Positions 1-64,000 of a DNA stretch of 64,000 nt are shown here, one piece after another. The stretch covers positions 1-64,000 of the forward strand of contig JAILPS010000028.1 in NCBI GenBank assembly GCA_024699325.1. The letters are read 5' to 3'. A program made the translations under genes and the position numbers. The DNA comes from Lachnospiraceae bacterium. GTDB taxonomy: Bacteria; Bacillota; Clostridia; Lachnospirales; Lachnospiraceae. The notes below the pieces were generated by a model. That model was not told the DNA's origin, searched no databases, and was given only the letters and a program-made list of their open reading frames with translations. Positions within the stretch are counted from its first letter, which is position 1, and each line of letters opens with the position of its first letter.

Positions 1-1
1 C

Positions 2-1933
2 AACGCAATCCTAGAGGATTTAGGTTCTCCGGGATCTCTGTACTTCATCGCACAGACAGACTCAGAGGGCAATCTCAACTATTCCACATCAGGATATTCA
101 TATGTTCTCAACTATGACATAGACACACTTATCGCCAACGGCTCAGTGGTTCTGACAGGTGAGGATGTGGATAATGCACAGCCTGTAAGCGAGGAGAATT
201 CCACAACCAAAGCTGTAGAGTACAAGGTTGCTCTCTCTCTTAAGTCAGAGGGCACAACGAAGTTTGCAGAGGCCACCAAGAAGGCATACGAGGCAGGCGA
301 GACAATCGCTATCTACTTCGACGGCCAGTTTGTAAGCGTTCCCAAAGTAAGCACAGTAATCACAGGCGGTCAGGCTACAATCACAGGTATGGATAACTAC
401 GAGGAGGCTAAGGAGTTGGCCACAGTAATCCGTATCGGTGCCGTTCCTCTTGAGCTTACAGAGGTTCGTTCCAACGTTGTAGGTGCCAAGCTCGGCGAGA
501 GCGCGATTGAGACATCTCTCATCGCAGCTGCCATCGGTTTCGCGCTTATCATTCTGTTCATGGTCTGCGTTTACCGCATCATGGGTCTTGCAGCTTCCAT
601 AGCTTTAGTGCTCTACGGCGCGCTTGACATCGTGATCATGAGCGCATTTGGCGTGACACTCACACTTCCGGGTATCGCCGGCGTTATCCTCTCAGTAGGT
701 ATGGCGGTTGATGCCAACGTCATCATCTTCGCGCGTATCCGCGAGGAGCTTGCCAAGGGAGTTTCCGTTAAGACTGCAGTCAAGAACGGTTTCGATAAGG
801 CTTTATCAGCCATCTTAGACGGAAATATCACAACACTTATCGCAGCTGCTGTGTTATTTGTTATGGGTTCAGGTACTATCAAGGGCTTCGCTTCAACGCT
901 TGCCATTGGTATCATCTTATCCATGTTCACAGCTCTGTTTGTGACCAAGTTTATTCTTAACTCTCTTATCGCCATGGGCGCTAAGAACACAGGCCTTTAC
1001 GGCAAGGCTAAGGAGCTTAAGACATTTAACTTCGTAGGTAAGTCTAAGGTATTCTTTGCCATCTCAGCACTTCTCGTTGTTGGCGCTGTGGGCATGCTTA
1101 TCTACAACTCTACCTCAGGCTACATGTTAAACTACAATATCGACTTCATCGGCGGTACTTCATCAACGATTGAGCTCGAGAATGCAGTTGACCTTGAATA
1201 TATCGACAACACGGTTAAGCCTATTGTCGCTGATGCCCTTGGCATCTCAACAGCTGACATCCGTGCAAACACAGTTAATGACACAAACCAGATTGTTTTA
1301 AAGACGAAGACTCTGTCACAGGAAGAGAGAGAGAAGGTCTTAGACGCTCTCGAGGCTAAGCTTGGTGTTGACGCTTCAAGCGTTGAGATGGAAAACATTT
1401 CAGCTACTGTCGGCAACGAGATGAGAAAGAACGCAATCATCGCCGTTGCCATCGCAACAGTGTGCATGCTTCTCTACATCTGCATCAGATTTAAGGAGTT
1501 CTCATTTGGTTTGGGCTCAGTTCTGGCTCTGTTACACGACGTATTCGTAGTGCTTCTGTTCTACGCAGTGCTCAAGTGGTCAGTCGGAACAACATTTATC
1601 GCATGTATGCTCACAATCGTAGGTTACTCTATCAACGCCACAATCGTTATCTTTGACCGTATCAGAGAGAACATGAAGGTTATGGCCAAGGGCGAGACAC
1701 TTGCGGACGTGACCAACAAGTCAATCACACAGACCATGACACGAAGCATCAATACATCACTCACAACACTTGTGACCGTTGTCATTCTTGCCATCATGGG
1801 AGTTTCATCTATCAAGGAATTCGCCTATCCACTTATCGTAGGTATCGTATGCGGTACATATTCTTCAGTGTGCATCGCAGGAAACCTCTGGTATGTGCTT
1901 CACTCTAAGATTGAGGCTAAGAAGGCTGAATAA
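2..1933 (+). CDS. secDF: Protein translocase SecDF (fused SecD and SecF), 5' end missing
   Basis: SecD and SecF use the proton gradient to help pull exported proteins through the SecYEG channel from the outer face of the membrane. The frame is open to the first bases of the window, so the GTG at 146 in the ORF track is not the start; the gene is cut by the window edge. The SecD half shows the conserved membrane motif GMAVDANVIIFARIREEL. The SecF half, after a second extracytoplasmic domain, shows INATIVIFDRIRENMK. Both halves lie in one frame, so this is a SecDF fusion as in many Firmicutes. The stop is 11 bases before tgt, and yajC follows, so the three are probably one operon. The order secDF-tgt-yajC differs from the E. 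coli order tgt-yajC-secD-secF. Confidence 0.95.
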   Translation, partial: NAILEDLGSPGSLYFIAQTDSEGNLNYSTSGYSYVLNYDIDTLIANGSVVLTGEDVDNAQPVSEENSTTKAVEYKVALSLKSEGTTKFAEATKKAYEAGETIAIYFDGQFVSVPKVSTVITGGQATITGMDNYEEAKELATVIRIGAVPLELTEVRSNVVGAKLGESAIETSLIAAAIGFALIILFMVCVYRIMGLAASIALVLYGALDIVIMSAFGVTLTLPGIAGVILSVGMAVDANVIIFARIREELAKGVSVKTAVKNGFDKALSAILDGNITTLIAAAVLFVMGSGTIKGFASTLAIGIILSMFTALFVTKFILNSLIAMGAKNTGLYGKAKELKTFNFVGKSKVFFAISALLVVGAVGMLIYNSTSGYMLNYNIDFIGGTSSTIELENAVDLEYIDNTVKPIVADALGISTADIRANTVNDTNQIVLKTKTLSQEEREKVLDALEAKLGVDASSVEMENISATVGNEMRKNAIIAVAIATVCMLLYICIRFKEFSFGLGSVLALLHDVFVVLLFYAVLKWSVGTTFIACMLTIVGYSINATIVIFDRIRENMKVMAKGETLADVTNKSITQTMTRSINTSLTTLVTVVILAIMGVSSIKEFAYPLIVGIVCGTYSSVCIAGNLWYVLHSKIEAKKAE

Positions 1934-1944
1934 GCAGGTTTATT

Positions 1945-3081
1945 ATGTACGAACTTATAACTACCGACGGGGCTGCCAAGCGGGGAACGTTTGACACAGT
2001 CCACGGGAAAATCCAGACTCCGGTCTTCATGAACGTGGGAACAGTCGCCGCCATCAAGGGCGCCGTATCCACGGAGGATTTAGAGAGAATAGGGACGCAG
2101 GTTGAGCTGTCAAACACATATCACCTGCATGTGAGACCCGGCGACAAGGTCGTTCACGACTTAGGCGGTCTTCACAAATTCATGAACTGGAATAAGCCGA
2201 TACTAACGGACTCGGGCGGTTTCCAGGTGTTCTCCCTGGCGGGGCTCAGAAAGATCCGCGAGGAGGGTGTGACATTTCAGTCACATGTGGACGGACACCG
2301 CATATTCATGGGACCTGAGGAGAGCATGCAGATACAGAGTAATCTTGCATCGACCATCGCCATGGCATTTGACGAGTGCCCGCCGTCAACAGCTGACAGG
2401 GATTACATCGTGCCGTCGGTTGACAGAACCACGAGATGGCTTTACCGCTGTAAGGCGGAGATGGAGAGGTTGAACACTTTAGACACCACCATCAACAAGC
2501 ACCAGATGCTGTTTGGCATCAACCAGGGCGGAATTCTCCCGGACGTCAGAATTGCCCACGCGAAGGAGATTGTGAAGTTGGACTTAGACGGTTATGCAGT
2601 CGGCGGTCTGGCGGTTGGCGAGAGCCACGAGGAAATGTATCACATCCTCGACGAGGTTGTGCCCTTCCTGCCGCAGAACAAGCCCACATATCTCATGGGC
2701 GTCGGAACTCCGGCGAATATCTTAGAGGCGGTTGACAGGGGCGTGGACTTCTTCGACTGTGTCTATCCCACCAGAAACGGCCGCCACGGTCATGTGTACA
2801 CAAACCACGGCCGCATGAACATGACTAACGCCAGATACGAGCGCGATCCGAGACCAATCGACGAGAAGTGCAACTGTCCGACATGTCAGAGATATTCCAG
2901 AGCATATATCCGCCACCTTCTCAAGGCAGGGGAAATGCTAGGTCTTCGACTTTGCGTATTGCATAATCTATATTTTTATAATACAATGATGGCTGAGATC
3001 CGCGAGGCTATAGAACAGCACCGCTACAAGTCATACAAACTGGAGAAGCTGGCAGGTTTTGCCGAGGGCATCCCAGAATAG
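1945..3081 (+). CDS. tgt: Queuine/preQ1 tRNA-guanine transglycosylase
   Basis: Exchanges guanine 34 in the anticodon of GUN tRNAs for the queuosine precursor preQ1, in the cytoplasm. The 378-residue product has the usual bacterial length. The active-site segment DSGGFQVFSL lies near residue 90, the substrate loop GGLAVGE follows, and the zinc site CNCPTC with a downstream HLLKAGE is near the C-terminus. The ATG start begins MYELITTDGAAKRG, typical of the family. It lies between secDF and yajC, an association seen widely in bacteria. The stop precedes the yajC start by 13 bases, so co-transcription is likely. Confidence 0.96.
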   Translation: MYELITTDGAAKRGTFDTVHGKIQTPVFMNVGTVAAIKGAVSTEDLERIGTQVELSNTYHLHVRPGDKVVHDLGGLHKFMNWNKPILTDSGGFQVFSLAGLRKIREEGVTFQSHVDGHRIFMGPEESMQIQSNLASTIAMAFDECPPSTADRDYIVPSVDRTTRWLYRCKAEMERLNTLDTTINKHQMLFGINQGGILPDVRIAHAKEIVKLDLDGYAVGGLAVGESHEEMYHILDEVVPFLPQNKPTYLMGVGTPANILEAVDRGVDFFDCVYPTRNGRHGHVYTNHGRMNMTNARYERDPRPIDEKCNCPTCQRYSRAYIRHLLKAGEMLGLRLCVLHNLYFYNTMMAEIREAIEQHRYKSYKLEKLAGFAEGIPE

Positions 3082-3094
3082 AAAGGAATTAAAT

Positions 3095-3424
3095 ATGTAT
3101 AATTTATTAATGGCAGAGGCTGCCACTTCAAACAGTACAGGCAGTCTGATTACACTTATCATCATGTATGTTGTAATCTTTGGAGCATTGTACTTCATAA
3201 TGATCAGACCTCAGAAGAAGCAGCAGAAGAAGATAGGCGAGATGCTTTCAGCCCTTGAGGTGGGAGACAGCGTACTTACATCTTCAGGTTTCTACGGTGT
3301 GGTAATCGACATCACAGATGACACAGTTATCGTGGAGTTTGGTAACAATAAGAATTGCCGTATTCCTATGCAGAAGTCAGCAATCATTGAGTGTGAGAAG
3401 CCAGAGTCTGGCAGCGCTAACTAA
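3095..3424 (+). CDS. yajC: Preprotein translocase subunit YajC
   Basis: Small single-span membrane protein that associates with SecDF. The ORF track starts at 3059, inside tgt. The better start is the ATG at 3095, eight bases after a GAAAGGA ribosome site, giving 109 residues beginning MYNLLMAEAA. A hydrophobic segment around residues 20-40 is followed by the family motif IRPQKKQQKKIGEML and then a small beta-rich cytoplasmic domain (GDSVLTSSGFYGVV). It is last in the secDF-tgt-yajC group and is followed by a hairpin. Confidence 0.93.
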   Translation: MYNLLMAEAATSNSTGSLITLIIMYVVIFGALYFIMIRPQKKQQKKIGEMLSALEVGDSVLTSSGFYGVVIDITDDTVIVEFGNNKNCRIPMQKSAIIECEKPESGSAN

Positions 3425-3431
3425 TCTACAT

Positions 3432-3460
3432 CGGGCTACCGCTTGGCGGTAGCCCGTTTT
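3432..3460 (+). terminator. Hairpin terminator or attenuator after yajC
   Basis: An 11-base-pair GC-rich stem (CGGGCTACCGC / GCGGTAGCCCG) with a TTG loop is followed by TTTT. The T-run is short and the next gene starts only 20 bases later with no visible promoter, so it may reduce rather than abolish read-through. Confidence 0.7.
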
Positions 3461-3480
3461 GGCGTATTTAAGGTAGTTAT

Positions 3481-4002
3481 ATGAAGAAGATATATAGTTA
3501 TTACACGGTCGGCGATATATTAAAAAACGTATTTGAGCTTGTGTTTGCTGTGGCCATAGGAGCAGCATTTGCTTATTATAAGATATATGCGGCACTGGTG
3601 TTTTTGATCGTAATCATCGCTGTCCTGATCTATCTTGACATAAGGTTTATAATTATGGACGACAAAAAACTGTCCGATTTTAAGAGGACGGCCGTGTCCG
3701 AGAGCATAGATTATGAGCAGATTGGCGAGGTGACAACAGCTGTCAAGGACAAGAAGGTTTTCGTCTGCGTTTACGGTGCGGGCAAGGCCATCACATTTCC
3801 ATACAGGCCGAAGGCCTATGTGGCGCTTCTCAAGCATATGAATCTTCAGGATGATGTGATTTCAGGCATATTGGACAGCGTGGTCTATGACAGCCCTGTG
3901 CGCGTCGACGATTTTGTGATAAGAAAAAACACCGTGCTCATAGACGAGCTGTTTGGCAAGAGAGAATTTGTCAGAAGAGAGATTGTAAGAGATGGAAAAT
4001 AG
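3481..4002 (+). CDS. Uncharacterised small membrane protein with a C-terminal cytoplasmic domain
   Basis: Not recognised with certainty. The 173-residue product starts with a short basic/aromatic stretch, then two closely spaced hydrophobic segments at about residues 15-32 and 35-52 that would form a membrane hairpin. A soluble domain of about 115 residues follows (ISESIDYEQIGEV, then KVFVCVYGAGKAITFPYRP), with alternating strand-like hydrophobic runs resembling bacterial PH-like or YcxB-like domains; that likeness is inference. Its last 11 bases overlap the nifZ-like gene, so the two are probably translationally coupled. No catalytic motif is visible. Confidence 0.75.
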   Translation: MKKIYSYYTVGDILKNVFELVFAVAIGAAFAYYKIYAALVFLIVIIAVLIYLDIRFIIMDDKKLSDFKRTAVSESIDYEQIGEVTTAVKDKKVFVCVYGAGKAITFPYRPKAYVALLKHMNLQDDVISGILDSVVYDSPVRVDDFVIRKNTVLIDELFGKREFVRREIVRDGK

Positions 4003-5155
4003 AGACATATATTTGGATAATTCTGCCACCACGATGGCGTTTCCTGAGGTCTGTGAGCTGGTGGGCAGGACCATGTCCACCCTGTACGGAAACCCCTCAT
4101 CCCTGCACTCTAAGGGGATGGCGGCAGCTGCAGAGATTAAGACTGCCAGGGAGAGGATTGCGAAAACTCTCAAATGCGAGGAGAAGGAGATTGTGTTTAC
4201 CTCCTGCGGGACAGAGGCGGATAATCTGGCGATTATAGGAGGCGCGCTTGCAAACAGCCGTGCCGGAAAACACCTGATCACAAGCTCCATAGAGCATCCG
4301 GCAGTGTTAAATTCTATGAAAACCCTTGAGGATCTAGGCTTTGAGGTGACATATCTTCCGGTCGATGAGACCGCCAGAATTAGGCTTAGCGATTTAGAGG
4401 CTGCCATAAGGCCTGACACCATACTTGTGTCGCTTATGTATATCAACAACGAGGTGGGCTCAGTCATGCCCATAGCAGAGGCGGGAGCGCTCATAAAGAG
4501 AGTCAACCCCAGGACGCTCTTCCACGTGGACGCGGTTCAGGCGTACGGCAAGCGCGTGATTAAGCCATCGGCAGAAAAAATCGATATGCTAAGCGCCAGC
4601 GGCCACAAAATCCACGCCGGCAAGGGCGTAGGTTTTCTCTACATAAGGACGGGCGTGAAGGTTAAGCCCCTGATGGTCGGAGGAGGCCAGCAGAAGGGCA
4701 TGAGAAGCGGAACTGAGAATGTCCCGGGGATTGCCGCCATGGGGCTTGCATCCCAGATGCTCTATAAGAATATCGCAGAGGATCTTGACAGACTCTACGA
4801 GCTTAAGGAGTACTTCATAAGCCAGGTATCAACCATAGAGGGAGCCTATGTAAATGGTCTCACGGGAAGGGACAGCGCGCCCCACGTTATAAGCGTAAGT
4901 TTTTCCGGCATCAAGAGCCAGGTCTTCTTAAACGCGCTTAACCAGAAGGGCATATATGTGTCATCGGGCTCAGCCTGCTCTACAAACCACCCCGGTATCA
5001 GCGATACGCTTAAGGCCATGGGAGTGAAGAAGGAGCTGCTCGATTCCACCATAAGATTCAGCATGTCAGTGTTCACCGCGAAGGAGGATTTAGACTACAC
5101 ATTAGAGTCCATAAGAGAGGTCCTTCCCATGCTTAGAAAATTCACGAAGAGGTAA
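3992..5155 (+). CDS. nifZ: Cysteine desulfurase, NifZ/IscS type, partner of ThiI
   Basis: PLP enzyme that takes sulfur from cysteine and holds it as a persulfide. The N-terminus has YLDNSATT. The PLP-binding lysine is in SASGHKIHAGKG near residue 205, and the catalytic cysteine is in SSGSACSTNHPG near residue 328. At 387 residues it is the normal size. It is only 3 bases upstream of thiI, the arrangement of B. subtilis nifZ-thiI, where the desulfurase is dedicated to 4-thiouridine formation. The call as NifZ rather than a general IscS rests on this context. The start overlaps the preceding gene by 11 bases. Confidence 0.92.
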   Translation: MENRDIYLDNSATTMAFPEVCELVGRTMSTLYGNPSSLHSKGMAAAAEIKTARERIAKTLKCEEKEIVFTSCGTEADNLAIIGGALANSRAGKHLITSSIEHPAVLNSMKTLEDLGFEVTYLPVDETARIRLSDLEAAIRPDTILVSLMYINNEVGSVMPIAEAGALIKRVNPRTLFHVDAVQAYGKRVIKPSAEKIDMLSASGHKIHAGKGVGFLYIRTGVKVKPLMVGGGQQKGMRSGTENVPGIAAMGLASQMLYKNIAEDLDRLYELKEYFISQVSTIEGAYVNGLTGRDSAPHVISVSFSGIKSQVFLNALNQKGIYVSSGSACSTNHPGISDTLKAMGVKKELLDSTIRFSMSVFTAKEDLDYTLESIREVLPMLRKFTKR

Positions 5156-5158
5156 TAT

Positions 5159-6346
5159 ATGGAATTCAAATCATTTTTAATAAAATATGCGGAGATAGGC
5201 ATTAAGGGCAAGAACAGGTTCCTGTTTGAGGATGCTTTGGTTAAGCAGATGCGCCACGCCCTTAGAAACTGCGAGGGCGACATGAAGGTTTACAAGCAGC
5301 CCGGCAGAATCTACGCAGAGACTGAGACACACTGCGACTACGACGAGGTGGTTGCTGCCCTCAAGAGAGTGTTTGGAATAAGCGCCATCTGTCCTGTTGT
5401 GCAGTTAGAGGACGAGGGCTTTGAGAAGCTTGGAAGAGATGTGACGGATTATATCAGAGAGGTCTACGGCGCGGACTGCGACAAGACATTTAAGGTAAAT
5501 GCGAGACGTGCCCGCAAGGATTATCCCAAGACCAGCCAGGAGATCAACGAGGATCTGGGAGAGATACTGCTTGACGCGTTCCCTGGCATGAGAGTTGACG
5601 TTCACAAGCCCGACATTTTGTTAAATGTTGAGGTGAGAGAGCGCTTCATCTGCGTGTACTCCATAGTTATTCCGGGCCCCGGCGGCATGCCTGTCGGAAC
5701 CAACGGCAAGGCGATGCTCCTGCTCTCAGGCGGCATCGACAGCCCTGTGGCGGGCTACATGATTGCCAAGCGCGGCTGCAAGATTGACGCGACCTACTTC
5801 CACGCCCCGCCATACACCTCAGACCTGGCACGCCAGAAGGTTATCGACCTGGCGAGGATTGTGTCAAGATACAGCGGACCCGTGGTTTTAAACATTGTAA
5901 ACTTCACAGATATCCAGATGGCAATCTATGAGAAGTGCCCTCACGAGGAGCTGACCATAATCATGAGGCGCTACATGATGAGAATCGCCCAGGATTTGGC
6001 GCTTAAAAACGACTGCTTGGGACTTATAACAGGGGAGAGCATCGGCCAGGTTGCAAGCCAGACCATGCAGTCCATGCTGGTCACCAACGAGGTCTGTGAC
6101 ATTCCTGTATACCGCCCATGTGTGGGACTTGACAAGCAGGAGATTGTTGACATAAGCGAGAAGATTGGAGCCTATGAGACGTCAATCCTTCCGTACGAGG
6201 ACTGCTGCACCATATATGTTGCGAAGCACCCCGTTACCAAGCCAACTCTCAAGCACATCAAGAAGAGCGAGGCTCTGCTTAGCGACGTCATCGACGATCT
6301 CTACAAGCAGGCAATCGACACTGTTGAGACAATGTGGGTTAAATAA
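5159..6346 (+). CDS. thiI: tRNA 4-thiouridine synthase ThiI (no rhodanese domain)
   Basis: Adenylates U8 of tRNA and transfers sulfur to it to make s4U; it may also serve thiazole synthesis. The order is an N-terminal ferredoxin-like region, a THUMP domain (about residues 60-165), and a PP-loop ATPase domain with LLSGGIDSPVAGYMIAKRG near residue 185. The C-terminal rhodanese domain of the 482-residue E. coli protein is absent, as in Bacillus-type ThiI. The sequence PYEDCCTIY near residue 345 carries the cysteine pair expected for the short form. It is coupled to the cysteine desulfurase gene upstream. Confidence 0.95.
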   Translation: MEFKSFLIKYAEIGIKGKNRFLFEDALVKQMRHALRNCEGDMKVYKQPGRIYAETETHCDYDEVVAALKRVFGISAICPVVQLEDEGFEKLGRDVTDYIREVYGADCDKTFKVNARRARKDYPKTSQEINEDLGEILLDAFPGMRVDVHKPDILLNVEVRERFICVYSIVIPGPGGMPVGTNGKAMLLLSGGIDSPVAGYMIAKRGCKIDATYFHAPPYTSDLARQKVIDLARIVSRYSGPVVLNIVNFTDIQMAIYEKCPHEELTIIMRRYMMRIAQDLALKNDCLGLITGESIGQVASQTMQSMLVTNEVCDIPVYRPCVGLDKQEIVDISEKIGAYETSILPYEDCCTIYVAKHPVTKPTLKHIKKSEALLSDVIDDLYKQAIDTVETMWVK

Positions 6347-6350
6347 AATG

Positions 6351-6380
6351 AAAAAGGCGGCCACTCTGTGAGTGACCGCC
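6351..6380 (-). terminator. Terminator of the HPr-like gene, between convergent genes
   Basis: A 10-base-pair stem (GGCGGCCACT / AGTGACCGCC, one mismatch) lies between thiI and the minus-strand HPr-like gene. Read on the minus strand it is followed by TTTTT, so it mainly terminates that gene; the plus side has only a weak T stretch. Confidence 0.8.
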
Positions 6381-6391
6381 GTACATTTAAC

Positions 6392-6625
6392 TTATGAAAC
6401 GATATATGGCTTAAGTGTCTCAAGGATCTTAGATGTATCGCCCTGCTCGTGGATGTTTAAGTCGATTGGCTTAGATAAATCTAGGCTGAAGATACCCATG
6501 ATGGACTTAGCATCAATCACATATCTGCCTGATACGAGATCGAAATCTGTGTCAAACTTAGTAAGATCATTAACAAATGACTTAACCTTATCGATTGAAT
6601 TGAGAGAAATCTGTACTGTTGTCAT
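6392..6625 (-). CDS. HPr/Crh-like protein lacking the phosphoryl-accepting histidine
   Basis: The 77-residue product has the HPr fold signature in its middle: GRYVIDAKSIMGIFSLDLSKPI aligns with the KSIMG Ser46 region of Firmicute HPr. The active-site HARP segment around residue 15 is replaced by IDKVKSFV, so it cannot accept phosphate from PEP at His15. The retained serine (about residue 41) could be a target of HPr kinase, as in Bacillus Crh; that role is inference. A GGAGGT ribosome site precedes the ATG. It is monocistronic and divergent from mtaB. Confidence 0.85.
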   Translation of the reverse strand: MTTVQISLNSIDKVKSFVNDLTKFDTDFDLVSGRYVIDAKSIMGIFSLDLSKPIDLNIHEQGDTSKILETLKPYIVS

Positions 6626-6719
6626 TGTATTACCTCCAATATCTTTGATGTATAATTAACTGTCTTCATAGTAACTATTTGAGGTGAAAAAGTCAAGCAA
6701 AAAAGGAGCAAATTTGGCG

Positions 6720-8060
6720 ATGAAAAAAGCCGCATTTCACAACCTAGGATGTAAGGTCAACTATTACGAGACTGAGGCCATGCTTCAGAGCCTCGAGGAA
6801 AATGGTTACCAGATCGTCGACTTTGAGGACAAGGCCGACATATATATAGTCAACACCTGCTCAGTCACAAACATGGCCGACAGGAAATCCCGCCAGATGC
6901 TTCACAAGGCGAAGAAGAATAACCCGGAGGCGGTAGTAGTGGCAGTGGGCTGCTATGTGCAGGCGGTTGGAGAGCAGATTCTTAAGGACAACGGCGTCGA
7001 CATCGCCATAGGCAACGACCAGAAGGGCGAGCTGTCTGAGATACTAAGAAAATATTATGACGAGAACGGTGAGGCCTTCGTGGTGGAGGATTTAAAGCAC
7101 CCCAGATGCTATGAAAATATTTCCATAGTGAGGGAGGATAACCACACCAGAGCCTATATTAAGGTTCAGGACGGCTGCAACCAGTTCTGTTCATACTGCA
7201 TCATCCCCTATGTGAGGGGCCGCATCAGAAGCCGCATGGTGGGGGATGTCATAACAGAGATTACATCGCTTGTGGCGCAGGGAGTGAGCGAGGTGGTGCT
7301 CACAGGGATTCATCTGTCGTCCTACGGGCTTGAGAAGCTTCGCGCGTCAGGGGACTACGGCGGGCAGACATTTGCAACCAACTATCTGCTCGAGCTTATC
7401 GAGAGAGTTTCGGCCATCCCGGGGCTTAAGAGAGTGAGACTTGGTTCCCTGGAGCCTAGAATTATAACGGAGGATTTTGCGCTGAGATTAGCGCAGATAC
7501 CGCAGATCTGCCCGCATTTCCATCTGTCACTTCAGAGCGGTTGCGACAGCGTCCTAAAGCGCATGAACAGAATGTACACAGCGGCTGAGTACAGGGAGAA
7601 ATGTGAGATACTCAGAAGGTGTTTTGACAATCCCGCCATCACCACGGACGTGATCGTCGGTTTCCCGGGGGAGACGGAGGATGATTTTGAGACGACGAGG
7701 GAGTATCTTAAGGAGATTAAGCTCTACGAGACCCACATTTTTAAATATTCGCCCAGGAGGGGAACGCAGGCTGCCATCATGAAGCAGCAGGTTCCTGAGA
7801 GCGTTAAAAACGAGAGAAGCGCCACTCTTATCGAGCTTGGGGCAGGCAATGCCCATGATTTCAGAGAGAGCTACATAGGAAGGCGCGTCGAGGTTTTGTG
7901 GGAAGAAGTGGAGAGCGTGGAAGGAAGAGACTATCTAACGGGCTACACGAGAGAGTATATAAGAGCGGCTGTGCCTGCGGATGCGGGGCGTGAGCCGGGC
8001 TCTGTTACGGAGGTGACCGTGGAAGGTTTTCTCACGGACGAGATAATGATATGCAAATAA
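6720..8060 (+). CDS. mtaB: tRNA t6A37 methylthiotransferase MtaB
   Basis: Radical SAM enzyme that adds a methylthio group to t6A37 of ANN-reading tRNAs. The track starts at a GTG at 6684, but the ATG at 6720 follows AAAAGGAG and gives the family's normal N-terminus (MKKAAFHNLGCKVN), 446 residues. N-terminal cluster cysteines are in LGCKVN, NTCSVT and GCYVQ. The radical-SAM cluster is CNQFCSYC near residue 155. A C-terminal TRAM-like region follows, ending in GFLTDEIMICK. It has its own terminator and no obvious co-transcribed partner. Confidence 0.93.
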   Translation: MKKAAFHNLGCKVNYYETEAMLQSLEENGYQIVDFEDKADIYIVNTCSVTNMADRKSRQMLHKAKKNNPEAVVVAVGCYVQAVGEQILKDNGVDIAIGNDQKGELSEILRKYYDENGEAFVVEDLKHPRCYENISIVREDNHTRAYIKVQDGCNQFCSYCIIPYVRGRIRSRMVGDVITEITSLVAQGVSEVVLTGIHLSSYGLEKLRASGDYGGQTFATNYLLELIERVSAIPGLKRVRLGSLEPRIITEDFALRLAQIPQICPHFHLSLQSGCDSVLKRMNRMYTAAEYREKCEILRRCFDNPAITTDVIVGFPGETEDDFETTREYLKEIKLYETHIFKYSPRRGTQAAIMKQQVPESVKNERSATLIELGAGNAHDFRESYIGRRVEVLWEEVESVEGRDYLTGYTREYIRAAVPADAGREPGSVTEVTVEGFLTDEIMICK

Positions 8061-8062
8061 AA

Positions 8063-8095
8063 ATGGGCAGATCGCTGATCTGCCCATTAATTTTT
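8063..8095 (+). terminator. Terminator after mtaB
   Basis: The stem ATGGGCAGATC / GATCTGCCCAT with a GCT loop is followed by TAATTTTT. It lies between the convergent mtaB and purC genes; the A-run on the left is short, so it is stronger on the plus strand but may serve both. Confidence 0.85.
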
Positions 8096-8119
8096 GTCAA
8101 GTTTCTAAAAGTCAAGTTT

Positions 8120-9001
8120 CTAAACCTCAAGTGGATGACCTGTGAGCTTCTCATAGCCCTCTAAATAGATGGAGATGGTCTTGTCCACAATCTCCTGTGG
8201 AAGAGTCCAACCATGTCCCTCGTTAGCTGGGTTCTTGAGCCAGTCGCGGGCGAACTGCTTGTCAAATGATGGCTGTGAGTGACCTGGCTCGTAAACATCT
8301 GCAGGCCAGAAACGTGAGCTGTCAGGAGTGAGCATCTCGTCGCCGATGATGATCTGTCCGTTCTCGTCGAGACCGAACTCAAACTTGGTGTCAGCGATGA
8401 TGATACCGCGGCTTAAAGCGTAGTCAGCGCACTTCTTGTAGAGAGCGATTGTGCAGTCGCGAAGTGTGGCAGCGTACTCCTCACCCTTGCCCGGGAACTG
8501 CTTCTCGAGAACCTCGATGCTCTTCTCATATGATATATTCTCGTCATGATCGCCAATCTCAGCCTTGGTTGAAGGTGTGTAGATAGGCTCAGGAAGCTTG
8601 TCAGACTCGCGAAGTCCCTCAGGAAGTCTGATGCCGCAGACTGTGCCGTTCTTGACATAGCTTGCCCAGCCGCTGCCTGTGATATAACCTCTGACGATGC
8701 ACTCTATAGGAAGCATGGTGAGCTTCTTGCACATCATGGAGTTGCCTGTAAACTGAGGCTGACGGAAATACTCCGGCATATCATTTACATCAACGCTGAT
8801 CATGTGGTTGGGAAGGATATCCTTCGTCATGTCAAACCAGAACTTGCTCATCTGTGTAAGCACTGCACCCTTCTTGGTAACTGTGTTGTGAAGGATAACG
8901 TCGAAACAGCTGATGCGGTCTGTGGCAACCATGATAAGGCTGTCGCCATTGTCATAAATCTCGCGAACCTTGCCCTCTTTGATTGGCTTAAATTCTTTCA
9001 T
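8120..9001 (-). CDS. purC: SAICAR synthetase (phosphoribosylaminoimidazole-succinocarboxamide synthase)
   Basis: Joins aspartate to CAIR using ATP in purine synthesis. The 293-residue form is longer than the ~237-residue B. subtilis/E. coli type and matches the longer class found in many Clostridia and in eukaryotic-like enzymes. Motifs include KEGKVREIYD at the N-terminus, ECIVRGYITGSGW, IIADTKFEFG and DEMLTPDSSRFW. The ATG is preceded by AGGAGA. It is transcribed alone from a good promoter and is not next to other pur genes. No purine riboswitch is evident in its ~80-base leader. Confidence 0.95.
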   Translation of the reverse strand: MKEFKPIKEGKVREIYDNGDSLIMVATDRISCFDVILHNTVTKKGAVLTQMSKFWFDMTKDILPNHMISVDVNDMPEYFRQPQFTGNSMMCKKLTMLPIECIVRGYITGSGWASYVKNGTVCGIRLPEGLRESDKLPEPIYTPSTKAEIGDHDENISYEKSIEVLEKQFPGKGEEYAATLRDCTIALYKKCADYALSRGIIIADTKFEFGLDENGQIIIGDEMLTPDSSRFWPADVYEPGHSQPSFDKQFARDWLKNPANEGHGWTLPQEIVDKTISIYLEGYEKLTGHPLEV

Positions 9002-9084
9002 GATAATCTCCTTTTGCCGGAATACACCGGCGTTTTTGTGTTTGCCTTATATACTTCTAAAGAATAATTAGAAGAATCGCGCTC

Positions 9085-9112
9085 ATTATAGCATAATGAG
9101 GATTTTTTTCAA
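9085..9112 (-). promoter_or_regulatory. purC promoter
   Basis: On the minus strand TTGAAA and TATAAT are separated by 16 bases, about 85 bases before the purC ATG. The leader holds a small GCCGG/CCGGC hairpin just before the ribosome site. Confidence 0.6.
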
Positions 9113-9184
9113 GAGTAAAGGGTTACAAACTGGAGGCAATATGTGCGCTTCATTTATATGAAAATGTCAAAACCACGGGATGGA

Positions 9185-9215
9185 TTGACAAATACAGAAT
9201 ATTTGATAGTATAAT
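9185..9215 (+). promoter_or_regulatory. Possible promoter of the LRR lipoprotein gene
   Basis: TTGACA and TATAAT occur 19 bases apart, about 37 bases before the start codon. The elements are consensus but the spacing is longer than usual. Confidence 0.45.
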
Positions 9216-9252
9216 AAATCGTTATCATTTTTGGAAAACATTTGGGGGAGAT

Positions 9253-9936
9253 ATGAAAAAATTAACTTTAGTCCATATGGTGGCAGTAGTACTGCTTGCA
9301 TGTTTTTGCCTGACGGGTTGCGGCAAATCTTTTGTGATAGAAAATGGTGTGCTTACAGAGTATCTGGGAGACAAAGAGAATGTAACTATTCCGAAAAATG
9401 TGGTAATGATAGGAGAAGGCGCATTTGAGGAATGTAAGAGCATTAAAACTGTCACAATACCTGAAGGTGTGGAAAGTATAGGGGACAGTGCATTTACGCA
9501 TTGTATCAATCTTACCAGTGTCGTGATTCCGGAAAGTGTTACAAGCATAGGCGATGAAGCGTTTTATTATTGCAATAAACTTGATGATTTGACTGTTCCA
9601 GAAAGTCTTAAAGATATAGGTGATATGGCATTTTCTATGTGCTATGGGCTTGAGGATGACAACGGTTTTATTATAGTCAACGGTGTTTTGTTTGAATATA
9701 ACGGTGCAGAGACTGAGTTGACAATTCCGGATGGAGTTACAAGGATTGGCAAATACGCTTTTTACAGCTGTATTAACCTTAAAGGTGTCACAATTCCCAA
9801 AAGTGTAATCCGCATAGATTACAGTGCTTTTGCCAACTGTTCTTCATTGACAGAAGTCAGAATTCCAGAAAGTCTGACAGATATTGATGAAAATGCTTTT
9901 TTAAATTGTCCTGAGTACAATATTGTAGTTTATTGA
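9253..9936 (+). CDS. BspA-type leucine-rich-repeat lipoprotein
   Basis: A 227-residue surface lipoprotein. A short basic N-terminus and hydrophobic stretch end in the lipobox LTGC (cysteine about residue 24). The rest is built of ~23-residue BspA/LRR_5 repeats of the form VTIPxxVxxIGxxAFxxCxxL, with about six recognisable copies interrupted by a linker (DDNGFIIVNGVLFEYNG). Such repeats usually mediate protein or surface binding; no enzymatic part is visible. A GGGGGAG ribosome site precedes the ATG. It is monocistronic, with its own terminator. Codon use is more A/T-rich than in the neighbouring housekeeping genes. Confidence 0.88.
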   Translation: MKKLTLVHMVAVVLLACFCLTGCGKSFVIENGVLTEYLGDKENVTIPKNVVMIGEGAFEECKSIKTVTIPEGVESIGDSAFTHCINLTSVVIPESVTSIGDEAFYYCNKLDDLTVPESLKDIGDMAFSMCYGLEDDNGFIIVNGVLFEYNGAETELTIPDGVTRIGKYAFYSCINLKGVTIPKSVIRIDYSAFANCSSLTEVRIPESLTDIDENAFLNCPEYNIVVY

Positions 9937-9966
9937 CATATGTCAATTTTCGTTAGGATTTTGATT

Positions 9967-9994
9967 ACGGCAGTCTTTGACTGCCGTTTTTTTT
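9967..9994 (+). terminator. Terminator after the LRR lipoprotein gene
   Basis: The stem ACGGCAGTC / GACTGCCGT with a TTT loop is followed by a run of eight T. Confidence 0.92.
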
Positions 9995-10004
9995 AATGTT
10001 AATG

Positions 10005-10032
10005 TTGCAAATTTTTCTCAGTTACGTATAAT
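10005..10032 (+). promoter_or_regulatory. iorA operon promoter
   Basis: TTGCAA and TATAAT are 16 bases apart, directly after the preceding terminator and about 60 bases upstream of iorA. Confidence 0.6.
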
Positions 10033-10091
10033 AGTATGTTAGTTGTAATGTTTGGTGAAGTTAGTAAAACTAAAGGCAGGTATATATTTGT

Positions 10092-11888
10092 ATGAAGAAA
10101 CAATATGTTATGGGTAATGGAGCTATAGCTCTGGGCGCTCTAAGCGCGGGAGTGAACTTAGTTAGCGGTTACCCCGGAACTCCCTCGTCTGAGATAATCG
10201 AAACCATCTCCAAAACGCCACATGAAAATGTGTATCTGGAGTGGTCGGTCAACGAGAAGGTTGCCATGGAGGTTGCAGCGGCCGCTTCCTACAGCGGAGC
10301 CAGAAGCATGGTCACCATGAAGCAGATGGGACTTAATGTTGCCGGCGACCCTCTCATGAGTATGGCCTATGTCGGAGTCAAGGGAGGATTAGTTGTGGTC
10401 AGCGCGGACGACCCGGGCCCGATATCCTCACAGACTGAGCAGGACACCAGAAGATATGCATCATTTGCGAGAATTCCCGTGTTTGATCCATCGTCTCCGG
10501 AGGAGGCCTTTGAGATGGTTCAGGACGCATTTGAATACTCTGAAAAATACGCGACCCCGGTGCTGTTTCGCCCCACAACGAGAGTGTGCCACGCGTACGC
10601 TTCCGTGACCACTAAAGAGGAGTTTAGCGGCAGAGCGGTCGAGGGTTTTGTTAAGGACAGCAGTAAGTGGGTTATTTTCCCGAGACTGTCTTTTGCAAAC
10701 CACGCGAAGATGGAGGAGAGAAATGTTCGCATAGCCGAGGATTTCTCAGGCTACCGCTTCAACACATGTGAGGGAAGCGGCTCGAAGGCCGTCATAACCT
10801 CAGGCATAAGCTACGCCTACGCGAAGGAGTATTTAAAAAAGCACAGTGACGTGAGACTGATCAAGCTTGGAACACCTTACCCCTTCCCTGAGAGGTTTGT
10901 TTTGGAGAGTTTAGAGGGCGTGAGCGAGGTGCTAAGCTTCGAGGAGCTAAGCCCCTTCCTGGAGGAAAATGTTTTACAGTTAATCGGCAAATACCACTTG
11001 AATCTCACCGTGCACGGCAAGCTTGACGGAAGTGTTCCACACAGCGGCGAGAACAGTGCAGACAGCGCCGCCAAGATTATCGGAGCGTTCCTTGGAGCCT
11101 CAGACGAGGCCACAGGAATCGATGTGTCAGATATGCCTAAGCTTCCAGCAAGACCTCCCGTTTTGTGCGCAGGATGTCCCCACAGGGCATCGTTCTACGC
11201 GGTCAAGAAGGCGATGGGCAAACAGAAGAGCTATTTCTGCGGAGATATCGGCTGCTACACACTTGGCAACGCGAAGCCTCTTGACATGGTCGACACCTGT
11301 CTGTGCATGGGCGCCGGCATCACTATGGCGCAGGGCTTTGACCACATTGACGGCGAGGGAACATGCTTTGCCTTCGTGGGCGACAGCACATTTTTCGCCT
11401 CAGGAATAACAGGAGTGGTTAACGCCGTATATAACGAGGCCGATATGGTTTTGTGCGTGCTTGACAACTCGACCACCGCCATGACAGGCCACCAGCCGCA
11501 CCCTGGAACAGGTCGCAACATGATGGGCGACATCGTGGAGAAGGTGAGCATCGAGAAGATATTGGAGGGCATTGGCCTTAAGAAGATCATAACGGTGGAT
11601 CCGCTTGACTTAGACGCAAGCGTGGCTGCGGTTAAGGAGTGCGTGGCGCTTCCGGGAGTGAAGGCCATAATATTTAAATCGCCATGTATCGCCATCACCA
11701 AGCCTAAGGGCAAGATGAAGATAGATGACAAATGCATAGGCTGCAAGAAGTGCATCAGAGAGATCGGATGCCCGGCGCTTATCATGGTTGACGGCAAGGT
11801 CACCATCGACGAGAGTCTGTGCACGGGCTGCGGACTGTGCAGCCAGATCTGCCCTGTGGGCGCGATTGGAGGTGCTTGCCATGAATAA
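10092..11888 (+). CDS. iorA: Indolepyruvate:ferredoxin oxidoreductase, alpha subunit
   Basis: Oxidatively decarboxylates aryl pyruvates (indolepyruvate, phenylpyruvate) to aryl-acetyl-CoA, passing electrons to ferredoxin. The 598-residue protein has the pyrimidine-binding region first (GYPGTPSSEIIETI), the TPP pyrophosphate-binding region later (FAFVGDSTFFASGITGVVNA), a CAGCPHR motif near residue 360, and a C-terminal 2x[4Fe-4S] ferredoxin domain with CIGCKKCI and CTGCGLCSQICP. The order iorA-iorB-paaK with overlapping ends marks one operon for oxidative amino-acid catabolism. The AGGCAGG upstream is about 11 bases from the ATG, a longer gap than usual. Confidence 0.95.
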   Translation: MKKQYVMGNGAIALGALSAGVNLVSGYPGTPSSEIIETISKTPHENVYLEWSVNEKVAMEVAAAASYSGARSMVTMKQMGLNVAGDPLMSMAYVGVKGGLVVVSADDPGPISSQTEQDTRRYASFARIPVFDPSSPEEAFEMVQDAFEYSEKYATPVLFRPTTRVCHAYASVTTKEEFSGRAVEGFVKDSSKWVIFPRLSFANHAKMEERNVRIAEDFSGYRFNTCEGSGSKAVITSGISYAYAKEYLKKHSDVRLIKLGTPYPFPERFVLESLEGVSEVLSFEELSPFLEENVLQLIGKYHLNLTVHGKLDGSVPHSGENSADSAAKIIGAFLGASDEATGIDVSDMPKLPARPPVLCAGCPHRASFYAVKKAMGKQKSYFCGDIGCYTLGNAKPLDMVDTCLCMGAGITMAQGFDHIDGEGTCFAFVGDSTFFASGITGVVNAVYNEADMVLCVLDNSTTAMTGHQPHPGTGRNMMGDIVEKVSIEKILEGIGLKKIITVDPLDLDASVAAVKECVALPGVKAIIFKSPCIAITKPKGKMKIDDKCIGCKKCIREIGCPALIMVDGKVTIDESLCTGCGLCSQICPVGAIGGACHE

Positions 11889-12474
11889 GGATGTGCTTAT
11901 ATGCGGTGTCGGCGGACAGGGAACAGTCCTCGCATCGAAGCTTATAGCGGCGGCAGCCATGGCCGAGGGCAACACGGTCCACTCTGCTGAGACCATTGGA
12001 ATGGCCCAGAGAGGCGGTCCCGTAACCAGCCATGTGAGAATTGGAGATGAGGCGTATTCGCCCCTCATCCCTCACGGAAATGCTGATGTGCTCATAGCAT
12101 TTGAGCCTGCTGAGGCGGTTAGAAACCTGGGATATCTTAAGAAGGGCGGCGTGGTTATAGTTAACTCTAACCCCACCAAGCCTGTAACCGAGTCCCTTCA
12201 GGAGACCGGCTACGACGGCAGGGACATGATAGATTATCTCAAGAAGAAGTGCGCATGTGTCGTTGTGGACGGCGCAGGGCTTTGCGCTTCATTTGGCTCA
12301 GTTAAGTTTTTAAATGTGGCGCTTCTTGGCGTGGCATACGGAACGGGCAGGCTTGGCGTGTCCGAGGAGAGCATACTTAAGGAAATTGAGGCCAGAGTGC
12401 CTGCAAAATTCATAGAATTAAACAAATCCGCATTTATTAAGGGCAGGGAGATAGGAGAAGGTTATGAGAATTAG
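11881..12474 (+). CDS. iorB: Indolepyruvate:ferredoxin oxidoreductase, beta subunit
   Basis: The gamma-domain partner of IorA. The track's start at 11788 lies deep in iorA; the real start is the ATG at 11881, preceded by GGAGGTGCTTGCC and overlapping the iorA stop by 8 bases. The product is 197 residues, starting MNKDVLICGVGGQGTVLASK, the typical glycine-rich opening of this family, followed by ETIGMAQRGGPVTSHVRIG. The overlap with iorA and the 11-base overlap with paaK indicate translational coupling. Confidence 0.95.
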   Translation: MNKDVLICGVGGQGTVLASKLIAAAAMAEGNTVHSAETIGMAQRGGPVTSHVRIGDEAYSPLIPHGNADVLIAFEPAEAVRNLGYLKKGGVVIVNSNPTKPVTESLQETGYDGRDMIDYLKKKCACVVVDGAGLCASFGSVKFLNVALLGVAYGTGRLGVSEESILKEIEARVPAKFIELNKSAFIKGREIGEGYEN

Positions 12475-13705
12475 TGAAGAGCAGCTTAAAAAGGTTGACG
12501 CACAGATTAAGAGACTTATCAAGACCGACAGCTACTACGGCAAAATGTACCGCGACTTAGGCTTCACAGGCTGTGCAAGCGAGGAGGAGTTTCTTAGAAT
12601 TCCATTTTCAAGCAAGGAGGATTTAAGAAATGCTTACCCCTTGGGAATTCAGGCAGTGCCTGACGAGGAGGTAGTAAGAATTCACTCCTCATCAGGAACC
12701 ACTGGAAAGCCTGTAATCATCCCTTACACAGCGAAGGATGTTGATGACTGGGCCACAATGTTTGCAAGATGCTATGAACTGGCGGGCATCACGAAGAAGG
12801 ACCGCATCCAGATTACCCCCGGCTACGGACTGTGGACGGCAGGTATCGGCTTCCAGGCAGGCTGCGAGAAGCTTGGCGCCATGGCCATCCCCATGGGACC
12901 GGGAAACACAGAGAAGCAGCTGCAGATGATGCAGGATTTAGGCTCAACAGTAATATGTGCGACATCATCATATGCACTTCTCCTCGCAGAGGAGATTAAC
13001 AAGCGCGGCCTCAAGGATAAGATTAAGCTAAAGAAGGGCGTCATCGGCTCAGAGAGATGGAGCGACAAGAAGCGCGAATATATCGCAAACGAGCTTGGCA
13101 TCGAGCTCTACGATATCTACGGTCTCACAGAGATCTACGGGCCTGGCATCGGCGTCAACTGCTCTAAGCAGACAGGAATGCACTGCTTCGACGACTATCT
13201 CTACATAGAAATCATCAACCCCAAGACAGGCGAGCCTGTTCCTGACGGAGAGATGGGCGAGATTGTAATCACAACTCTCGTTAAGGAGGGTGCTCCATTA
13301 CTCCGTTTCAGAACACATGACATGAGCCGCATCATCCCGGGCGACTGCCCATGCGGCTGCAAGTATCCGAGACTTGATGTCATCCAGGGCAGAAGCGATG
13401 ACATGTTCAAGGTTCACGGCGTAAACATGTTCCCAAGCCAGGTTGAGGAGATCCTGGGCATGGTTGAGGGCGTTTCAAGCGAATACAAGATTGATATCGC
13501 CCACGACGATGAGACGAACAGGGATATCATCATGCTCACCGCTGAGGCTGACGGCAGGGTCAACTTCCAGGATACAGCAGATGCTGTAAGGAGCCTGTTT
13601 AAATCCCGCATGAGCGTCACCCCAAGAGTCAACATTGTGCCACTTCAGACACTGCCTCGTTCAGAGAAGAAGACCAAGCGCGTCTTTGACCACAGAGAAG
13701 AGTGA
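12464..13705 (+). CDS. paaK: Phenylacetate--CoA ligase family enzyme
   Basis: Adenylate-forming enzyme linking aryl acetates and their CoA thioesters. At 413 residues it is a little shorter than the aerobic PaaK proteins (~430). The nucleotide loop is SSSGTTGKPVIIPYT near residue 70, the adenylation core includes YDIYGLTEIYGPG, and the C-terminal lid contains GRSDDMFKVHGVNMFPSQVEE. Beside iorAB it most likely runs toward the free acid, recovering ATP from indoleacetyl- or phenylacetyl-CoA; direction and substrate are inferred from context. A strong terminator follows. Confidence 0.93.
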   Translation: MRISEEQLKKVDAQIKRLIKTDSYYGKMYRDLGFTGCASEEEFLRIPFSSKEDLRNAYPLGIQAVPDEEVVRIHSSSGTTGKPVIIPYTAKDVDDWATMFARCYELAGITKKDRIQITPGYGLWTAGIGFQAGCEKLGAMAIPMGPGNTEKQLQMMQDLGSTVICATSSYALLLAEEINKRGLKDKIKLKKGVIGSERWSDKKREYIANELGIELYDIYGLTEIYGPGIGVNCSKQTGMHCFDDYLYIEIINPKTGEPVPDGEMGEIVITTLVKEGAPLLRFRTHDMSRIIPGDCPCGCKYPRLDVIQGRSDDMFKVHGVNMFPSQVEEILGMVEGVSSEYKIDIAHDDETNRDIIMLTAEADGRVNFQDTADAVRSLFKSRMSVTPRVNIVPLQTLPRSEKKTKRVFDHREE

Positions 13706-13712
13706 TAAGCGA

Positions 13713-13742
13713 CCCGGAATGCACGGCATTCCGGGTTTTTTT
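13713..13742 (+). terminator. Terminator of the iorA-iorB-paaK operon
   Basis: The stem CCCGGAATGC / GCATTCCGGG with an ACG loop is followed by seven T. Confidence 0.93.
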
Positions 13743-13779
13743 GCACGAATTGCACCATAAAATATTTGAAATATGTGGG

Positions 13780-13808
13780 TTGTAAATACATATTTTTTAT
13801 GGTAAAAT
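13780..13808 (+). promoter_or_regulatory. Probable promoter of the cellobiose phosphorylase gene
   Basis: TTGTAA and TAAAAT are spaced by 17 bases, about 50 bases before the start codon. No clear catabolite-response element is seen around it. Confidence 0.5.
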
Positions 13809-13859
13809 CGCCTTAATTGGGCATATGTCCAAATATGGAGAGGATAAAGGAGAACGATT

Positions 13860-16268
13860 ATGAATTACGGTTATTTTGATGAGGCGAACAGAGAGTACGT
13901 CATCACCAATCCGGCAACACCAGCGCCATGGGCGAACTATCTGGGTTCACCTGCATATGGTGCACTTATATCTAACAACGCCGGCGGCTACAGCTTCGTG
14001 CAGAGTGGTGCCAACGGACGTATCCTTAGATATCATTTTAATGCTGATGACACACCTGGACGTTACATCTATCTTCGCGATGATGAGACAGCAGATTACT
14101 GGTCAGCTTCATGGATGCCGGTAGGCAAGGATTTGTCACAGTATAAGAGCGAGTGCCACCACGGTACAGCTTACACAAACATGATAGCTCAGTACTCAGG
14201 CATCAAGTCTGAGGCTCTCTACTATGTTCCGCTTGACAAGACATACGAGGTTTGGAGACTTAAGGTAACTAACGAGTCTGATAAGGCTAGAACCATCTCA
14301 GCATTTGGTTACGCAGAGCTCACCAACGATTCCAACTATGAGCAGGATCAGGTTAACCTTCAGTATACACTGTTCATCACAAGAACAAGGTTCTTCGACA
14401 ACAAGATCGTTCAGACAATCAACGAGAACTGCACAGGCGCCATGAAGGAAGGCTATCCAACAACAGAGCGTGAGAGATTCTTCGGCCTTGTTGGCAACCC
14501 TGTTGCATCATATAACGGCGATAAGGATGCATTTATCGGCCCATGGCACGGATACGGCAACCCTCAGGCTGTTGTAAACGGCAAGTGTGACAATAAGCTC
14601 AACTACAACTCTAACGGTGTTGGAGCTCTTCACACAGTTATCAAGCTCGCTCCAGGCGAGTCTAAGGAGATCGCTTTCATCCTTGGAAGATACAACGTCA
14701 CAGACGCACAGAAGATTATGGACGGCTATGCAGACCTCGAGAACACAGTTCAGACAGAGCTTGCAGCCCTCAAGAAGTTCTGGCACTCTAAGCTTGAGAA
14801 CTTCCAGGTTAAGACTCCGGATCCACTGTTTGATACCATGGTTAACACATGGAACGCTTACCAGTGCTTCATGACATTCATATGGTCAAGAGCCGCATCA
14901 TTTACATACTGCGGTTTGAGAAATGGTTACGGTTACCGTGACACAGTTCAGGATATCCAGGGCGTTATCCACCTTGATCCAGAGGCAGCAGCAGACAAGA
15001 TCCGCTTCATGCTCTCAGCTCAGGTTGACAACGGCGGCGGACTTCCACTTGTAAAGTTCACACACAATGCAGGCCACGAGGACACACCTGATGATGTCTC
15101 CTATGTTCAGGCTACAGGTCACCCTGCATACAGAGCAGACGATGCTCTCTGGCTCTTCCCTACAATCAAGAAGTACTTAGGCGAGTCCGGCAACGCTGCA
15201 TTCCTCAAAGAGGTTATCCCTTATGCCAACAAGGATGAGGGCACAGTATATGATCACTTAAAGAGAGCCATCCGTTTCTCAGAGGAGAGACTTGGAAACC
15301 ACGGCATGCCTGCAGGTCTTCACGCAGACTGGAATGACTGCTTAAGACTGGGCAAGAAGGGTGAGTCATCATTCGTTGCCATGCAGCTCTACTATGCATA
15401 TTCAGTTCTCAAGGAGTTCGCTTTAGAGCTTAACGACACAGCATATGTTGCAGAGCTTGACGAGAAGCAGGCTAAGTTTGGCAAGCTTGTTCAGGATCTG
15501 TGCTGGGAGGATGACAGATATCTTCGCGGCTACAAGGAGGACGGTCAGGTTATCGGTTCTAAGAACGATCCTGAGGCTAACATGTGGCTCAATCCACAGG
15601 CTTGGTCAGTAATCTCAGGTCTGGCAACACCTGATCAGAGAGATAAGGCTCTTGAGTCTGTTCACAGAGAGTTAAACACACCTTACGGTGTTAGAGTTAT
15701 GGCTCCTTCATACAAGGATCACGCATTTGACGGTGCGCTTGCACTTCTGTTCAACGGTTCTACGAAGGAGAACGGCGGTATCTTCTCACAGCCACAGGGC
15801 TGGATCATCCTTGCAGAGTCACTTGCAGGACATGGAAACCGCGCTTATGAGTACTTCAAGGAGAGCTCACCATCTACCATGAACGACAAGGCTGAGATCA
15901 GAAAGCTCGAGCCATATGTTCACGGACAGTTTACAGAGTCTACAGAGTCTCCATACGAGGGACGCTCACATGTACACTGGCTCACAGGTACAGCTTCAAC
16001 CACCATGGTTGGTATGGTTGAGGGTATGATGGGAATGAGACCTGACCTTCACGGACTCACAGTTGCACCTGCAATCCCTTCTGACTGGAAGGAGCTTAGC
16101 ATGAGCAAGACATTCCGCGGCAAGCATCTGAATATCGTTGTCAAGAACCCTAACGGCGCTCAGGGCGGCTATAAGGAAATGTTCTTAAACGGCGAGAAGA
16201 TGGAGAACAACTACGTTCCTGCAGACAAACTTCTGGCAGAGAACGAGGTAGTTCTTGTAATGTCATAA
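13860..16268 (+). CDS. Cellobiose phosphorylase (GH94)
   Basis: Splits cellobiose with phosphate to glucose 1-phosphate and glucose in the cytoplasm. The 802-residue product has no signal peptide and matches the length of characterised enzymes (about 810-820). The catalytic aspartate falls in GLHADWNDCLRL at residue 490, the position reported for the Cellulomonas gilvus enzyme. Other family landmarks are NGYGYRDTVQD and the C-terminal GRSHVHWLTGTAS. The N-terminus (GYFDEANREYVITNPATPAPW) favours cellobiose over chitobiose or cellodextrin phosphorylases. Codon use is strongly biased to a small set, suggesting high expression. It is monocistronic, between its own promoter and terminator. Confidence 0.93.
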   Translation: MNYGYFDEANREYVITNPATPAPWANYLGSPAYGALISNNAGGYSFVQSGANGRILRYHFNADDTPGRYIYLRDDETADYWSASWMPVGKDLSQYKSECHHGTAYTNMIAQYSGIKSEALYYVPLDKTYEVWRLKVTNESDKARTISAFGYAELTNDSNYEQDQVNLQYTLFITRTRFFDNKIVQTINENCTGAMKEGYPTTERERFFGLVGNPVASYNGDKDAFIGPWHGYGNPQAVVNGKCDNKLNYNSNGVGALHTVIKLAPGESKEIAFILGRYNVTDAQKIMDGYADLENTVQTELAALKKFWHSKLENFQVKTPDPLFDTMVNTWNAYQCFMTFIWSRAASFTYCGLRNGYGYRDTVQDIQGVIHLDPEAAADKIRFMLSAQVDNGGGLPLVKFTHNAGHEDTPDDVSYVQATGHPAYRADDALWLFPTIKKYLGESGNAAFLKEVIPYANKDEGTVYDHLKRAIRFSEERLGNHGMPAGLHADWNDCLRLGKKGESSFVAMQLYYAYSVLKEFALELNDTAYVAELDEKQAKFGKLVQDLCWEDDRYLRGYKEDGQVIGSKNDPEANMWLNPQAWSVISGLATPDQRDKALESVHRELNTPYGVRVMAPSYKDHAFDGALALLFNGSTKENGGIFSQPQGWIILAESLAGHGNRAYEYFKESSPSTMNDKAEIRKLEPYVHGQFTESTESPYEGRSHVHWLTGTASTTMVGMVEGMMGMRPDLHGLTVAPAIPSDWKELSMSKTFRGKHLNIVVKNPNGAQGGYKEMFLNGEKMENNYVPADKLLAENEVVLVMS

Positions 16269-16289
16269 TGGCAACTTAAGACTATTTAG

Positions 16290-16316
16290 GCTCCCGGGGA
16301 CACCCGGGAGCTTTTT
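16290..16316 (+). terminator. Terminator after cellobiose phosphorylase
   Basis: The stem GCTCCCGGG / CCCGGGAGC is followed by TTTTT. The NUDIX gene starts only 13 bases later without an evident promoter, so some read-through is likely. Confidence 0.88.
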
Positions 16317-16328
16317 AGAGAGGCATAT

Positions 16329-16943
16329 ATGAGCAAGATTAATAAGATTACACAGGTCACACAAAACAGATTCCTGAACATGTTCGAGATGGACGTGGAG
16401 GACAACACAGGTCATCCCTTTAAGTATTACATGGCCTCAAGGGAGAAGAACATTGACAGTCTGATGATCAACACGAAAAAGCTCAACTCCAACGGCGTGT
16501 GCATATTTGCAGTCAAACAGGAGGAGGTTGAGAAGGTTGTCATGGTAAGACAGTACCGTTTTCCGCTTGACGACTATATCTATGAGCTGCCCGCAGGGCT
16601 TGTCGAGGCGGGGGAGGACTATCACGACGCCGGCGCAAGAGAACTTAAGGAAGAGACCGGGCTCACATTTAACCCTGTAAGGACCAAGGAGGGCTTTACC
16701 AGGCCGTATTTTAACTCCTGCGGCATGAGCGATGAGACCAACGCCACGGTATTTGGCACGGCAACGGGAAGCGTATCAACCGAGGGACTTGAGCAGACAG
16801 AGAACTTAAGCGTCGTTTTGGTTGACCGCGGGGAGGCCAGAAGAATTCTTCGCGAGGAAAACATTGCCATCATGGGCGCGTACATGCTCATGTACTTCAT
16901 AAACAGCGAAGAGGGACATGCTCTCGATGCATTTGTGGAGTAA
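16329..16943 (+). CDS. NUDIX hydrolase, ADP-ribose pyrophosphatase type
   Basis: Probably hydrolyses ADP-ribose or a related nucleoside diphosphate derivative. The 204-residue protein contains a complete NUDIX box, GLVEAGEDYHDAGARELKEE followed by TGL, with all the catalytic glutamates. The preceding region has VRQYRFPLDDYIYELPAG, typical of the ADP-ribose pyrophosphatase subgroup. The length and this motif favour that subgroup, but substrate cannot be fixed from sequence. It follows the cellobiose phosphorylase terminator closely. Confidence 0.88.
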   Translation: MSKINKITQVTQNRFLNMFEMDVEDNTGHPFKYYMASREKNIDSLMINTKKLNSNGVCIFAVKQEEVEKVVMVRQYRFPLDDYIYELPAGLVEAGEDYHDAGARELKEETGLTFNPVRTKEGFTRPYFNSCGMSDETNATVFGTATGSVSTEGLEQTENLSVVLVDRGEARRILREENIAIMGAYMLMYFINSEEGHALDAFVE

Positions 16944-16962
16944 TCCTTAAGATAATCGTAAA

Positions 16963-16991
16963 TTGTCAAAATCCCGTAATAGTGCTAACAT
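16963..16991 (+). promoter_or_regulatory. Extended -10 promoter of the zinc-ribbon protein gene
   Basis: TTGTCA and TAACAT are 17 bases apart, with TGC directly before the -10 element. Confidence 0.5.
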
Positions 16992-17024
16992 TTACGTAGA
17001 GTTATTGTAAGGAGGGATAAAACT

Positions 17025-18188
17025 GTGGCAAAATGTTGTCCGCTGTGCGACCAGCCTATAGAGGGAAATTTTTGTAAGGGATGTTTCAGGTTTGTAAAGC
17101 CTGTTGAGATTAAGTCGGGCGCCAAGATCAACGTGGGGCACGATCTGGAAAATGATGATAACTGCGATTATCACGGCACCACTGAGGAGTTTCACGAGGA
17201 GTATGCCTCAGATGCCGAGCACTACAGCTACCACGAGAAGGAGGGTTTTACCCCCCACGAGGACTATCAGAACGTGGCTGACAGTGAAGAGGATTATGAC
17301 AGAATAGTCAGCAACGACTATGTGGGAGATTTTACCACCAAGGGAAACTACGGCGCATCTGTAAACAACTCTGCGGCCTCGTCGTCAACCAGGACATATA
17401 ACTATCCCAGGACGTTTGAGACCACCAGGGCGAAGGTTTATAAGTCTGATCAGAAGGCGGGAGCTATAGGCGCAGTAATATTTATTGCTGCAATTGTGAT
17501 AGTCATTTTTGCATTTAAGTTTGTGACGGAGGACATGCTCGGCGGCTACAAGGAATACGAATACGACGAAGTGGTTGTAGCAGAGACTGCTTTTGAACTG
17601 AGCGATGACGAATACGCGGCTATGTGTGTGAAACTGGGCTATGACGAATATGGCTATAAGGCGCTCACCCACAGCGAGGCTGTAGACACAGGCTTACAGG
17701 ACACCCCGTGGTATCCCATGAATATGTCCATGAAGCAGTACAGAACCAGCGTGCTCTCGATTCTCAAGAAGAATGGCATTGATCCTAAGATCATGGCACT
17801 TGAGGAATATGATGAGAATCTCTACTTAGACAGGGATGGCTCAGAGGTGGCGTTATTCTATGTCGAGGATTCGTATTATCTGGTGGATGACTACACATAT
17901 ATGGTGATTGTGGGAAACAGCATCACAGGCGATATGCTCTACGCCTATTCCATCTTAACTGATGAGGAGGATATATTGGATGTCACCATGGCCATGCTTG
18001 AGGCCGGCGGATACGTTAGCGAGAACGTGGAGGATGACAGAGGGTATTTAAAGAACATCACCGACATGAGCAACTACAGTGACGACAGCGGCTACTACTA
18101 CGATGTCGGAAGGTTTGGAGACTGCTATGTGAGCAGCGCCTACGATGAGGATTACGGCAGTTTTATCGTGTATGTGTATGCTTGGTAG
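17025..18188 (+). CDS. Zinc-ribbon single-span membrane protein of unknown function
   Basis: Not assigned to a known family. The start is a GTG six bases after AAGGAGGGATAAAAC. The 387-residue product opens with a short treble-clef/zinc-ribbon pattern (CCPLC then FCKGC, residues 4-20). A very acidic, Asp/Glu/Tyr/His-rich low-complexity stretch runs to about residue 110, then one membrane span at about 145-166 (AIGAVIFIAAIVIVIFAFKF). A soluble domain of about 220 residues follows, very acidic and Tyr-rich (DLYLDRDGSEVALFYVEDSYY-like regions). By the usual orientation the zinc ribbon is cytoplasmic and the large C-terminal domain extracytoplasmic. It is monocistronic and convergent with the GH95 gene. 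Confidence 0.8.
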   Translation: MAKCCPLCDQPIEGNFCKGCFRFVKPVEIKSGAKINVGHDLENDDNCDYHGTTEEFHEEYASDAEHYSYHEKEGFTPHEDYQNVADSEEDYDRIVSNDYVGDFTTKGNYGASVNNSAASSSTRTYNYPRTFETTRAKVYKSDQKAGAIGAVIFIAAIVIVIFAFKFVTEDMLGGYKEYEYDEVVVAETAFELSDDEYAAMCVKLGYDEYGYKALTHSEAVDTGLQDTPWYPMNMSMKQYRTSVLSILKKNGIDPKIMALEEYDENLYLDRDGSEVALFYVEDSYYLVDDYTYMVIVGNSITGDMLYAYSILTDEEDILDVTMAMLEAGGYVSENVEDDRGYLKNITDMSNYSDDSGYYYDVGRFGDCYVSSAYDEDYGSFIVYVYAW

Positions 18189-18210
18189 TTTGAATTAGAA
18201 TATAATTATT

Positions 18211-18240
18211 AAAGCGCTGCAGGATTCCTGCAGCGCTTTT
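18211..18240. terminator. Bidirectional terminator between convergent genes
   Basis: A near-perfect palindrome (AAAGCGCTGCAGGA / TCCTGCAGCGCTTT) lies between the zinc-ribbon gene and the GH95 gene; it supplies a T-run in both directions. Confidence 0.9.
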
Positions 18241-18242
18241 GG

Positions 18243-20552
18243 TTATACCTCCAAAACGTAGCTTTTTCCAGCTTCTGTGTAGAAGGTGTTTTTGTTGTCG
18301 ATGACTGTCACAGGAACCTCGTGGTCGTCGCAGGTTACCTTGACCGGATGGCTGTATGCGACTGTGGCGGTGTTGCCTGACTTGGAATATATCTCGGCGC
18401 TTGTGAGCACACCGTTCTTCCAGGAAATGCTTACCTCGAAGCCGCCTCTTGCCAACAGTCCGCTCACGTAGCCCTGTGGCCACTGTGGTGGAAGGGCGGG
18501 CAGAAGAGAGATGACATCTCCCTGGCTCTGGAGAATGGCCTCCGCAATACCTGCCGTGGCTCCGAAGTTTCCGTCAATCTGGAACGGAGGGTGGGAGTCG
18601 AGCATATTCATGTTGGTGGATCTGGTGAGTAATAGCATAATGTTTTCAAAAACCTTCTCGCCGTCAAGAAGTCTCGCCCAGAAGTTTATGATCCATGCCC
18701 TTGACCAGCCTGTGTGGCCGCCGCCGTGGCTTAATCGCCTCTCTATGGTTGCCCTTGCGGCTTCTGCAAGCTTAGGAGTTCTGAAGGAGGATATCTGGTC
18801 GGCAGGGTAGAGGGCAAACAGCTGTGAAATATGTCTGTGTCCGATCTCCACCTCGTCGTAGTCCACTGCCCACTCCTGTATCTGGCCGTATTTGCCAATC
18901 TTGGGCTTGGGGAGTCTGTCTCTAAGCTCTCTGAGCTTATCTGTAAATTCATCTGAGCAGTCGAGGATTCTGGCCGCATCTATGCAGTCGCTAAACAGCT
19001 GGAAGATGATCTCTGAATCCATGGATGGACCAATGCACATGCTGCCCTTGGAGCCGCTCTGTGTGAGATAGGTGTTCTCAGGGGAAACACTCGGGCCGGT
19101 CACGAGATTGCCGTGGCTGTCCTCAAACATGTAGTCCACGAAGAAGCGGGCTGCCTCGCAGATGGTGTCGTATTTGCTTCTTAGGAATTCCTTATCCTGC
19201 GTGAAGCGGTAGTGCTCGAAGATATGTAAGCACAGCCACGCGGCGCCCATGGGCCAGATAGTTGCAGGAATCCATATATCCTGCGGTGCGCAGTCGCCCC
19301 AGAGGTCTGTGTTGTGATGCGCAACAAAACCGCCGCAGTCATACATTTCCCTGGCTGTGATGCGCCCGTTAGGTCTCATCTTCTCGATAAGGTCGAAGAG
19401 AGGAGTGTGGAATTCGCTCAGGTTTGTGACCTCCACAGGCCAGTAGTTCATCTCTGTGTTTATGTTGATGGTGAAGCGTCCGCCCCAGGCAGGCCATGCA
19501 TCCTTATTCCATATACCCTGAAGGTTTAGAGGAAGTGAGCCCGGACGGCTTCCGCTTATCATGAGATATCTTCCGAAGTTGTAGTAGAGCTCCACCAGCC
19601 CGTTGTCTGTAAACTTCATGGGCTCGCTGTCAGTGTTTGCGCGAAGTCTCTCAATTCGCTCGTCGGTTGAGAGGTTATTAAGCTCCTCACTTCCGGCCTG
19701 ATCTAAGCACAGCTCACTTCTGTAGAATATGGGCTGGTAATCCTCCAGATGTCTGTCGAGAACCGCCTCGTAGCCCCTTCTTGAAGCCTCGTCCACGTCC
19801 GTAATGCACTGCATGACGTAGTTGTCCATGTAATAGCTGGTTCTCGCTGCGACATAAACAGTCACATCGTCGCAGTCCTTAGCCTCTAGCTTCATGCCGA
19901 TGTTTGACACGCTTCCGCCGTGGGCGTTAACCCTCACAGCTGTGCTGAAACATATTCCGTCCTCACCGCCGCATCCGCCGCTAAGGAAAATAGTGTTGGA
20001 GTTCATGGGACGGTTGTCGTCATAGTAGTCATCCCTTCCGTCAAGCCACACCTTAAAGCTTATGCTTGATGGCTTGTCGGCGCTTATGTGTACAACCAGA
20101 ACATTGTCAGGATATGACACGAAATATTCTCTCTTGTAGTTCACGCCCTGTAAACTATAGGAAACTGAGGCAACCGCGGTCTTAAGATCTAAATCGCGCC
20201 TGTAATCATGTGCCTCCCCCTCGTTGAGGCTATACTCAAACTTCAGGTCCGTCAGAGGCATGTAGTGGCGGCAGTTTGGCGTAACTCCCATCATGCCGTC
20301 CACGGACAGCTTCTCAGCCTCCTCAATCTTCTCCTCGAGAAGAAGTTCCCTGATCTTTGGAAAATAATCAGGACAGCTTGGGTTATTGCGGTTTCTAGGG
20401 CCGCCGCTCCAAACAGAATCCTCATTAAGGCCCACAAAATCATTATTCAGATGGCCATAAACCATACCGCCGATTCTTCCGTTTCCAATGGGGAGCGCGT
20501 GATCAAAATCAACCGCCGCATCCTTATACCATAATACTGTGTTGCTAGCCAT
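18243..20552 (-). CDS. GH95 family glycoside hydrolase, probable alpha-L-fucosidase
   Basis: Probably removes terminal alpha-L-fucose or alpha-L-galactose from glycans. The track begins at 20570, but the ATG at 20552 follows GGAGG by seven bases and gives 769 residues starting MASNTVLWYKDAAVDF. Family landmarks are LPIGNGRIGGMVYG and EDSVWSGGP at the N-terminus, NTEMNYWPVE (the asparagines that activate water), MDSEII (the proposed general acid) and IDGNFGATAGIAE (the aspartate near the C-terminus). There is no signal peptide, so it acts in the cytoplasm on imported oligosaccharides. It is monocistronic, with a shared intergenic region opposite mnmA. GH95 also includes alpha-galactosidase-like specificities, so the exact sugar is uncertain. 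Confidence 0.9.
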   Translation of the reverse strand: MASNTVLWYKDAAVDFDHALPIGNGRIGGMVYGHLNNDFVGLNEDSVWSGGPRNRNNPSCPDYFPKIRELLLEEKIEEAEKLSVDGMMGVTPNCRHYMPLTDLKFEYSLNEGEAHDYRRDLDLKTAVASVSYSLQGVNYKREYFVSYPDNVLVVHISADKPSSISFKVWLDGRDDYYDDNRPMNSNTIFLSGGCGGEDGICFSTAVRVNAHGGSVSNIGMKLEAKDCDDVTVYVAARTSYYMDNYVMQCITDVDEASRRGYEAVLDRHLEDYQPIFYRSELCLDQAGSEELNNLSTDERIERLRANTDSEPMKFTDNGLVELYYNFGRYLMISGSRPGSLPLNLQGIWNKDAWPAWGGRFTININTEMNYWPVEVTNLSEFHTPLFDLIEKMRPNGRITAREMYDCGGFVAHHNTDLWGDCAPQDIWIPATIWPMGAAWLCLHIFEHYRFTQDKEFLRSKYDTICEAARFFVDYMFEDSHGNLVTGPSVSPENTYLTQSGSKGSMCIGPSMDSEIIFQLFSDCIDAARILDCSDEFTDKLRELRDRLPKPKIGKYGQIQEWAVDYDEVEIGHRHISQLFALYPADQISSFRTPKLAEAARATIERRLSHGGGHTGWSRAWIINFWARLLDGEKVFENIMLLLTRSTNMNMLDSHPPFQIDGNFGATAGIAEAILQSQGDVISLLPALPPQWPQGYVSGLLARGGFEVSISWKNGVLTSAEIYSKSGNTATVAYSHPVKVTCDDHEVPVTVIDNKNTFYTEAGKSYVLEV

Positions 20553-20582
20553 AAGCGTACCTCCAGGCACATAATATAAGTG

Positions 20583-20611
20583 ATTCTACCACATTTGTAA
20601 AAAAATAACAA
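20583..20611 (-). promoter_or_regulatory. GH95 gene promoter
   Basis: On the minus strand TTGTTA and TAGAAT are separated by 17 bases, about 30 bases before the ATG. Confidence 0.5.
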
Positions 20612-20648
20612 CGAAACTATTAAACATTTTGTCAGGGGCTGTGTCCGC

Positions 20649-20677
20649 TTGACATACACTTTAGTTTTAGATAGAAT
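20649..20677 (+). promoter_or_regulatory. mnmA promoter
   Basis: TTGACA and TAGAAT are spaced by 17 bases, about 45 bases upstream of mnmA. It is divergent from the GH95 promoter. Confidence 0.65.
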
Positions 20678-20722
20678 CAATTTATTATATAACGCGAAAC
20701 GTGAGAATTACGGGAGAATGTG

Positions 20723-21823
20723 ATGGAGAAGGTCGTTGTCGGAATGAGCGGTGGAGTGGACTCAAGCGTCGCCGCTTATCTGTTAAAAAAGCAGGGCTGT
20801 GAGGTGGTTGGTGTGACCATGCAGATATGGTCGCCTGAAGGCGGGAGTCCAGAGAGAGAGGGCGGCTGCTGCAGTGCCAGTGCCATAACCGACGCAGAAA
20901 ATGTTGCCCGCCAGCTGGGGATAGAGCACCACGTGATCAACTGCAGGGATGCTTTTGAAAACAGAATCATCGATAATTTTATGAGCGAATATATTGCCGG
21001 AAGGACGCCCAATCCATGCGTTTTATGTAACAGGAAGGTCAAGTGGAGTTCGCTTTTGGAGGCGGCTGACAGATTTGGCGCGGGCTATGTTGCAACCGGG
21101 CACTATGCAAGGATCTCTAAGCTCTCAAATGGCAGACTGGCCATAAGCGCATCTGCCACGGCCGAGAAGGATCAGACCTATGCTCTGTACAATCTTACAC
21201 AGGAGCAGCTAAAGAGGACTCTCATGCCGGTGGGCGACTACCATAAGGAAGAGATCAGAAGGATTGCTGATGAGGCGGGACTTGTAACCGCCCACAAGCC
21301 TGACAGCCAGGACATATGCTTCGTGGACGACGGCGACTACGCGGGCTACATCCTTAAGCATTCAGACTACGAGGATGAACCGGGCAATTTCGTGGATTTA
21401 AACGGCAATATTCTCGGAACACACAGGGGAATAATTCACTACACGGTTGGCCAGAGGAAGGGTTTAGGCATAGCATTTGGCGAGCCCAGATTCGTCGTGA
21501 CCATTCGTCCACAGACAAGAGAGGTGGTGTTAGGGACCGCACAGGAGGTGTTCTCAGACGAACTCTTAGCGGATAAGATAAACTATATGGGGGTGGAGCG
21601 CTTTGCTCCGGGCCACAGAGCTCTGGCTAAAATCCGCTACAGCCACAGGGGCAGCATGTGCACCATATACCCTGAGGAGGATGCTCTAAGAGTTGTTTTT
21701 GACGAGCCTGTAAGAGCCATAACGCCAGGCCAGGCAATCGTTTTTTACGACGGCGAAACAGTGGCCGCAGGGGGCACTATAGTAGGAGATAAAAGATTTA
21801 TAAAACAGATGTCCAATGAATAA
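20723..21823 (+). CDS. mnmA: tRNA-specific 2-thiouridylase MnmA
   Basis: Thiolates U34 of Glu, Gln and Lys tRNAs using ATP and a persulfide donor. The ATG at 20723 is preferred over the GTG at 20720 because of the upstream GGGAG; this gives 366 residues. The PP-loop is MSGGVDSSVAAYLL at the N-terminus. The catalytic cysteines are in TPNPCVLCNRKVKW (about residue 100) and QDICFVDDGDY (about residue 197). The C-terminal beta-barrel follows GQRKGLGIAFGEP. It is not adjacent to a cysteine desulfurase here; the nifZ-like copy lies 15 kb upstream. Confidence 0.95.
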   Translation: MEKVVVGMSGGVDSSVAAYLLKKQGCEVVGVTMQIWSPEGGSPEREGGCCSASAITDAENVARQLGIEHHVINCRDAFENRIIDNFMSEYIAGRTPNPCVLCNRKVKWSSLLEAADRFGAGYVATGHYARISKLSNGRLAISASATAEKDQTYALYNLTQEQLKRTLMPVGDYHKEEIRRIADEAGLVTAHKPDSQDICFVDDGDYAGYILKHSDYEDEPGNFVDLNGNILGTHRGIIHYTVGQRKGLGIAFGEPRFVVTIRPQTREVVLGTAQEVFSDELLADKINYMGVERFAPGHRALAKIRYSHRGSMCTIYPEEDALRVVFDEPVRAITPGQAIVFYDGETVAAGGTIVGDKRFIKQMSNE

Positions 21824-21960
21824 CCCAAATGTTAAATGTATAAAAACTATTGCATAAAAACGCTAATATTTAAGGTATTTTAAATATCTAATATTGGTTA
21901 TAATGTAACATAACATGATTCTGCATAGGGGAGAACTATGCGAGATTAGGAGGTCTTTTT

Positions 21961-23976
21961 ATGGACGAGACAAAAATTGAAAACCAGTCCGAGCCTAATG
22001 TATCTGACGACACACAGACTCAGCCGGTTTACACTGCGTCTAAGAAGAACACAAAACACGTAAGAGGAATCGGCGACTATGTATTTATTGTACTTAGAGC
22101 TTTGATAATTCTGCTTGTGTGCTCTATGTTCTTTGCCGCATTTAACCCTGCGTATATCTTTACGAAGGCTAATGGAAACAGCATTAACAACATTTCTTCT
22201 GTTTTCACCGCAGCATTATCTAAGAGCAGTATCGTTGTCAATGATATCAGCAACGCCATAACTAAGGGGGTTTTGGACGCTGCACCATTTAATACGCTTC
22301 ACATTGCCTGCATAATAATTGTTCTGGCGATTATTGTTATCGCAGGAGCAGGCTGCGTGTCAGTTGGCAACAACAGAATGAAGCATCTTGCAACCAAGAT
22401 TGCTGTGGGCGGAGGTTTACTTCTTCTCATCGGCTGCTTCATGGTCAATTCATTCTACAACGGTATTGAGGGTATGATCCACACATCAGACTCGACTGAG
22501 ACATCATATCAGGTTGAGATGAAGAGTCAGACCAACAAGTTCACATCAACATATCTGTGGGATGAGGCGAGCGGCACATATGTCAAGAGCGATTACGCTT
22601 ACAATGACTCAGCAGTTTACGAGATCGTAATCACCAACAACTCAGGTATCGACCTTGTGGGCTGGGCTCTCGAGATCAATGTAGGATCAGGCTACGACAT
22701 TAACGACGTCAAGAAGGTTAACCAGTGGTTCTCACTTCAGCAGCTCTCAAGAGGCGAGACCAAGTACGAATATAATGTTTCTTATAATGAGGAGTCCGGA
22801 ATTCTCTACATCACACCTGATGACTATGAGGTTAAGGACGGCGTTCTTGTCAAGACAACAGATGCAGCTGTAACAGACGCATCTACTATCAAGGCCGGAA
22901 CTCTTAAGATTACATTTATCGCTGAGAATATTCCTGAGGGAACAGAGGTTTCTGTTTACGACGGTGCCGCAACTTCGACAGTTGAGTATGCATATCCTAA
23001 GGGACTTACATTATACTTCGTATTTGCAATCCTTGTTATCGTGCTTGCAATAGCACTTGAGTTCCTTGTACCTAAGGCACTCCATTCAGAGGGATATGAG
23101 ATGGAGACACAGTATCAGCTGTTCTTAATGTTCCTTCCATTCATCCTTCTGATTTTCGCATTCTCATACCTGCCACTTTACGGTTGGAGATATGCGTTCT
23201 ATCAGGATGCCAACTCACCTCTCACAGGTGACAACTTCGTTGGCTTCTATTGGTTCAAGACACTGTTTGCTAACTCAACAAGAAGAGCTCGTTTCTTCCG
23301 AGTTATGATAAACACATTTGCAATGTCTGGTTTAGGACTTATCACAAGCTGGCTGCCTATGGCATTCGCCATCTTCTTAAACGAAGTTAAGAGCACCAAG
23401 TTCAAGAGATTCGTTCAGACATTCTCAACTATTCCAAACTTCATTTCATGGGTATTGATTTATGGTATCGCTTTCGCACTCTTCAATACCAATGGACTTT
23501 GGAACAGTGTATTTGGCGGAACAAGCAATGCACTTCAGAATCCTGACCACATGTGGCTTAAGATGCTTGCATGGGGAACATGGAAGGGTATTGGATGGAG
23601 CGCCATCATCTATATCTCAGGTATCGCCGGTATCGATCAGCAGCTCTACGAGGCGGCTTCAATCGATGGCGCGGACCGTTTCCAGAGAATGTGGAACATC
23701 ACACTCCCTGGTCTGCTTCCTACATACGTTGTAATGCTGGTAATGCAGATTGCAGGTATCCTGAGCAACGGTATGGATCAGTACCTCGTATTCTCTAATA
23801 CATTTACTTCTGAGCCACTCGAAGTACTTGATCTTTACGTTTATAAGGTTGCGTTCGAGGATAACCTCGTGCCTCTGTCTACTGTAGTAGGTATGGGTAA
23901 GTCAGTTATCAGTATTGTGTTATTCTTTGCAGCTAACTCAGCGGCAAAGGCAATCCGTGGAAACGGTATAGTATAA
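21961..23976 (+). CDS. CUT1-type sugar ABC transporter permease (LplB-like) with a large extra N-terminal region
   Basis: The C-terminal ~290 residues (about 385-671) form an ordinary LplB/YtcP-class permease with six spans and the EAA loop EAASIDGADRFQRMWNITLP at about 564-583, which docks the ATPase. The product is 671 residues, about twice the normal 300-320. The extra part has three predicted spans (about 41-62, 113-135, 147-165), then an extracytoplasmic beta-rich domain of roughly 180 residues (165-345), then a fourth span. Within it, VYEIVITNNSGIDLVGWALE resembles the start of cellulose-binding CBM2/CBM3-type sandwiches; this is inference. AGGAGG lies close to the start. It is followed by a second permease and a binding protein. 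No ATPase gene is nearby. Confidence 0.9.
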   Translation: MDETKIENQSEPNVSDDTQTQPVYTASKKNTKHVRGIGDYVFIVLRALIILLVCSMFFAAFNPAYIFTKANGNSINNISSVFTAALSKSSIVVNDISNAITKGVLDAAPFNTLHIACIIIVLAIIVIAGAGCVSVGNNRMKHLATKIAVGGGLLLLIGCFMVNSFYNGIEGMIHTSDSTETSYQVEMKSQTNKFTSTYLWDEASGTYVKSDYAYNDSAVYEIVITNNSGIDLVGWALEINVGSGYDINDVKKVNQWFSLQQLSRGETKYEYNVSYNEESGILYITPDDYEVKDGVLVKTTDAAVTDASTIKAGTLKITFIAENIPEGTEVSVYDGAATSTVEYAYPKGLTLYFVFAILVIVLAIALEFLVPKALHSEGYEMETQYQLFLMFLPFILLIFAFSYLPLYGWRYAFYQDANSPLTGDNFVGFYWFKTLFANSTRRARFFRVMINTFAMSGLGLITSWLPMAFAIFLNEVKSTKFKRFVQTFSTIPNFISWVLIYGIAFALFNTNGLWNSVFGGTSNALQNPDHMWLKMLAWGTWKGIGWSAIIYISGIAGIDQQLYEAASIDGADRFQRMWNITLPGLLPTYVVMLVMQIAGILSNGMDQYLVFSNTFTSEPLEVLDLYVYKVAFEDNLVPLSTVVGMGKSVISIVLFFAANSAAKAIRGNGIV

Positions 23977-23990
23977 GGAGGTGAGCATAG

Positions 23991-24950
23991 ATGGCAAAGA
24001 CTGAAGCAGAAAAAAATGAAATCTTATATGCGAAGACTCATAAGCGCATGTACAGACTGTCTAACAGTGATATTGTATTCACCATAATCAATTATGCGTT
24101 CTTTACAATATTTACAATTAGCTGTATCTTCCCTTTCTACTATCTGTTTATCAACACGATTTCAGATAACTCACTTGTAACCAAGGGTGCAGTTAAGTTT
24201 ATTCCTCAGGGAATACATTTCCAGAACTATGCGTCACTCCTTCAGCAGAGTGATATCATCCAGGCTTTTGGAGTATCAGTTGTTCGTACTATTTTAGGTA
24301 CCATCCTCATGGTGCTCGCATCAGCTCTTATCGGATATCTCGTAACACAGGAGAGAATGTGGCAGAGAAAGTTCTGGTATCGTTTCATGGTTATCACAAT
24401 GTACTTCAACGCAGGTACAATCCCGTGGTTCATGAACATGAAGTTATTAGGTCTCGAGGGTAACTTCTTAGCATACATCATCCCAGGTATTGTTGCTCCA
24501 TACAACATTATTCTGGTAAAGACATACATCGAGTCCATCCCTGCAGAGCTCGAGGAGAGCGCCTTCATCGATGGTGCCGGATACTTCAAGGTATTCTTGA
24601 AGATTATATGGCCACTGTGTACGCCAATCCTTGCGACAATCGCAATATTTGGTGCCGTAGGTCACTGGAATTCATTCACTGACTCCCTTATGTTGATGAG
24701 ATCAGCTGATTCACAGGGCCTAAGAACACTGCAGCACTTACTCTATGATTACCTGCAGAAGGCTAACAACTTAGCGGCTCAGATGAGACAGTCCGGCGGT
24801 GCGGCAGCTACATCAGCGGCAACACAGCTCGATTCAACGGTCGTTCAGTACACGGTATGTATGGCGTCAATCATCCCGATCCTTTTGGTTTATCCGTTCA
24901 TGACAAGATACTTCACGTCAGGTATCATGCTCGGCGCGGTTAAGGGTTGA
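23991..24950 (+). CDS. CUT1-type sugar ABC transporter permease (YtcP/LplC-like)
   Basis: The second membrane subunit of the importer. The 319-residue length is normal. About six membrane spans are visible, with the EAA loop EESAFIDGAGYFKVFLKIIWP near residue 185-205. The start ATG follows AAGGAGGTGAGCATAG. The gap of 14 bases from the first permease indicates co-transcription. The C-terminal region contains a short alanine/threonine-rich insertion (SGGAAATSAATQ) before the last span, common in this subgroup. The likely substrate is an oligosaccharide; identity cannot be read from sequence. Confidence 0.93.
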   Translation: MAKTEAEKNEILYAKTHKRMYRLSNSDIVFTIINYAFFTIFTISCIFPFYYLFINTISDNSLVTKGAVKFIPQGIHFQNYASLLQQSDIIQAFGVSVVRTILGTILMVLASALIGYLVTQERMWQRKFWYRFMVITMYFNAGTIPWFMNMKLLGLEGNFLAYIIPGIVAPYNIILVKTYIESIPAELEESAFIDGAGYFKVFLKIIWPLCTPILATIAIFGAVGHWNSFTDSLMLMRSADSQGLRTLQHLLYDYLQKANNLAAQMRQSGGAAATSAATQLDSTVVQYTVCMASIIPILLVYPFMTRYFTSGIMLGAVKG

Positions 24951-24973
24951 TTTAAAAACTATTTTGTAATTTA

Positions 24974-24997
24974 CCTGGCGAAGCAGTCTTCGCCAGG
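24974..24997 (+). other. Intercistronic stem-loop before the first binding-protein gene
   Basis: A perfect 10-base-pair stem (CCTGGCGAAG / CTTCGCCAGG, CAGT loop) lies between the permease and binding-protein genes, followed only by ATTTTG. It could be a partial terminator or an RNA-stabilising processing hairpin that sets the expression ratio. Confidence 0.75.
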
Positions 24998-25017
24998 ATT
25001 TTGAAGGAGGATTAATT

Positions 25018-26790
25018 ATGATAAAGGAGTCGAAGAGATTTGCTGCTCTCGGTCTTGCAACCGCCATGGTTGCCACAGCATTTACAGGCTGTACAAGTGG
25101 TAATAACACCACCGAGACTACAACTGCAGCAGGTAATACTTCAGCAGAAACAACAACAGCGGGCAACGCAGTAGATCCATCTGCAGAGCCTATAACCATC
25201 ACCATGTTCAGCCAGGTGGCTAACTTCTCAGGCATCCAGCCTGGATGGAGTGGCAGCGTGTTCCTTGACAAGTTCAATGTCAAAATCAACATGGAGCCTG
25301 ACACAAATGGTGCTCTTGCAACTAAGATGCAGGATGGTAACTTAGGAGATATCGTTGTCTGGGGCAGCAGATCTGAGGATTATTTCACAGCTATCAAGAA
25401 CGGTTATCTTCTCAACTGGAACACAGACAACCTTCTCGACAACTATGGCCCATACATCAAGGAGAACTTAGCTACAGCTCTTGAGTACAATGCCAGCGTT
25501 AACGATGGTGTTGTTTATGGCTTCACAGGTACAGTTTCACTTGAGGGAAGCCCTAACGCAGACGGTCTGTTCTACACATGGGATACAAGATGGGATCTCT
25601 ATAATGAGCTCGGACAGCCTGAGATTAACGACCTGGATGATCTTATGAACCTCATGCTTGAGATGAAGAAGATCTATCCAACAGACGAGAACGGCAACGA
25701 GACATATGCTCTGTCTATGTGGCCTGACTGGGACGGCAACATGGTTATGTACGTTAAGGCTTTTGCAACAGCTTACTACGGATATGACGAGTGGGGATTT
25801 GGTCTCTACGATGTAGATACAGGTGTTCTTCACGGAGCACTCGAGGAGAATGGTCCTTACTACACATCACTTAAGTTCATCAACAAGTTATATCAGAACG
25901 GTCTTATCGATCCTGACTCAAGCTCTCAGGATTATCAGAAGATGACTACTAAGATGAAGGCCGGCGGATGCTTCTTCTCAATCTTCAACTACGCAGGTTC
26001 ATCTGTTTACAACACAGCTGAGCACGTTGCAGAGAACAGAATGATGCTTCCTCTTATCCCTAACGATGCCACACCACTTATCTATGGTTCATCTACAACA
26101 GGTAGCGGTTATGAGTGGACAATCTGCTCTAAGACACAGTATCCTGAGCTCTGCATGCAGATCATCAACTGGCTTGCAACTCCAGAGGGTGCTCTTACAT
26201 ACTGGTATGGTCCTCAGGGCGTATGCTGGGACTATGATGCAGACGGCAAGCTCTACTTAACAGATTTTGGTAAGAAGTGCAAGAATGACCGTACAACTGA
26301 TATGTCAGAGGTTGGTTATGCCGGAACATACAACGATGGTTCTCTTCAGGTTAACGCTAACATCTGGGGCACAGCATCTTACATCCCTAACGATCCTAAC
26401 GGTCAGGTATTCTACTCTGACATGTGGGAGAGCAGCTTGACAGATGCACAGTGCGATATTGAGGCACTTTGGAGAGAGTTCACAGGTGAGACTCTCGCTA
26501 TGTACTACTTAAACAACAAGGAAGGCGCTAAGTTATCACTTCCTACAGGCGTTTCTCACACAGATCCTAGCAAGAAGAATGACCTCTATGTTGACTGGAA
26601 GAACGTAGCAGAGACAATCAAGACTGGTTCTTGGAAGTGTATCTACGCTGCTTCAGACGAGGAGTTTGATCAGTTATTCGCAAGCATGCTCAAGGATGCT
26701 CAGGCTTACAACTATGATGCATGTATCGAGTACTCAGCAGCTCAGGCTGAAGTTCGTCATCAGATGGAAGAACTTCTCAAGTCTTTCTAA
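25018..26790 (+). CDS. Sugar ABC transporter substrate-binding lipoprotein (LplA-like), copy 1
   Basis: An extracytoplasmic solute-binding protein of 590 residues, a usual size for LplA-type (cluster for complex oligosaccharides) proteins. The signal peptide ends in the lipobox FTGC (cysteine at about residue 24), followed by a Thr-rich linker (NTTETTTAAGNTSAETTTAGN). The mature part opens ITITMFSQVANFSGIQPGWSG and contains EICMQIINWLATPEGA-like hinge sequence. An AAGGAGG ribosome site sits just before the ATG. Codon use is strongly biased, unlike copies 2 and 3, suggesting this is the main, highly made receptor. A terminator follows. Confidence 0.93.
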   Translation: MIKESKRFAALGLATAMVATAFTGCTSGNNTTETTTAAGNTSAETTTAGNAVDPSAEPITITMFSQVANFSGIQPGWSGSVFLDKFNVKINMEPDTNGALATKMQDGNLGDIVVWGSRSEDYFTAIKNGYLLNWNTDNLLDNYGPYIKENLATALEYNASVNDGVVYGFTGTVSLEGSPNADGLFYTWDTRWDLYNELGQPEINDLDDLMNLMLEMKKIYPTDENGNETYALSMWPDWDGNMVMYVKAFATAYYGYDEWGFGLYDVDTGVLHGALEENGPYYTSLKFINKLYQNGLIDPDSSSQDYQKMTTKMKAGGCFFSIFNYAGSSVYNTAEHVAENRMMLPLIPNDATPLIYGSSTTGSGYEWTICSKTQYPELCMQIINWLATPEGALTYWYGPQGVCWDYDADGKLYLTDFGKKCKNDRTTDMSEVGYAGTYNDGSLQVNANIWGTASYIPNDPNGQVFYSDMWESSLTDAQCDIEALWREFTGETLAMYYLNNKEGAKLSLPTGVSHTDPSKKNDLYVDWKNVAETIKTGSWKCIYAASDEEFDQLFASMLKDAQAYNYDACIEYSAAQAEVRHQMEELLKSF

Positions 26791-26810
26791 TTTAGTTTCT
26801 AATCATTATT

Positions 26811-26840
26811 CCCGGCCACGCAACAGTGGTCGGGATTTTT
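26811..26840 (+). terminator. Terminator of the permease/binding-protein operon
   Basis: The stem CCCGGCCAC / GTGGTCGGG (one G-T pair) is followed by ATTTTT. Confidence 0.85.
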
Positions 26841-26930
26841 AATTATATTTTAATTGATTATTGCATAGGTTATGTGTTAGTATTTTAAATGTCTGGTTAT
26901 CAAACCACAGACCTGTGAGAGGTATTTATT

Positions 26931-27668
26931 ATGGAGTTATTTAGTGTTGATGGATTTCTGTTTCAGTTTATGAGGCGACTGCTAGATATTCTGAAACTGA
27001 ATTTCTGCTGGCTTATATGCAGTCTCCCGATTGTGACCATAGGTCCGGCTACTGTCGCTGCATTTTCAGTCTCTCTGAAAATGGTGGACGAATCAGAAGG
27101 CTACGTTATGAGGCAGTTTTTTAAGGAATTTAAGGCTAATCTAAAGATTGGCTTCCCGCTTGGAATATGTTTCCTTGTGGGGCTATACGCCATATATCTG
27201 GACACTCAGCTCATATCTGCAGGTAACCAGGGGCTGATTAAGGGTTATGTTCCCTTCGTGTTCATGGCGGTTACCATCATAACCATATATATTTTTATCT
27301 CTGTGTTCATATATTCCTTCGCCCTTGCGGCCAGATACGAGAATACATTTTTAAGGACGGTAAAGAACTCTCACGAGATATTCCTAAGACATTTCCCTAA
27401 GACTCTGGCGATAATTTTTATTGTGGCGATAGAGCTGGTATTTATCCTGTGGAACAGGGTAACCATTTATTTTGGAATTCTTATAGGGCCTGCCTGCATC
27501 ATCTACACCATAAGCGGCATGGCGCTTCCGATATTCAGGCAGATTGAGCGCGACGGCGGTGCAGTGCTTAAGGAGTATCAGAAGAGCGAAGAAGCGGTTT
27601 TTGAGGACCATCCGGAGAACGATTCCATAGCCGCTAAGGCACATATGAACCTAAAATCTAAGAAATAG
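26931..27668 (+). CDS. YesL-family (DUF624) membrane protein
   Basis: A 245-residue protein with about five hydrophobic segments and the family opening, an aromatic N-terminus followed by LLDILKLNFCWLICSLPIVTIGPATVA. YesL/DUF624 genes sit beside LplB/YtcP transporters and their two-component or AraC regulators in many Firmicutes, but the molecular role is unknown. It lies between binding-protein copies 1 and 2, with terminators on both sides, so it is probably transcribed alone. Its C-terminus is charged and cytoplasmic. Confidence 0.88.
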   Translation: MELFSVDGFLFQFMRRLLDILKLNFCWLICSLPIVTIGPATVAAFSVSLKMVDESEGYVMRQFFKEFKANLKIGFPLGICFLVGLYAIYLDTQLISAGNQGLIKGYVPFVFMAVTIITIYIFISVFIYSFALAARYENTFLRTVKNSHEIFLRHFPKTLAIIFIVAIELVFILWNRVTIYFGILIGPACIIYTISGMALPIFRQIERDGGAVLKEYQKSEEAVFEDHPENDSIAAKAHMNLKSKK

Positions 27669-27674
27669 TTATGT

Positions 27675-27702
27675 ACAGGGTCCGGCTAATCCGGGCCCTG
27701 TT
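27675..27702 (+). terminator. Terminator after the YesL-family gene
   Basis: The stem ACAGGGTCCGG / CCGGGCCCTGT is followed by TCTAATCTT; the T-run is weak but the stem is strong. Confidence 0.7.
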
Positions 27703-27723
27703 CTAATCTTAAGAATTAAAATG

Positions 27724-27753
27724 TTGCGACAGAATGTATTTTCGTTTTATAAT
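27724..27753 (+). promoter_or_regulatory. Promoter of binding-protein copy 2
   Basis: TTGCGA and TATAAT are 18 bases apart, about 45 bases before the ATG at 27798. Confidence 0.5.
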
Positions 27754-27761
27754 ATAATAAT

Positions 27762-27967
27762 GTTTATGATTAGGTAGTATATTTAAAGGGGGTTGTTATG
27801 AAAACTAAGAGCAAAAGGATACTTGCCTGTGCCATGAGTGGACTTATGGTGGCAGGTGCGTTTGCAGGTTGTAGTCAGACTGACACGGGCACTACAACGG
27901 CGGCTGAGCAGGCGAAGCAGACAACTGCAGCACAGAAGGAGGAGGCCACTGAGGAGGTTACCGAGGC
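27762..27967 (+). repeat. Direct repeat, unit A1 (leader plus signal-peptide coding region)
   Basis: About 206 bases covering the leader (GTTTATGATTAGGTAGTATA), ribosome site, signal peptide and linker of binding-protein copy 2. They recur at 29596-29803 with a 2-base insertion in the leader and four substitutions in the coding part. Confidence 0.92.
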
Positions 27968-29591
27968 TCCTGAGATAGGTAATATATCAGGAACTGTGGC
28001 GGATGACGGGCCTGTAAAACTTAGGTTGTTTGGCCAAGTTACAAGTTACACCGGCATACAGCCTGGATGGATGGGGCAGATCCTCAGGGAAAAGTTTAAT
28101 GTGGAGCTGGAATACATCAATAATGTAAATGGTACGTTTGGTGTTCTCATGGATCAGGAGGACCTGGGAGATATTGTGGTCTGGGGATGTTATTGCGAGG
28201 ACTATCAGACTGCGATTGATAAAGGGCTTCTTCTTGACCTAAATAAGGATAATCTTCTTGAAAATCATGGCTCATATATAAAGGCTAATCTCACAGATTC
28301 CCTTGATGACAATATGGCAAAGAGCGGTGGTGTGTGCTATGGATTTAACGGCAGTTGCAGTGCCGAGAACAGTGTCAATGCAGAGGATTTGTTTCAGGAG
28401 TTTGATGTGAGATGGGATCTCTACAACGAGCTGGGACAGCCCGCCGTGGCTGATTATGACGATCTGCTTCAGTTGATGATCGACATGAAAAAACTCTGTC
28501 CTGTTGATGAGAAAGGCAACGAGACATATGCATTTCCAGTATTTAGAGATTGGGATATTTACAATCAGGCTATGACAATTAGCTTAGCCAGTGCCTACTC
28601 AGGCTCCGATTTTGATCTTTTCTTTATGAAGGATGGGGCTACAGGTGAAGTGAGCGCCGTGACACAGAAGAACGGCCCGTATTATGAGGCACTTAAGTTT
28701 GTGAATGCGCTCTACAGAAACGGTCTGGTTAATCCCAATGCCAAGCAAGAGGATTATACTGTGGTTTCCGACGATGTGAAAGCCGGAAGATATCTTATGA
28801 GCCCGACCGATTATCTGGGAAGAGATTTATATAACACAGATGAGCATATAGCAGAGAACAAGATGATGCTTCCAATTATGCCGTCTGAGGCTAAGATGCC
28901 AGTCCGTTGTTCCAATACGGTAGGTAACAGAGGTATATTTACAATAGGAGCCAAGACTGAACATGCTGAGCTTTGCATGGAGATACTCAACTGGCTGGCA
29001 ACTCCTGAGGGAACACTCACAATTATTTACGGTCCAAGAGGCATATGCTGGGATGTTGATGCTGACGGTTATCTATATCTGACAGATCTGGGAAGAACAT
29101 ACAACCTAGAAGATAGATATACAGAGATTACTTATGACGATATTATAAGCATTTATGGCGAAGGTATTCTTATGCTTAATGCCAACGTGTGGTCATATTC
29201 ATCACAAATTCCGTCTGATACAGCGGGCTTAGACCTTGCAGAGGGACAGTCTTATTATTTTGGCAGATGGAAGAACGAGCAGGGTGAGGCTTCATGTGAT
29301 CTGGAGGAGGCATGGAGAACGTATGCCGGATGCAACAGCGTTGATGAATACATTCTGAAGAATGATAATTCCTTGTACATGCCATACCACGAATATATTC
29401 AGCTGCCGGAGAGCGGAGACATTGCCAGCAAATATGAGGCGGTAGGCAAGGTTGTTGTGGACGGCTCGTGGGCATGCATATATGCTGACAGCGATGAGAA
29501 GTTTGAGGAGCTGTTTGACAAGATGGCGGCTGACGCAGATGCAGCGGGCTTAGAGGAGTGCTATCAGTATATCGTTGAAAGCTTTAAGTAA
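27798..29591 (+). CDS. Sugar ABC transporter substrate-binding lipoprotein, copy 2
   Basis: A 597-residue paralogue of the copy 1 protein. The signal peptide ends in the lipobox FAGC; a Thr/Glu/Ala linker (TTTAAEQAKQTTAAQKEE) follows. The mature part retains YTGIQPGWMGQILREKFNV and the hinge ELCMEILNWLATPEGTL. GGGGG with spacer precedes the ATG. Compared with copy 3, three long blocks are near-identical at DNA level while stretches between them are strongly diverged. Codon use is weaker than in copy 1. It has its own promoter but no permease of its own, so it probably feeds the upstream permease pair with a different ligand. Confidence 0.92.
   Translation: MKTKSKRILACAMSGLMVAGAFAGCSQTDTGTTTAAEQAKQTTAAQKEEATEEVTEAPEIGNISGTVADDGPVKLRLFGQVTSYTGIQPGWMGQILREKFNVELEYINNVNGTFGVLMDQEDLGDIVVWGCYCEDYQTAIDKGLLLDLNKDNLLENHGSYIKANLTDSLDDNMAKSGGVCYGFNGSCSAENSVNAEDLFQEFDVRWDLYNELGQPAVADYDDLLQLMIDMKKLCPVDEKGNETYAFPVFRDWDIYNQAMTISLASAYSGSDFDLFFMKDGATGEVSAVTQKNGPYYEALKFVNALYRNGLVNPNAKQEDYTVVSDDVKAGRYLMSPTDYLGRDLYNTDEHIAENKMMLPIMPSEAKMPVRCSNTVGNRGIFTIGAKTEHAELCMEILNWLATPEGTLTIIYGPRGICWDVDADGYLYLTDLGRTYNLEDRYTEITYDDIISIYGEGILMLNANVWSYSSQIPSDTAGLDLAEGQSYYFGRWKNEQGEASCDLEEAWRTYAGCNSVDEYILKNDNSLYMPYHEYIQLPESGDIASKYEAVGKVVVDGSWACIYADSDEKFEELFDKMAADADAAGLEECYQYIVESFK
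28968..29069 (+). repeat. Direct repeat, unit C1 (102 identical bases inside copy 2)
   Basis: These 102 bases encode the hinge region ELCMEILNWLATPEG and onward. They recur without any difference at 30792-30893 in copy 3, although surrounding sequence has diverged. Confidence 0.93.
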
Positions 29592-29595
29592 TAAG

Positions 29596-29803
29596 GTTTA
29601 TGATTAGGTAGTATATTTAAAAAGGGGGTTTTTATGAAAACTAAGAGCAAAAGGATACTTGCCTGTGCCATGAGTGGACTTATGGTGGCAGGTGCGTTTG
29701 CAGGTTGTAGTCAGGCTGACACGGGCACTACAACGGCGGCTGAGCAGGCGAAGCAGACAACTGCAGCGCAGAAGGAGGAGACCACAGAGGAGGTTACCGA
29801 GGC
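29596..29803 (+). repeat. Direct repeat, unit A2 (leader plus signal-peptide coding region)
   Basis: Partner of the repeat at 27762-27967, placed directly before and into binding-protein copy 3. The copy includes the leader but not the upstream promoter elements seen for copy 2. Confidence 0.92.
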
Positions 29804-31412
29804 ACTGCCTGAGACTGTGTCTCACGACGAGACGGTTACGCTTACAGTGTTTTGTGGCTTAGGCGGTTACAGAGGCATACAGCCAGGATGGATGGGACAG
29901 ATCCTTGAGGAGAAGTTTAATGTTAAGTTTGACTATGTACTTGATTACGAACGTATCCAGCTGTTTCTCATGAATCAGCAGGACCTGGGAGATATTGTGG
30001 TCTGGGGAGATTATGACGAGGACTATCAGACTGCGATTGATAAAGGGCTTCTTCTTGACCTAAATAAGGATAATCTTCTTGAAAATTATGGCTCATTTAT
30101 AAAGGCTAATCTCACAGCCTCTCTTGATGACAATATGGCAAGAAGTGGCGGCGTATGCTATGGATTTAGCGGTAATAATGCTCTTGAAAATAGTGTAGAT
30201 TACTATGATGGAACATTTATAAGATGGGATGTCAGATGGGACCTCTATAACGAGTTGGGACAGCGCGCTGTGGCTGATTATGACGATCTGCTTCAGCTTA
30301 TGATTGACATGAAGGCACTCTGTCCTACAGACAGTGAGGGCAATGAGACTTTTGCGCTGCCTATACACAGCGAGTTTGATGATTATTATCTTACAAATGC
30401 AGTGCTTCTCGCCAAAGCGTATGCTGGAGTGGACTTTAAGGACTATGCCGTATATAGCGGGATTACAGGAGAGTATTCTAATATTCTCGCTGAGGATGGG
30501 CCATATTATGAGGCTCTTAGATTCCTTAACGCTCTCTACAGGAATGGTTTAATTAATGCAGATGCTAAGGATTTGAATTATCTGGATGTTAAAGATCAGC
30601 TTTTAGCTGGAAGATATTTGATGAGCACGGTCTATTATCTGGGCGGAGATGTTTATAACACAGATGAGCATATCGCAGATAATAAGATGATGCTTCCAAT
30701 TATGCCATCTGATGCGAGAGGGATTGTTTACTGCGATAAAACTGTAGGAGACGGCGGAGTATTTTCAATTAGCGCCAAGACAGAACATAAGGAGCTTTGC
30801 ATGGAGATACTCAACTGGCTGGCAACTCCTGAGGGAACACTCACAATTATTTACGGTCCAAGAGGCATATGCTGGGATGTTGATGCTGACGGTAAACTCT
30901 ATCTGACTGATACAGGAAGAGCTTGCAGGAATGACATGAACACTGAGATTACATATAATGGCGTGACATATCCATTTCGTGAAGGATTACTCATGATTAA
31001 CAATAATATATGGAAATACAGCTCTCTTATTCCGTCCGACACATTGGACTTAAATCTTGCTGCCGGTAATACATTTTACTGCGAAAGCTGGGATAATGAG
31101 CAGGGCGCGGCTTCATGCGATTTAGAGGAGAGTTGGAGGACATATTCAGGATGTAAAAATAGTGAGGAGTTCATTCTTAAGAACGACAATACTGTATATA
31201 TTCCTTACAGCGGATATATTGCTGTGCCAGATAGCGATGTCCTGGCTTCTAAGTATGAGACGGTAGGCATGATTATTGCAGACGGTTCATGGGAGTGCGT
31301 ATATGCAGACAGCGAGAAGAAGTTTGAGAAGCTCTTCGACAAGATGACTGCTGATGCATATGCAGCGGGACTACAAGAATGCTACGAGTATTGTATTGAC
31401 AACGTGGAATAA
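29634..31412 (+). CDS. Sugar ABC transporter substrate-binding lipoprotein, copy 3
   Basis: A 592-residue paralogue with the same lipobox (FAGC) and linker as copy 2. The mature part opens VTLTVFCGLGGYRGIQPGWMG. It lies 42 bases after copy 2, with a GGGGG ribosome site, and no promoter is apparent, so it is probably read from the copy 2 promoter. Like copy 2 it matches its partner almost exactly in three blocks (leader/signal, residues after DLGDIVVWG, and the hinge) and differs much elsewhere. A good terminator ends the pair. Confidence 0.92.
   Translation: MKTKSKRILACAMSGLMVAGAFAGCSQADTGTTTAAEQAKQTTAAQKEETTEEVTEALPETVSHDETVTLTVFCGLGGYRGIQPGWMGQILEEKFNVKFDYVLDYERIQLFLMNQQDLGDIVVWGDYDEDYQTAIDKGLLLDLNKDNLLENYGSFIKANLTASLDDNMARSGGVCYGFSGNNALENSVDYYDGTFIRWDVRWDLYNELGQRAVADYDDLLQLMIDMKALCPTDSEGNETFALPIHSEFDDYYLTNAVLLAKAYAGVDFKDYAVYSGITGEYSNILAEDGPYYEALRFLNALYRNGLINADAKDLNYLDVKDQLLAGRYLMSTVYYLGGDVYNTDEHIADNKMMLPIMPSDARGIVYCDKTVGDGGVFSISAKTEHKELCMEILNWLATPEGTLTIIYGPRGICWDVDADGKLYLTDTGRACRNDMNTEITYNGVTYPFREGLLMINNNIWKYSSLIPSDTLDLNLAAGNTFYCESWDNEQGAASCDLEESWRTYSGCKNSEEFILKNDNTVYIPYSGYIAVPDSDVLASKYETVGMIIADGSWECVYADSEKKFEKLFDKMTADAYAAGLQECYEYCIDNVE
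30792..30893 (+). repeat. Direct repeat, unit C2 (102 identical bases inside copy 3)
   Basis: Exact partner of 28968-29069, coding for the same hinge segment of the binding protein. Confidence 0.93.
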
Positions 31413-31424
31413 TATGTTTAACTG

Positions 31425-31453
31425 TGCCGAAGCCTTGGGGCTTCGGCATTTTT
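31425..31453 (+). terminator. Terminator after binding-protein copy 3
   Basis: The stem TGCCGAAGCC / GGCTTCGGCA with a TTGG loop is followed by TTTTT. Confidence 0.93.
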
Positions 31454-31476
31454 ATGTAAAATAGCCCAATAATCTC

Positions 31477-31504
31477 TTGACAAAAATATATGGTCAATTA
31501 TAAT
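31477..31504 (+). promoter_or_regulatory. Promoter of the AraC-family regulator (and possibly parE-parC)
   Basis: Consensus TTGACA and TATAAT are 16 bases apart. The start codon is about 93 bases downstream, leaving an AT-rich leader. Confidence 0.7.
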
Positions 31505-31597
31505 TAAGCGTGGAATAATTAGATATTTTTGCATTACATTTTTTACAAATAATCTAATTGTGTACGTAGTTATGTTTAAATAAAGAGGGATTTACCT

Positions 31598-32809
31598 ATG
31601 ACGGACAACATCACAACCAAGGACGCTGAAGAACCTGTTGAGAGCATGGAGGAGTGGATGCAGAGGCATCTCACGCGTGATCTTCTGTGGACGCTTCCGG
31701 TTCCAAGCCGCGCATTTTTGAAGGAGATGGGCTGGAATAACGGCTGCTATCAGGTGGTCGTATCCACAGGTTATAAGAAGAAGAAGCTGGCGAAGGGCTA
31801 CAGGCTTAGCGATATGCTTCTTCTCAACAAAAACGAAAACATCAGAATAAGCTATTACTACGATTCGGGCTTCGAATTCATCCTGCTTCTCGACCGCGTG
31901 GCGGTTAATAAGTTGGACAGTATCGTGAAGCACTGGAAGAGTATGCCACCTCAGGAGAACAGTGTCTTCTATGACCTGTTTTTTTCTTATGGCCGCGTGG
32001 TCAGCGACCCGAAGGATATCGGAATATCCTACAACCAGGCCAGAAAACTCATGGACAGACAGTTCTTCAGCCAGAAGGGCGAGCACATTCTGGGCACTGC
32101 TGAGATGGAGCTTTTAGAGGAAATGCAGACTCACGAGGAGTTAGACGTTGAGAAGGCGGATGAATACTGCGATTTGCTGTTTTCAAGTGTTCAGGCCATA
32201 AACCACAGCAAGCTCACGGAGATTCTAGACGATATCTACTCCTACCTAAGCTACTGCAAGACTACTGAGGAGCAGGTTAAACTGTTTTTGCTGGATCTGT
32301 TCATGCTTATCAGAGAGAAGCTGCACGCAGCCTACAGCGGCGATAAGATATTTGAGGAATCCACCAGATATTACCTTAACGTAATCTACTCGAAGAATTA
32401 TCTCTACGAGATTATCGAGACCTTCAGGGATTCTCTTGAGGTCGTTATGTACATTATCGGCGGTCCAAGCCGTGACAATGTGTTAAATGACATCCTAAAC
32501 TATGTGGCTCACAACTATGACAGAAGCCTGAAGCTTGAAACCCTGGCACCTCTGTTTGGCTACAACAGCGCATATCTGGGCAAGATTTTCCGCAAGGGTG
32601 TGGGCGTTCCATTTACAAGGTATGTGGACATGGTCAGGATTGAGAGGGCGAAGGAGCTTCTCATGAGGGGCAACGACAAGGTCTACAAGATATCCGAGAC
32701 GGTGGGATATCACAGCGTGGATTACTTCCACAGGAAGTTCCAGAAGTACGTGGGCATGAGCCCTGCGGAGTATAGAAGAAATTACCTCGAGACAGGACGC
32801 GAGGAATAG
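31598..32809 (+). CDS. AraC-family transcriptional regulator without a receiver domain
   Basis: A 403-residue protein. The last ~100 residues form two helix-turn-helix units of the AraC type (LETLAPLFGYNSAYLGKIFRK and ISETVGYHSVDYFHRKFQKYVG, then SPAEYRR). The N-terminal ~300 residues have no recognised ligand-binding cupin or response-regulator receiver. The central part (FFSYGRVVSDPKDIGISYNQARKLM) resembles the linker region of YesN-type regulators that control LplB/YtcP transporters. Its place just after the binding-protein cluster suggests it regulates that locus, but it also lies only 17 bases before parE. Confidence 0.88.
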   Translation: MTDNITTKDAEEPVESMEEWMQRHLTRDLLWTLPVPSRAFLKEMGWNNGCYQVVVSTGYKKKKLAKGYRLSDMLLLNKNENIRISYYYDSGFEFILLLDRVAVNKLDSIVKHWKSMPPQENSVFYDLFFSYGRVVSDPKDIGISYNQARKLMDRQFFSQKGEHILGTAEMELLEEMQTHEELDVEKADEYCDLLFSSVQAINHSKLTEILDDIYSYLSYCKTTEEQVKLFLLDLFMLIREKLHAAYSGDKIFEESTRYYLNVIYSKNYLYEIIETFRDSLEVVMYIIGGPSRDNVLNDILNYVAHNYDRSLKLETLAPLFGYNSAYLGKIFRKGVGVPFTRYVDMVRIERAKELLMRGNDKVYKISETVGYHSVDYFHRKFQKYVGMSPAEYRRNYLETGREE

Positions 32810-32826
32810 TTATAGGGGAGGACAAA

Positions 32827-34758
32827 ATGGCGCGTGAAAAATATGATGCCAGCAGTATCAAAGTTTTAGAGGGACTTGAGGCGGTAAGAAAACGTCCGGG
32901 TATGTACATCGGAAGTGTTTCGACCTCAGGAATGAACCATCTTATATACGAGATTGTGGACAATGCGGTGGACGAGCATTTAGCCGGCTACTGCACGGAG
33001 ATCCATGTGACCATACAGGATGACTACTCAGTTATCGTAAGCGATAACGGCCGAGGAATTCCTGTAGGCATGCACGAGAAGGGAGTTCCGGCGGAGCGAC
33101 TGGTGTTCACCACGCTGCACGCGGGCGGTAAGTTTGACAACAACGCCTACAAGACCAGCGGCGGTCTCCACGGCGTGGGCTCTTCGGTTGTAAATGCTTT
33201 GTCAGAGTATTTAGAGGTCAGAGTCATGACCGGCGGGAAGATTTACTACGACGCATACCAGAAGGGTGAGCCTGACATGCTTCTTGACGAGAACGGGCTT
33301 CTTCCAATCATCGGAACCACGAAGAAGACAGGAACCACCATCACATTTCTTCCGGACAGCGAAATATTTGGCAAGATTAAATACAATGTGCCCATGATCA
33401 AGAGCCGTCTGCACGAGACGACATATCTCAATCCCGGCCTTAGAGTATTCTTCAACTGCGAAATCAAGGGCGAGGAGGAGAAGGCTGAGTTTTACGAGAC
33501 CGAGGGCATTCAGGCATATGTGAAGGAACTTAACAAGGGTAAGGCTGCCAAGACGGAGGTCATTCACTATCAGGGCAATTCTGAGGACATAGAGGTCGAG
33601 ATTGCCTTCCAGTTTGTGGACACATTTGAGGAGAAGATTCTCGGATACTGTAATAATATATACACCTCTGACGGTGGTACGCACATCACAGGCTTCAAGA
33701 CCAGATTCACACAGGTCATAAACACCTACGCCAGAGAGCTTGGAATGCTCAAGGAGAAGGATAATAACTTCACGGGAGCGGACACCAGATGCGGACTCAC
33801 GGCCATAGTTGCAATCAAACACCACGATCCCCTGTTTGAGGGACAGACCAAGACTAAGCTTGGAAGCGCGGACGCTGCCAGAGCGGTCAACAACGTGACC
33901 GGCGAGCAGATGGTGCTGTACTGTGATAAGAATCTCGACACTTTAAAGAGCATGATAGAGTGCGCCATGAAGTCTGCGAAGCTTCGCAAGGAGGAGGAGA
34001 AGGCCAAGAGCAACCTCCTCGGCAAGCAGAAGTATTCCTTCGACGGCAATGGAAAACTCGCCAACTGTGAGAGCAGAAATGCTGAGAAATGCGAGATATT
34101 CATAGTCGAGGGAGACAGTGCCGGCGGCTCTGCCAAGAAGGCCAGAAACCGCCAGTATCAGGCCATCATGCCGATAAGAGGTAAGATTCTCAACGTCGAG
34201 AAGGCGTCCATAGATAAGGTTTTAGCTAACGCGGAGATCAAATCCATGGTTCAGGCGTTTGGCTGCGGCTTCTCAGAGGGATACGGCAACGATTTTGACA
34301 TCTCCAAGCTTCGCTACAACAAGATTATAATCATGGCCGATGCCGACGTGGATGGAGCGCATATCAGCACGCTTCTTCTCACATTTTTCTACAGATTCAT
34401 GCCTGAGCTTATCAGCGAGGGACATGTGTATATCGCCATGCCGCCTCTTTACAAGGTCATTCCTTCAGGAAACGGCAAGCAGGAGTATCTGTTTGACGAC
34501 AAGTCGCTCGAGGATTACAGAAACAAGCACAAAAACAAGAAGTTTATTCTTCAGAGATACAAGGGTCTCGGAGAGATGGACGCAGACCAGCTCTGGGAGA
34601 CGACCATGAACCCTGAGGAGAGAAACCTTAAGCAGGTCAACATCGAGGACGGCCGCATGGCCAACGAGGTGACCGAGGTGCTCATGGGAAGCGATGTGGA
34701 GCCAAGACGTGAGTTCATCTACACACACGCCAGGGAAGCAGAGCTAGACATAACCTGA
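32827..34758 (+). CDS. parE: Type IIA DNA topoisomerase subunit B, probably topoisomerase IV ParE
   Basis: ATPase subunit of a type II topoisomerase. The 643-residue protein has the GHKL ATPase region (EIVDNAVDEH, DNGRGIP, TSGGLHGVGSSVVNAL), the transducer domain and a TOPRIM/C-terminal domain with EGDSAGGSAK, DADVDGAHI and KGLGEMDADQLWETTMNPE. The motifs are shared by GyrB and ParE. I prefer ParE because the pair is not beside dnaA/dnaN/recF and the partner subunit lacks the gyrase-defining GyrA box. The start ATG follows GGGGAGG. It is tightly linked to the partner gene. Confidence 0.85.
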   Translation: MAREKYDASSIKVLEGLEAVRKRPGMYIGSVSTSGMNHLIYEIVDNAVDEHLAGYCTEIHVTIQDDYSVIVSDNGRGIPVGMHEKGVPAERLVFTTLHAGGKFDNNAYKTSGGLHGVGSSVVNALSEYLEVRVMTGGKIYYDAYQKGEPDMLLDENGLLPIIGTTKKTGTTITFLPDSEIFGKIKYNVPMIKSRLHETTYLNPGLRVFFNCEIKGEEEKAEFYETEGIQAYVKELNKGKAAKTEVIHYQGNSEDIEVEIAFQFVDTFEEKILGYCNNIYTSDGGTHITGFKTRFTQVINTYARELGMLKEKDNNFTGADTRCGLTAIVAIKHHDPLFEGQTKTKLGSADAARAVNNVTGEQMVLYCDKNLDTLKSMIECAMKSAKLRKEEEKAKSNLLGKQKYSFDGNGKLANCESRNAEKCEIFIVEGDSAGGSAKKARNRQYQAIMPIRGKILNVEKASIDKVLANAEIKSMVQAFGCGFSEGYGNDFDISKLRYNKIIIMADADVDGAHISTLLLTFFYRFMPELISEGHVYIAMPPLYKVIPSGNGKQEYLFDDKSLEDYRNKHKNKKFILQRYKGLGEMDADQLWETTMNPEERNLKQVNIEDGRMANEVTEVLMGSDVEPRREFIYTHAREAELDIT

Positions 34759-34794
34759 TAATCTTAGAAACTAGAACTTATTTGGGAGAGGGAA

Positions 34795-37041
34795 ATGGCT
34801 GAAAATATTTATCAAACCGAATTTTCTGCAGAAATGCAGCAAGCATATATAAACTATTCGATGTCCGTAATCACGGCCCGCGCGGTGCCGGATGTCAGAG
34901 ACGGACTAAAGCCTGTTCAGAGGCGTGTTCTCTACGCCATGGACGAGTTGGGCTTAAACTATGACAAGCCTCACAGAAAGTCTGCCCGTATCGTCGGCGA
35001 TACCATGGGTAAGTATCACCCCCACGGCGACAGCTCAATCTATGAGACATTGGTCGTGCTTAGCCAGGATTTTAAGAAGGGGATGGCTCTCGTTGACGGC
35101 CACGGAAACTTCGGCTCCATAGAGGGAGACGGGGCGGCTGCCATGCGATACACGGAGGCCAGACTCAAGAAGTTTACGCAGGATGTGTATCTTGCAGACC
35201 TCGACAAAAACACTGTGGATTTTATGCCGAACTTCGATGAGACAGAGAAGGAGCCCACGGTTCTGCCTGTAAGGATTCCTAACGTTTTGGTGAACGGCTC
35301 AGAGGGTATCGCAGTCGGCATGACAACCTCCATTCCGCCCCACAACCTGGGAGAGGTTGTTGACGCTGTTAAATATATGCTCGACTACCCGGATGCCTCT
35401 ACAGAGGAGCTCATGAACTTCGTGAAGGGTCCTGACTTCCCCACAGGCGGAATAGTGACCAACAAGGATGAGCTGGCTGAGATCTACGAGACCGGCAAGG
35501 GAAAGATTAAGCTAAGAGGCCGCGCCGAGATTGTTAGGGGCAAGAAGAAGAGCGATAAGGACTGTATTGTCATCACAGAGATACCATACACCATGGTGGG
35601 CGCCAATATCGCGAAGTTTTTAAGCGATGTTGTGGAGCTGGTGGAGACGCATAAGCTTCCAGACATCACAGATATATCCAACCAGAGCAAGGACAATGTA
35701 CGAATTGTCATCGAGCTTAAGAAGGGCGCAGACGCCGAGAAAACACTTCAGGGACTCTATAAGAAGACCAAACTCGAGGACACATTTGGCGTAAACAATC
35801 TGGTCATCTGCGACGGAAAGCCTAAGGTTTTAGGACTTAAGGAGATCATCGCGGAGAATATTAAGTTCCAGTTTGAGATAAATACCAGAAAATACACCAC
35901 ACTTCTCGCAAAGGAGAGGGATAAGAAGGAGATTCAGGAAGGTCTCATCAAGGCTGTGGACATCATTGACCTGATCATCGAGATAATCAGGGGCAGTAAG
36001 AATATCGCCATGGCGAAGGACTGCTTAGTTAACGGCAACACCACCGACATCAATTTTAAGACCAGAACCAGCAAGTCAGCGGCCTCCAAGCTTAGATTTA
36101 CCGAGGCGCAGGCGCAGGCAATCCTGGAGCTTCGCTTGAGTAAGCTCATCGGTTTAGAGATCTTAGCACTTCAGAAGGAGCACGAGGATACTCTTAAGAG
36201 GATTGCAGACTACGAGGATATTCTAAACAACAAGAAATCCATGGTTAAGACCATCAAGAAGGATTTAGACGCCATCAGGAAGGAATATGCTGTAGCGAGA
36301 ATTACAACCATCGAGAACAGCGAGGCCGCAGTTTACGAGGAGGAGCCTGAGCAGGAGATGCCTCTTGTGTTTGCCATGAACCGTTTTGGCTACATGAAGA
36401 CACTCGAGCCTACAGTTTTTGCCAAGAACGAGGAGGCGGTACGCTTAGAGAGTAAGACCGTGTTTGACGTCATGAGTAACGCAAGCATTGCCGTGTTCAC
36501 GCGCGAGGGAACCATGCATCAGATTAAGGTGAAGGACATCCCAACCTGCAAGCCTAAGGACAAGGGCGTGCCCGTGGACAACCTCTGCAACTACGACAGC
36601 AAGACCGAGAATATAATCGCGGTTTACCCTGTGAGCGCATTTGAAAACAACAATATTATCTTCATAACCGAGAAGGGTCTCGGCAAGGCCGTAAGCGGCA
36701 CAGAATTTATAAGCATCAAGAAGACCATTGCCAGCGGAAAACTCTCTGAGGGTGACGCCTATGCGGGCGTAGTGCTTGGCGATAAGAAACACGTGGCAAT
36801 CCTCACAGACGCCGGAACAGGTGTCAGATATGATATAAGTGAGCTTCCTGTACAGAAGAAGACTGCGCTTGGCGTGAAGGCAGTCAAGATGGCGGCAAAC
36901 ACCAGGGCGAAGGCGGCCTACGGACTCGATCCGAAGGAGGAGCTTAGCGTATCATTTGAGACCAGGACGGTTCTGGTATCTGCGCTCAAAAACAGAAAGA
37001 AGGATGCCAAGCCTGAAAAACTCACATATGTCTCAGAGTAA
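34795..37041 (+). CDS. parC: Type IIA DNA topoisomerase subunit A, probably topoisomerase IV ParC
   Basis: The breakage-reunion subunit, 748 residues, shorter than typical GyrA (~820-840). The active tyrosine is in [10 protein letters not shown] near residue 119. The quinolone region reads [13 protein letters not shown], with Ser and Glu at the positions usual for sensitive ParC. The C-terminal domain is a reduced beta-pinwheel, and no QRRGGKG-like GyrA box is seen, so DNA wrapping and negative supercoiling are unlikely. A possible alternative is an atypical gyrase. It follows parE by 36 bases; no terminator is visible after it. Confidence 0.85.
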
Positions 37042-37076
37042 TGTCTTAATATTTTGTGTATTTTTTGTGAGTTTGC

Positions 37077-37105
37077 TTGTCATATCAGACTATGCGTGAT
37101 ATAAT
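37077..37105 (+). promoter_or_regulatory. Promoter of the trigger-factor-like lipoprotein gene
   Basis: TTGTCA and TATAAT are spaced by 17 bases, about 52 bases before the start codon. Confidence 0.65.
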
Positions 37106-37157
37106 CGGCGGGACGTCAAAGTCGCTATTTTATTTATGAATTAAGAGAGGGTAAATA

Positions 37158-38345
37158 ATGAAATCTAAGAAGATAATTGTCGCAGGCTTATCTGTGGCAA
37201 TGGTTATGGGAGTCATGACAGGCTGTGACGGCAAGACCGACACAACTGACACAACTACAACTACAGTGGCAGGGCTTATAAACGGCACTGACGCAACTAT
37301 CGGAGATCCGGCTGCAGACGCAACTACAACCGCAGCTTCTGAGGCAGTTACATATGAGCTTGTTTATGTTGACAAGATGACGATCGACTACTCTAAGTAT
37401 GTTGATGTCTCTAACTGGAAGAATGCATCTGTCAAGGCTGAGGATGTTGAGCTTACAGACTTCGAGAAGCAGTACTATGTTGCATATGCCCTTGAGACCA
37501 CCCTTGGCATCACACGCGAGGATATCACAGACAGAACAGTTCAGGCCGGCGACACAGTTACCATTGATTTTAAGGGTTATGTTGACGGTGAGGAGTTAGA
37601 GAACGGAAGCGGAGAGGGCGCAGAGCTCACAATCGGTTCCGGCCAGTTCATTGAAGGCTTTGAATCAGGGCTTGTAGGCGCAGCAATCGGAGAGACAGTA
37701 ACTCTTGAGCTCGCATTTCCTGATCCATATCCAAACAACGAGGAGCTCAGCGGCGTTCCTGTTAAATTCGACGTTACAGTCAAAGCTATAAGCGGCTACG
37801 GCGAAGTCGCAGACGATGCAATCGCTTCAGCCACAGCATCTCTTGAGAAGAGCTACGCCACATATGATGAGTATGCGGCATCAGTAATTGAGACAGCTCA
37901 GACAGAGCGCACACAGAATGCTGTATGGCAGGCGGTTATCGACAACTGCGAGCAGCTCGCTGTAAATGAGGAGCTTCAGGAGGAGTATATAAGCACATAC
38001 CTCTACTACTTCAGCTCTATGTCACAGTACTACGGCGTGGATATGGAGACTTTCCTGTATTATTACTACGGCTTCGATACAGTCGATGCCTTCAAGGAGG
38101 CACTTGCCCCTTCAGCTGAGCAGTATGCATTCCAGGCAATGGTAGTTCTTGGCATCGCTGATATGGAGAATATCACTGTGACAGAGGATGACATTATCGA
38201 TGACTACAACACAGAGCTCCAGAACACATACGCAGGCGACGAGGCAGCTATGACAGCAGCCGGAAACACCAAGGATGCGTTCATGTATGACAGAGTTTTA
38301 GAGCAGGTTGAGTCTCTCATCTACGAGACAATCCAGGTTCAGTAA
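37158..38345 (+). CDS. Extracytoplasmic trigger-factor-like lipoprotein with an FKBP peptidyl-prolyl isomerase domain
   Basis: A 395-residue lipoprotein with lipobox VMTGC (cysteine 23), then a Thr/Asp-rich linker to about residue 65. An FKBP-type domain occupies about 127-212 (GDTVTIDFKGYVDGEEL, then GSGQFIEGFESGLVG, then VPVKFDVTVKAI). The remaining ~180 helical residues resemble the trigger-factor C-terminal chaperone arms (NAVWQAVIDNCE, DMENITVTEDDI). The trigger-factor ribosome-binding domain is missing and replaced by the lipid anchor, so it probably assists folding of exported proteins, comparable in place to PrsA. The real trigger factor is at 40661. Confidence 0.9.
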   Translation: MKSKKIIVAGLSVAMVMGVMTGCDGKTDTTDTTTTTVAGLINGTDATIGDPAADATTTAASEAVTYELVYVDKMTIDYSKYVDVSNWKNASVKAEDVELTDFEKQYYVAYALETTLGITREDITDRTVQAGDTVTIDFKGYVDGEELENGSGEGAELTIGSGQFIEGFESGLVGAAIGETVTLELAFPDPYPNNEELSGVPVKFDVTVKAISGYGEVADDAIASATASLEKSYATYDEYAASVIETAQTERTQNAVWQAVIDNCEQLAVNEELQEEYISTYLYYFSSMSQYYGVDMETFLYYYYGFDTVDAFKEALAPSAEQYAFQAMVVLGIADMENITVTEDDIIDDYNTELQNTYAGDEAAMTAAGNTKDAFMYDRVLEQVESLIYETIQVQ

Positions 38346-38360
38346 TCACTTGATTTCAGG

Positions 38361-38388
38361 GCGGGTGGCGTTTGCCATCCGCTTTTTT
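38361..38388 (+). terminator. Terminator after the trigger-factor-like lipoprotein gene
   Basis: A 9-base-pair stem (GCGGGTGGC / GCCATCCGC, one G-T pair) with a GTTT loop is followed by six T. Confidence 0.88.
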
Positions 38389-38392
38389 GACG

Positions 38393-38423
38393 CAAAAAAT
38401 CCCAGGCAGCTTAACTGCCCGGG
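38393..38423 (-). terminator. Terminator of argG
   Basis: On the minus strand the stem CCCGGGCAG / CTGCCTGGG is followed by ATTTTTT. It lies back to back with the terminator of the convergent lipoprotein gene. Confidence 0.88.
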
Positions 38424-38437
38424 ATGCGTTGTAAATA

Positions 38438-39664
38438 TTAGTTGTTGTCGTTCTCGGCTGCAGCCTTCTTCATGGCGCGAACCTTGAGTGAGAGACCGAA
38501 GAGGTTGATGAATCCCTCTGCGTCGTGGTGGTCATAGAGCTCTCCGGTTGTGAATGAAGCTAAGCTCTCTGAGTAGAGGCTGTACGGAGAGGTTGTGCCC
38601 TGCTTGATGATGTTGCCCTTATAGAGCTTCATCTTGCATTCGCCTGTCATGTACTGCTCAGTAGACTCGATGAATGCCTGAAGAGCCTCGCGAAGAGGTG
38701 TGAACCACTTGCCCTCGTATACAACGTCTGCGAACTTAGAGCCGACAACCTTCTTGAAAGCAAATGTGTCTCGGTCGGAGATGAGCTCCTCGAGCTGCTT
38801 ATGTGCCTCCATGAGGATTGTTCCGCCGGGAGTCTCGTAAACGCCACGTGACTTCATACCAACAACGCGGTTCTCGACGATGTCGATGATGCCGATACCG
38901 TGCTTGCCGCCGAGGATGTTTAACTCCTTAATGATGTCAGAAACCTTCATCTTCTTGCCGTTAAGAGCAACAGGAACGCCCTTCTCGAAGGAAATGCTTA
39001 ACTCCTCTGCCTCGTCAGGTGCCTTCTCAGGTGAGTTGCCGAGAACTAAGAGGTGATCATAGTTAGGTGCGTTGGAAGGATCCTCGAGCTCGAGACCCTC
39101 GTGGCTTATATGCCAGAGGTTTCTGTCACGGCTGTAGCTTGAATCTGCCTCGAATGGAAGCTTAATTCCGTGATCCTCACAGTATTTAATCTCGTCTTCT
39201 CTTGACTGCATCTTCCATGTCTCGTTGAGACGCCATGGAGCGATGATCTTGATGTCAGGAGCGAGAGCCTTAATGCCAAGCTCGAAACGAACCTGGTCGT
39301 TACCCTTACCTGTAGCGCCGTGGCAGATGGCAACTGCGCCCTCCTTGCGGGCAATCTCAACCAGCTTCTTGGCGATGAGAGGTCTTGCCATTGATGTACC
39401 TAAGAGGTACTTATTCTCATAAACTGCTCCAGCCTGTACGCATGGAACGATATAGTCGTCGCAGAACTCGTCAACAACATCTAAGATGTAGAGTTTCTCT
39501 GCTCCACAGTATTTAGCTCTCTCCTCGAGACCGTCGAGCTCCTTGCCCTGTCCAACATCGATACAGCAGCAGATTACATCGTAGTTATAGTTCTCCTTGA
39601 GCCATGGGATGATGGCTGTGGTGTCAAGACCACCGGAATACGCCAGAACAACCTTTTCCTTCAT
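38438..39664 (-). CDS. argG: Argininosuccinate synthase
   Basis: Condenses citrulline and aspartate with ATP in arginine synthesis. The 408 residues include the P-loop [30 protein letters not shown] and [15 protein letters not shown], all diagnostic. The ATG follows AAGGAGA. argH is not adjacent in this window, so the usual argGH pair is split or argH lies elsewhere. Codon use is strongly biased, suggesting high expression. The C-terminus is a short Lys/Ala/Glu/Asn tail. Confidence 0.97.
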
Positions 39665-39928
39665 AGTTAAATCTCCTTTTCGTGCATTATATAAATATAT
39701 AAAGCGTCGTGCCCCACGCGATGCGCCTTAAGAGCGCAAATACAGGACAGCACAATCACCAAATAGTCTATATCAATTTTTAATAAAATGCAATGAGAAA
39801 TTTCATGGGATATAATTCGTACTTCATATCTGTATAATTGACTTATGGGAGCCGTAGAGATATAATTTAGAGCAGTATATGTCAGGTTTTGCCTAGAACC
39901 TGACAGTTTTGGAAGATGGAGGTTTCTT
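39665..39928. other. Intergenic region between argG and the DJ-1 family gene
   Basis: This 264-base AT-rich stretch is the longest gap in the window. It holds the argG leader (minus strand) and the DJ-1 gene promoter. On the minus strand only weak promoter-like elements are seen (TTGCAT followed by TATAGA with short spacing). No T-box, riboswitch, small ORF or clear ARG-box could be made out. Confidence 0.6.
39838..39866 (+). promoter_or_regulatory. DJ-1 family gene promoter
   Basis: TTGACT and TATAAT are 17 bases apart, about 62 bases upstream of the ATG. Confidence 0.65.
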
Positions 39929-40492
39929 ATGGCAGAGGTTTATGCATTTCTTGCAGATGGTTTTGAGCTTGTGGAATGTCTGGCGGTTGTGGACGTTTTG
40001 AGAAGAGGCAGGGTTGATATACAGACGGTTTCCATAACAGGTAACAGGGTTGTGACCTGCTCGCACGGTGTCCCTGTGACTGCTGACAAGCTGTGGGAGG
40101 AGATTGACGCTTCTGACGCTAAAATGCTGTTCCTTCCGGGCGGCAAGAAGGGCACGGATTCTCTGGCTGTCTTTAAGCCGCTTATCGATGCGCTCAAGAA
40201 GGCGGCTGCAGACCCTGACAGAAGGGTTGCGGCTATATGCGCTGCGCCAAGCGTTTTGGGACAGAACGGACTGTTGGTTGGAAGAGAGTGCACATGCTAT
40301 CCGGGTTTTGAGGATAAGCTTATAGAGGCAGAGTATGTTCCGCATAAGGGAGTTGTGACGGACGGAAACATCACAACCGCAAGAGGCATGGGCGTGAGCA
40401 CCGATATGGGACTTGAACTTCTGGCACTTCTCAGAGACAGAGCATTATCCGACACCATTAAGGCACAGATTCAGCACCCTGACACGCTGTAG
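39929..40492 (+). CDS. DJ-1/PfpI family protein (YajL/ThiJ type)
   Basis: A 187-residue protein of the DJ-1 superfamily. The reactive cysteine is Cys104 in the nucleophile elbow VAAICAAPSVLG; the conserved acidic partner is Glu13 in ADGFELVE. FLPGGKKGTD and NITTARGMGVSTDMGLELL are further family landmarks. Members act as protein-deglycase-like, chaperone or redox proteins; the exact role is unsettled. It has its own promoter and shows no operon partner; no terminator hairpin is evident before the tig promoter. Confidence 0.9.
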   Translation: MAEVYAFLADGFELVECLAVVDVLRRGRVDIQTVSITGNRVVTCSHGVPVTADKLWEEIDASDAKMLFLPGGKKGTDSLAVFKPLIDALKKAAADPDRRVAAICAAPSVLGQNGLLVGRECTCYPGFEDKLIEAEYVPHKGVVTDGNITTARGMGVSTDMGLELLALLRDRALSDTIKAQIQHPDTL

Positions 40493-40520
40493 TATTTTCA
40501 TAAATTAATTCAAAAAATAC

Positions 40521-40549
40521 TAGCAATATCAGATTGCTTGTGCTATAAT
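40521..40549 (+). promoter_or_regulatory. Extended -10 promoter of tig-clpP
   Basis: TGCTATAAT is a full extended -10 element; a weak TAGCAA lies 17 bases upstream. It leaves a leader of about 105 bases before tig. No CIRCE or CtsR-like box was recognised. Confidence 0.6.
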
Positions 40550-40660
40550 ACCACTCTGTGTGACCACGTTTAGGGGCGAGTGCGCTCATCTCCGGGTCAA
40601 ACATATATTATTTTTTTAAGGAAGGTGGCAGCCATCCGGCGTGCCAGAGGAGGTTTTTTA

Positions 40661-41956
40661 ATGAGCGTTCAGGTAGAAAAGCTTGAGAAGAGTACAGCAA
40701 AACTGACAATTGAGGTATCTGCAGAGAAGTTTGAGGAAGGCCTCGAGAAGTCATATCAGAAGAATAAGTCACGTTTCAATATCCAGGGTTTCAGAAAGGG
40801 TCATGCTCCAAGGAAGTTCGTTGAGAAGTTCTACGGCGCTGAGGTTCTTTACGAGGATGCAGCTAATGCAATCATCCCTGAGGCATATCAGGAGGCATAT
40901 GAGGAGGCTTCTAAGGAGTTAGAGATCGCTTCACGTCCTGAGATTGACGTTACACAGATTGAGAAGGGCAAGAGCTTCATCTTCACAGCTACAGTTGCAA
41001 CGAAGCCTGTTGTAACTCTTGGACAGTACAAGGGTGTAGAGGTTGAGAAGACATCTGTAGAGGTTACAGACGAGGATGTTGAGAACGAGATTAAGAAGGT
41101 ACAGGAGGCTAACTCACGTACAATTAACGTTACAGACAGAGCAGTAGAAACAGGCGATACAGCAGTTATCGACTTCGAGGGCTTCGTTGACGGCGTTGCA
41201 TTTGACGGCGGCAAGGGCTCAGATTACTCTCTTGTAATCGGCTCACACAGCTTCATCGACACATTTGAGGATCAGATCGTTGGCCACAGCATCGGCGACG
41301 AGTTTGATGTCAACGTGACATTCCCTGCAGAGTACGGCGTGGCAGATCTTGCCGGCAAGCCTGCAGTATTCAAGGTAGCAGTTAAGGCTATCAAGACCAA
41401 GGAGCTTCCAGAGGTTGACGACGAGTTTGTAAGCGAGGTAGCTGATGACTGTGAGACAGTTGAGGCATATAAGGAGTCACTTAAGAAGCAGTTAGCTGAG
41501 AAGAAGGAGAAGGAGGCTAAGCAGGCTAAGGAAGATGCAGCAGTTAACAAGGTTGTTGAGTCTTCTACAGTTGAGATTTCAGACCTTCACATCCGCGACA
41601 TGGTTAAGAACATGATCGATGAGATGGCTCAGAACCTTCAGCAGCAGGGTATCTCCATGGATATGTACCTTCAGTACACAGGTATGACCAACGAGCAGCT
41701 TGAGCAGCAGATGGCACCAAGAGCAGAGGATAGAATTAAGTCAAGAGAGGTTCTTGAGGCAGTTGCAGTTGCTGAGAACATCACAGTATCTGACGAGGAG
41801 TTAGACGCTAAGTTTGCAGAAATCGGCTCACGTTACAACATGGAAGTTGAGAAGGTTAAGAGCGCACTTGGCGAGGCTGGTGCTAAGAGCGTAGCTGAGG
41901 ACGTTAAGGTTTCCAAGGCTGTAGAGCTCATCGCAGACAGCGCAGTGGAGAAGTAA
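40661..41956 (+). CDS. tig: Trigger factor
   Basis: Ribosome-associated chaperone and prolyl isomerase. The track's start at 40580 adds 27 residues unlike the family; the ATG at 40661 follows AGAGGAGG and gives MSVQVEKLEKSTAKLTIEV, 431 residues. The ribosome-binding signature appears as NIQGFRKGHAPRKFVEKFYG. The FKBP domain is at about 150-235 (GDTAVIDFEGFVDGVAFDGG), and the C-terminal arms follow. It is first in the order tig-clpP-clpX-lon, classic for coupling folding with proteolysis. Codon bias is strong. Confidence 0.96.
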   Translation: MSVQVEKLEKSTAKLTIEVSAEKFEEGLEKSYQKNKSRFNIQGFRKGHAPRKFVEKFYGAEVLYEDAANAIIPEAYQEAYEEASKELEIASRPEIDVTQIEKGKSFIFTATVATKPVVTLGQYKGVEVEKTSVEVTDEDVENEIKKVQEANSRTINVTDRAVETGDTAVIDFEGFVDGVAFDGGKGSDYSLVIGSHSFIDTFEDQIVGHSIGDEFDVNVTFPAEYGVADLAGKPAVFKVAVKAIKTKELPEVDDEFVSEVADDCETVEAYKESLKKQLAEKKEKEAKQAKEDAAVNKVVESSTVEISDLHIRDMVKNMIDEMAQNLQQQGISMDMYLQYTGMTNEQLEQQMAPRAEDRIKSREVLEAVAVAENITVSDEELDAKFAEIGSRYNMEVEKVKSALGEAGAKSVAEDVKVSKAVELIADSAVEK

Positions 41957-41983
41957 TAAAACTCCACAGAACAGGAGGGTTTT

Positions 41984-42568
41984 ATGTCATTAGTTCCATA
42001 TGTCATTGAGCAGACCGGTCACGGCGAGCGCTCATATGATATCTATTCAAGATTACTCAAGGACAGAATCATTTTCCTCGGTGAGGAGGTTAACGACGTT
42101 ACCGCTTCCATCATCGTGGCCGAGCTTCTGTTTTTGGAGGCTGAGGATCCCGACAAGGATATAAGCCTGTATATCAACAGCCCGGGCGGTTCAGTTACCG
42201 CTGGTATGGCTATCTATGACACGATGCAGTACATCAAGTGTGATGTGTCAACCATCTGCATCGGCATGGCAGCCAGCATGGGCGCATTCCTTCTTGCAGG
42301 CGGTAAGAAGGGCAAGCGTTACGCGCTTCCAAACTCTGAGATCATGATTCACCAGCCTTCAGGCGGTGCTAGAGGTCAGGCTACAGAGATTCGCATCGTA
42401 GCTGAGCAGATCTTAAAGACCAAGGAGCAGTTAAACCGCATCCTTGCAGAGAACTGCGGACAGGATATTGCTAAGGTTGCCGAGGATACAGAGCGCGACA
42501 ACTACATGACAGCTAACGAGGCTTTAGAGTATGGTCTCATCGACGCAGTCATGACTAACAGACAGTAA
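41984..42568 (+). CDS. clpP: ATP-dependent Clp protease proteolytic subunit
   Basis: The serine peptidase subunit, 194 residues. The catalytic serine is Ser98 in [11 protein letters not shown], histidine is His123 in [11 protein letters not shown], and the aspartate follows in the C-terminal helix region. It works with ClpX, encoded next, or other Clp ATPases. It starts 27 bases after tig with AGGAGG before the ATG and no separate promoter, so it shares the tig transcript. Confidence 0.97.
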
Positions 42569-42580
42569 TAATATTTCTAT

Positions 42581-42616
42581 GATATGCGACATATGTTTAA
42601 ACATAAGTCGCATATC
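42581..42616 (+). other. Stem-loop between clpP and clpX
   Basis: A long imperfect stem (GATATGCGAC / GTCGCATATC plus inner ATGT/ACAT pairs) without a T-run. It may be a processing or stability element rather than a terminator. Confidence 0.65.
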
Positions 42617-42664
42617 TATTATCAAGTATCTGCTTGACTTTTGTAATAACTATTTGGAGAAAAT

Positions 42665-43972
42665 ATGGCTAATAAGATCAATGTTAACGGCGAAGAGTAC
42701 TGCAGCTTCTGCGGCAAGCCTAAGAGACGTGTTAAACAGCTTATAACAGGACAGCCCGGCGTCTATATCTGCAACGAATGTGTACATTTGTGCATGGATA
42801 TAATAAGCGAGGGCGCTGAGTTCGAGGAGATTGGTGGCTTAAACCTTTTAAAGCCCGCGCAGATTAAGGCGCATCTGGACGAATATGTCGTAGGTCAGGA
42901 TGAGGCTAAGGTCACACTTTCAGTCGCTGTTTACAATCACTACAAGAGAATAATGCGCCGCGTGGACGATGTGGAGCTCCAGAAGAGCAATGTTTTGCTT
43001 CTCGGACCTACAGGCTGCGGTAAGACATTTCTCGCACAATCACTGGCTAAGATACTTAATGTTCCATTTGCCATCGCAGACGCCACAACCCTCACAGAGG
43101 CTGGCTATGTCGGCGAGGATGTTGAGAACATTCTGCTCAAGCTTATCCAGGCAGCTGACTATGATATCGAGCGTGCCCAGATGGGCATTATCTATATAGA
43201 CGAGATTGACAAGATCGCCAAGAAGGGCGAGAACGTTTCCATCACCAGAGATGTCTCAGGAGAGGGCGTTCAGCAGGCACTTCTCAAGATTCTCGAGGGA
43301 ACAGTGGCTTCAGTTCCACCACAGGGCGGACGCAAGCACCCTCAGCAGGAGATGATCACAATCGACACAACCAATATTCTGTTTGTCTGCGGCGGTGCTT
43401 TTGATGGCCTTGAGAAGATCATCGAGAGACGTGAGGGCAAGAAGAACATAGGATTCAACTCGACAGTCACAGCCAAGGTTGACAAAAACACAGGAGAGCT
43501 GTTTAAGGACGTACTTCCTGAGGATCTGGTCAAGTTTGGCATCATTCCGGAGTTTATCGGCCGTGTGCCAGTCGTGTGCGCGCTTGATCTGCTTGACAGG
43601 GATGCGCTTCTGTCCATTCTCACAACGCCTAAGAATGCGCTGGTTAAGCAGTATGAGGCGCTTATGGCCCTCGACGATGTCAAGCTTGAGTTTACTCAGG
43701 ACGCATTAGAGAGCATAGCGGATCTCTCGCTTGAGAGAAAAACAGGAGCCAGAGGACTTCGCTCAATCATTGAGAAGGTTATGATGAAGCCTATGTTTGA
43801 CGCTCCTTCCGATCCTACGATCGGAGGCTGCACTATCACGAAGGAAGTGGTTGAGGGCACGGCTGACGCTGTGTATACATACCGCGACCCGAATGAAGTT
43901 GCCAAAAACGAGAGAGCCAGAGCTTTTGAGCAGACCCAGATAGAGGCTGCCCTTGTCTCAGGTAACAACTGA
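42665..43972 (+). CDS. clpX: Clp protease ATP-binding subunit ClpX
   Basis: AAA+ unfoldase that feeds ClpP. The 435 residues start with a C4 zinc-binding domain (CSFCGK and CNEC, cysteines 13, 16, 36, 39). Walker A is [14 protein letters not shown], Walker B is [10 protein letters not shown], and the ClpP-contact and pore loops follow (IGF-type ENIGFNSTV region). The ATG is preceded by TTGGAGA. It lies about 100 bases after clpP beyond a stem-loop. Confidence 0.97.
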
Positions 43973-43985
43973 TTATAACGACTTA

Positions 43986-44010
43986 GGGCTGCTGTATACC
44001 ACAGCAGCCC
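43986..44010 (+). other. Stem-loop between clpX and lon
   Basis: A perfect 10-base-pair stem (GGGCTGCTGT / ACAGCAGCCC, ATACC loop) without a T-run follows clpX. It is probably a stability or partial-termination element. Confidence 0.7.
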
Positions 44011-44034
44011 TGCTTAAATTCAGAGGATTTATAT

Positions 44035-46353
44035 ATGAATAATAAGTTACTTCCATATATCACGCTTAATTCGCTCACGGTGTTTCCGGGAATCACAACC
44101 ATTTTAGATGTGGACAGAAAACAGAGCATAGAGGCTAATCTGGCATTTGACAATTCGCCTAAGCAGGCTCTGTTTCTGATTAACGACCCGGGCAGCACGC
44201 GTGAAGATGATCCGAAGGTAAGCGATTTTTATAAATACTGCATGGTTGGCCGCGTGAACAGCCTGAACAACCTGGCAAATGGTGGCATTAGACTCACCAT
44301 CGAGGGAATGCAGAGAGCCAGACTCCTAGGCTTTGACGGCGTTTTGGCAGAGTACGCAGACGACTACATGGACTTAATTCCAGACGAGGACACAGAGGAC
44401 CCTGAGGAGATTAGAAACCTGAGGGAGGATTTAGAGACCACCCTCAGCTACATGGTTGAAAACCTCAACAAAAATGCCACGTCAAATGCTATATCAGCCC
44501 TGTTAAACAAGTCCGATGTGGAGACCGGGACCATGATGAATGCCGTGATTGCGAGGGTTCCATTTAACCCTGAGCAGAGATATGGCTTTATCACGAGGAC
44601 AGGATTTACAGAGAGGCTTAAGTACCTTGTCGACACGCTGATGAATGACATATCGCACATTAAGGTTAAGGCAAACATCCGCGAGAAGGTGAAGCTTAAG
44701 ATAGACAAAAACCAGCGCGACTATGTTCTTCGCGAGGAGATGAAGACCATTCAGGACGAGCTCGGCGAAGGTCAGGCTGCACAGAACCAGGAGCTTCGCG
44801 ACAGAGCGGCAGCTCTTGATGCGCCAGAGGAGGTCATAACCCGCGTCAATAAGGAGATTGCCAGACTTGAGCAGATGCCTTTTGGAGGCCAGGAGGGCGT
44901 GGTTTTAAGAAATTACATTGAGGCGGTTCTCGACATGCCATGGAACAGGGTGACTGAGGAGAATAACGATATTGCCCACGCTGAAGAGATTTTAGAGGAG
45001 GACCACTACGGTCTTGAGAAGGTCAAGAACAGAGTCCTTGAGTATCTTGCGGTGAGAAACCTAAACGGCGGCAATGAGAGCACCATAATGTGCCTTGTGG
45101 GTCCTCCAGGAACCGGCAAGACAAGCATTGCCAAGAGTATCGCCAGAGCTCTCGGAAGAGAGTATGTAAGAATCAGTCTCGGCGGCGTTCACGACGAGGC
45201 AGAGATAAGAGGGCACAGAAAAACCTATGTGGGAGCCATGCCCGGACGTATCGCCAACGCCATCAAGATGGCGAAGGTTTCAAACCCTGTCATATTGCTT
45301 GATGAGCTCGATAAGCTCAGCGCCGACCACAGGGGTGACCCTGCAAGCGCGCTGCTTGAGGTGCTGGATTCTGAGCAGAATGTGGCCTTCAGGGATCATT
45401 TTATCGAGCTTCCAATAGACTTAAGCCGCGTAATATTTATAGCTACAGCCAACGACCCATCCACAATCCCCGGTCCGCTTCGCGACCGCGTGGAGATGAT
45501 ACAGGTGGAGAGCTACACAGCCAACGAGAAGATGCACATCGCGAGAAAATACCTCGTGGACAAGCAGATTAAGAAGCATGGCCTGACCTCGGACAACCTG
45601 ACCATCACGGACGATGCGATAGATGCCATGATACATCTCTACACAAGAGAGGCGGGCGTCAGAGAATTAGAGCGAAAGATCGGCATGATCTGCCGCAAGG
45701 TCGCAAGGCGCATGCTTGAGAGCGACGTTGACAGTTACAGGATAACTAAGGACGAGCTCTACGATTACTTAGGCAAGGCGATATTTAAGGACGAGAAGCC
45801 GAAACTTAAGGACGAGGTGGGCATTGTCAGAGGCCTCGCATGGACGAGCGTGGGCGGAGATACGCTTGAAGTGGAGGTCAACGTCCTAAACGGACATGGA
45901 GACCTGACACTTACGGGCAAGCTCGGCGATGTCATGAAGGAATCGGCCCAGACTGCCTTAAGCTATGTCAGAAGCGTGGGGCCTGAATACAATGTGGACA
46001 GCGAATATTTCGACAAGCACGACATTCACCTGCACGTGCCGGAGGGCGCGGTTCCCAAGGATGGCCCAAGCGCAGGAATAACCATAGCCACAGCCATGCT
46101 AAGCGCAGTCACAGGTAAGCCTGTAAGGGGCGACGTTGCCATGACAGGAGAGGTTACGCTTAGAGGAAGGGTTCTTCCGATCGGAGGACTCAGAGAGAAG
46201 CTTCTCGCCGCCAACGTGGCAGGCATGAAGAGAGTTTTGGTGCCGGAGGCCAACGAGCCGGATGTGGCAGAGATTTCACAGGAGATAATCGGCGACATGG
46301 AGATCAGGTTCGTGTCAGAGATGAGTCAGGTTTTAGAGGGAGCAATGTTATGA
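44035..46353 (+). CDS. lon: ATP-dependent protease Lon
   Basis: Homo-oligomeric AAA+ protease that degrades misfolded and regulatory proteins. The 772 residues comprise an N-terminal LON substrate domain (LPYITLNSLTVFPGITT), a coiled region, the AAA+ module with Walker A GPPGTGKTSIAKSI and the C-terminal protease domain. The catalytic serine is in KDGPSAGITIATAM, with the lysine partner downstream in GLREKLLAANVAGMK. Its stop overlaps the engB start by 4 bases (ATGA). Confidence 0.97.
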   Translation: MNNKLLPYITLNSLTVFPGITTILDVDRKQSIEANLAFDNSPKQALFLINDPGSTREDDPKVSDFYKYCMVGRVNSLNNLANGGIRLTIEGMQRARLLGFDGVLAEYADDYMDLIPDEDTEDPEEIRNLREDLETTLSYMVENLNKNATSNAISALLNKSDVETGTMMNAVIARVPFNPEQRYGFITRTGFTERLKYLVDTLMNDISHIKVKANIREKVKLKIDKNQRDYVLREEMKTIQDELGEGQAAQNQELRDRAAALDAPEEVITRVNKEIARLEQMPFGGQEGVVLRNYIEAVLDMPWNRVTEENNDIAHAEEILEEDHYGLEKVKNRVLEYLAVRNLNGGNESTIMCLVGPPGTGKTSIAKSIARALGREYVRISLGGVHDEAEIRGHRKTYVGAMPGRIANAIKMAKVSNPVILLDELDKLSADHRGDPASALLEVLDSEQNVAFRDHFIELPIDLSRVIFIATANDPSTIPGPLRDRVEMIQVESYTANEKMHIARKYLVDKQIKKHGLTSDNLTITDDAIDAMIHLYTREAGVRELERKIGMICRKVARRMLESDVDSYRITKDELYDYLGKAIFKDEKPKLKDEVGIVRGLAWTSVGGDTLEVEVNVLNGHGDLTLTGKLGDVMKESAQTALSYVRSVGPEYNVDSEYFDKHDIHLHVPEGAVPKDGPSAGITIATAMLSAVTGKPVRGDVAMTGEVTLRGRVLPIGGLREKLLAANVAGMKRVLVPEANEPDVAEISQEIIGDMEIRFVSEMSQVLEGAML

Positions 46354-46964
46354 TAATCAAAAACGTTAATTTGGAGACCGTGTGCGGCATAACCAGCAAG
46401 CTTCCGGAAAACTCCGAGGCGGAGATAGCATTTGCAGGCAAGTCAAATGTCGGCAAGTCCTCCCTCATAAATGCTCTGATAAACAGGAAGGCGTACGCCA
46501 GAACCTCCTCAGAGCCCGGCAAAACCCAGACTGTCAACTTCTACAAGGTTTGCGGAAGGTTTGATATGGACGGTTTGGACAGAGAATTCTACTATGTCGA
46601 CCTTCCTGGCTACGGCTACGCCAGGGTGTCTGCAGGCGAGCGCGAAAAGTGGGGCAAAATGATAGAAAACTATCTCCACACCTCGCCGAAGCTTAGATGC
46701 GTGTTTTTGTTGGTTGACATCAGACATGAACCATCCGCCAACGACAGACAGATGTTTGAGTGGATTGTGGCCAACGGTTTCAGACCGGTTGTCATAGGCA
46801 CCAAGCTTGATAAAATCAACAGAAGTCAGATTGCCAAGCAGACTAAGCTTATAAGAACGGGACTTGGCATGGATAAAGAAGATATCTTCTTTGCATTTTC
46901 TGCGCAGAGCAAGCAGGGCAGGGAGGAGATCTGGAAATACATTGAGGGAGTGATTTCACAGTGA
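46350..46964 (+). CDS. engB: Ribosome biogenesis GTP-binding protein YsxC/EngB
   Basis: Essential-type GTPase for late 50S ribosomal subunit assembly. The 204 residues contain G1 GKSNVGKSSLINALI, G2 near SSEPGKTQTVNFY, G3 DLPGYGYA, G4 GTKLDKI and G5-like FSAQS. The lon-engB order with a 4-base overlap is conserved in many Firmicutes. It also overlaps the next gene by 4 bases. Confidence 0.96.
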   Translation: MIIKNVNLETVCGITSKLPENSEAEIAFAGKSNVGKSSLINALINRKAYARTSSEPGKTQTVNFYKVCGRFDMDGLDREFYYVDLPGYGYARVSAGEREKWGKMIENYLHTSPKLRCVFLLVDIRHEPSANDRQMFEWIVANGFRPVVIGTKLDKINRSQIAKQTKLIRTGLGMDKEDIFFAFSAQSKQGREEIWKYIEGVISQ

Positions 46965-47794
46965 AATTAGCAATATTTTACGACCATGTGCTGGAGGCTT
47001 CCGAGCAGAGAGGATTAAGTGTCCGCGAGGTGTTAAAGCGGGCGAAGAGCTTTGGCTATGATGCGCTCGAGTGCAGCATGGAGAGCTTAAGCGCTAACCC
47101 GGAGCTCACAAGAGAGATGTTTGATTCTGTGGGCATGAGCGTTGCCGGAGTGTATAAGTATTTTAACTTAGGTAACGACCCGCTTGACGACGGTCCCGCA
47201 GGCCTTATAAACACCGCAGTCTACTATAGGGCGGACAGCATATTAGTTAACCCCGGGTTTGTAAGCCGCGAGGTGGACGAGAGAGCCATGACCAGAAGGG
47301 TTGGAAGCAGCCAGATGAGAAACATGGCATATGCCATGAAAAATATTGTTCAGTACGCCGCAAAGTGGGGGATTGAGGTGACCATGGAGGATTTGGACGA
47401 CGCAGCTGCGCCCTATGCCTCAGACGTTCAGCTTGAGTGGTTTTTGCAGAATGTTCCTGGACTTAAGATATGCTTCGACACGGGCAATTTCATGTATGCA
47501 GATGTGGATGAGAGAGAGGCATTTATAAGGCTCAGAAACAATATCTGCCACCTTCATCTGAAGGACAGGGCACTTCACGGTGCGCCTGGTGAGGAGCCCA
47601 AGGTAAGCGTCACAGGCGTGAATATGTTTAGCGCCCCTGTGGGAAGCGGAATACTTCACATACGCGAGATATTAGAGGAGCTTAAGGCGATGGGCTATGA
47701 TGGAACCCTGGGGGTTGAGCATTTTGGCGCGCCGGATATGCTTGGCTACATGGAGAAGTCAGCACAGTATGTGAGAAGAATATGGAATAGTTAA
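46961..47794 (+). CDS. Sugar phosphate isomerase/epimerase family TIM-barrel protein
   Basis: A 277-residue protein of the xylose-isomerase-like/AP endonuclease 2 superfamily. It starts with GTG overlapping the engB stop, after GAGGGAG. Expected barrel features are FGYDALECSMESL near the N-terminus, the metal-site stretch VTMEDLDDAAAPY, CFDTGNF and HLHLKDR, ending in LGVEHFGAPD. Substrate is unknown; members epimerise or dehydrate polyols and sugar phosphates. Its coupling to engB may be only positional. A strong terminator follows. Confidence 0.87.
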   Translation: MKLAIFYDHVLEASEQRGLSVREVLKRAKSFGYDALECSMESLSANPELTREMFDSVGMSVAGVYKYFNLGNDPLDDGPAGLINTAVYYRADSILVNPGFVSREVDERAMTRRVGSSQMRNMAYAMKNIVQYAAKWGIEVTMEDLDDAAAPYASDVQLEWFLQNVPGLKICFDTGNFMYADVDEREAFIRLRNNICHLHLKDRALHGAPGEEPKVSVTGVNMFSAPVGSGILHIREILEELKAMGYDGTLGVEHFGAPDMLGYMEKSAQYVRRIWNS

Positions 47795-47802
47795 ATGATA
47801 AA

Positions 47803-47830
47803 AAGAGCCTTCCCGCGTGGGAAGGCTCTT
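47803..47830. terminator. Bidirectional terminator between the TIM-barrel gene and the GT2 gene
   Basis: A 12-base-pair stem (AAGAGCCTTCCC / GGGAAGGCTCTT) with a GCGT loop lies between convergent genes, with A-run and T-side on both flanks. Confidence 0.9.
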
Positions 47831-47833
47831 GTA

Positions 47834-49924
47834 TTATAGTCTGTAGTAGCCGTTTCTAAGGCTTGTGAGATTCACGTTGTAATAAGGGTCTGAGTCCATG
47901 CGCGAGCCCCACTTCTCAAGAAGTCTGGCCTTCTCGCTCTCAAAGCGCTCCTTATTCTTATCGCTAAGATCTGAGCCTCGGGACTTGGATTCGTAGTGGT
48001 GCATTCTTACAAATGCATCGTAAACCACGAGGTATCCAGCGGAGCCAATCTTCAAACAGAGGTCGACATCGTTATATGCGACAACGAACTCCTCGTCGAG
48101 ACCGCCGACCTTGTCCCACACACTTCTCTTAATCAGCATGCAGGCTGCGGTCACGCCGCTCATATCCTGGCTCACGATTGCCCTGCCAAGATAGCCCATA
48201 TCGTCGGCGCCGTAGTGAAGGAATACATGGTGAGCAGCGTGCTCAACGCCTATCAAAACTCCGGCGTGCTGAACTGTGTCGTCTGCGTATAGAAGCTTCG
48301 GTCCTACAGCTCCCACATCATCCCTCATGCAGTAGCCCATCATGCTGGTGAATAGGTCGGGGCTTATAACCTCGGTGTCGTTGTTTAGAAGTAAGAGGTA
48401 TTCGCCCTTGGCAAATGTTGCGCCGAAGTTGTTGATGGCAGAGTAGTTAAACTCCCTCTCCCAGGTCACAACGCGGATCTTGTCGCTTCTCTGCTCGAGA
48501 GTCCTGTAGTATTCGAAGGTCTCGGCATTCTCGCTGTTGTTCTCCACAACGATGATCTCGTAGTTTTTATATGTAATCCTCTCGAGAAGAGAGCTTACAC
48601 AGCGCTCCAAATCATCCACATGGTCCTTGTTAGGAATGATTACAGATATCAGAGGCTCATTGTCAATGTGGAAATCCGTCCTGTACCAGCCCAGGTAATC
48701 TGCGCGGCTTACACATCCGGGAATACCCTTCCTGTCGTAGTAAGCCTGGATAGCCTTCACGCCTGCGTCAAAAGCGTAGGTCTTGGATGCGCCCGCCGCA
48801 GCTGTTGAGGCGCGGTGGCTTCTCCAGGAGTAGAGCATCTTCGGAATGTGATGTGTTTTTCTTGCCACGTCCGTGCAGCGAAGAATAAAATCGTGGTCCT
48901 GTGCGCCGTCGTATTCAGAATTAAACGGTCCGACCTGGTCGACTATGGACTTTCTCACCATAAACATATGGCAGATATAGTTGTTGCAGGTTAGGAGGTC
49001 AATGTTGAAGTCGGGCTTGAAGTTCGGGTCATAGTGCTTGCCGGTATCGTCGTCGAGCTTGTCCTCGTCGCAGTAGATGGCGTCGATTTCTGAGTTCTCG
49101 TTCATGGCGCTCACATATTCAAACAGAGCATTTGGCGCGATGTAATCGTCCTGATCCATGAGGGCAATCCACTCTCCGGTGGCAATCTTAAGGGCGACGT
49201 TGGTGTTGCCTGAGATGCCGCGGTTGTCGCGAAGTCTGGCGTTTACAATTCTTGAATCCTTCTTGGCATATGCGGAGAGCATTCTGGAGAGCTGCTCGTC
49301 TGTGCCTGTGCCGTTGGCAAGACATAACTGCCAGTTGCCGTAGGTCTGAGCCTTCACGGAGGCAATCATGGCCTTGATGTGCTCAGGCTTCGGATTATAC
49401 ACAGGGACGATGATGGAGATGAGAGGAGAGTAGCCAAGAGCTGTGTTTCTCTGGCTGTTAAGAGTCTTCTCATCAGCTGACTGCTTCTTATAGAAGTGTG
49501 CGTACTGCGTCTCTATGAAGAACTTGGTCTGCTTAAATGCCTGCTTCTTGTTGTCTGATTTTAAAAATGCCTTGAAGGCGTTTAAATTATCTCTAGCCTG
49601 CGTGTTAAATGCTCTCACATAGGCGTCTGCAGATGTGATGGTTTTGCTCACGGTGTCGGTCTCATCCTGGGCATCGCTCATCCTGATGGTTCCTGCCACG
49701 CTAAATTCTGCGTGGAAGCCCAAGCGGTTGTCGCTCGCTCCCTCTGCCATGGCTGCCACAACGTCAGGGCGCTCGATCAAAACAATACTGCCATCCTCAA
49801 GTGGTGAGCCGTCCTTGTTGGTGAGCTCAACCTTCAGGCGGTGTGTAACATTCTCGGGAACTGCCCAGCCGTTAACTGTGATAACTCCCTCCTTAATATC
49901 CACCTGATCAATATAATATTTCAT
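47834..49924 (-). CDS. Two-domain GT2 glycosyltransferase with an N-terminal accessory domain
   Basis: A 696-residue protein. Residues 1-150 form an extra beta-rich region (IDQVDIKEGVITVNGWAVPE). The first GT-A domain begins at about 167 (SPLISIIVPVYNP, then DQDDYIAPNALF and YCDEDKLDDD); the second begins at about 423 (EPLISVIIPNKDH, then LLNNDTEVIS, then PKLLYADDTVQHAGV). The second half resembles rhamnosyltransferases of the RgpF/WbbL group, and the neighbouring dTDP-rhamnose operon supports rhamnan or rhamnose-polymer synthesis; substrate is inferred. No membrane span is present. Its leader mirrors that of rfbA. Confidence 0.9.
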   Translation of the reverse strand: MKYYIDQVDIKEGVITVNGWAVPENVTHRLKVELTNKDGSPLEDGSIVLIERPDVVAAMAEGASDNRLGFHAEFSVAGTIRMSDAQDETDTVSKTITSADAYVRAFNTQARDNLNAFKAFLKSDNKKQAFKQTKFFIETQYAHFYKKQSADEKTLNSQRNTALGYSPLISIIVPVYNPKPEHIKAMIASVKAQTYGNWQLCLANGTGTDEQLSRMLSAYAKKDSRIVNARLRDNRGISGNTNVALKIATGEWIALMDQDDYIAPNALFEYVSAMNENSEIDAIYCDEDKLDDDTGKHYDPNFKPDFNIDLLTCNNYICHMFMVRKSIVDQVGPFNSEYDGAQDHDFILRCTDVARKTHHIPKMLYSWRSHRASTAAAGASKTYAFDAGVKAIQAYYDRKGIPGCVSRADYLGWYRTDFHIDNEPLISVIIPNKDHVDDLERCVSSLLERITYKNYEIIVVENNSENAETFEYYRTLEQRSDKIRVVTWEREFNYSAINNFGATFAKGEYLLLLNNDTEVISPDLFTSMMGYCMRDDVGAVGPKLLYADDTVQHAGVLIGVEHAAHHVFLHYGADDMGYLGRAIVSQDMSGVTAACMLIKRSVWDKVGGLDEEFVVAYNDVDLCLKIGSAGYLVVYDAFVRMHHYESKSRGSDLSDKNKERFESEKARLLEKWGSRMDSDPYYNVNLTSLRNGYYRL

Positions 49925-49926
49925 AT

Positions 49927-49942
49927 GTATACCTCTTTTCGG
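49927..49942 (-). repeat. Inverted copy of the rfbA leader sequence
   Basis: Read on the minus strand this is CCGAAAAGAGGTATAC just before the GT2 start. The rfbA leader at 50063-50080 has CCGAAAAGAGAGGTATAC, differing only by two inserted bases. Confidence 0.85.
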
Positions 49943-50014
49943 CTTGAAAATATTAAAAAATCTGATGTAAGTCTAGCATAAATGACAAACATTTGCAAAC
50001 ATTTAAAATAATGC

Positions 50015-50045
50015 TTGACACTTACGTAACGTAAGGGTTTATAGT
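50015..50045 (+). promoter_or_regulatory. rfbA operon promoter with 19-base spacing
   Basis: TTGACA and TATAGT are separated by 19 bases. A palindrome fills most of the spacer. Long spacing plus a spacer dyad is the usual design of promoters activated by MerR-family regulators, where the protein twists the DNA to realign the elements. Confidence 0.6.
50021..50035. promoter_or_regulatory. Probable operator in the rfbA promoter spacer
   Basis: CTTACGT-A-ACGTAAG is a perfect seven-base inverted repeat around one central base, between the -35 and -10 elements. The regulator gene is not in this window. Confidence 0.6.
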
Positions 50046-50062
50046 GTAGCAAGTGAACAAAA

Positions 50063-50080
50063 CCGAAAAGAGAGGTATAC
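50063..50080 (+). repeat. rfbA leader copy of the mirrored element
   Basis: CCGAAAAGAGAGGTATAC lies just upstream of the rfbA start codon and includes its ribosome site. The partner at 49927-49942 faces the other way in front of the GT2 gene. Confidence 0.85.
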
Positions 50081-50083
50081 TAC

Positions 50084-50974
50084 ATGAAGGGAATTATTTT
50101 AGCAGGCGGCAGCGGCACAAGATTATATCCGCTGACCAGAGTTACATCCAAGCAGCTTTTGCCAATCTATGACAAGCCGATGATCTATTATCCGCTTTCA
50201 GTTCTCATGAATGCGGGCATCAGAGATATATTGATCATATCAACACCACAGGACACGCCAAGATTTAAGGATCTGCTGGCAGATGGTCACCAGTACGGCA
50301 TCAACCTGTCATATGCGGTTCAGCCGTCACCTGACGGACTGGCTCAGGCGTTCATCATCGGAGCGGATTTCATAGGTGATGACACTGTTGCCATGGTGCT
50401 AGGCGACAATATTTTCGCAGGTCACGGACTTAACGACAGACTGAAGGCTGCGGTTGACAACGCAAATTCAGGCAAGGGCGCCACGGTTTTCGGCTACTAT
50501 GTTGACGATCCTGAGCGCTTCGGAATTGTGGAGTTTGACAAAAACGGCAAGGCGATCTCCATCGAGGAGAAGCCTGTAAAGCCTAAGAGCAACTACTGTG
50601 TCACAGGTCTGTACTTCTACGACAACAGGGTTGTGGAGTATGCGAAGAATCTTAAGCCGTCGGCAAGAGGCGAGCTTGAGATCACGGACTTAAACCGCAT
50701 TTACTTAGAGGATGGCACTCTCAATGTTGAGCTTCTGGGTCAGGGCTTTACATGGCTTGACACAGGAACACACGAGTCGTTAGTTGATGCCACCAACTTC
50801 GTCAAGACGGTTGAGACACATCAGCACAGAAAGATCGCCTGCCTGGAGGAGATTGCATACTTAAACGGCTGGATTGACCGTGAGCAGGTTATGGAGATCT
50901 ACGAGGTTCTCAAAAAGAACCAGTACGGACAGTATTTAAAGGACGTCTTAGACGGCAAATATATTGACAAATAA
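50084..50974 (+). CDS. rfbA: Glucose-1-phosphate thymidylyltransferase
   Basis: Makes dTDP-glucose, the first step to dTDP-L-rhamnose. The 296-residue length is typical of RfbA. The nucleotide-binding start is [19 protein letters not shown], followed by [17 protein letters not shown] and [30 protein letters not shown] is the substrate-binding stretch. It heads the rfbACBD operon, transcribed from the unusual 19-spacer promoter; its leader is mirrored before the divergent GT2 gene. Confidence 0.97.
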
Positions 50975-50993
50975 TATATTAGAAGGAGCAGCA

Positions 50994-51578
50994 ATGAGCA
51001 AGATTACAGTTACCAAATGTGACATCGAGGGCTTATACGTTATCGAGCCCAAGGTATTCCCTGATGCAAGAGGATATTTTGTGGAGACCTACAACCAGAG
51101 GGATTTTGAGGAAGAGGGACTTAACATGGTGTTCGTTCAGGACAATCAGTCCATGTCCAAGAAGGGCGTGCTTAGAGGCCTTCACTTCCAGAAGGAGTTC
51201 CCACAGGGCAAGCTTGTAAGAGTTATCCGCGGCGCTGTTTTTGATGTCGCAGTTGACTACAGACCTGGCAGCAAGACCTACGGACAGTGGTTTGGCGTGG
51301 AGCTTACCGCAGAGAATAAGAAGCAGTTCTATATAAGCGAGGGCTTCGCACACGGCTTCATCGTTCTCTCAGACGAGGCAGAGTTCTGCTACAAGGTTAC
51401 AGACTTCTATCATCCGGGGGATGAGGGCGGTCTGGCGTGGAACGACCCTAAGATCGGCATCACATGGCCGGGCGTTAAGGGTGAATACAACGGCACACCA
51501 AGCGCAGAGGGCTACACCATGGAGGATGGCACACCTCTGACACTGTCTGACAAGGATCAGAAGTGGCCTGGTTTATAA
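50994..51578 (+). CDS. rfbC: dTDP-4-dehydrorhamnose 3,5-epimerase
   Basis: Epimerises the C3 and C5 positions of dTDP-4-keto-6-deoxyglucose. The track starts at 50964 inside rfbA; the ATG at 50994 follows AGAAGGAGCAGCA and gives 194 residues. Cupin-fold motifs include DARGYFVETYNQRDFEEEG, FVQDNQSMSKKGVLRGLHFQ and the catalytic histidine there, and FAHGFIVLSDEAEFCYKV. The order A-C-B-D with short gaps is standard. Confidence 0.96.
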   Translation: MSKITVTKCDIEGLYVIEPKVFPDARGYFVETYNQRDFEEEGLNMVFVQDNQSMSKKGVLRGLHFQKEFPQGKLVRVIRGAVFDVAVDYRPGSKTYGQWFGVELTAENKKQFYISEGFAHGFIVLSDEAEFCYKVTDFYHPGDEGGLAWNDPKIGITWPGVKGEYNGTPSAEGYTMEDGTPLTLSDKDQKWPGL

Positions 51579-51611
51579 TATTTGGCTAGAAGATATATTA
51601 AGGAGAACGAT

Positions 51612-52631
51612 ATGACAATTATAGTTACCGGCGGCGCCGGATTCATCGGAAGCAATTTTGTATTTCACATGTTAAACAAGTACCCTGACTACAGAATCAT
51701 CTGTCTGGATAAGCTCACATACGCAGGAAACTTAAGCACACTCGCGCCTGTTATGGACAATCCAAACTTCAGATTCGTGAAGGCAGACATCTGCAACAGG
51801 GAGGCTGTTTACAAGTTATTCGAGGAGGAGCACCCTGACATCGTGGTCAACTTTGCAGCAGAGTCCCACGTTGACCGCTCAATCGAGGACCCAGGCATCT
51901 TCCTTCAGACCAACATCATGGGAACCGCAACACTTATGGACGCCTGCCGCAAGTACGGCATCACAAGATACCATCAGGTGAGCACGGACGAGGTGTACGG
52001 AGATCTGCCTCTCGACAGACCTGACCTCTTCTTCACAGAGGAGACACCTATCCACACAAGCAGCCCTTATTCATCATCCAAGGCATCAGCAGACCTTCTC
52101 GTTATGGCATATAACAGAACCTACGGCCTGCCTGTGACCATCAGCCGCTGCTCAAACAACTACGGACCATATCACTTCCCGGAGAAGCTCATCCCTCTTA
52201 TGATCGCCAACGCATTAAATGACAAGCCACTTCCTGTTTACGGCGAGGGCTTAAATGTTCGCGACTGGCTCTATGTTGAGGACCACTGTAAGGCCATCGA
52301 TTTAATCATCCACAAGGGAAGAGTTGGAGAAGTTTACAACATCGGCGGACACAACGAGATGAAGAATATCGACATTGTCAAGCTTATCTGCAAGTATCTG
52401 GGCAAGCCTGAGAGCCTCATCGTTCACGTCGGAGACCGCAAGGGCCACGACATGAGATACGCAATCGACCCTACCAAGATCCACAACGAGCTGGGCTGGC
52501 TTCCGGAGACGAAGTTCGCAGACGGCATCGTGAAGACCATCGAGTGGTATTTAAACAACAGAGAGTGGTGGGAGACCATCATCTCAGGAGAGTATCAGAA
52601 CTATTATGACAAGATGTACAGCAATCGCTAG
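51612..52631 (+). CDS. rfbB: dTDP-glucose 4,6-dehydratase
   Basis: NAD-dependent short-chain dehydrogenase-type enzyme, 339 residues from the ATG at 51612, which follows AAGGAGA; the track's start at 51582 is not supported. The NAD-binding start is TIIVTGGAGFIGSNFVFHML. The active site shows STDEVYGDLP and the YxxxK motif in SPYSSSKASAD. SRCSNNYGPYHFPEKLIP and NVRDWLYVEDHC are further family stretches. It follows rfbC by 33 bases. Confidence 0.97.
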   Translation: MTIIVTGGAGFIGSNFVFHMLNKYPDYRIICLDKLTYAGNLSTLAPVMDNPNFRFVKADICNREAVYKLFEEEHPDIVVNFAAESHVDRSIEDPGIFLQTNIMGTATLMDACRKYGITRYHQVSTDEVYGDLPLDRPDLFFTEETPIHTSSPYSSSKASADLLVMAYNRTYGLPVTISRCSNNYGPYHFPEKLIPLMIANALNDKPLPVYGEGLNVRDWLYVEDHCKAIDLIIHKGRVGEVYNIGGHNEMKNIDIVKLICKYLGKPESLIVHVGDRKGHDMRYAIDPTKIHNELGWLPETKFADGIVKTIEWYLNNREWWETIISGEYQNYYDKMYSNR

Positions 52632-52640
52632 GAGGTACGC

Positions 52641-53558
52641 ATGAGAGTATTAGTTACAGGTGTCAACGGCCAGCTAGGCCACGACGTTGTAAATGAGCTT
52701 GTTAAGCGCGGTTTTGAGGCTACGGGAAGCGATATCACACCTGAGTATGCAGGCGCAGCTGACGCAAGCGCTGTCACAACGGCTAAATACATCCAGATGG
52801 ACATAACCGACGAGGGAGAGGTCAGAGCCAGAACCATCTATGACCAGCCTGAGGCCATCATCCACTGCGCAGCGTGGACAGCAGTCGACGCCGCTGAGGA
52901 GCCTGAAAACCTCGGCAAGGTTAAGGCAGTAAACTTCGTGGGAACGAAGAATCTTGCGAAGGTTGCATCAGACCTCGACATCCCGATTATGTACATATCC
53001 ACGGACTACGTGTTTGACGGCCAGGGCGAGAAGCCATGGGAGCCTGACTGCACGGACTACGCACCTCTCAATGTCTACGGCAATACCAAGCTCATGGGCG
53101 AGAGAACCATCACAGCAAACACTGACAAGTTCTTCATCGTGAGAATCGCCTGGGTTTTCGGCGTCAACGGCAAGAATTTCATCAAGACTATGTTAAATGT
53201 GGGCAAGACACACGACACAGTCCGCGTGGTTAACGACCAGATTGGAACTCCAACCTACACATTTGACTTAGCACGCCTCTTAGTGGACATGATCCAGACC
53301 GACAAATACGGCTACTATCACGCCACCAACGAGGGCGGATATATAAGCTGGTACGACTTCACCTGCGAGATCTACAAGCAGGCCGGCATGGACACGAAGG
53401 TGGTTCCTGTGACCACAGCAGAGTACGGCTTAAGCAAGGCTGCGAGACCATTCAACTCAAGACTTGACAAGTCCAAGCTTGCAGAGGCTGGATTTACTCC
53501 ACTCCCTACATGGCAGGATGCACTTAACCGCTATCTGAAGGAGATAGGAGAGATATAG
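52641..53558 (+). CDS. rfbD: dTDP-4-dehydrorhamnose reductase
   Basis: Makes dTDP-L-rhamnose with NAD(P)H. The 305 residues begin MRVLVTGVNGQLGHDVVNEL. The catalytic motifs are STDYVFDG and YGNTKLMGE. The region around residues 40-60 (PEYAGAADASAVTTAKYIQM) is longer than in many family members, a small insertion after the first beta-alpha unit. It starts 9 bases after rfbB with AGGAGGTACGC before the ATG. A terminator ends the operon, so no glycosyltransferase genes follow directly. Confidence 0.96.
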   Translation: MRVLVTGVNGQLGHDVVNELVKRGFEATGSDITPEYAGAADASAVTTAKYIQMDITDEGEVRARTIYDQPEAIIHCAAWTAVDAAEEPENLGKVKAVNFVGTKNLAKVASDLDIPIMYISTDYVFDGQGEKPWEPDCTDYAPLNVYGNTKLMGERTITANTDKFFIVRIAWVFGVNGKNFIKTMLNVGKTHDTVRVVNDQIGTPTYTFDLARLLVDMIQTDKYGYYHATNEGGYISWYDFTCEIYKQAGMDTKVVPVTTAEYGLSKAARPFNSRLDKSKLAEAGFTPLPTWQDALNRYLKEIGEI

Positions 53559-53563
53559 TAACT

Positions 53564-53588
53564 AAGCCCTGTGAAAAACAGGGCTTTT
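53564..53588 (+). terminator. Terminator of the rfbACBD operon
   Basis: The stem AAGCCCTGT / ACAGGGCTT with a GAAAA loop is followed by TTTTAC-type sequence. Confidence 0.85.
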
Positions 53589-53606
53589 ACTGCCTAAAAT
53601 GGCATT

Positions 53607-53633
53607 TTGATATATCTGACTATGTGATATTAT
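53607..53633 (+). promoter_or_regulatory. Possible promoter of the small lipoprotein gene
   Basis: TTGATA and TATTAT are 15 bases apart, shorter than ideal, about 52 bases before the ATG at 53685. Confidence 0.35.
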
Positions 53634-53684
53634 GTCAAACGACCAATGATTATGACAAGCATTTATATGCAGAGGGAGAGAATT

Positions 53685-54344
53685 ATGAAGAGAAGAACAC
53701 TTATGGTTTTGGCGGCGGCCCTGATGTTTTTTTCAGGCTGTGCGAGACGTACTTACACACCGGCACCTGTGGTTGATCCAGTGGTTAATCCTGTTGTCGA
53801 GGAGGTTATATACAACGTGACATCATCTAAGATGTTTGACGGCACGGGAGCCACGCTTCAGACAGACACATATGTTTATGAGAACGGCGCGGTTACCATA
53901 ACAACAGCGCACCACGACACAGGGGAATACACAGCGACCAGATATACATTCAATGACGCAGGAGAGCTGTCACAGTACGCTTACAGCGATGACGGTTCAA
54001 CATGGGATGTTGTCTACGACATTTACTACAACGATGTTGACAAGTACTACTACGGCTACGCAGAGTATGTTAACGGTGTTGCTGAGGCCGACTATGTTTA
54101 TGTCTCATATCCGACTAACGGGACCATGGCGCTCGATTTCTATGAAAATGATGTGCAGTCCACAACATATGAATATGTCGCCGACTACAGCGGATGGTAT
54201 TATCTGACATATGCGGCTGATCACACAACAGGTCTTGGCTACACATACACAAACAGCTATGACGCCACAGGCTACATAACAGGGGCGACCATCACATCAT
54301 CTGACGGCTACGAATCATACGTTATGGATTACTATTACGAATAG
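53685..54344 (+). CDS. Hypothetical Tyr-rich lipoprotein
   Basis: Not recognised. The track's start at 53646 is too early; the ATG at 53685 follows GGGAGAG and begins MKRRTLMVLAAALMFFSGC, a clear lipoprotein signal with lipobox FSGC (about residue 19). A short Pro/Val linker (PAPVVDPVVNPVVEE) follows. The remaining ~180 residues are rich in Tyr, Asp and Thr, with repeated short units like YxFNDAGELSQYAY and YTNSYDATGYITGATI, reminiscent of the beta-hairpin YD/RHS-like pattern. It is monocistronic, between rfbD and the GH53 gene, with its own terminator. Confidence 0.83.
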   Translation: MKRRTLMVLAAALMFFSGCARRTYTPAPVVDPVVNPVVEEVIYNVTSSKMFDGTGATLQTDTYVYENGAVTITTAHHDTGEYTATRYTFNDAGELSQYAYSDDGSTWDVVYDIYYNDVDKYYYGYAEYVNGVAEADYVYVSYPTNGTMALDFYENDVQSTTYEYVADYSGWYYLTYAADHTTGLGYTYTNSYDATGYITGATITSSDGYESYVMDYYYE

Positions 54345-54357
54345 TTTTAAGGCTTAG

Positions 54358-54385
54358 GAGAGGGCATTGATTGCCCTCTCTTTTT
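54358..54385 (+). terminator. Terminator after the Tyr-rich lipoprotein gene
   Basis: The stem GAGAGGGCA / TGCCCTCTC is followed by TTTTT. Confidence 0.92.
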
Positions 54386-54395
54386 GTGCCATTAA

Positions 54396-54553
54396 GTTGC
54401 ACAAACTTAAACGATTTCGTGGTGCTTTTTGCCCTCTAAGCCCTCCAAAACTTGGCTATTATGTACATTGAAAAGGGTCAAATGCCCATTTATAATGGTA
54501 AATAGCGTAAAGGTACGTACAAATGTCCCAATTAGTTGCACAGTTGTTGCACA
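54396..54553 (+). repeat. Three GTTGCACA repeats around the GH53 promoter
   Basis: Copies lie at 54396-54403, 54535-54542 and 54546-54553. The last two are 11 bases apart, one helical turn, and fall in the transcribed leader downstream of the likely start point. They could be binding sites for a regulator of the galactanase gene. Confidence 0.5.
54468..54496 (+). promoter_or_regulatory. GH53 galactanase promoter
   Basis: TTGAAA and TATAAT are 17 bases apart, about 78 bases upstream of the chosen start codon. Confidence 0.7.
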
Positions 54554-54573
54554 AGGGATTAAGGAGGCTTATG

Positions 54574-57500
54574 ATGAGGAAGGGTTTTAAAAATGCTCTA
54601 TGTGCGGTTCTCACCGTGGCCATGGCTGTTCCATGCGTGGATTACGGTCTGGTTGCAAGAGCAGCGAGTTTGAGCGTGGGAGACGACGTGATAGTTAACG
54701 GCGATTTCTCCACAGATATCTGGGATAGCAGCGGAACATGGTCTGTTGGCAGTTTTTCAGATGCCACACTTAACACGGAGGCATGCTGGGTAACAAAAGA
54801 TACGGCGCTTCACATGTACACGGAGGGCGGAGGAACAGAGTTCACCCTGTCACAGTCCGTGGAGTTGGACGCAGGCACATACACATTTGCGGCTGATATT
54901 ATTGGCTCCGGCTTCTCGGTTTCTGCAGCCGTAGGTTCAGATACAGGAAGCTCACACGCAGTCAGCAGTGAAAGCGCATACACAGAGGTCAGCGACTCAT
55001 TTACAGTTAGCTCTGAGGGAACATACACCTTCTATCTGTACATAACAGACACATCTGCGGGGGCGTGGGGATATATTGACGACGTGAGCCTCACACTTAC
55101 AACCGCAGCATCCACCTCCACAACTACAGAATCTACAGCGGTTCTGGCGGATATCGCAGTTGACAAGGTGTCAAACCTCAACGACGATTTTATAATGGGC
55201 GTGGATATTTCTTCATACATATCAGAACTCGAATCAGGGGTTACATATTCATACACATATGGTAATCAGACTATCACAGTTGATGAGAACAGCCCTGAAA
55301 ACATGATTAAGATACTGGCGCTTGGCGGCGTCAACTACATAAGAGTGCGCGTCTGGGTTGACCCTGCTGACTCTGACGGCAAAAGCTACGGCGGCGGTCA
55401 CAACGATGTGGCAACAGCTGTGAAGATTGCCCAGGCAATCGTGGCTTCGGGCTACAAGGACAGCGTGAAAATGCTTGTGGACTTCCACTACTCAGACTTC
55501 TGGACAGACCCTGGCAAGCAGTATGTTCCGAAGGCGTGGAGTTCATATACCACAGACCAGAAGGCGACTGCGGTTGGTGAGTTTACAAAATCAGCTCTTA
55601 ATTCAATCATGGCGACAGGCGTAACGGTTGGAATGGTTCAGATAGGAAACGAGACCACAACAGGCATCTGCGGCGAGACCTACTCAGACTGGAGCGGCAT
55701 GGCCAAGATATTTAACGCCGGCGCTGCTGCTGTCAGGGAGATTGATAAGGATATTCTTATTGCGGTACATTTCACAAACCCTGAGAAGACTTCAACCATC
55801 GAGGGGCTTGCAGACAGCTTAAACAACTACAGCGTGGACTACGATGTTTTTGCGACATCATATTATCCATACTGGCACGGAAGCCTGTCAAACCTCACAA
55901 CCATACTCACATATGTTTCAAACACCTATGGCAAGAAGGTTATGGTTGCGGAGACCAGCTATGCCAACACCATGGACGACACAGACGGACATGGCAACAC
56001 CATCAGCGAGAGCTCAGATGTGGGCGATTACTGTTCATATTCCTTCACGGTTCAGGGACAGGCCAGAGAGTGGGCAACTATAGTTGACGCGGTAAATGAT
56101 GTAAACACAAACATGGGCGTCACAGGAAGCTCGGCTGATTTTGACAGTACCTACGGTATCGGCGTATTCTACTGGGAGCCTGCGTGGATCACAGTTGGCG
56201 ACACAACAGGACTTACAGGCACAGATTTTGATGAGAGATACGCCGCAAACCAGACTATCTGGGAGACCTACGGCTCAGGCTGGGCTTCAAGCTACTCAGG
56301 CGGATACGATTCAGACGCCGGCACATGGTACGGCGGAAGCGCGGTTGACAACCAGGCTCTGTTTGGCGCGGACGGAGTGGCACTTTCATCAATCCAGATG
56401 TTTAACTATGCGAGAACAGGCTCATATGTGGATGACAGCACAATAGGCGTTGAGAGCATAGATGTGGACAGCGATATAGAGATTGAGGCCGGAGAGAGCG
56501 TGACATTTCCTTCGACTGTCAGCGTCACATACACAGACGACAGCAAAGTTAGCGAGTCAGTTACATGGACAGGCGCATCTGCAGTCGACACAGACACTGT
56601 GGGAGAGTACGAGGTCACAGGTTATGTGACATTTTCTAAGACAGTGTCCACAGGCACATATGCGGGCCTTACGGGCGCGGATGTGAGCATCACAGTTACG
56701 GTTGTGCCCTACAACATGCTAAAGGATATAGATTCTGCAAACTACAGTTTTGAGAGCGGAAGCACGTCGGCTTTCTCCATCACAAACATGGACGTTAAAT
56801 ACGAGACAGCTAACGCTTATGATGGCAACTATTCACTCCACTGGTATCAGTCAAGCGCCACAACTGTGGGAACCACATACGGCGGCGCATCAGGAACGGG
56901 CATAGCGCTTGAGGCGGGAACCTACACCTTCGAGGCTATGGCGCAGGGCTATGCAGGAGACACAGTGACCATGTCAGCCACTGACGGAAGCAGCACTTTG
57001 GCTACAGGGGACGCCGAAACTCTTACAGGATGGCAGAGCTGGAAGACACCTTCTGTCACATTTACGCTCGACAGCGACACAACAGTTTACTTCTACATGG
57101 AGGTTGGCGTTTCAGACGGCGGCTGGGGCAATATCGACTGCTTAAAACTCTATGGAAATGTAGCAAGCACATACACAGTTTCAACATATTCCATGACAAC
57201 CGGAGGCGTTACAGGTGTTGCAACCCTTACAGGCGGTGGGGCGTACAGCGAGGGAAGCTCTGTGACAGTCACAGCACCTGAGGTCGATGCTATGGAGTTT
57301 GCAGGCTGGTATGCTTACAGCGGCAGCTCATACACGGGAAGTGCCCTTAGCACGGATCTGGCTTACACATTTACAGTATCTGAAGATACGGCTCTTGCGG
57401 CAGTTTATGACGCATCAGGAAGCAGATGCATCACGGTTATAGACGGCGACTCACAGGAGAGCAGCTATTATGAGATAGGTACAGAGTTTAGCGTGACTGC

Positions 57501-58398
57501 CCAGTCAGAGGATGGCTTCGCATACTGGATCAACGACGCGGGCTCAATCATGAGCACCAGCGCCACATACACATTTACAGTTGTTTATGACAGAACAATC
57601 GAGGCTGTTTACGGCGACAGCGACACGGTTTTGGTAAACTTCATCTCTGGTTACGACCAGATTGTTGAGAGTTTACATGTGTCAAGTGTGAGCGCCATAA
57701 CACTCCCTGACGGACCGGCTAAGACCGGCTATGACTTCGCGGGATGGTCACTTGACAAGAGCAATGTTCTCACAAGCGCAGAGCTTTCAGAGGCATTTGA
57801 CGAGGCTTTGTCAGGGGACAAAATCTTAAATATCTACGCTATCTACACTGTAAGTTCAGACAAGGTTAGCATAACCATCATAAACGGCTCTGGCCAGGAG
57901 ACAGAGGAGTACACGGTTAACGATGTGGTCAGCGCGGTGGCAGACGAGGTGGATGGACAGACATTCTCCTACTGGATGTCAGGAAGCACAATCCTTAGTT
58001 ACAATTCAACATATAAATTCTTCGCATATGAGACCATGACCTTGACAGCGGTTTACGATGCTGATACAATCGAGGACGCTGCTACAGCTATAATAGCTGA
58101 CGTTGTAGAAAACTCGGACGGAAGCGCTTCGTTCGTATCAATACTTAGCGCACCTTCTGACGCCTCAGAGGTTGTAATCGCAGGCATAATTGCAAGCAAG
58201 ACAAGCAGCGATTTTGACGAGAGCAGTGCTGACTATGTCAGAGGACTGTCAACCACCTCGACAAGCATCAGATACACCTGGACATACGGATTTAGCACCT
58301 CAAGCACCATATATGTGAAGGCATATATGGTATATAAGGACGCGCAGGGCAATCTCCACACAGTTGTGGGAGATGTTGTAAGCCAGAACGAGAATTAA
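54574..58398 (+). CDS. Secreted multidomain endo-beta-1,4-galactanase (GH53) with carbohydrate-binding modules
   Basis: Degrades the beta-1,4-galactan of pectic arabinogalactan outside the cell. The track starts at 54523; the second ATG of ATGATG at 54574 sits six bases after AAGGAGG and gives 1274 residues. A signal peptide ends near ARAA (about residue 31). Domains in order: a beta-sandwich carbohydrate-binding module (about 35-175), the GH53 barrel (about 205-570) with acid/base Glu360 in QIGNE and nucleophile Glu460 in VAET, a Big_4 Ig-like domain (about 625-710), a CBM61-like module (about 716-865), InlB-type repeats (about 866-1130) and a C-terminal Fn3-like part. No LPXTG or SLH anchor is seen, so it is released or held by its repeats. 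Confidence 0.92.
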   Translation: MRKGFKNALCAVLTVAMAVPCVDYGLVARAASLSVGDDVIVNGDFSTDIWDSSGTWSVGSFSDATLNTEACWVTKDTALHMYTEGGGTEFTLSQSVELDAGTYTFAADIIGSGFSVSAAVGSDTGSSHAVSSESAYTEVSDSFTVSSEGTYTFYLYITDTSAGAWGYIDDVSLTLTTAASTSTTTESTAVLADIAVDKVSNLNDDFIMGVDISSYISELESGVTYSYTYGNQTITVDENSPENMIKILALGGVNYIRVRVWVDPADSDGKSYGGGHNDVATAVKIAQAIVASGYKDSVKMLVDFHYSDFWTDPGKQYVPKAWSSYTTDQKATAVGEFTKSALNSIMATGVTVGMVQIGNETTTGICGETYSDWSGMAKIFNAGAAAVREIDKDILIAVHFTNPEKTSTIEGLADSLNNYSVDYDVFATSYYPYWHGSLSNLTTILTYVSNTYGKKVMVAETSYANTMDDTDGHGNTISESSDVGDYCSYSFTVQGQAREWATIVDAVNDVNTNMGVTGSSADFDSTYGIGVFYWEPAWITVGDTTGLTGTDFDERYAANQTIWETYGSGWASSYSGGYDSDAGTWYGGSAVDNQALFGADGVALSSIQMFNYARTGSYVDDSTIGVESIDVDSDIEIEAGESVTFPSTVSVTYTDDSKVSESVTWTGASAVDTDTVGEYEVTGYVTFSKTVSTGTYAGLTGADVSITVTVVPYNMLKDIDSANYSFESGSTSAFSITNMDVKYETANAYDGNYSLHWYQSSATTVGTTYGGASGTGIALEAGTYTFEAMAQGYAGDTVTMSATDGSSTLATGDAETLTGWQSWKTPSVTFTLDSDTTVYFYMEVGVSDGGWGNIDCLKLYGNVASTYTVSTYSMTTGGVTGVATLTGGGAYSEGSSVTVTAPEVDAMEFAGWYAYSGSSYTGSALSTDLAYTFTVSEDTALAAVYDASGSRCITVIDGDSQESSYYEIGTEFSVTAQSEDGFAYWINDAGSIMSTSATYTFTVVYDRTIEAVYGDSDTVLVNFISGYDQIVESLHVSSVSAITLPDGPAKTGYDFAGWSLDKSNVLTSAELSEAFDEALSGDKILNIYAIYTVSSDKVSITIINGSGQETEEYTVNDVVSAVADEVDGQTFSYWMSGSTILSYNSTYKFFAYETMTLTAVYDADTIEDAATAIIADVVENSDGSASFVSILSAPSDASEVVIAGIIASKTSSDFDESSADYVRGLSTTSTSIRYTWTYGFSTSSTIYVKAYMVYKDAQGNLHTVVGDVVSQNEN

Positions 58399-58407
58399 GG
58401 AGAGAAC

Positions 58408-58527
58408 ATGGTTAAGGAAGAGTACGTAACAGCTCAGATTGAGCTCACAGTTTTTGAAAATGAAGATATAATCGTAACCTCAGGCGGCAACGACACTCCT
58501 GTTCAGGGCGGAGGAAGTGACGCATGA
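58408..58527 (+). CDS. Small 39-residue peptide between the galactanase gene and dtd (missing from the ORF track)
   Basis: An ATG nine bases after the galactanase stop, behind AAGGAGAGAAC, opens a 39-codon frame. The peptide begins [20 protein letters not shown], then IIVTSGG and a Gly/Asp-rich tail. The stop overlaps the dtd start (ATGA), so it is positioned for translational coupling. The pattern of an acidic-aromatic opening, alternating hydrophobics, then D-(V/I)-I-x-T-S-G resembles small peptides I have seen in Lachnospiraceae genomes; that memory cannot be verified here. Function is unknown. It has no signal peptide. Confidence 0.72.
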
Positions 58528-58973
58528 GATTCGTTATACAGCGCGTAAAGCATGCCAGCGTGACGGTTGACGGCGAGGTTATAGGCAAGGTGGGCACGGG
58601 ATTCATGGTGCTTATCGGAGTGTCAGGTAACGACACTGAGGCCATAGCGGACAAGATGGTTAAGAAGCTTTTGGGGCTTAGAATATTTGAGGACGGGGAT
58701 GGCAAAACCAACCTAAGTCTCACGGATGTCGGAGGCGAGCTTCTTCTTATATCACAGTTTACCCTTTATGCGGACTGCAAGAAGGGCAACAGGCCATCAT
58801 TTATAAGGGCCGGGGCGCCTGACATGGCTGAGGCAATGTACGAATACATTATAGGGAAGTGCCGCGAGAGCGGCATAGGAGTTGAGACGGGAAGCTTCGG
58901 CGCGGATATGAAGGTCGAGCTATTAAACGACGGACCGTTCACGGTTTTATTAGACTCCGACGAAATATGTTAA
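58524..58973 (+). CDS. dtd: D-aminoacyl-tRNA deacylase
   Basis: Recycles D-aminoacyl-tRNAs to prevent D-residue incorporation. The 149 residues have the typical start [24 protein letters not shown], the active-site stretch [19 protein letters not shown] and the conserved C-terminal [13 protein letters not shown]. It overlaps the small upstream peptide gene by four bases and appears to be on the galactanase transcript, an unusual partnership for a housekeeping gene. A terminator follows. Confidence 0.95.
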
Positions 58974-58976
58974 TTA

Positions 58977-59000
58977 ACGGGGGCTTTTGGCCCCCGTTTT
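58977..59000 (+). terminator. Terminator after dtd
   Basis: The stem ACGGGGGC / GCCCCCGT is followed by TTTTG-type sequence; the minus-strand CoA-transferase ends just beyond and may share it. Confidence 0.82.
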
Positions 59001-59001
59001 G

Positions 59002-60324
59002 TTATCTTCTCCATATTTTCATATATTCTGCCTGGCGTATAAGCTCGTCTCGAAAATCCGGATGAGCAATGGAAATGAGCCTCTCGGCGCGCTCCCATGA
59101 TGTTGTGCCCTCGAGGTTCACAACGCCGTACTCCGTGGCGATGTAGTAGACCTGGCTTCTGGGCGATGTGATGATCTCCCCGTTAAATGAGGGCACGATG
59201 CAGGAGTGCACGGTTCCGTCCTTGTCCGTGTAGGTGGAGTTTAAACATATGAATGCCTTGCCACCCTTGGAGATGGATGCGCCCTCTAGGAAGTCCAGCT
59301 GGCCGCCGCTTCCGGATATCTGGCGGTTTCCGATGCTCTCGGAGCTGACCTGACCGTAGAGATCTACGCACAGACAGCTGTTTATGGACACCATGTTGTC
59401 GATTTTGCCGATGAGCTCTGGAGTGTTCACATACTCCAGCGGATAGGCCTTAATTCCAGGGTTGTTATCCAACCAGTCGTAGAGCTCAGGCGAGCCTATG
59501 GCGAAGCCCAAAACACCCTTGCCACGGGCCTGATTCTTATATTTGTTGGTGAGCTTGCCCGCCTTAAACATGTCGAGATATGCGTCTCCGCAAAGCTCCG
59601 TGTGCATTCCCAGATCCTTAAGGTCTGACTCTGCAATCAGGCGCCCCACAGCGTCCGGCATGGAGCCCACACCTATCTGGATGGTGGATCGGTCGCGGAT
59701 GTAGGAGATGATATTCTCCGCAATCCGGCGTTCAACCGCAGATATAGGTTTTCTGGGCTTGGCCTTAAACGGCTCGTGCTCGCCCTCTATGACGAAGTCC
59801 ACATCGGAAATATGTACACAGTCGTCGTACCCTCCGCGCACATTCGGGAGGTGTTCGTTGATCTCTAAGATGACGACCTTCGCTTTCCTCAAAATATCCG
59901 CCGCAGTTCCCGTGTTTATGGAAAAACTGAAATATCCGTGCCTGTCCATGGGAGGCACAGCCATGACCGCCACATCCACGTCTAAGAAGAAGTGATAGTA
60001 CGCTCCGAGATTGTGGAAAATCATGGGAGAGTAGTAGCACATTCCCTTGTCGCACAGCCTGCGCTCGTAGCTTGAGCAGTGCCATGTGTTGTACACAAAA
60101 TGCTTCTTGTCAGGGTCACACTCTGCAATCTCTATAGGCCCGTCAAGCATGTTGCCGCGAACCTTCACGTCATGAAGCTCATCGCGCCTCTTAGCCAGCG
60201 CCCTGTCAAACAGAACGGGCTTGGCGGTGGCAGTTGAGTAGTCAACCCACATGCCGCTTTTTATAAGGGCAGCCGCCTCCTCAGGCGTCCTGAGCTTACT
60301 TCTGTATTCGCCGTAATAGTCCAT
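59002..60324 (-). CDS. Acetyl-CoA hydrolase/transferase family CoA-transferase, probable butyryl-CoA:acetate CoA-transferase
   Basis: Moves CoA between short-chain acids. The track starts at 60351; the ATG at 60324, after AGGGGG, gives 440 residues starting MDYYGEYRSKLRTPEEAA, as expected for the But group. Family motifs are WVDYSTATAKPVLFDRALA, HFVYNTWHCSSYERRLCD, GVGSMPDAVGRLIA, SGSGGQLDFLEGA and the C-terminal LISIAHPDFRDELI. The 440-residue size fits butyryl-CoA:acetate and 4-hydroxybutyrate CoA-transferases. The YNTWHCS stretch points to the former, but assignment needs an alignment. If so, it is the last step of butyrate formation. Confidence 0.85.
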   Translation of the reverse strand: MDYYGEYRSKLRTPEEAAALIKSGMWVDYSTATAKPVLFDRALAKRRDELHDVKVRGNMLDGPIEIAECDPDKKHFVYNTWHCSSYERRLCDKGMCYYSPMIFHNLGAYYHFFLDVDVAVMAVPPMDRHGYFSFSINTGTAADILRKAKVVILEINEHLPNVRGGYDDCVHISDVDFVIEGEHEPFKAKPRKPISAVERRIAENIISYIRDRSTIQIGVGSMPDAVGRLIAESDLKDLGMHTELCGDAYLDMFKAGKLTNKYKNQARGKGVLGFAIGSPELYDWLDNNPGIKAYPLEYVNTPELIGKIDNMVSINSCLCVDLYGQVSSESIGNRQISGSGGQLDFLEGASISKGGKAFICLNSTYTDKDGTVHSCIVPSFNGEIITSPRSQVYYIATEYGVVNLEGTTSWERAERLISIAHPDFRDELIRQAEYMKIWRR

Positions 60325-60432
60325 AATACCCCCTAAAACATTAGTTTTCACGTTCGAAAAAATCCTGCCTTCATTATACAGTCTGAGGCGGTTTCACGCA
60401 ACGATAAAAGGCAAAAATTTATATTTGCTTTA

Positions 60433-60461
60433 TTGCATTTGATATATTTGTGTGCTATAAT
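60433..60461 (+). promoter_or_regulatory. Extended -10 promoter of the MATE gene
   Basis: TTGCAT and TATAAT are 17 bases apart, with TGC before the -10 element. Initiation would fall near 60468, about 30 bases before the start codon. Confidence 0.7.
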
Positions 60462-60462
60462 C

Positions 60463-60477
60463 CGACAACGTTTGCAA
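60463..60477 (-). promoter_or_regulatory. Possible catabolite-response element in the MATE gene leader
   Basis: Read on the minus strand, TTGCAAACGTTGTCG matches the cre pattern WTGNAANCGNWNNCW except for the last base. It lies directly downstream of the -10 element, where CcpA would block transcription. Confidence 0.4.
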
Positions 60478-60497
60478 AACAAATGGAGAGTGGCATT

Positions 60498-61838
60498 ATG
60501 CGCGATTTGACTAAGGGTAATCCCAGGTCCGTCATCATGGCATTTGCAGTGCCTGTAATGATTGGATATATGCTCCAGCTGTGCTACAGTCTGGCAGATA
60601 CTAGAATAGTTTCAAGCCTCATAGGCGAGGAGGCTCTTAGCGCTGTGGGCGCCACCACCTCCCTCTCAGGCATGATCATAGGTTTCCTAAACGGCTTGAC
60701 CAACGGCTTCGCGGTCATCGTCGCCAGATATTTTGGTGCGAAGGACTGGAAGAATCTCAAGAGAAGCGTGGCAGCGTCGCTGACCTGTGGTATAATTATA
60801 TCAATAATTCTGACCACCGCCTGTCTTCTGGGACTAAACACAATACTTCACGTCTTAAATGTGCCCGAGAAGGTCTACGATATGGCGTACAGGTATATTT
60901 TCATAATATTTGCCGGAATGACCATGTCCATGCTCTACAACATAAGCGCGGCATTTCTAAGAGCCATCGGCGACACCATAACGCCCATGGTCTTCCTGTT
61001 CGTATCAGTTGTGTTAAATATTGGCGGTGACATATTCTGCATAAGAGTCCTGGACCTTGGCGTCAGGGGTGCTGCCATCGCGACGGTTGTCGCTCAGACC
61101 ATAGCCTGCGTCGCCAGCCTCACATACATGATTAAGCGCTACGAGATACTCAGGGTTTCCCGTGAGGACTTCGATTTTGGCTCACACATGGTTAAGCTAA
61201 TCCTCGGCGGAGGCTTGAGCATGGGCTTCATGAACTGTCTCGTAAACATCGGAAGCGTGTCGCTGCAAAGCGGCATCAACAACTTAGGACAGGAGTACAT
61301 CGTAGCTCAGACAGCCGCAAGAAAACTTACAGAGGTCTACATGATGATGTTCTCCGTGCTGGGCCAGACCATGGCGTCCTACTGCAGCCAGAACTTCGGG
61401 GCAGGCCTCAAGGACCGCATCAGGGAGGGCTTAAAACAGGCTCTCATCATAGGCTTCATATGGTGCGGCCTGGTGGTTTTATGCACATATCTGACAGGGG
61501 ACATTCTTATCAGACTTGTGTGCGGTGACATCTCTAAGACCAGCATTGACGCGGCTGTTTTATATCTGAAGGTGGACACGGTGCTCTACTGGGTGACCAT
61601 GATCATATGCATACTTCGCAATTCCCTTCAGGGGCTCGGAGATCACGTGACGCCCATCGTTTCAAGCTCCATAGAGTGCGTCGGCAAGATATTAATAGTT
61701 ATGTTTATGGTTCCAAGGCTTGAATACATGGGCGTCATACTTGCGGAACCAATTGTCTGGTGCGTAATGGTTATACCACTTATAATAATGATTTTGAAAA
61801 ACCCCAGCGTGAGAGGGTTTAGAAAGGAGCAGGCATGA
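60498..61838 (+). CDS. MATE-family multidrug/drug-sodium efflux protein
   Basis: Cation-coupled exporter with about 12 membrane spans and 446 residues from the ATG at 60498; the track's extension to 60450 lies upstream of the probable transcript start. The N-terminal half has LTKGNPRSVIMAFAVPVMIGYML and GEEALSAVGATTSLSG; the second half repeats the pattern (GQTMASYCSQNFGAGLKDRIREG). The start is unusual in having only TGGAGAG before it. The stop overlaps the flavodoxin start by 4 bases (ATGA), so the two are co-translated. Substrate is unknown. Confidence 0.92.
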   Translation: MRDLTKGNPRSVIMAFAVPVMIGYMLQLCYSLADTRIVSSLIGEEALSAVGATTSLSGMIIGFLNGLTNGFAVIVARYFGAKDWKNLKRSVAASLTCGIIISIILTTACLLGLNTILHVLNVPEKVYDMAYRYIFIIFAGMTMSMLYNISAAFLRAIGDTITPMVFLFVSVVLNIGGDIFCIRVLDLGVRGAAIATVVAQTIACVASLTYMIKRYEILRVSREDFDFGSHMVKLILGGGLSMGFMNCLVNIGSVSLQSGINNLGQEYIVAQTAARKLTEVYMMMFSVLGQTMASYCSQNFGAGLKDRIREGLKQALIIGFIWCGLVVLCTYLTGDILIRLVCGDISKTSIDAAVLYLKVDTVLYWVTMIICILRNSLQGLGDHVTPIVSSSIECVGKILIVMFMVPRLEYMGVILAEPIVWCVMVIPLIIMILKNPSVRGFRKEQA

Positions 61839-62245
61839 AGGTAGCGGTAAGGTATTACACAAAAACAGGAAACACCAAGAGGCTCGCAGAGAGCATCGCA
61901 GCGGTTTGCGGCGTTGAGGCTAAGCCCATAAGCATCCCTGTAAATGAGGAGGTTGACGTTTTATTCTTAGGCAATTCCTACTATGCATTTAACATTGACC
62001 CTGAGGTTAGGGACTTCGTGGCAGGACTTGATAAGAGCAAGGTCGGCAAAATCGTAAACTTCGGCTCAGCGGCAATGCTTAACTCAACATACAAAAAGGT
62101 TAAGGCAGTGGCTGACAAGGTTGGCATCCCCATGGACGAGAGGGAGTTTCACTGCAAGGGCGAATTCAAGGGAATTCACAAGGGCAGACCAAACGACGAT
62201 GACGTGAAGGCGGCCGGGGAGTTTGCGAAGGGTATTATAGGTTAG
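61835..62245 (+). CDS. Flavodoxin family protein
   Basis: A 136-residue FMN-binding electron carrier. The phosphate-binding loop is YTKTGNTKRLAESIA near residue 8, close to the flavodoxin TxTGNT signature; LGNSYYAFNIDPEVRDFV and FGSAAMLNSTYKKV correspond to the isoalloxazine-contact loops. Coupling to the MATE gene suggests shared expression rather than direct partnership. A hairpin terminator follows. Confidence 0.88.
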   Translation: MKVAVRYYTKTGNTKRLAESIAAVCGVEAKPISIPVNEEVDVLFLGNSYYAFNIDPEVRDFVAGLDKSKVGKIVNFGSAAMLNSTYKKVKAVADKVGIPMDEREFHCKGEFKGIHKGRPNDDDVKAAGEFAKGIIG

Positions 62246-62250
62246 ATTGA

Positions 62251-62280
62251 AACCGTCACGTTTTGCGTGGCGGTTTTATT
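62251..62280 (+). terminator. Terminator of the MATE-flavodoxin operon
   Basis: The stem AACCGTCACG / CGTGGCGGTT with a TTTTG loop (one G-T pair) is followed by TTATT. Confidence 0.85.
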
Positions 62281-62289
62281 ACATTCTCC

Positions 62290-62318
62290 TTGTCCCACAA
62301 CATTTATAGTGGTAAGAT
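62290..62318 (+). promoter_or_regulatory. Promoter of the sirtuin gene
   Basis: TTGTCC and TAAGAT are 17 bases apart, about 46 bases before the start codon. Confidence 0.45.
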
Positions 62319-62363
62319 GATTATATATTTTAGACGTGAAAATACATCAGAAGGGAGCGTATT

Positions 62364-63098
62364 ATGAACGAGAGAGAGACACTTAAACAGTGGGTTGAGG
62401 AGTCGAATTACATCGTGTTTTTTGGCGGTGCGGGGGTGAGTACGGAGAGCAATATTCCGGATTTCAGGAGTACGGACGGTCTGTACAATCAGACATATGC
62501 GTATCCGCCGGAGACCATACTTAGCCACACATTTTACATGCGAAAAACCGAGGAGTTTTACAGGTTTTACAGGGATAAGATGCTCTATACGGACGCTAAG
62601 CCCAATAAGGCGCATCTGGCTCTGGCTAAGCTTGAGGAGGAGGGGAAGGTTCGCGCGGTGATCACGCAGAATATCGACGGGCTTCACCAGCAGGCTGGAA
62701 GCAAGGAGGTTCTAGAGCTTCACGGAAGCGTTCTCAGGAATTACTGCATGAAGTGCGGGAAGGCGGCGGACCTTAACGAGCTTATAAGGCACATGAACGA
62801 GAGCCCTGACGGGGTGCCCAGGTGCGACTGCGGCGGAATATTTAAGCCTGATGTGGTGCTCTATGAGGAGGGGCTTGACAGCAGCATTATAAGCAGGAGC
62901 GTGCACCATATCGCCAAAGCGGATATGTTGATTATAGGAGGAACCAGTCTGGCGGTTTACCCTGCGGCCGGGCTTATCGATTATTTTAACGGCAAGCATC
63001 TGGTGCTTATAAACAGGGATGCGACGGCCAGGGATACCCACGCGGACCTCGTGATAAGGGAGCCGATTGGGCAGGTTTTAGGAGAGTTTTTGGAGTAA
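62364..63098 (+). CDS. Sir2-family NAD-dependent protein deacylase
   Basis: Removes acyl groups from lysines with NAD. The 244-residue protein has GGAGVSTESNIPDFRS (NAD and substrate loop), TQNIDGLHQQAGS and the catalytic histidine in LELHGS. The zinc knuckle is CMKCGK, then RCDCGG; the second half is CxC rather than the usual CxxC, a spacing I associate with clostridial sirtuins. KPDVVLYEE and GGTSLAVYPAAGLIDYF follow. An AAGGGAG-type ribosome site precedes the ATG. It is adjacent to the ABC-F gene with only 1 base between them. Confidence 0.94.
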   Translation: MNERETLKQWVEESNYIVFFGGAGVSTESNIPDFRSTDGLYNQTYAYPPETILSHTFYMRKTEEFYRFYRDKMLYTDAKPNKAHLALAKLEEEGKVRAVITQNIDGLHQQAGSKEVLELHGSVLRNYCMKCGKAADLNELIRHMNESPDGVPRCDCGGIFKPDVVLYEEGLDSSIISRSVHHIAKADMLIIGGTSLAVYPAAGLIDYFNGKHLVLINRDATARDTHADLVIREPIGQVLGEFLE

Positions 63099-63099
63099 T

Positions 63100-64000
63100 A
63101 TGTTATTTGGGCTAAATGATGTGACGGTGAGCCGTGGAGGCAGACAGATACTGTCGCATATCGATTTTTACATTCAGGGAACTGAGAAAATAGCACTTGT
63201 GGGACCAAATGGAGCGGGCAAATCCTCGCTCCTTTTGGTGCTTGCGGGGGAGCTAAATATTGACAGGGACGATAAGAGAAGCATGGAGGCCGTGACGACT
63301 AGCAGGAAGCTGACGGTCTCAATCGTCCACCAGACGGTGTTTGAGAACATTCATGAGACTGTCGGGGAGTATTTTGAGAGGGCGTATTTTGAGAAAAATG
63401 ATACTCTTAGCGTCGACGAGCGGGACGGCTTTGACAAAAACCTAAGGCGCATGGACGGCGAAACCGACGAGAGGGAGAGGTTTCTGTTTGAGCTCGAGTG
63501 CGACAAAATGCTTTGCGGCTTTGGCTTTGACAAGACCGACAAAAACAGGGAGGTTGGAAGCTTCTCAGGGGGTCAGCAGACGAAGCTTGAGCTTATCGGG
63601 AAGCTTATGTGTAAGCCGGATGTGCTGCTTTTAGATGAGCCCACAAACCACCTGGATATGCAGTCCGTGGAGTGGTTAGAGGAGTATCTGAAGGCCTACA
63701 AGGGCGCGGTTGTTTTTGTGAGCCACGACCGCTTTTTCATCGACAGGGTGGCCGATGTCATATGTGAGGTGAGCGGCGGGCAGCTTAGCCGCTACCCCGG
63801 AAACTACACATCTTACAGGCAGGCGAAGGACAAAAACTACCAGATAGCGAAGAAAACCTATGACAGATACATGGAGGAGAAGCTAAGGCTTGAGGAGGTC
63901 ATTAAGCGCTTCAAGAATAAGCCCACGAAGGCATCCATGGCCAGGGCCAAGAAGAAACAGCTAGAGAGGATGGGAGTGCCAAAGAATCCGGGGAGTCCTC
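63100..64000 (+). CDS. ABC-F family ATPase, 3' end cut by the window (not in the ORF track)
   Basis: Starting at ATG 63100, one base after the sirtuin stop, the frame is open to the end of the window (300 codons), which is why the ORF track omits it. The first ATPase domain has Walker A GPNGAGKSS, the signature FSGGQQTKLE and Walker B LLLDEPTNHLD, then SHDRFF. A charged helical linker follows (KKTYDRYMEEKLRLEEVI). No membrane domain is present. ABC-F proteins act on ribosomes, in translation or antibiotic protection; the second ATPase domain lies outside the window, so the subgroup cannot be set. Confidence 0.93.
   Translation, partial: MLFGLNDVTVSRGGRQILSHIDFYIQGTEKIALVGPNGAGKSSLLLVLAGELNIDRDDKRSMEAVTTSRKLTVSIVHQTVFENIHETVGEYFERAYFEKNDTLSVDERDGFDKNLRRMDGETDERERFLFELECDKMLCGFGFDKTDKNREVGSFSGGQQTKLELIGKLMCKPDVLLLDEPTNHLDMQSVEWLEEYLKAYKGAVVFVSHDRFFIDRVADVICEVSGGQLSRYPGNYTSYRQAKDKNYQIAKKTYDRYMEEKLRLEEVIKRFKNKPTKASMARAKKKQLERMGVPKNPGSP

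Follow-up and report, generated by a model that had tools for sequence, protein, structure and literature searches.

The locus studied here raises the question of what a large folded domain is doing in a sugar permease. In the window (the whole stretch of 64,000 nucleotides of Lachnospiraceae DNA that was analysed), the open reading frame at 21961-23976 (+) starts with ATG and encodes PermA, a protein of 671 aa. The original prediction described it as a 671-residue permease of the LplB class with four added membrane spans and an external beta-rich domain, a description that proved accurate by hydropathy, AlphaFold modelling and Pfam; the limits it gave for the domain (residues 165-345) were right within about 10 residues.

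Anatomy and topology of PermA

The only Pfam match in PermA is BPD_transp_1 (residues 471-659; 59.2 bits for a cut-off of 26.4). The whole permease core aligns, with no large insertion, with LplB-type permeases and with AlgM1 of the Sphingomonas alginate importer (PDB 4tqu; E 6e-53), the match to MalF being weaker. Both hydropathy and the AlphaFold model place four extra hydrophobic helices ahead of this core and, between the third and fourth of them, about 170 residues forming about a dozen strands. PermA differs from AlgM1, which has neither the four-helix extension nor the domain, and departs in the same way from the typical LplB/CUT1 subunit of about 300 residues and six helices, although its core is ordinary. 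Its parts are as follows:

21961-23976 (+): PermA (671 aa), ABC importer permease of the LplB/AlgM1 type, extended at its N-terminus and carrying the inserted domain (open reading frame, Pfam, AlgM1 match)
22069-22461 (+): extension helices 1-3 (residues 37-56, 108-133 and 138-167; AlphaFold and hydropathy), present without the insert in relatives
22480-22980 (+): inserted CBM2-related beta domain (residues ~174-340), with core tryptophan W235 and candidate platform aromatics Y269 and Y289
22999-23070 (+): extension helix 4 (residues 347-370; AlphaFold and hydropathy)
23107-23973 (+): permease core (residues 383-671), with BPD_transp_1 and the EAA loop (EAASIDGADRFQRMWNITLP)

The loop that holds the domain contains 11 lysines and arginines versus 28 aspartates and glutamates, and the turn between helices 2 and 3 carries only positive charges. 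By the positive-inside rule, this distribution suggests that the beta domain faces outside, where it would stand next to the pore on the outer side of the membrane. The full-length AlphaFold model, based on ten aligned sequences, has a pLDDT mostly below 50 in the core, too low for contacts between domain and core to be read from it.

The original prediction had considered that the N-terminal region could be a separate protein joined by mis-assembly. A mis-assembly or fusion artefact is ruled out: G001, G002 and G003, three genomes of the genus that were assembled independently, share this architecture and encode full-length PermA orthologues with the same insert, in open frames of 641-658 aa and with no internal stop. 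Across the four copies, the core is 71-75% identical, against 38-49% for extension helices 1-3 and 34-40% for the domain. The genus sample consists of these four genomes, two of which are 71-76% complete, and the surveys reported below refer to sampled genomes.

Relationship of the inserted domain to CBM2 modules

Pfam detected no CBM_2 domain (PF00553) in whole PermA or in the inserted domain, which alone gave no match at all. In profile-profile comparison with hhalign, the domain profile, aligned with 14 Pfam-confirmed CBM2s of relatives, gave a probability of 94.9, a P value of 4.5e-8 and a score of 51.2, versus a best score of 14.7 (P 0.1) for 60 column-shuffled controls and a P value of 0.3 for the extension profile used as negative control. 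The match persisted once the CBM2s of the window's own genus were removed (P 2.3e-7). The same comparison with the CBM3 profile (PF00942) indicated no homology (P 0.25), and the domain profile found only chance-level matches among PDB sequences. When the domain profile A2, made of five sequences, was run over 397 genomes, the matches beyond its own copies corresponded mainly to CBM2 domains of membrane-anchored GH5 cellulases, one of them encoded in the window's own genome, and to HD-GYP ectodomains (E near 1e-3).

The structural predictions are compatible with this result. The domain is predicted to be all-strand, with a pLDDT of about 49-84 in the full-length model. Foldseek comparison, proposed in the original prediction for residues 165-345, gave with this model top matches that include CBM2s (6qfs, 3ndy, 1exg), CBM3s and modules borne by chitinases, at modest E values (1e-3 to 5e-2). 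A model of the domain alone (pLDDT 66.7, pTM 0.66) retrieved these families again, interspersed with adaptin-like proteins and other sandwiches. Taking the Foldseek searches together, CBM2s are among the top matches at an E value of only about 5e-3, and other sandwiches match too. Of the CBM2/CBM3-type sandwich announced by the original prediction, the CBM2 part is supported by both hhalign and Foldseek; the CBM3 part holds for the fold only, and CBM3 descent is rejected on sequence.

The domain shares with CBM2 modules such as the Cellulomonas fimi cellulose-binding domain (PDB 6qfs, 1exg) common descent, the beta-sandwich prediction and the core motif N-x-S/T-G...GW. It differs from them in escaping detection by Pfam, in the loss of one platform aromatic and in two longer loops: some 18 residues are added ahead of the YEYNV strand, and the loop that follows the DY position is extended. 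CBM2 modules are attached to enzymes, whereas the inserted domain lies between helices of a transporter. Descent from CBM2 is well supported by these sequence comparisons, and the missing CBM_2 match together with the two longer loops indicates a diverged relative rather than a plain CBM2. Taken jointly, the anatomy of PermA and the CBM2 descent of its domain are very probably correct.

Binding by CBM2 modules uses three surface aromatics, as established for CBM2a of C. fimi. The second and third of these positions align with Y269 and Y289, which are tyrosines in all five copies of the domain. The first is occupied by tryptophan in two copies (L012 and L018), tyrosine in L010 and lysine in L011, with no clear residue in the window copy. 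Such partial retention of the platform would neither demonstrate nor exclude glycan binding.

History of the extension and the domain

Insert-less permeases were used to build a profile of the extension, which matches proteins in 33 of the 397 family genomes, including 31 that do not belong to the genus, and also in another family of the same order. The extension without the domain occurs in about 37 permeases from beyond the genus. Their complete frames are almost all of 484-539 aa, with a short loop between helices 3 and 4, a loop that varies among the relatives of PermA. The extension thus predates the domain. In a maximum-likelihood tree of 41 permease cores, the four insert-bearing permeases form a single clade (100/99) nested among insert-less ones and adjoining L019 and L097. 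The latter has 488 aa; the 5' end of L019 is cut, and its counterpart in G154, identical over the stretch that both share, has the extension without the insert. According to the tree and the homology data, the simplest history is a single gain of the domain in the ancestor of the window's genus, and among the 397 related genomes searched its presence within such a permease appears confined to that genus.

The LplB relatives among the matches listed for 250 family genomes are mostly of 301-400 aa, in agreement with the usual size of 300-320 residues given in the original prediction, next to the extended class of 484-539 aa. Above 600 aa, these matches include only PermA and one protein of 692 aa (L153 2626-4704, G145:C26), an LplB-type permease whose different multi-helix N-terminal part is unmatched by the extension profile. 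The four-helix unit appears to be tandemly repeated several times before the LplB core of another permease, L101 (G417:C19; 1037-aa open frame), which suggests that the extension unit is itself modular.

Reuse of the module and related ectodomains

A second copy of the domain is present in G002, at the outer C-terminus of a 705-aa non-transport protein (L044 8971-11085, G002:C85) composed of a zinc-ribbon-like N-terminal motif, one membrane helix and PD40-like repeats. It is 63% identical to the permease copy of the same genome, whereas all other pairs of copies are 31-40% identical. The domain is therefore a portable module, which to judge from these identities was transferred by copying from one surface protein to another, unrelated one, probably in the G002 lineage. 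Such reuse favours an independent function of the domain over one confined to contacts within the transporter. The 705-aa gene stands among several other genes for zinc-ribbon membrane proteins.

The recurrence of the module also bears on the proposal that the domain is a passenger with no specific function, tolerated in a permissive outer loop. The variability of the helix 3-4 loop, the partial conservation of the platform aromatics and the existence of relatives that do without the domain are all in line with this idea. We nevertheless consider it quite improbable, given that none of the four genomes sampled in the genus has a disrupted domain in spite of its low identity, that the domain alignment retains 20 invariant columns, and that another surface protein bears the domain as well.

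HD-GYP proteins and histidine kinases of Lachnospiraceae (L025, L030, L139-L141, L143, L148 and others) also bear a CBM2-related outer domain (hhalign with CBM2, P 2.1e-9) and are likely a class of polysaccharide sensors. Likewise, carbohydrate-binding modules form the outer part of RsgI anti-sigma factors (PMC4711584). RsgI with its CBM3 and the HD-GYP proteins with their CBM2-like ectodomains resemble PermA in displaying a CBM-derived outer domain on a membrane protein that is not a glycosidase. By analogy, the PermA domain could be a sensor, relaying the binding of an outside ligand through the four-helix unit in order to tune transport or signalling. This is improbable: these are signalling proteins, whereas PermA is a transporter subunit that has no cytoplasmic signalling domain, and its domain is closer to the CBM2s of enzymes (P 4.5e-8) than to the ectodomains of the HD-GYP proteins and kinases (P 5.5e-4).

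The operon and its solute-binding proteins

PermA is followed by a partner permease and a solute-binding protein, and its family and operon show that it is one of the two membrane subunits of an oligosaccharide ABC importer. The neighbouring genes are:

18243-20570 (-): GH95 glycosidase, divergent neighbour in the window, G001 and G003
23991-24950 (+): PermB, partner permease, 319 aa (BPD_transp_1), whose adjacency to PermA is conserved
25018-26790 (+): SBP1, solute-binding protein, with orthologues in relatives both with and without the domain
26931-27668 (+): DUF624 membrane protein, distantly MusI-like (104.7 bits, under the NCBIfam cut-off of 160)
27798-29591 (+): SBP2, SBP1 paralogue, for which no close match was found in sister genomes
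29634-31412 (+): SBP3, 67% identical to SBP2
31598-32809 (+): AraC-type regulator, conserved at the operon end

The order PermA-PermB-SBP1-DUF624-AraC-gyrB is common to G001 and G002. The AraC-type regulator of the window has about 400 aa, versus about 510-520 aa for the versions in several relatives that share the operon, the start of which resembles a receiver domain; the shortened form seems typical of the window's genus.

The three binding proteins announced by the original prediction are indeed present, with SBP2 and SBP3 at most 45% identical to anything other than each other. The suggestion that the domain accompanies several binding proteins, for which the collection of homologues longer than 600 residues had been proposed, is contradicted by G002 (97% complete), which has the domain and a single protein of this kind. 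Both G001 and G002 carry only SBP1 at the locus, split into two frames in G001; no other close relative of SBP1, SBP2 or SBP3 was found in G002, and G001 has one further relative (41%) away from the locus. A single binding protein is likewise encoded in the operon of relatives that lack the domain. Several binding proteins therefore do not account for the domain, and a link with them is rejected. A comparison of SBP1 with PDB sequences, made for a clue to the substrate, gave no match.

The domain could still serve as a docking or gating platform that holds the solute-binding protein over the pore, its CBM2 ancestry being only the source of the fold. The model would be the P2 domain of Escherichia coli MalF (PDB 2r6g), also a sugar ABC permease that bears a sizeable folded domain on its outer side. 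P2 (residues 91-271) contacts MalE (PMC3150292) and is located between MalF helices 3 and 4 (PMC2246101). It resembles the PermA domain in size and in subunit class, and the fast divergence of the latter (34-40% identity versus 71-75% for the core) is consistent with a docking role. However, P2 is inserted within the core, ahead of the second core helix and immediately preceding the part alignable with PermA, whereas the PermA domain precedes the whole core, so that any likeness would be one of working and not of descent; homology to P2 is unsupported, no sequence likeness having been found. Since, in addition, relatives with the same kind of binding protein manage without the domain, and G002 has a copy outside any transporter, we consider docking unlikely, although it is the strongest competitor of the reading discussed next.

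A possible glycan-holding role

The reading that we tentatively favour, at slightly less than even chances, is that the domain is a glycan-holding module at the mouth of the pore. In this scenario, the CBM2-derived domain, which the ancestor of the genus gained, most simply once, in the outward loop joining helices 3 and 4 of the extension, would bind a glycan chain or oligosaccharide weakly and keep it at the pore mouth, the solute-binding protein could be loaded locally from the glycan so held, and the cargo might be trimmed after import, as the GH95 neighbour suggests. The CBM2 homology, the CBM2 structures retrieved by Foldseek and the A2 matches to CBM2s of anchored cellulases argue for glycan holding, as do the invariant Y269 and Y289, the non-transport copy of G002 and the divergent GH95 gene in three of the four genomes. 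Against it count the loss of the first platform position, the missing Pfam match, the two longer loops, the modest Foldseek E values and the occurrence of the same operon in domain-less relatives. The thick cell wall counts against it as well, since it would keep an insoluble polysaccharide from a membrane-proximal domain; contact with such a polymer is unlikely, and chains short enough to cross the wall would be the likelier ligand.

Carbohydrate-binding modules are known on enzymes, scaffolds and sensors. Full-text literature searching revealed no importer permease described as bearing one, in an incomplete coverage of journals that does not prove absence. It is possible, but somewhat doubtful, that the membrane subunit of this ABC importer is itself a glycan binder, using a captured domain of CBM2 origin to supply the binding protein or the pore locally; if true, a carbohydrate-binding module would work here as part of a transporter. 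The role of outer permease domains has otherwise been studied mainly on MalF-P2, and the close relatives without the insert offer a natural before-and-after comparison for what such a domain adds to an importer.

As for the cargo, the GH95 gene is divergent to PermA in the window, G001 and G003 and does not occupy this position in G002; in the window, mnmA lies between the two. The named GH95 matches of known structure are fucosidases, and this neighbour makes a fucosylated or galactosylated oligosaccharide a plausible cargo. The GH94 enzyme of the window at 13860-16268, further upstream and not shown to be linked to the PermA operon, is nearest to N,N'-diacetylchitobiose phosphorylase (PDB 8bou, 1182 bits) and not to cellobiose phosphorylase. 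A 1291-aa protein of the window (54523-58398) that combines a GH53 domain with Big_4 and InlB-like repeats is probably a surface galactanase.
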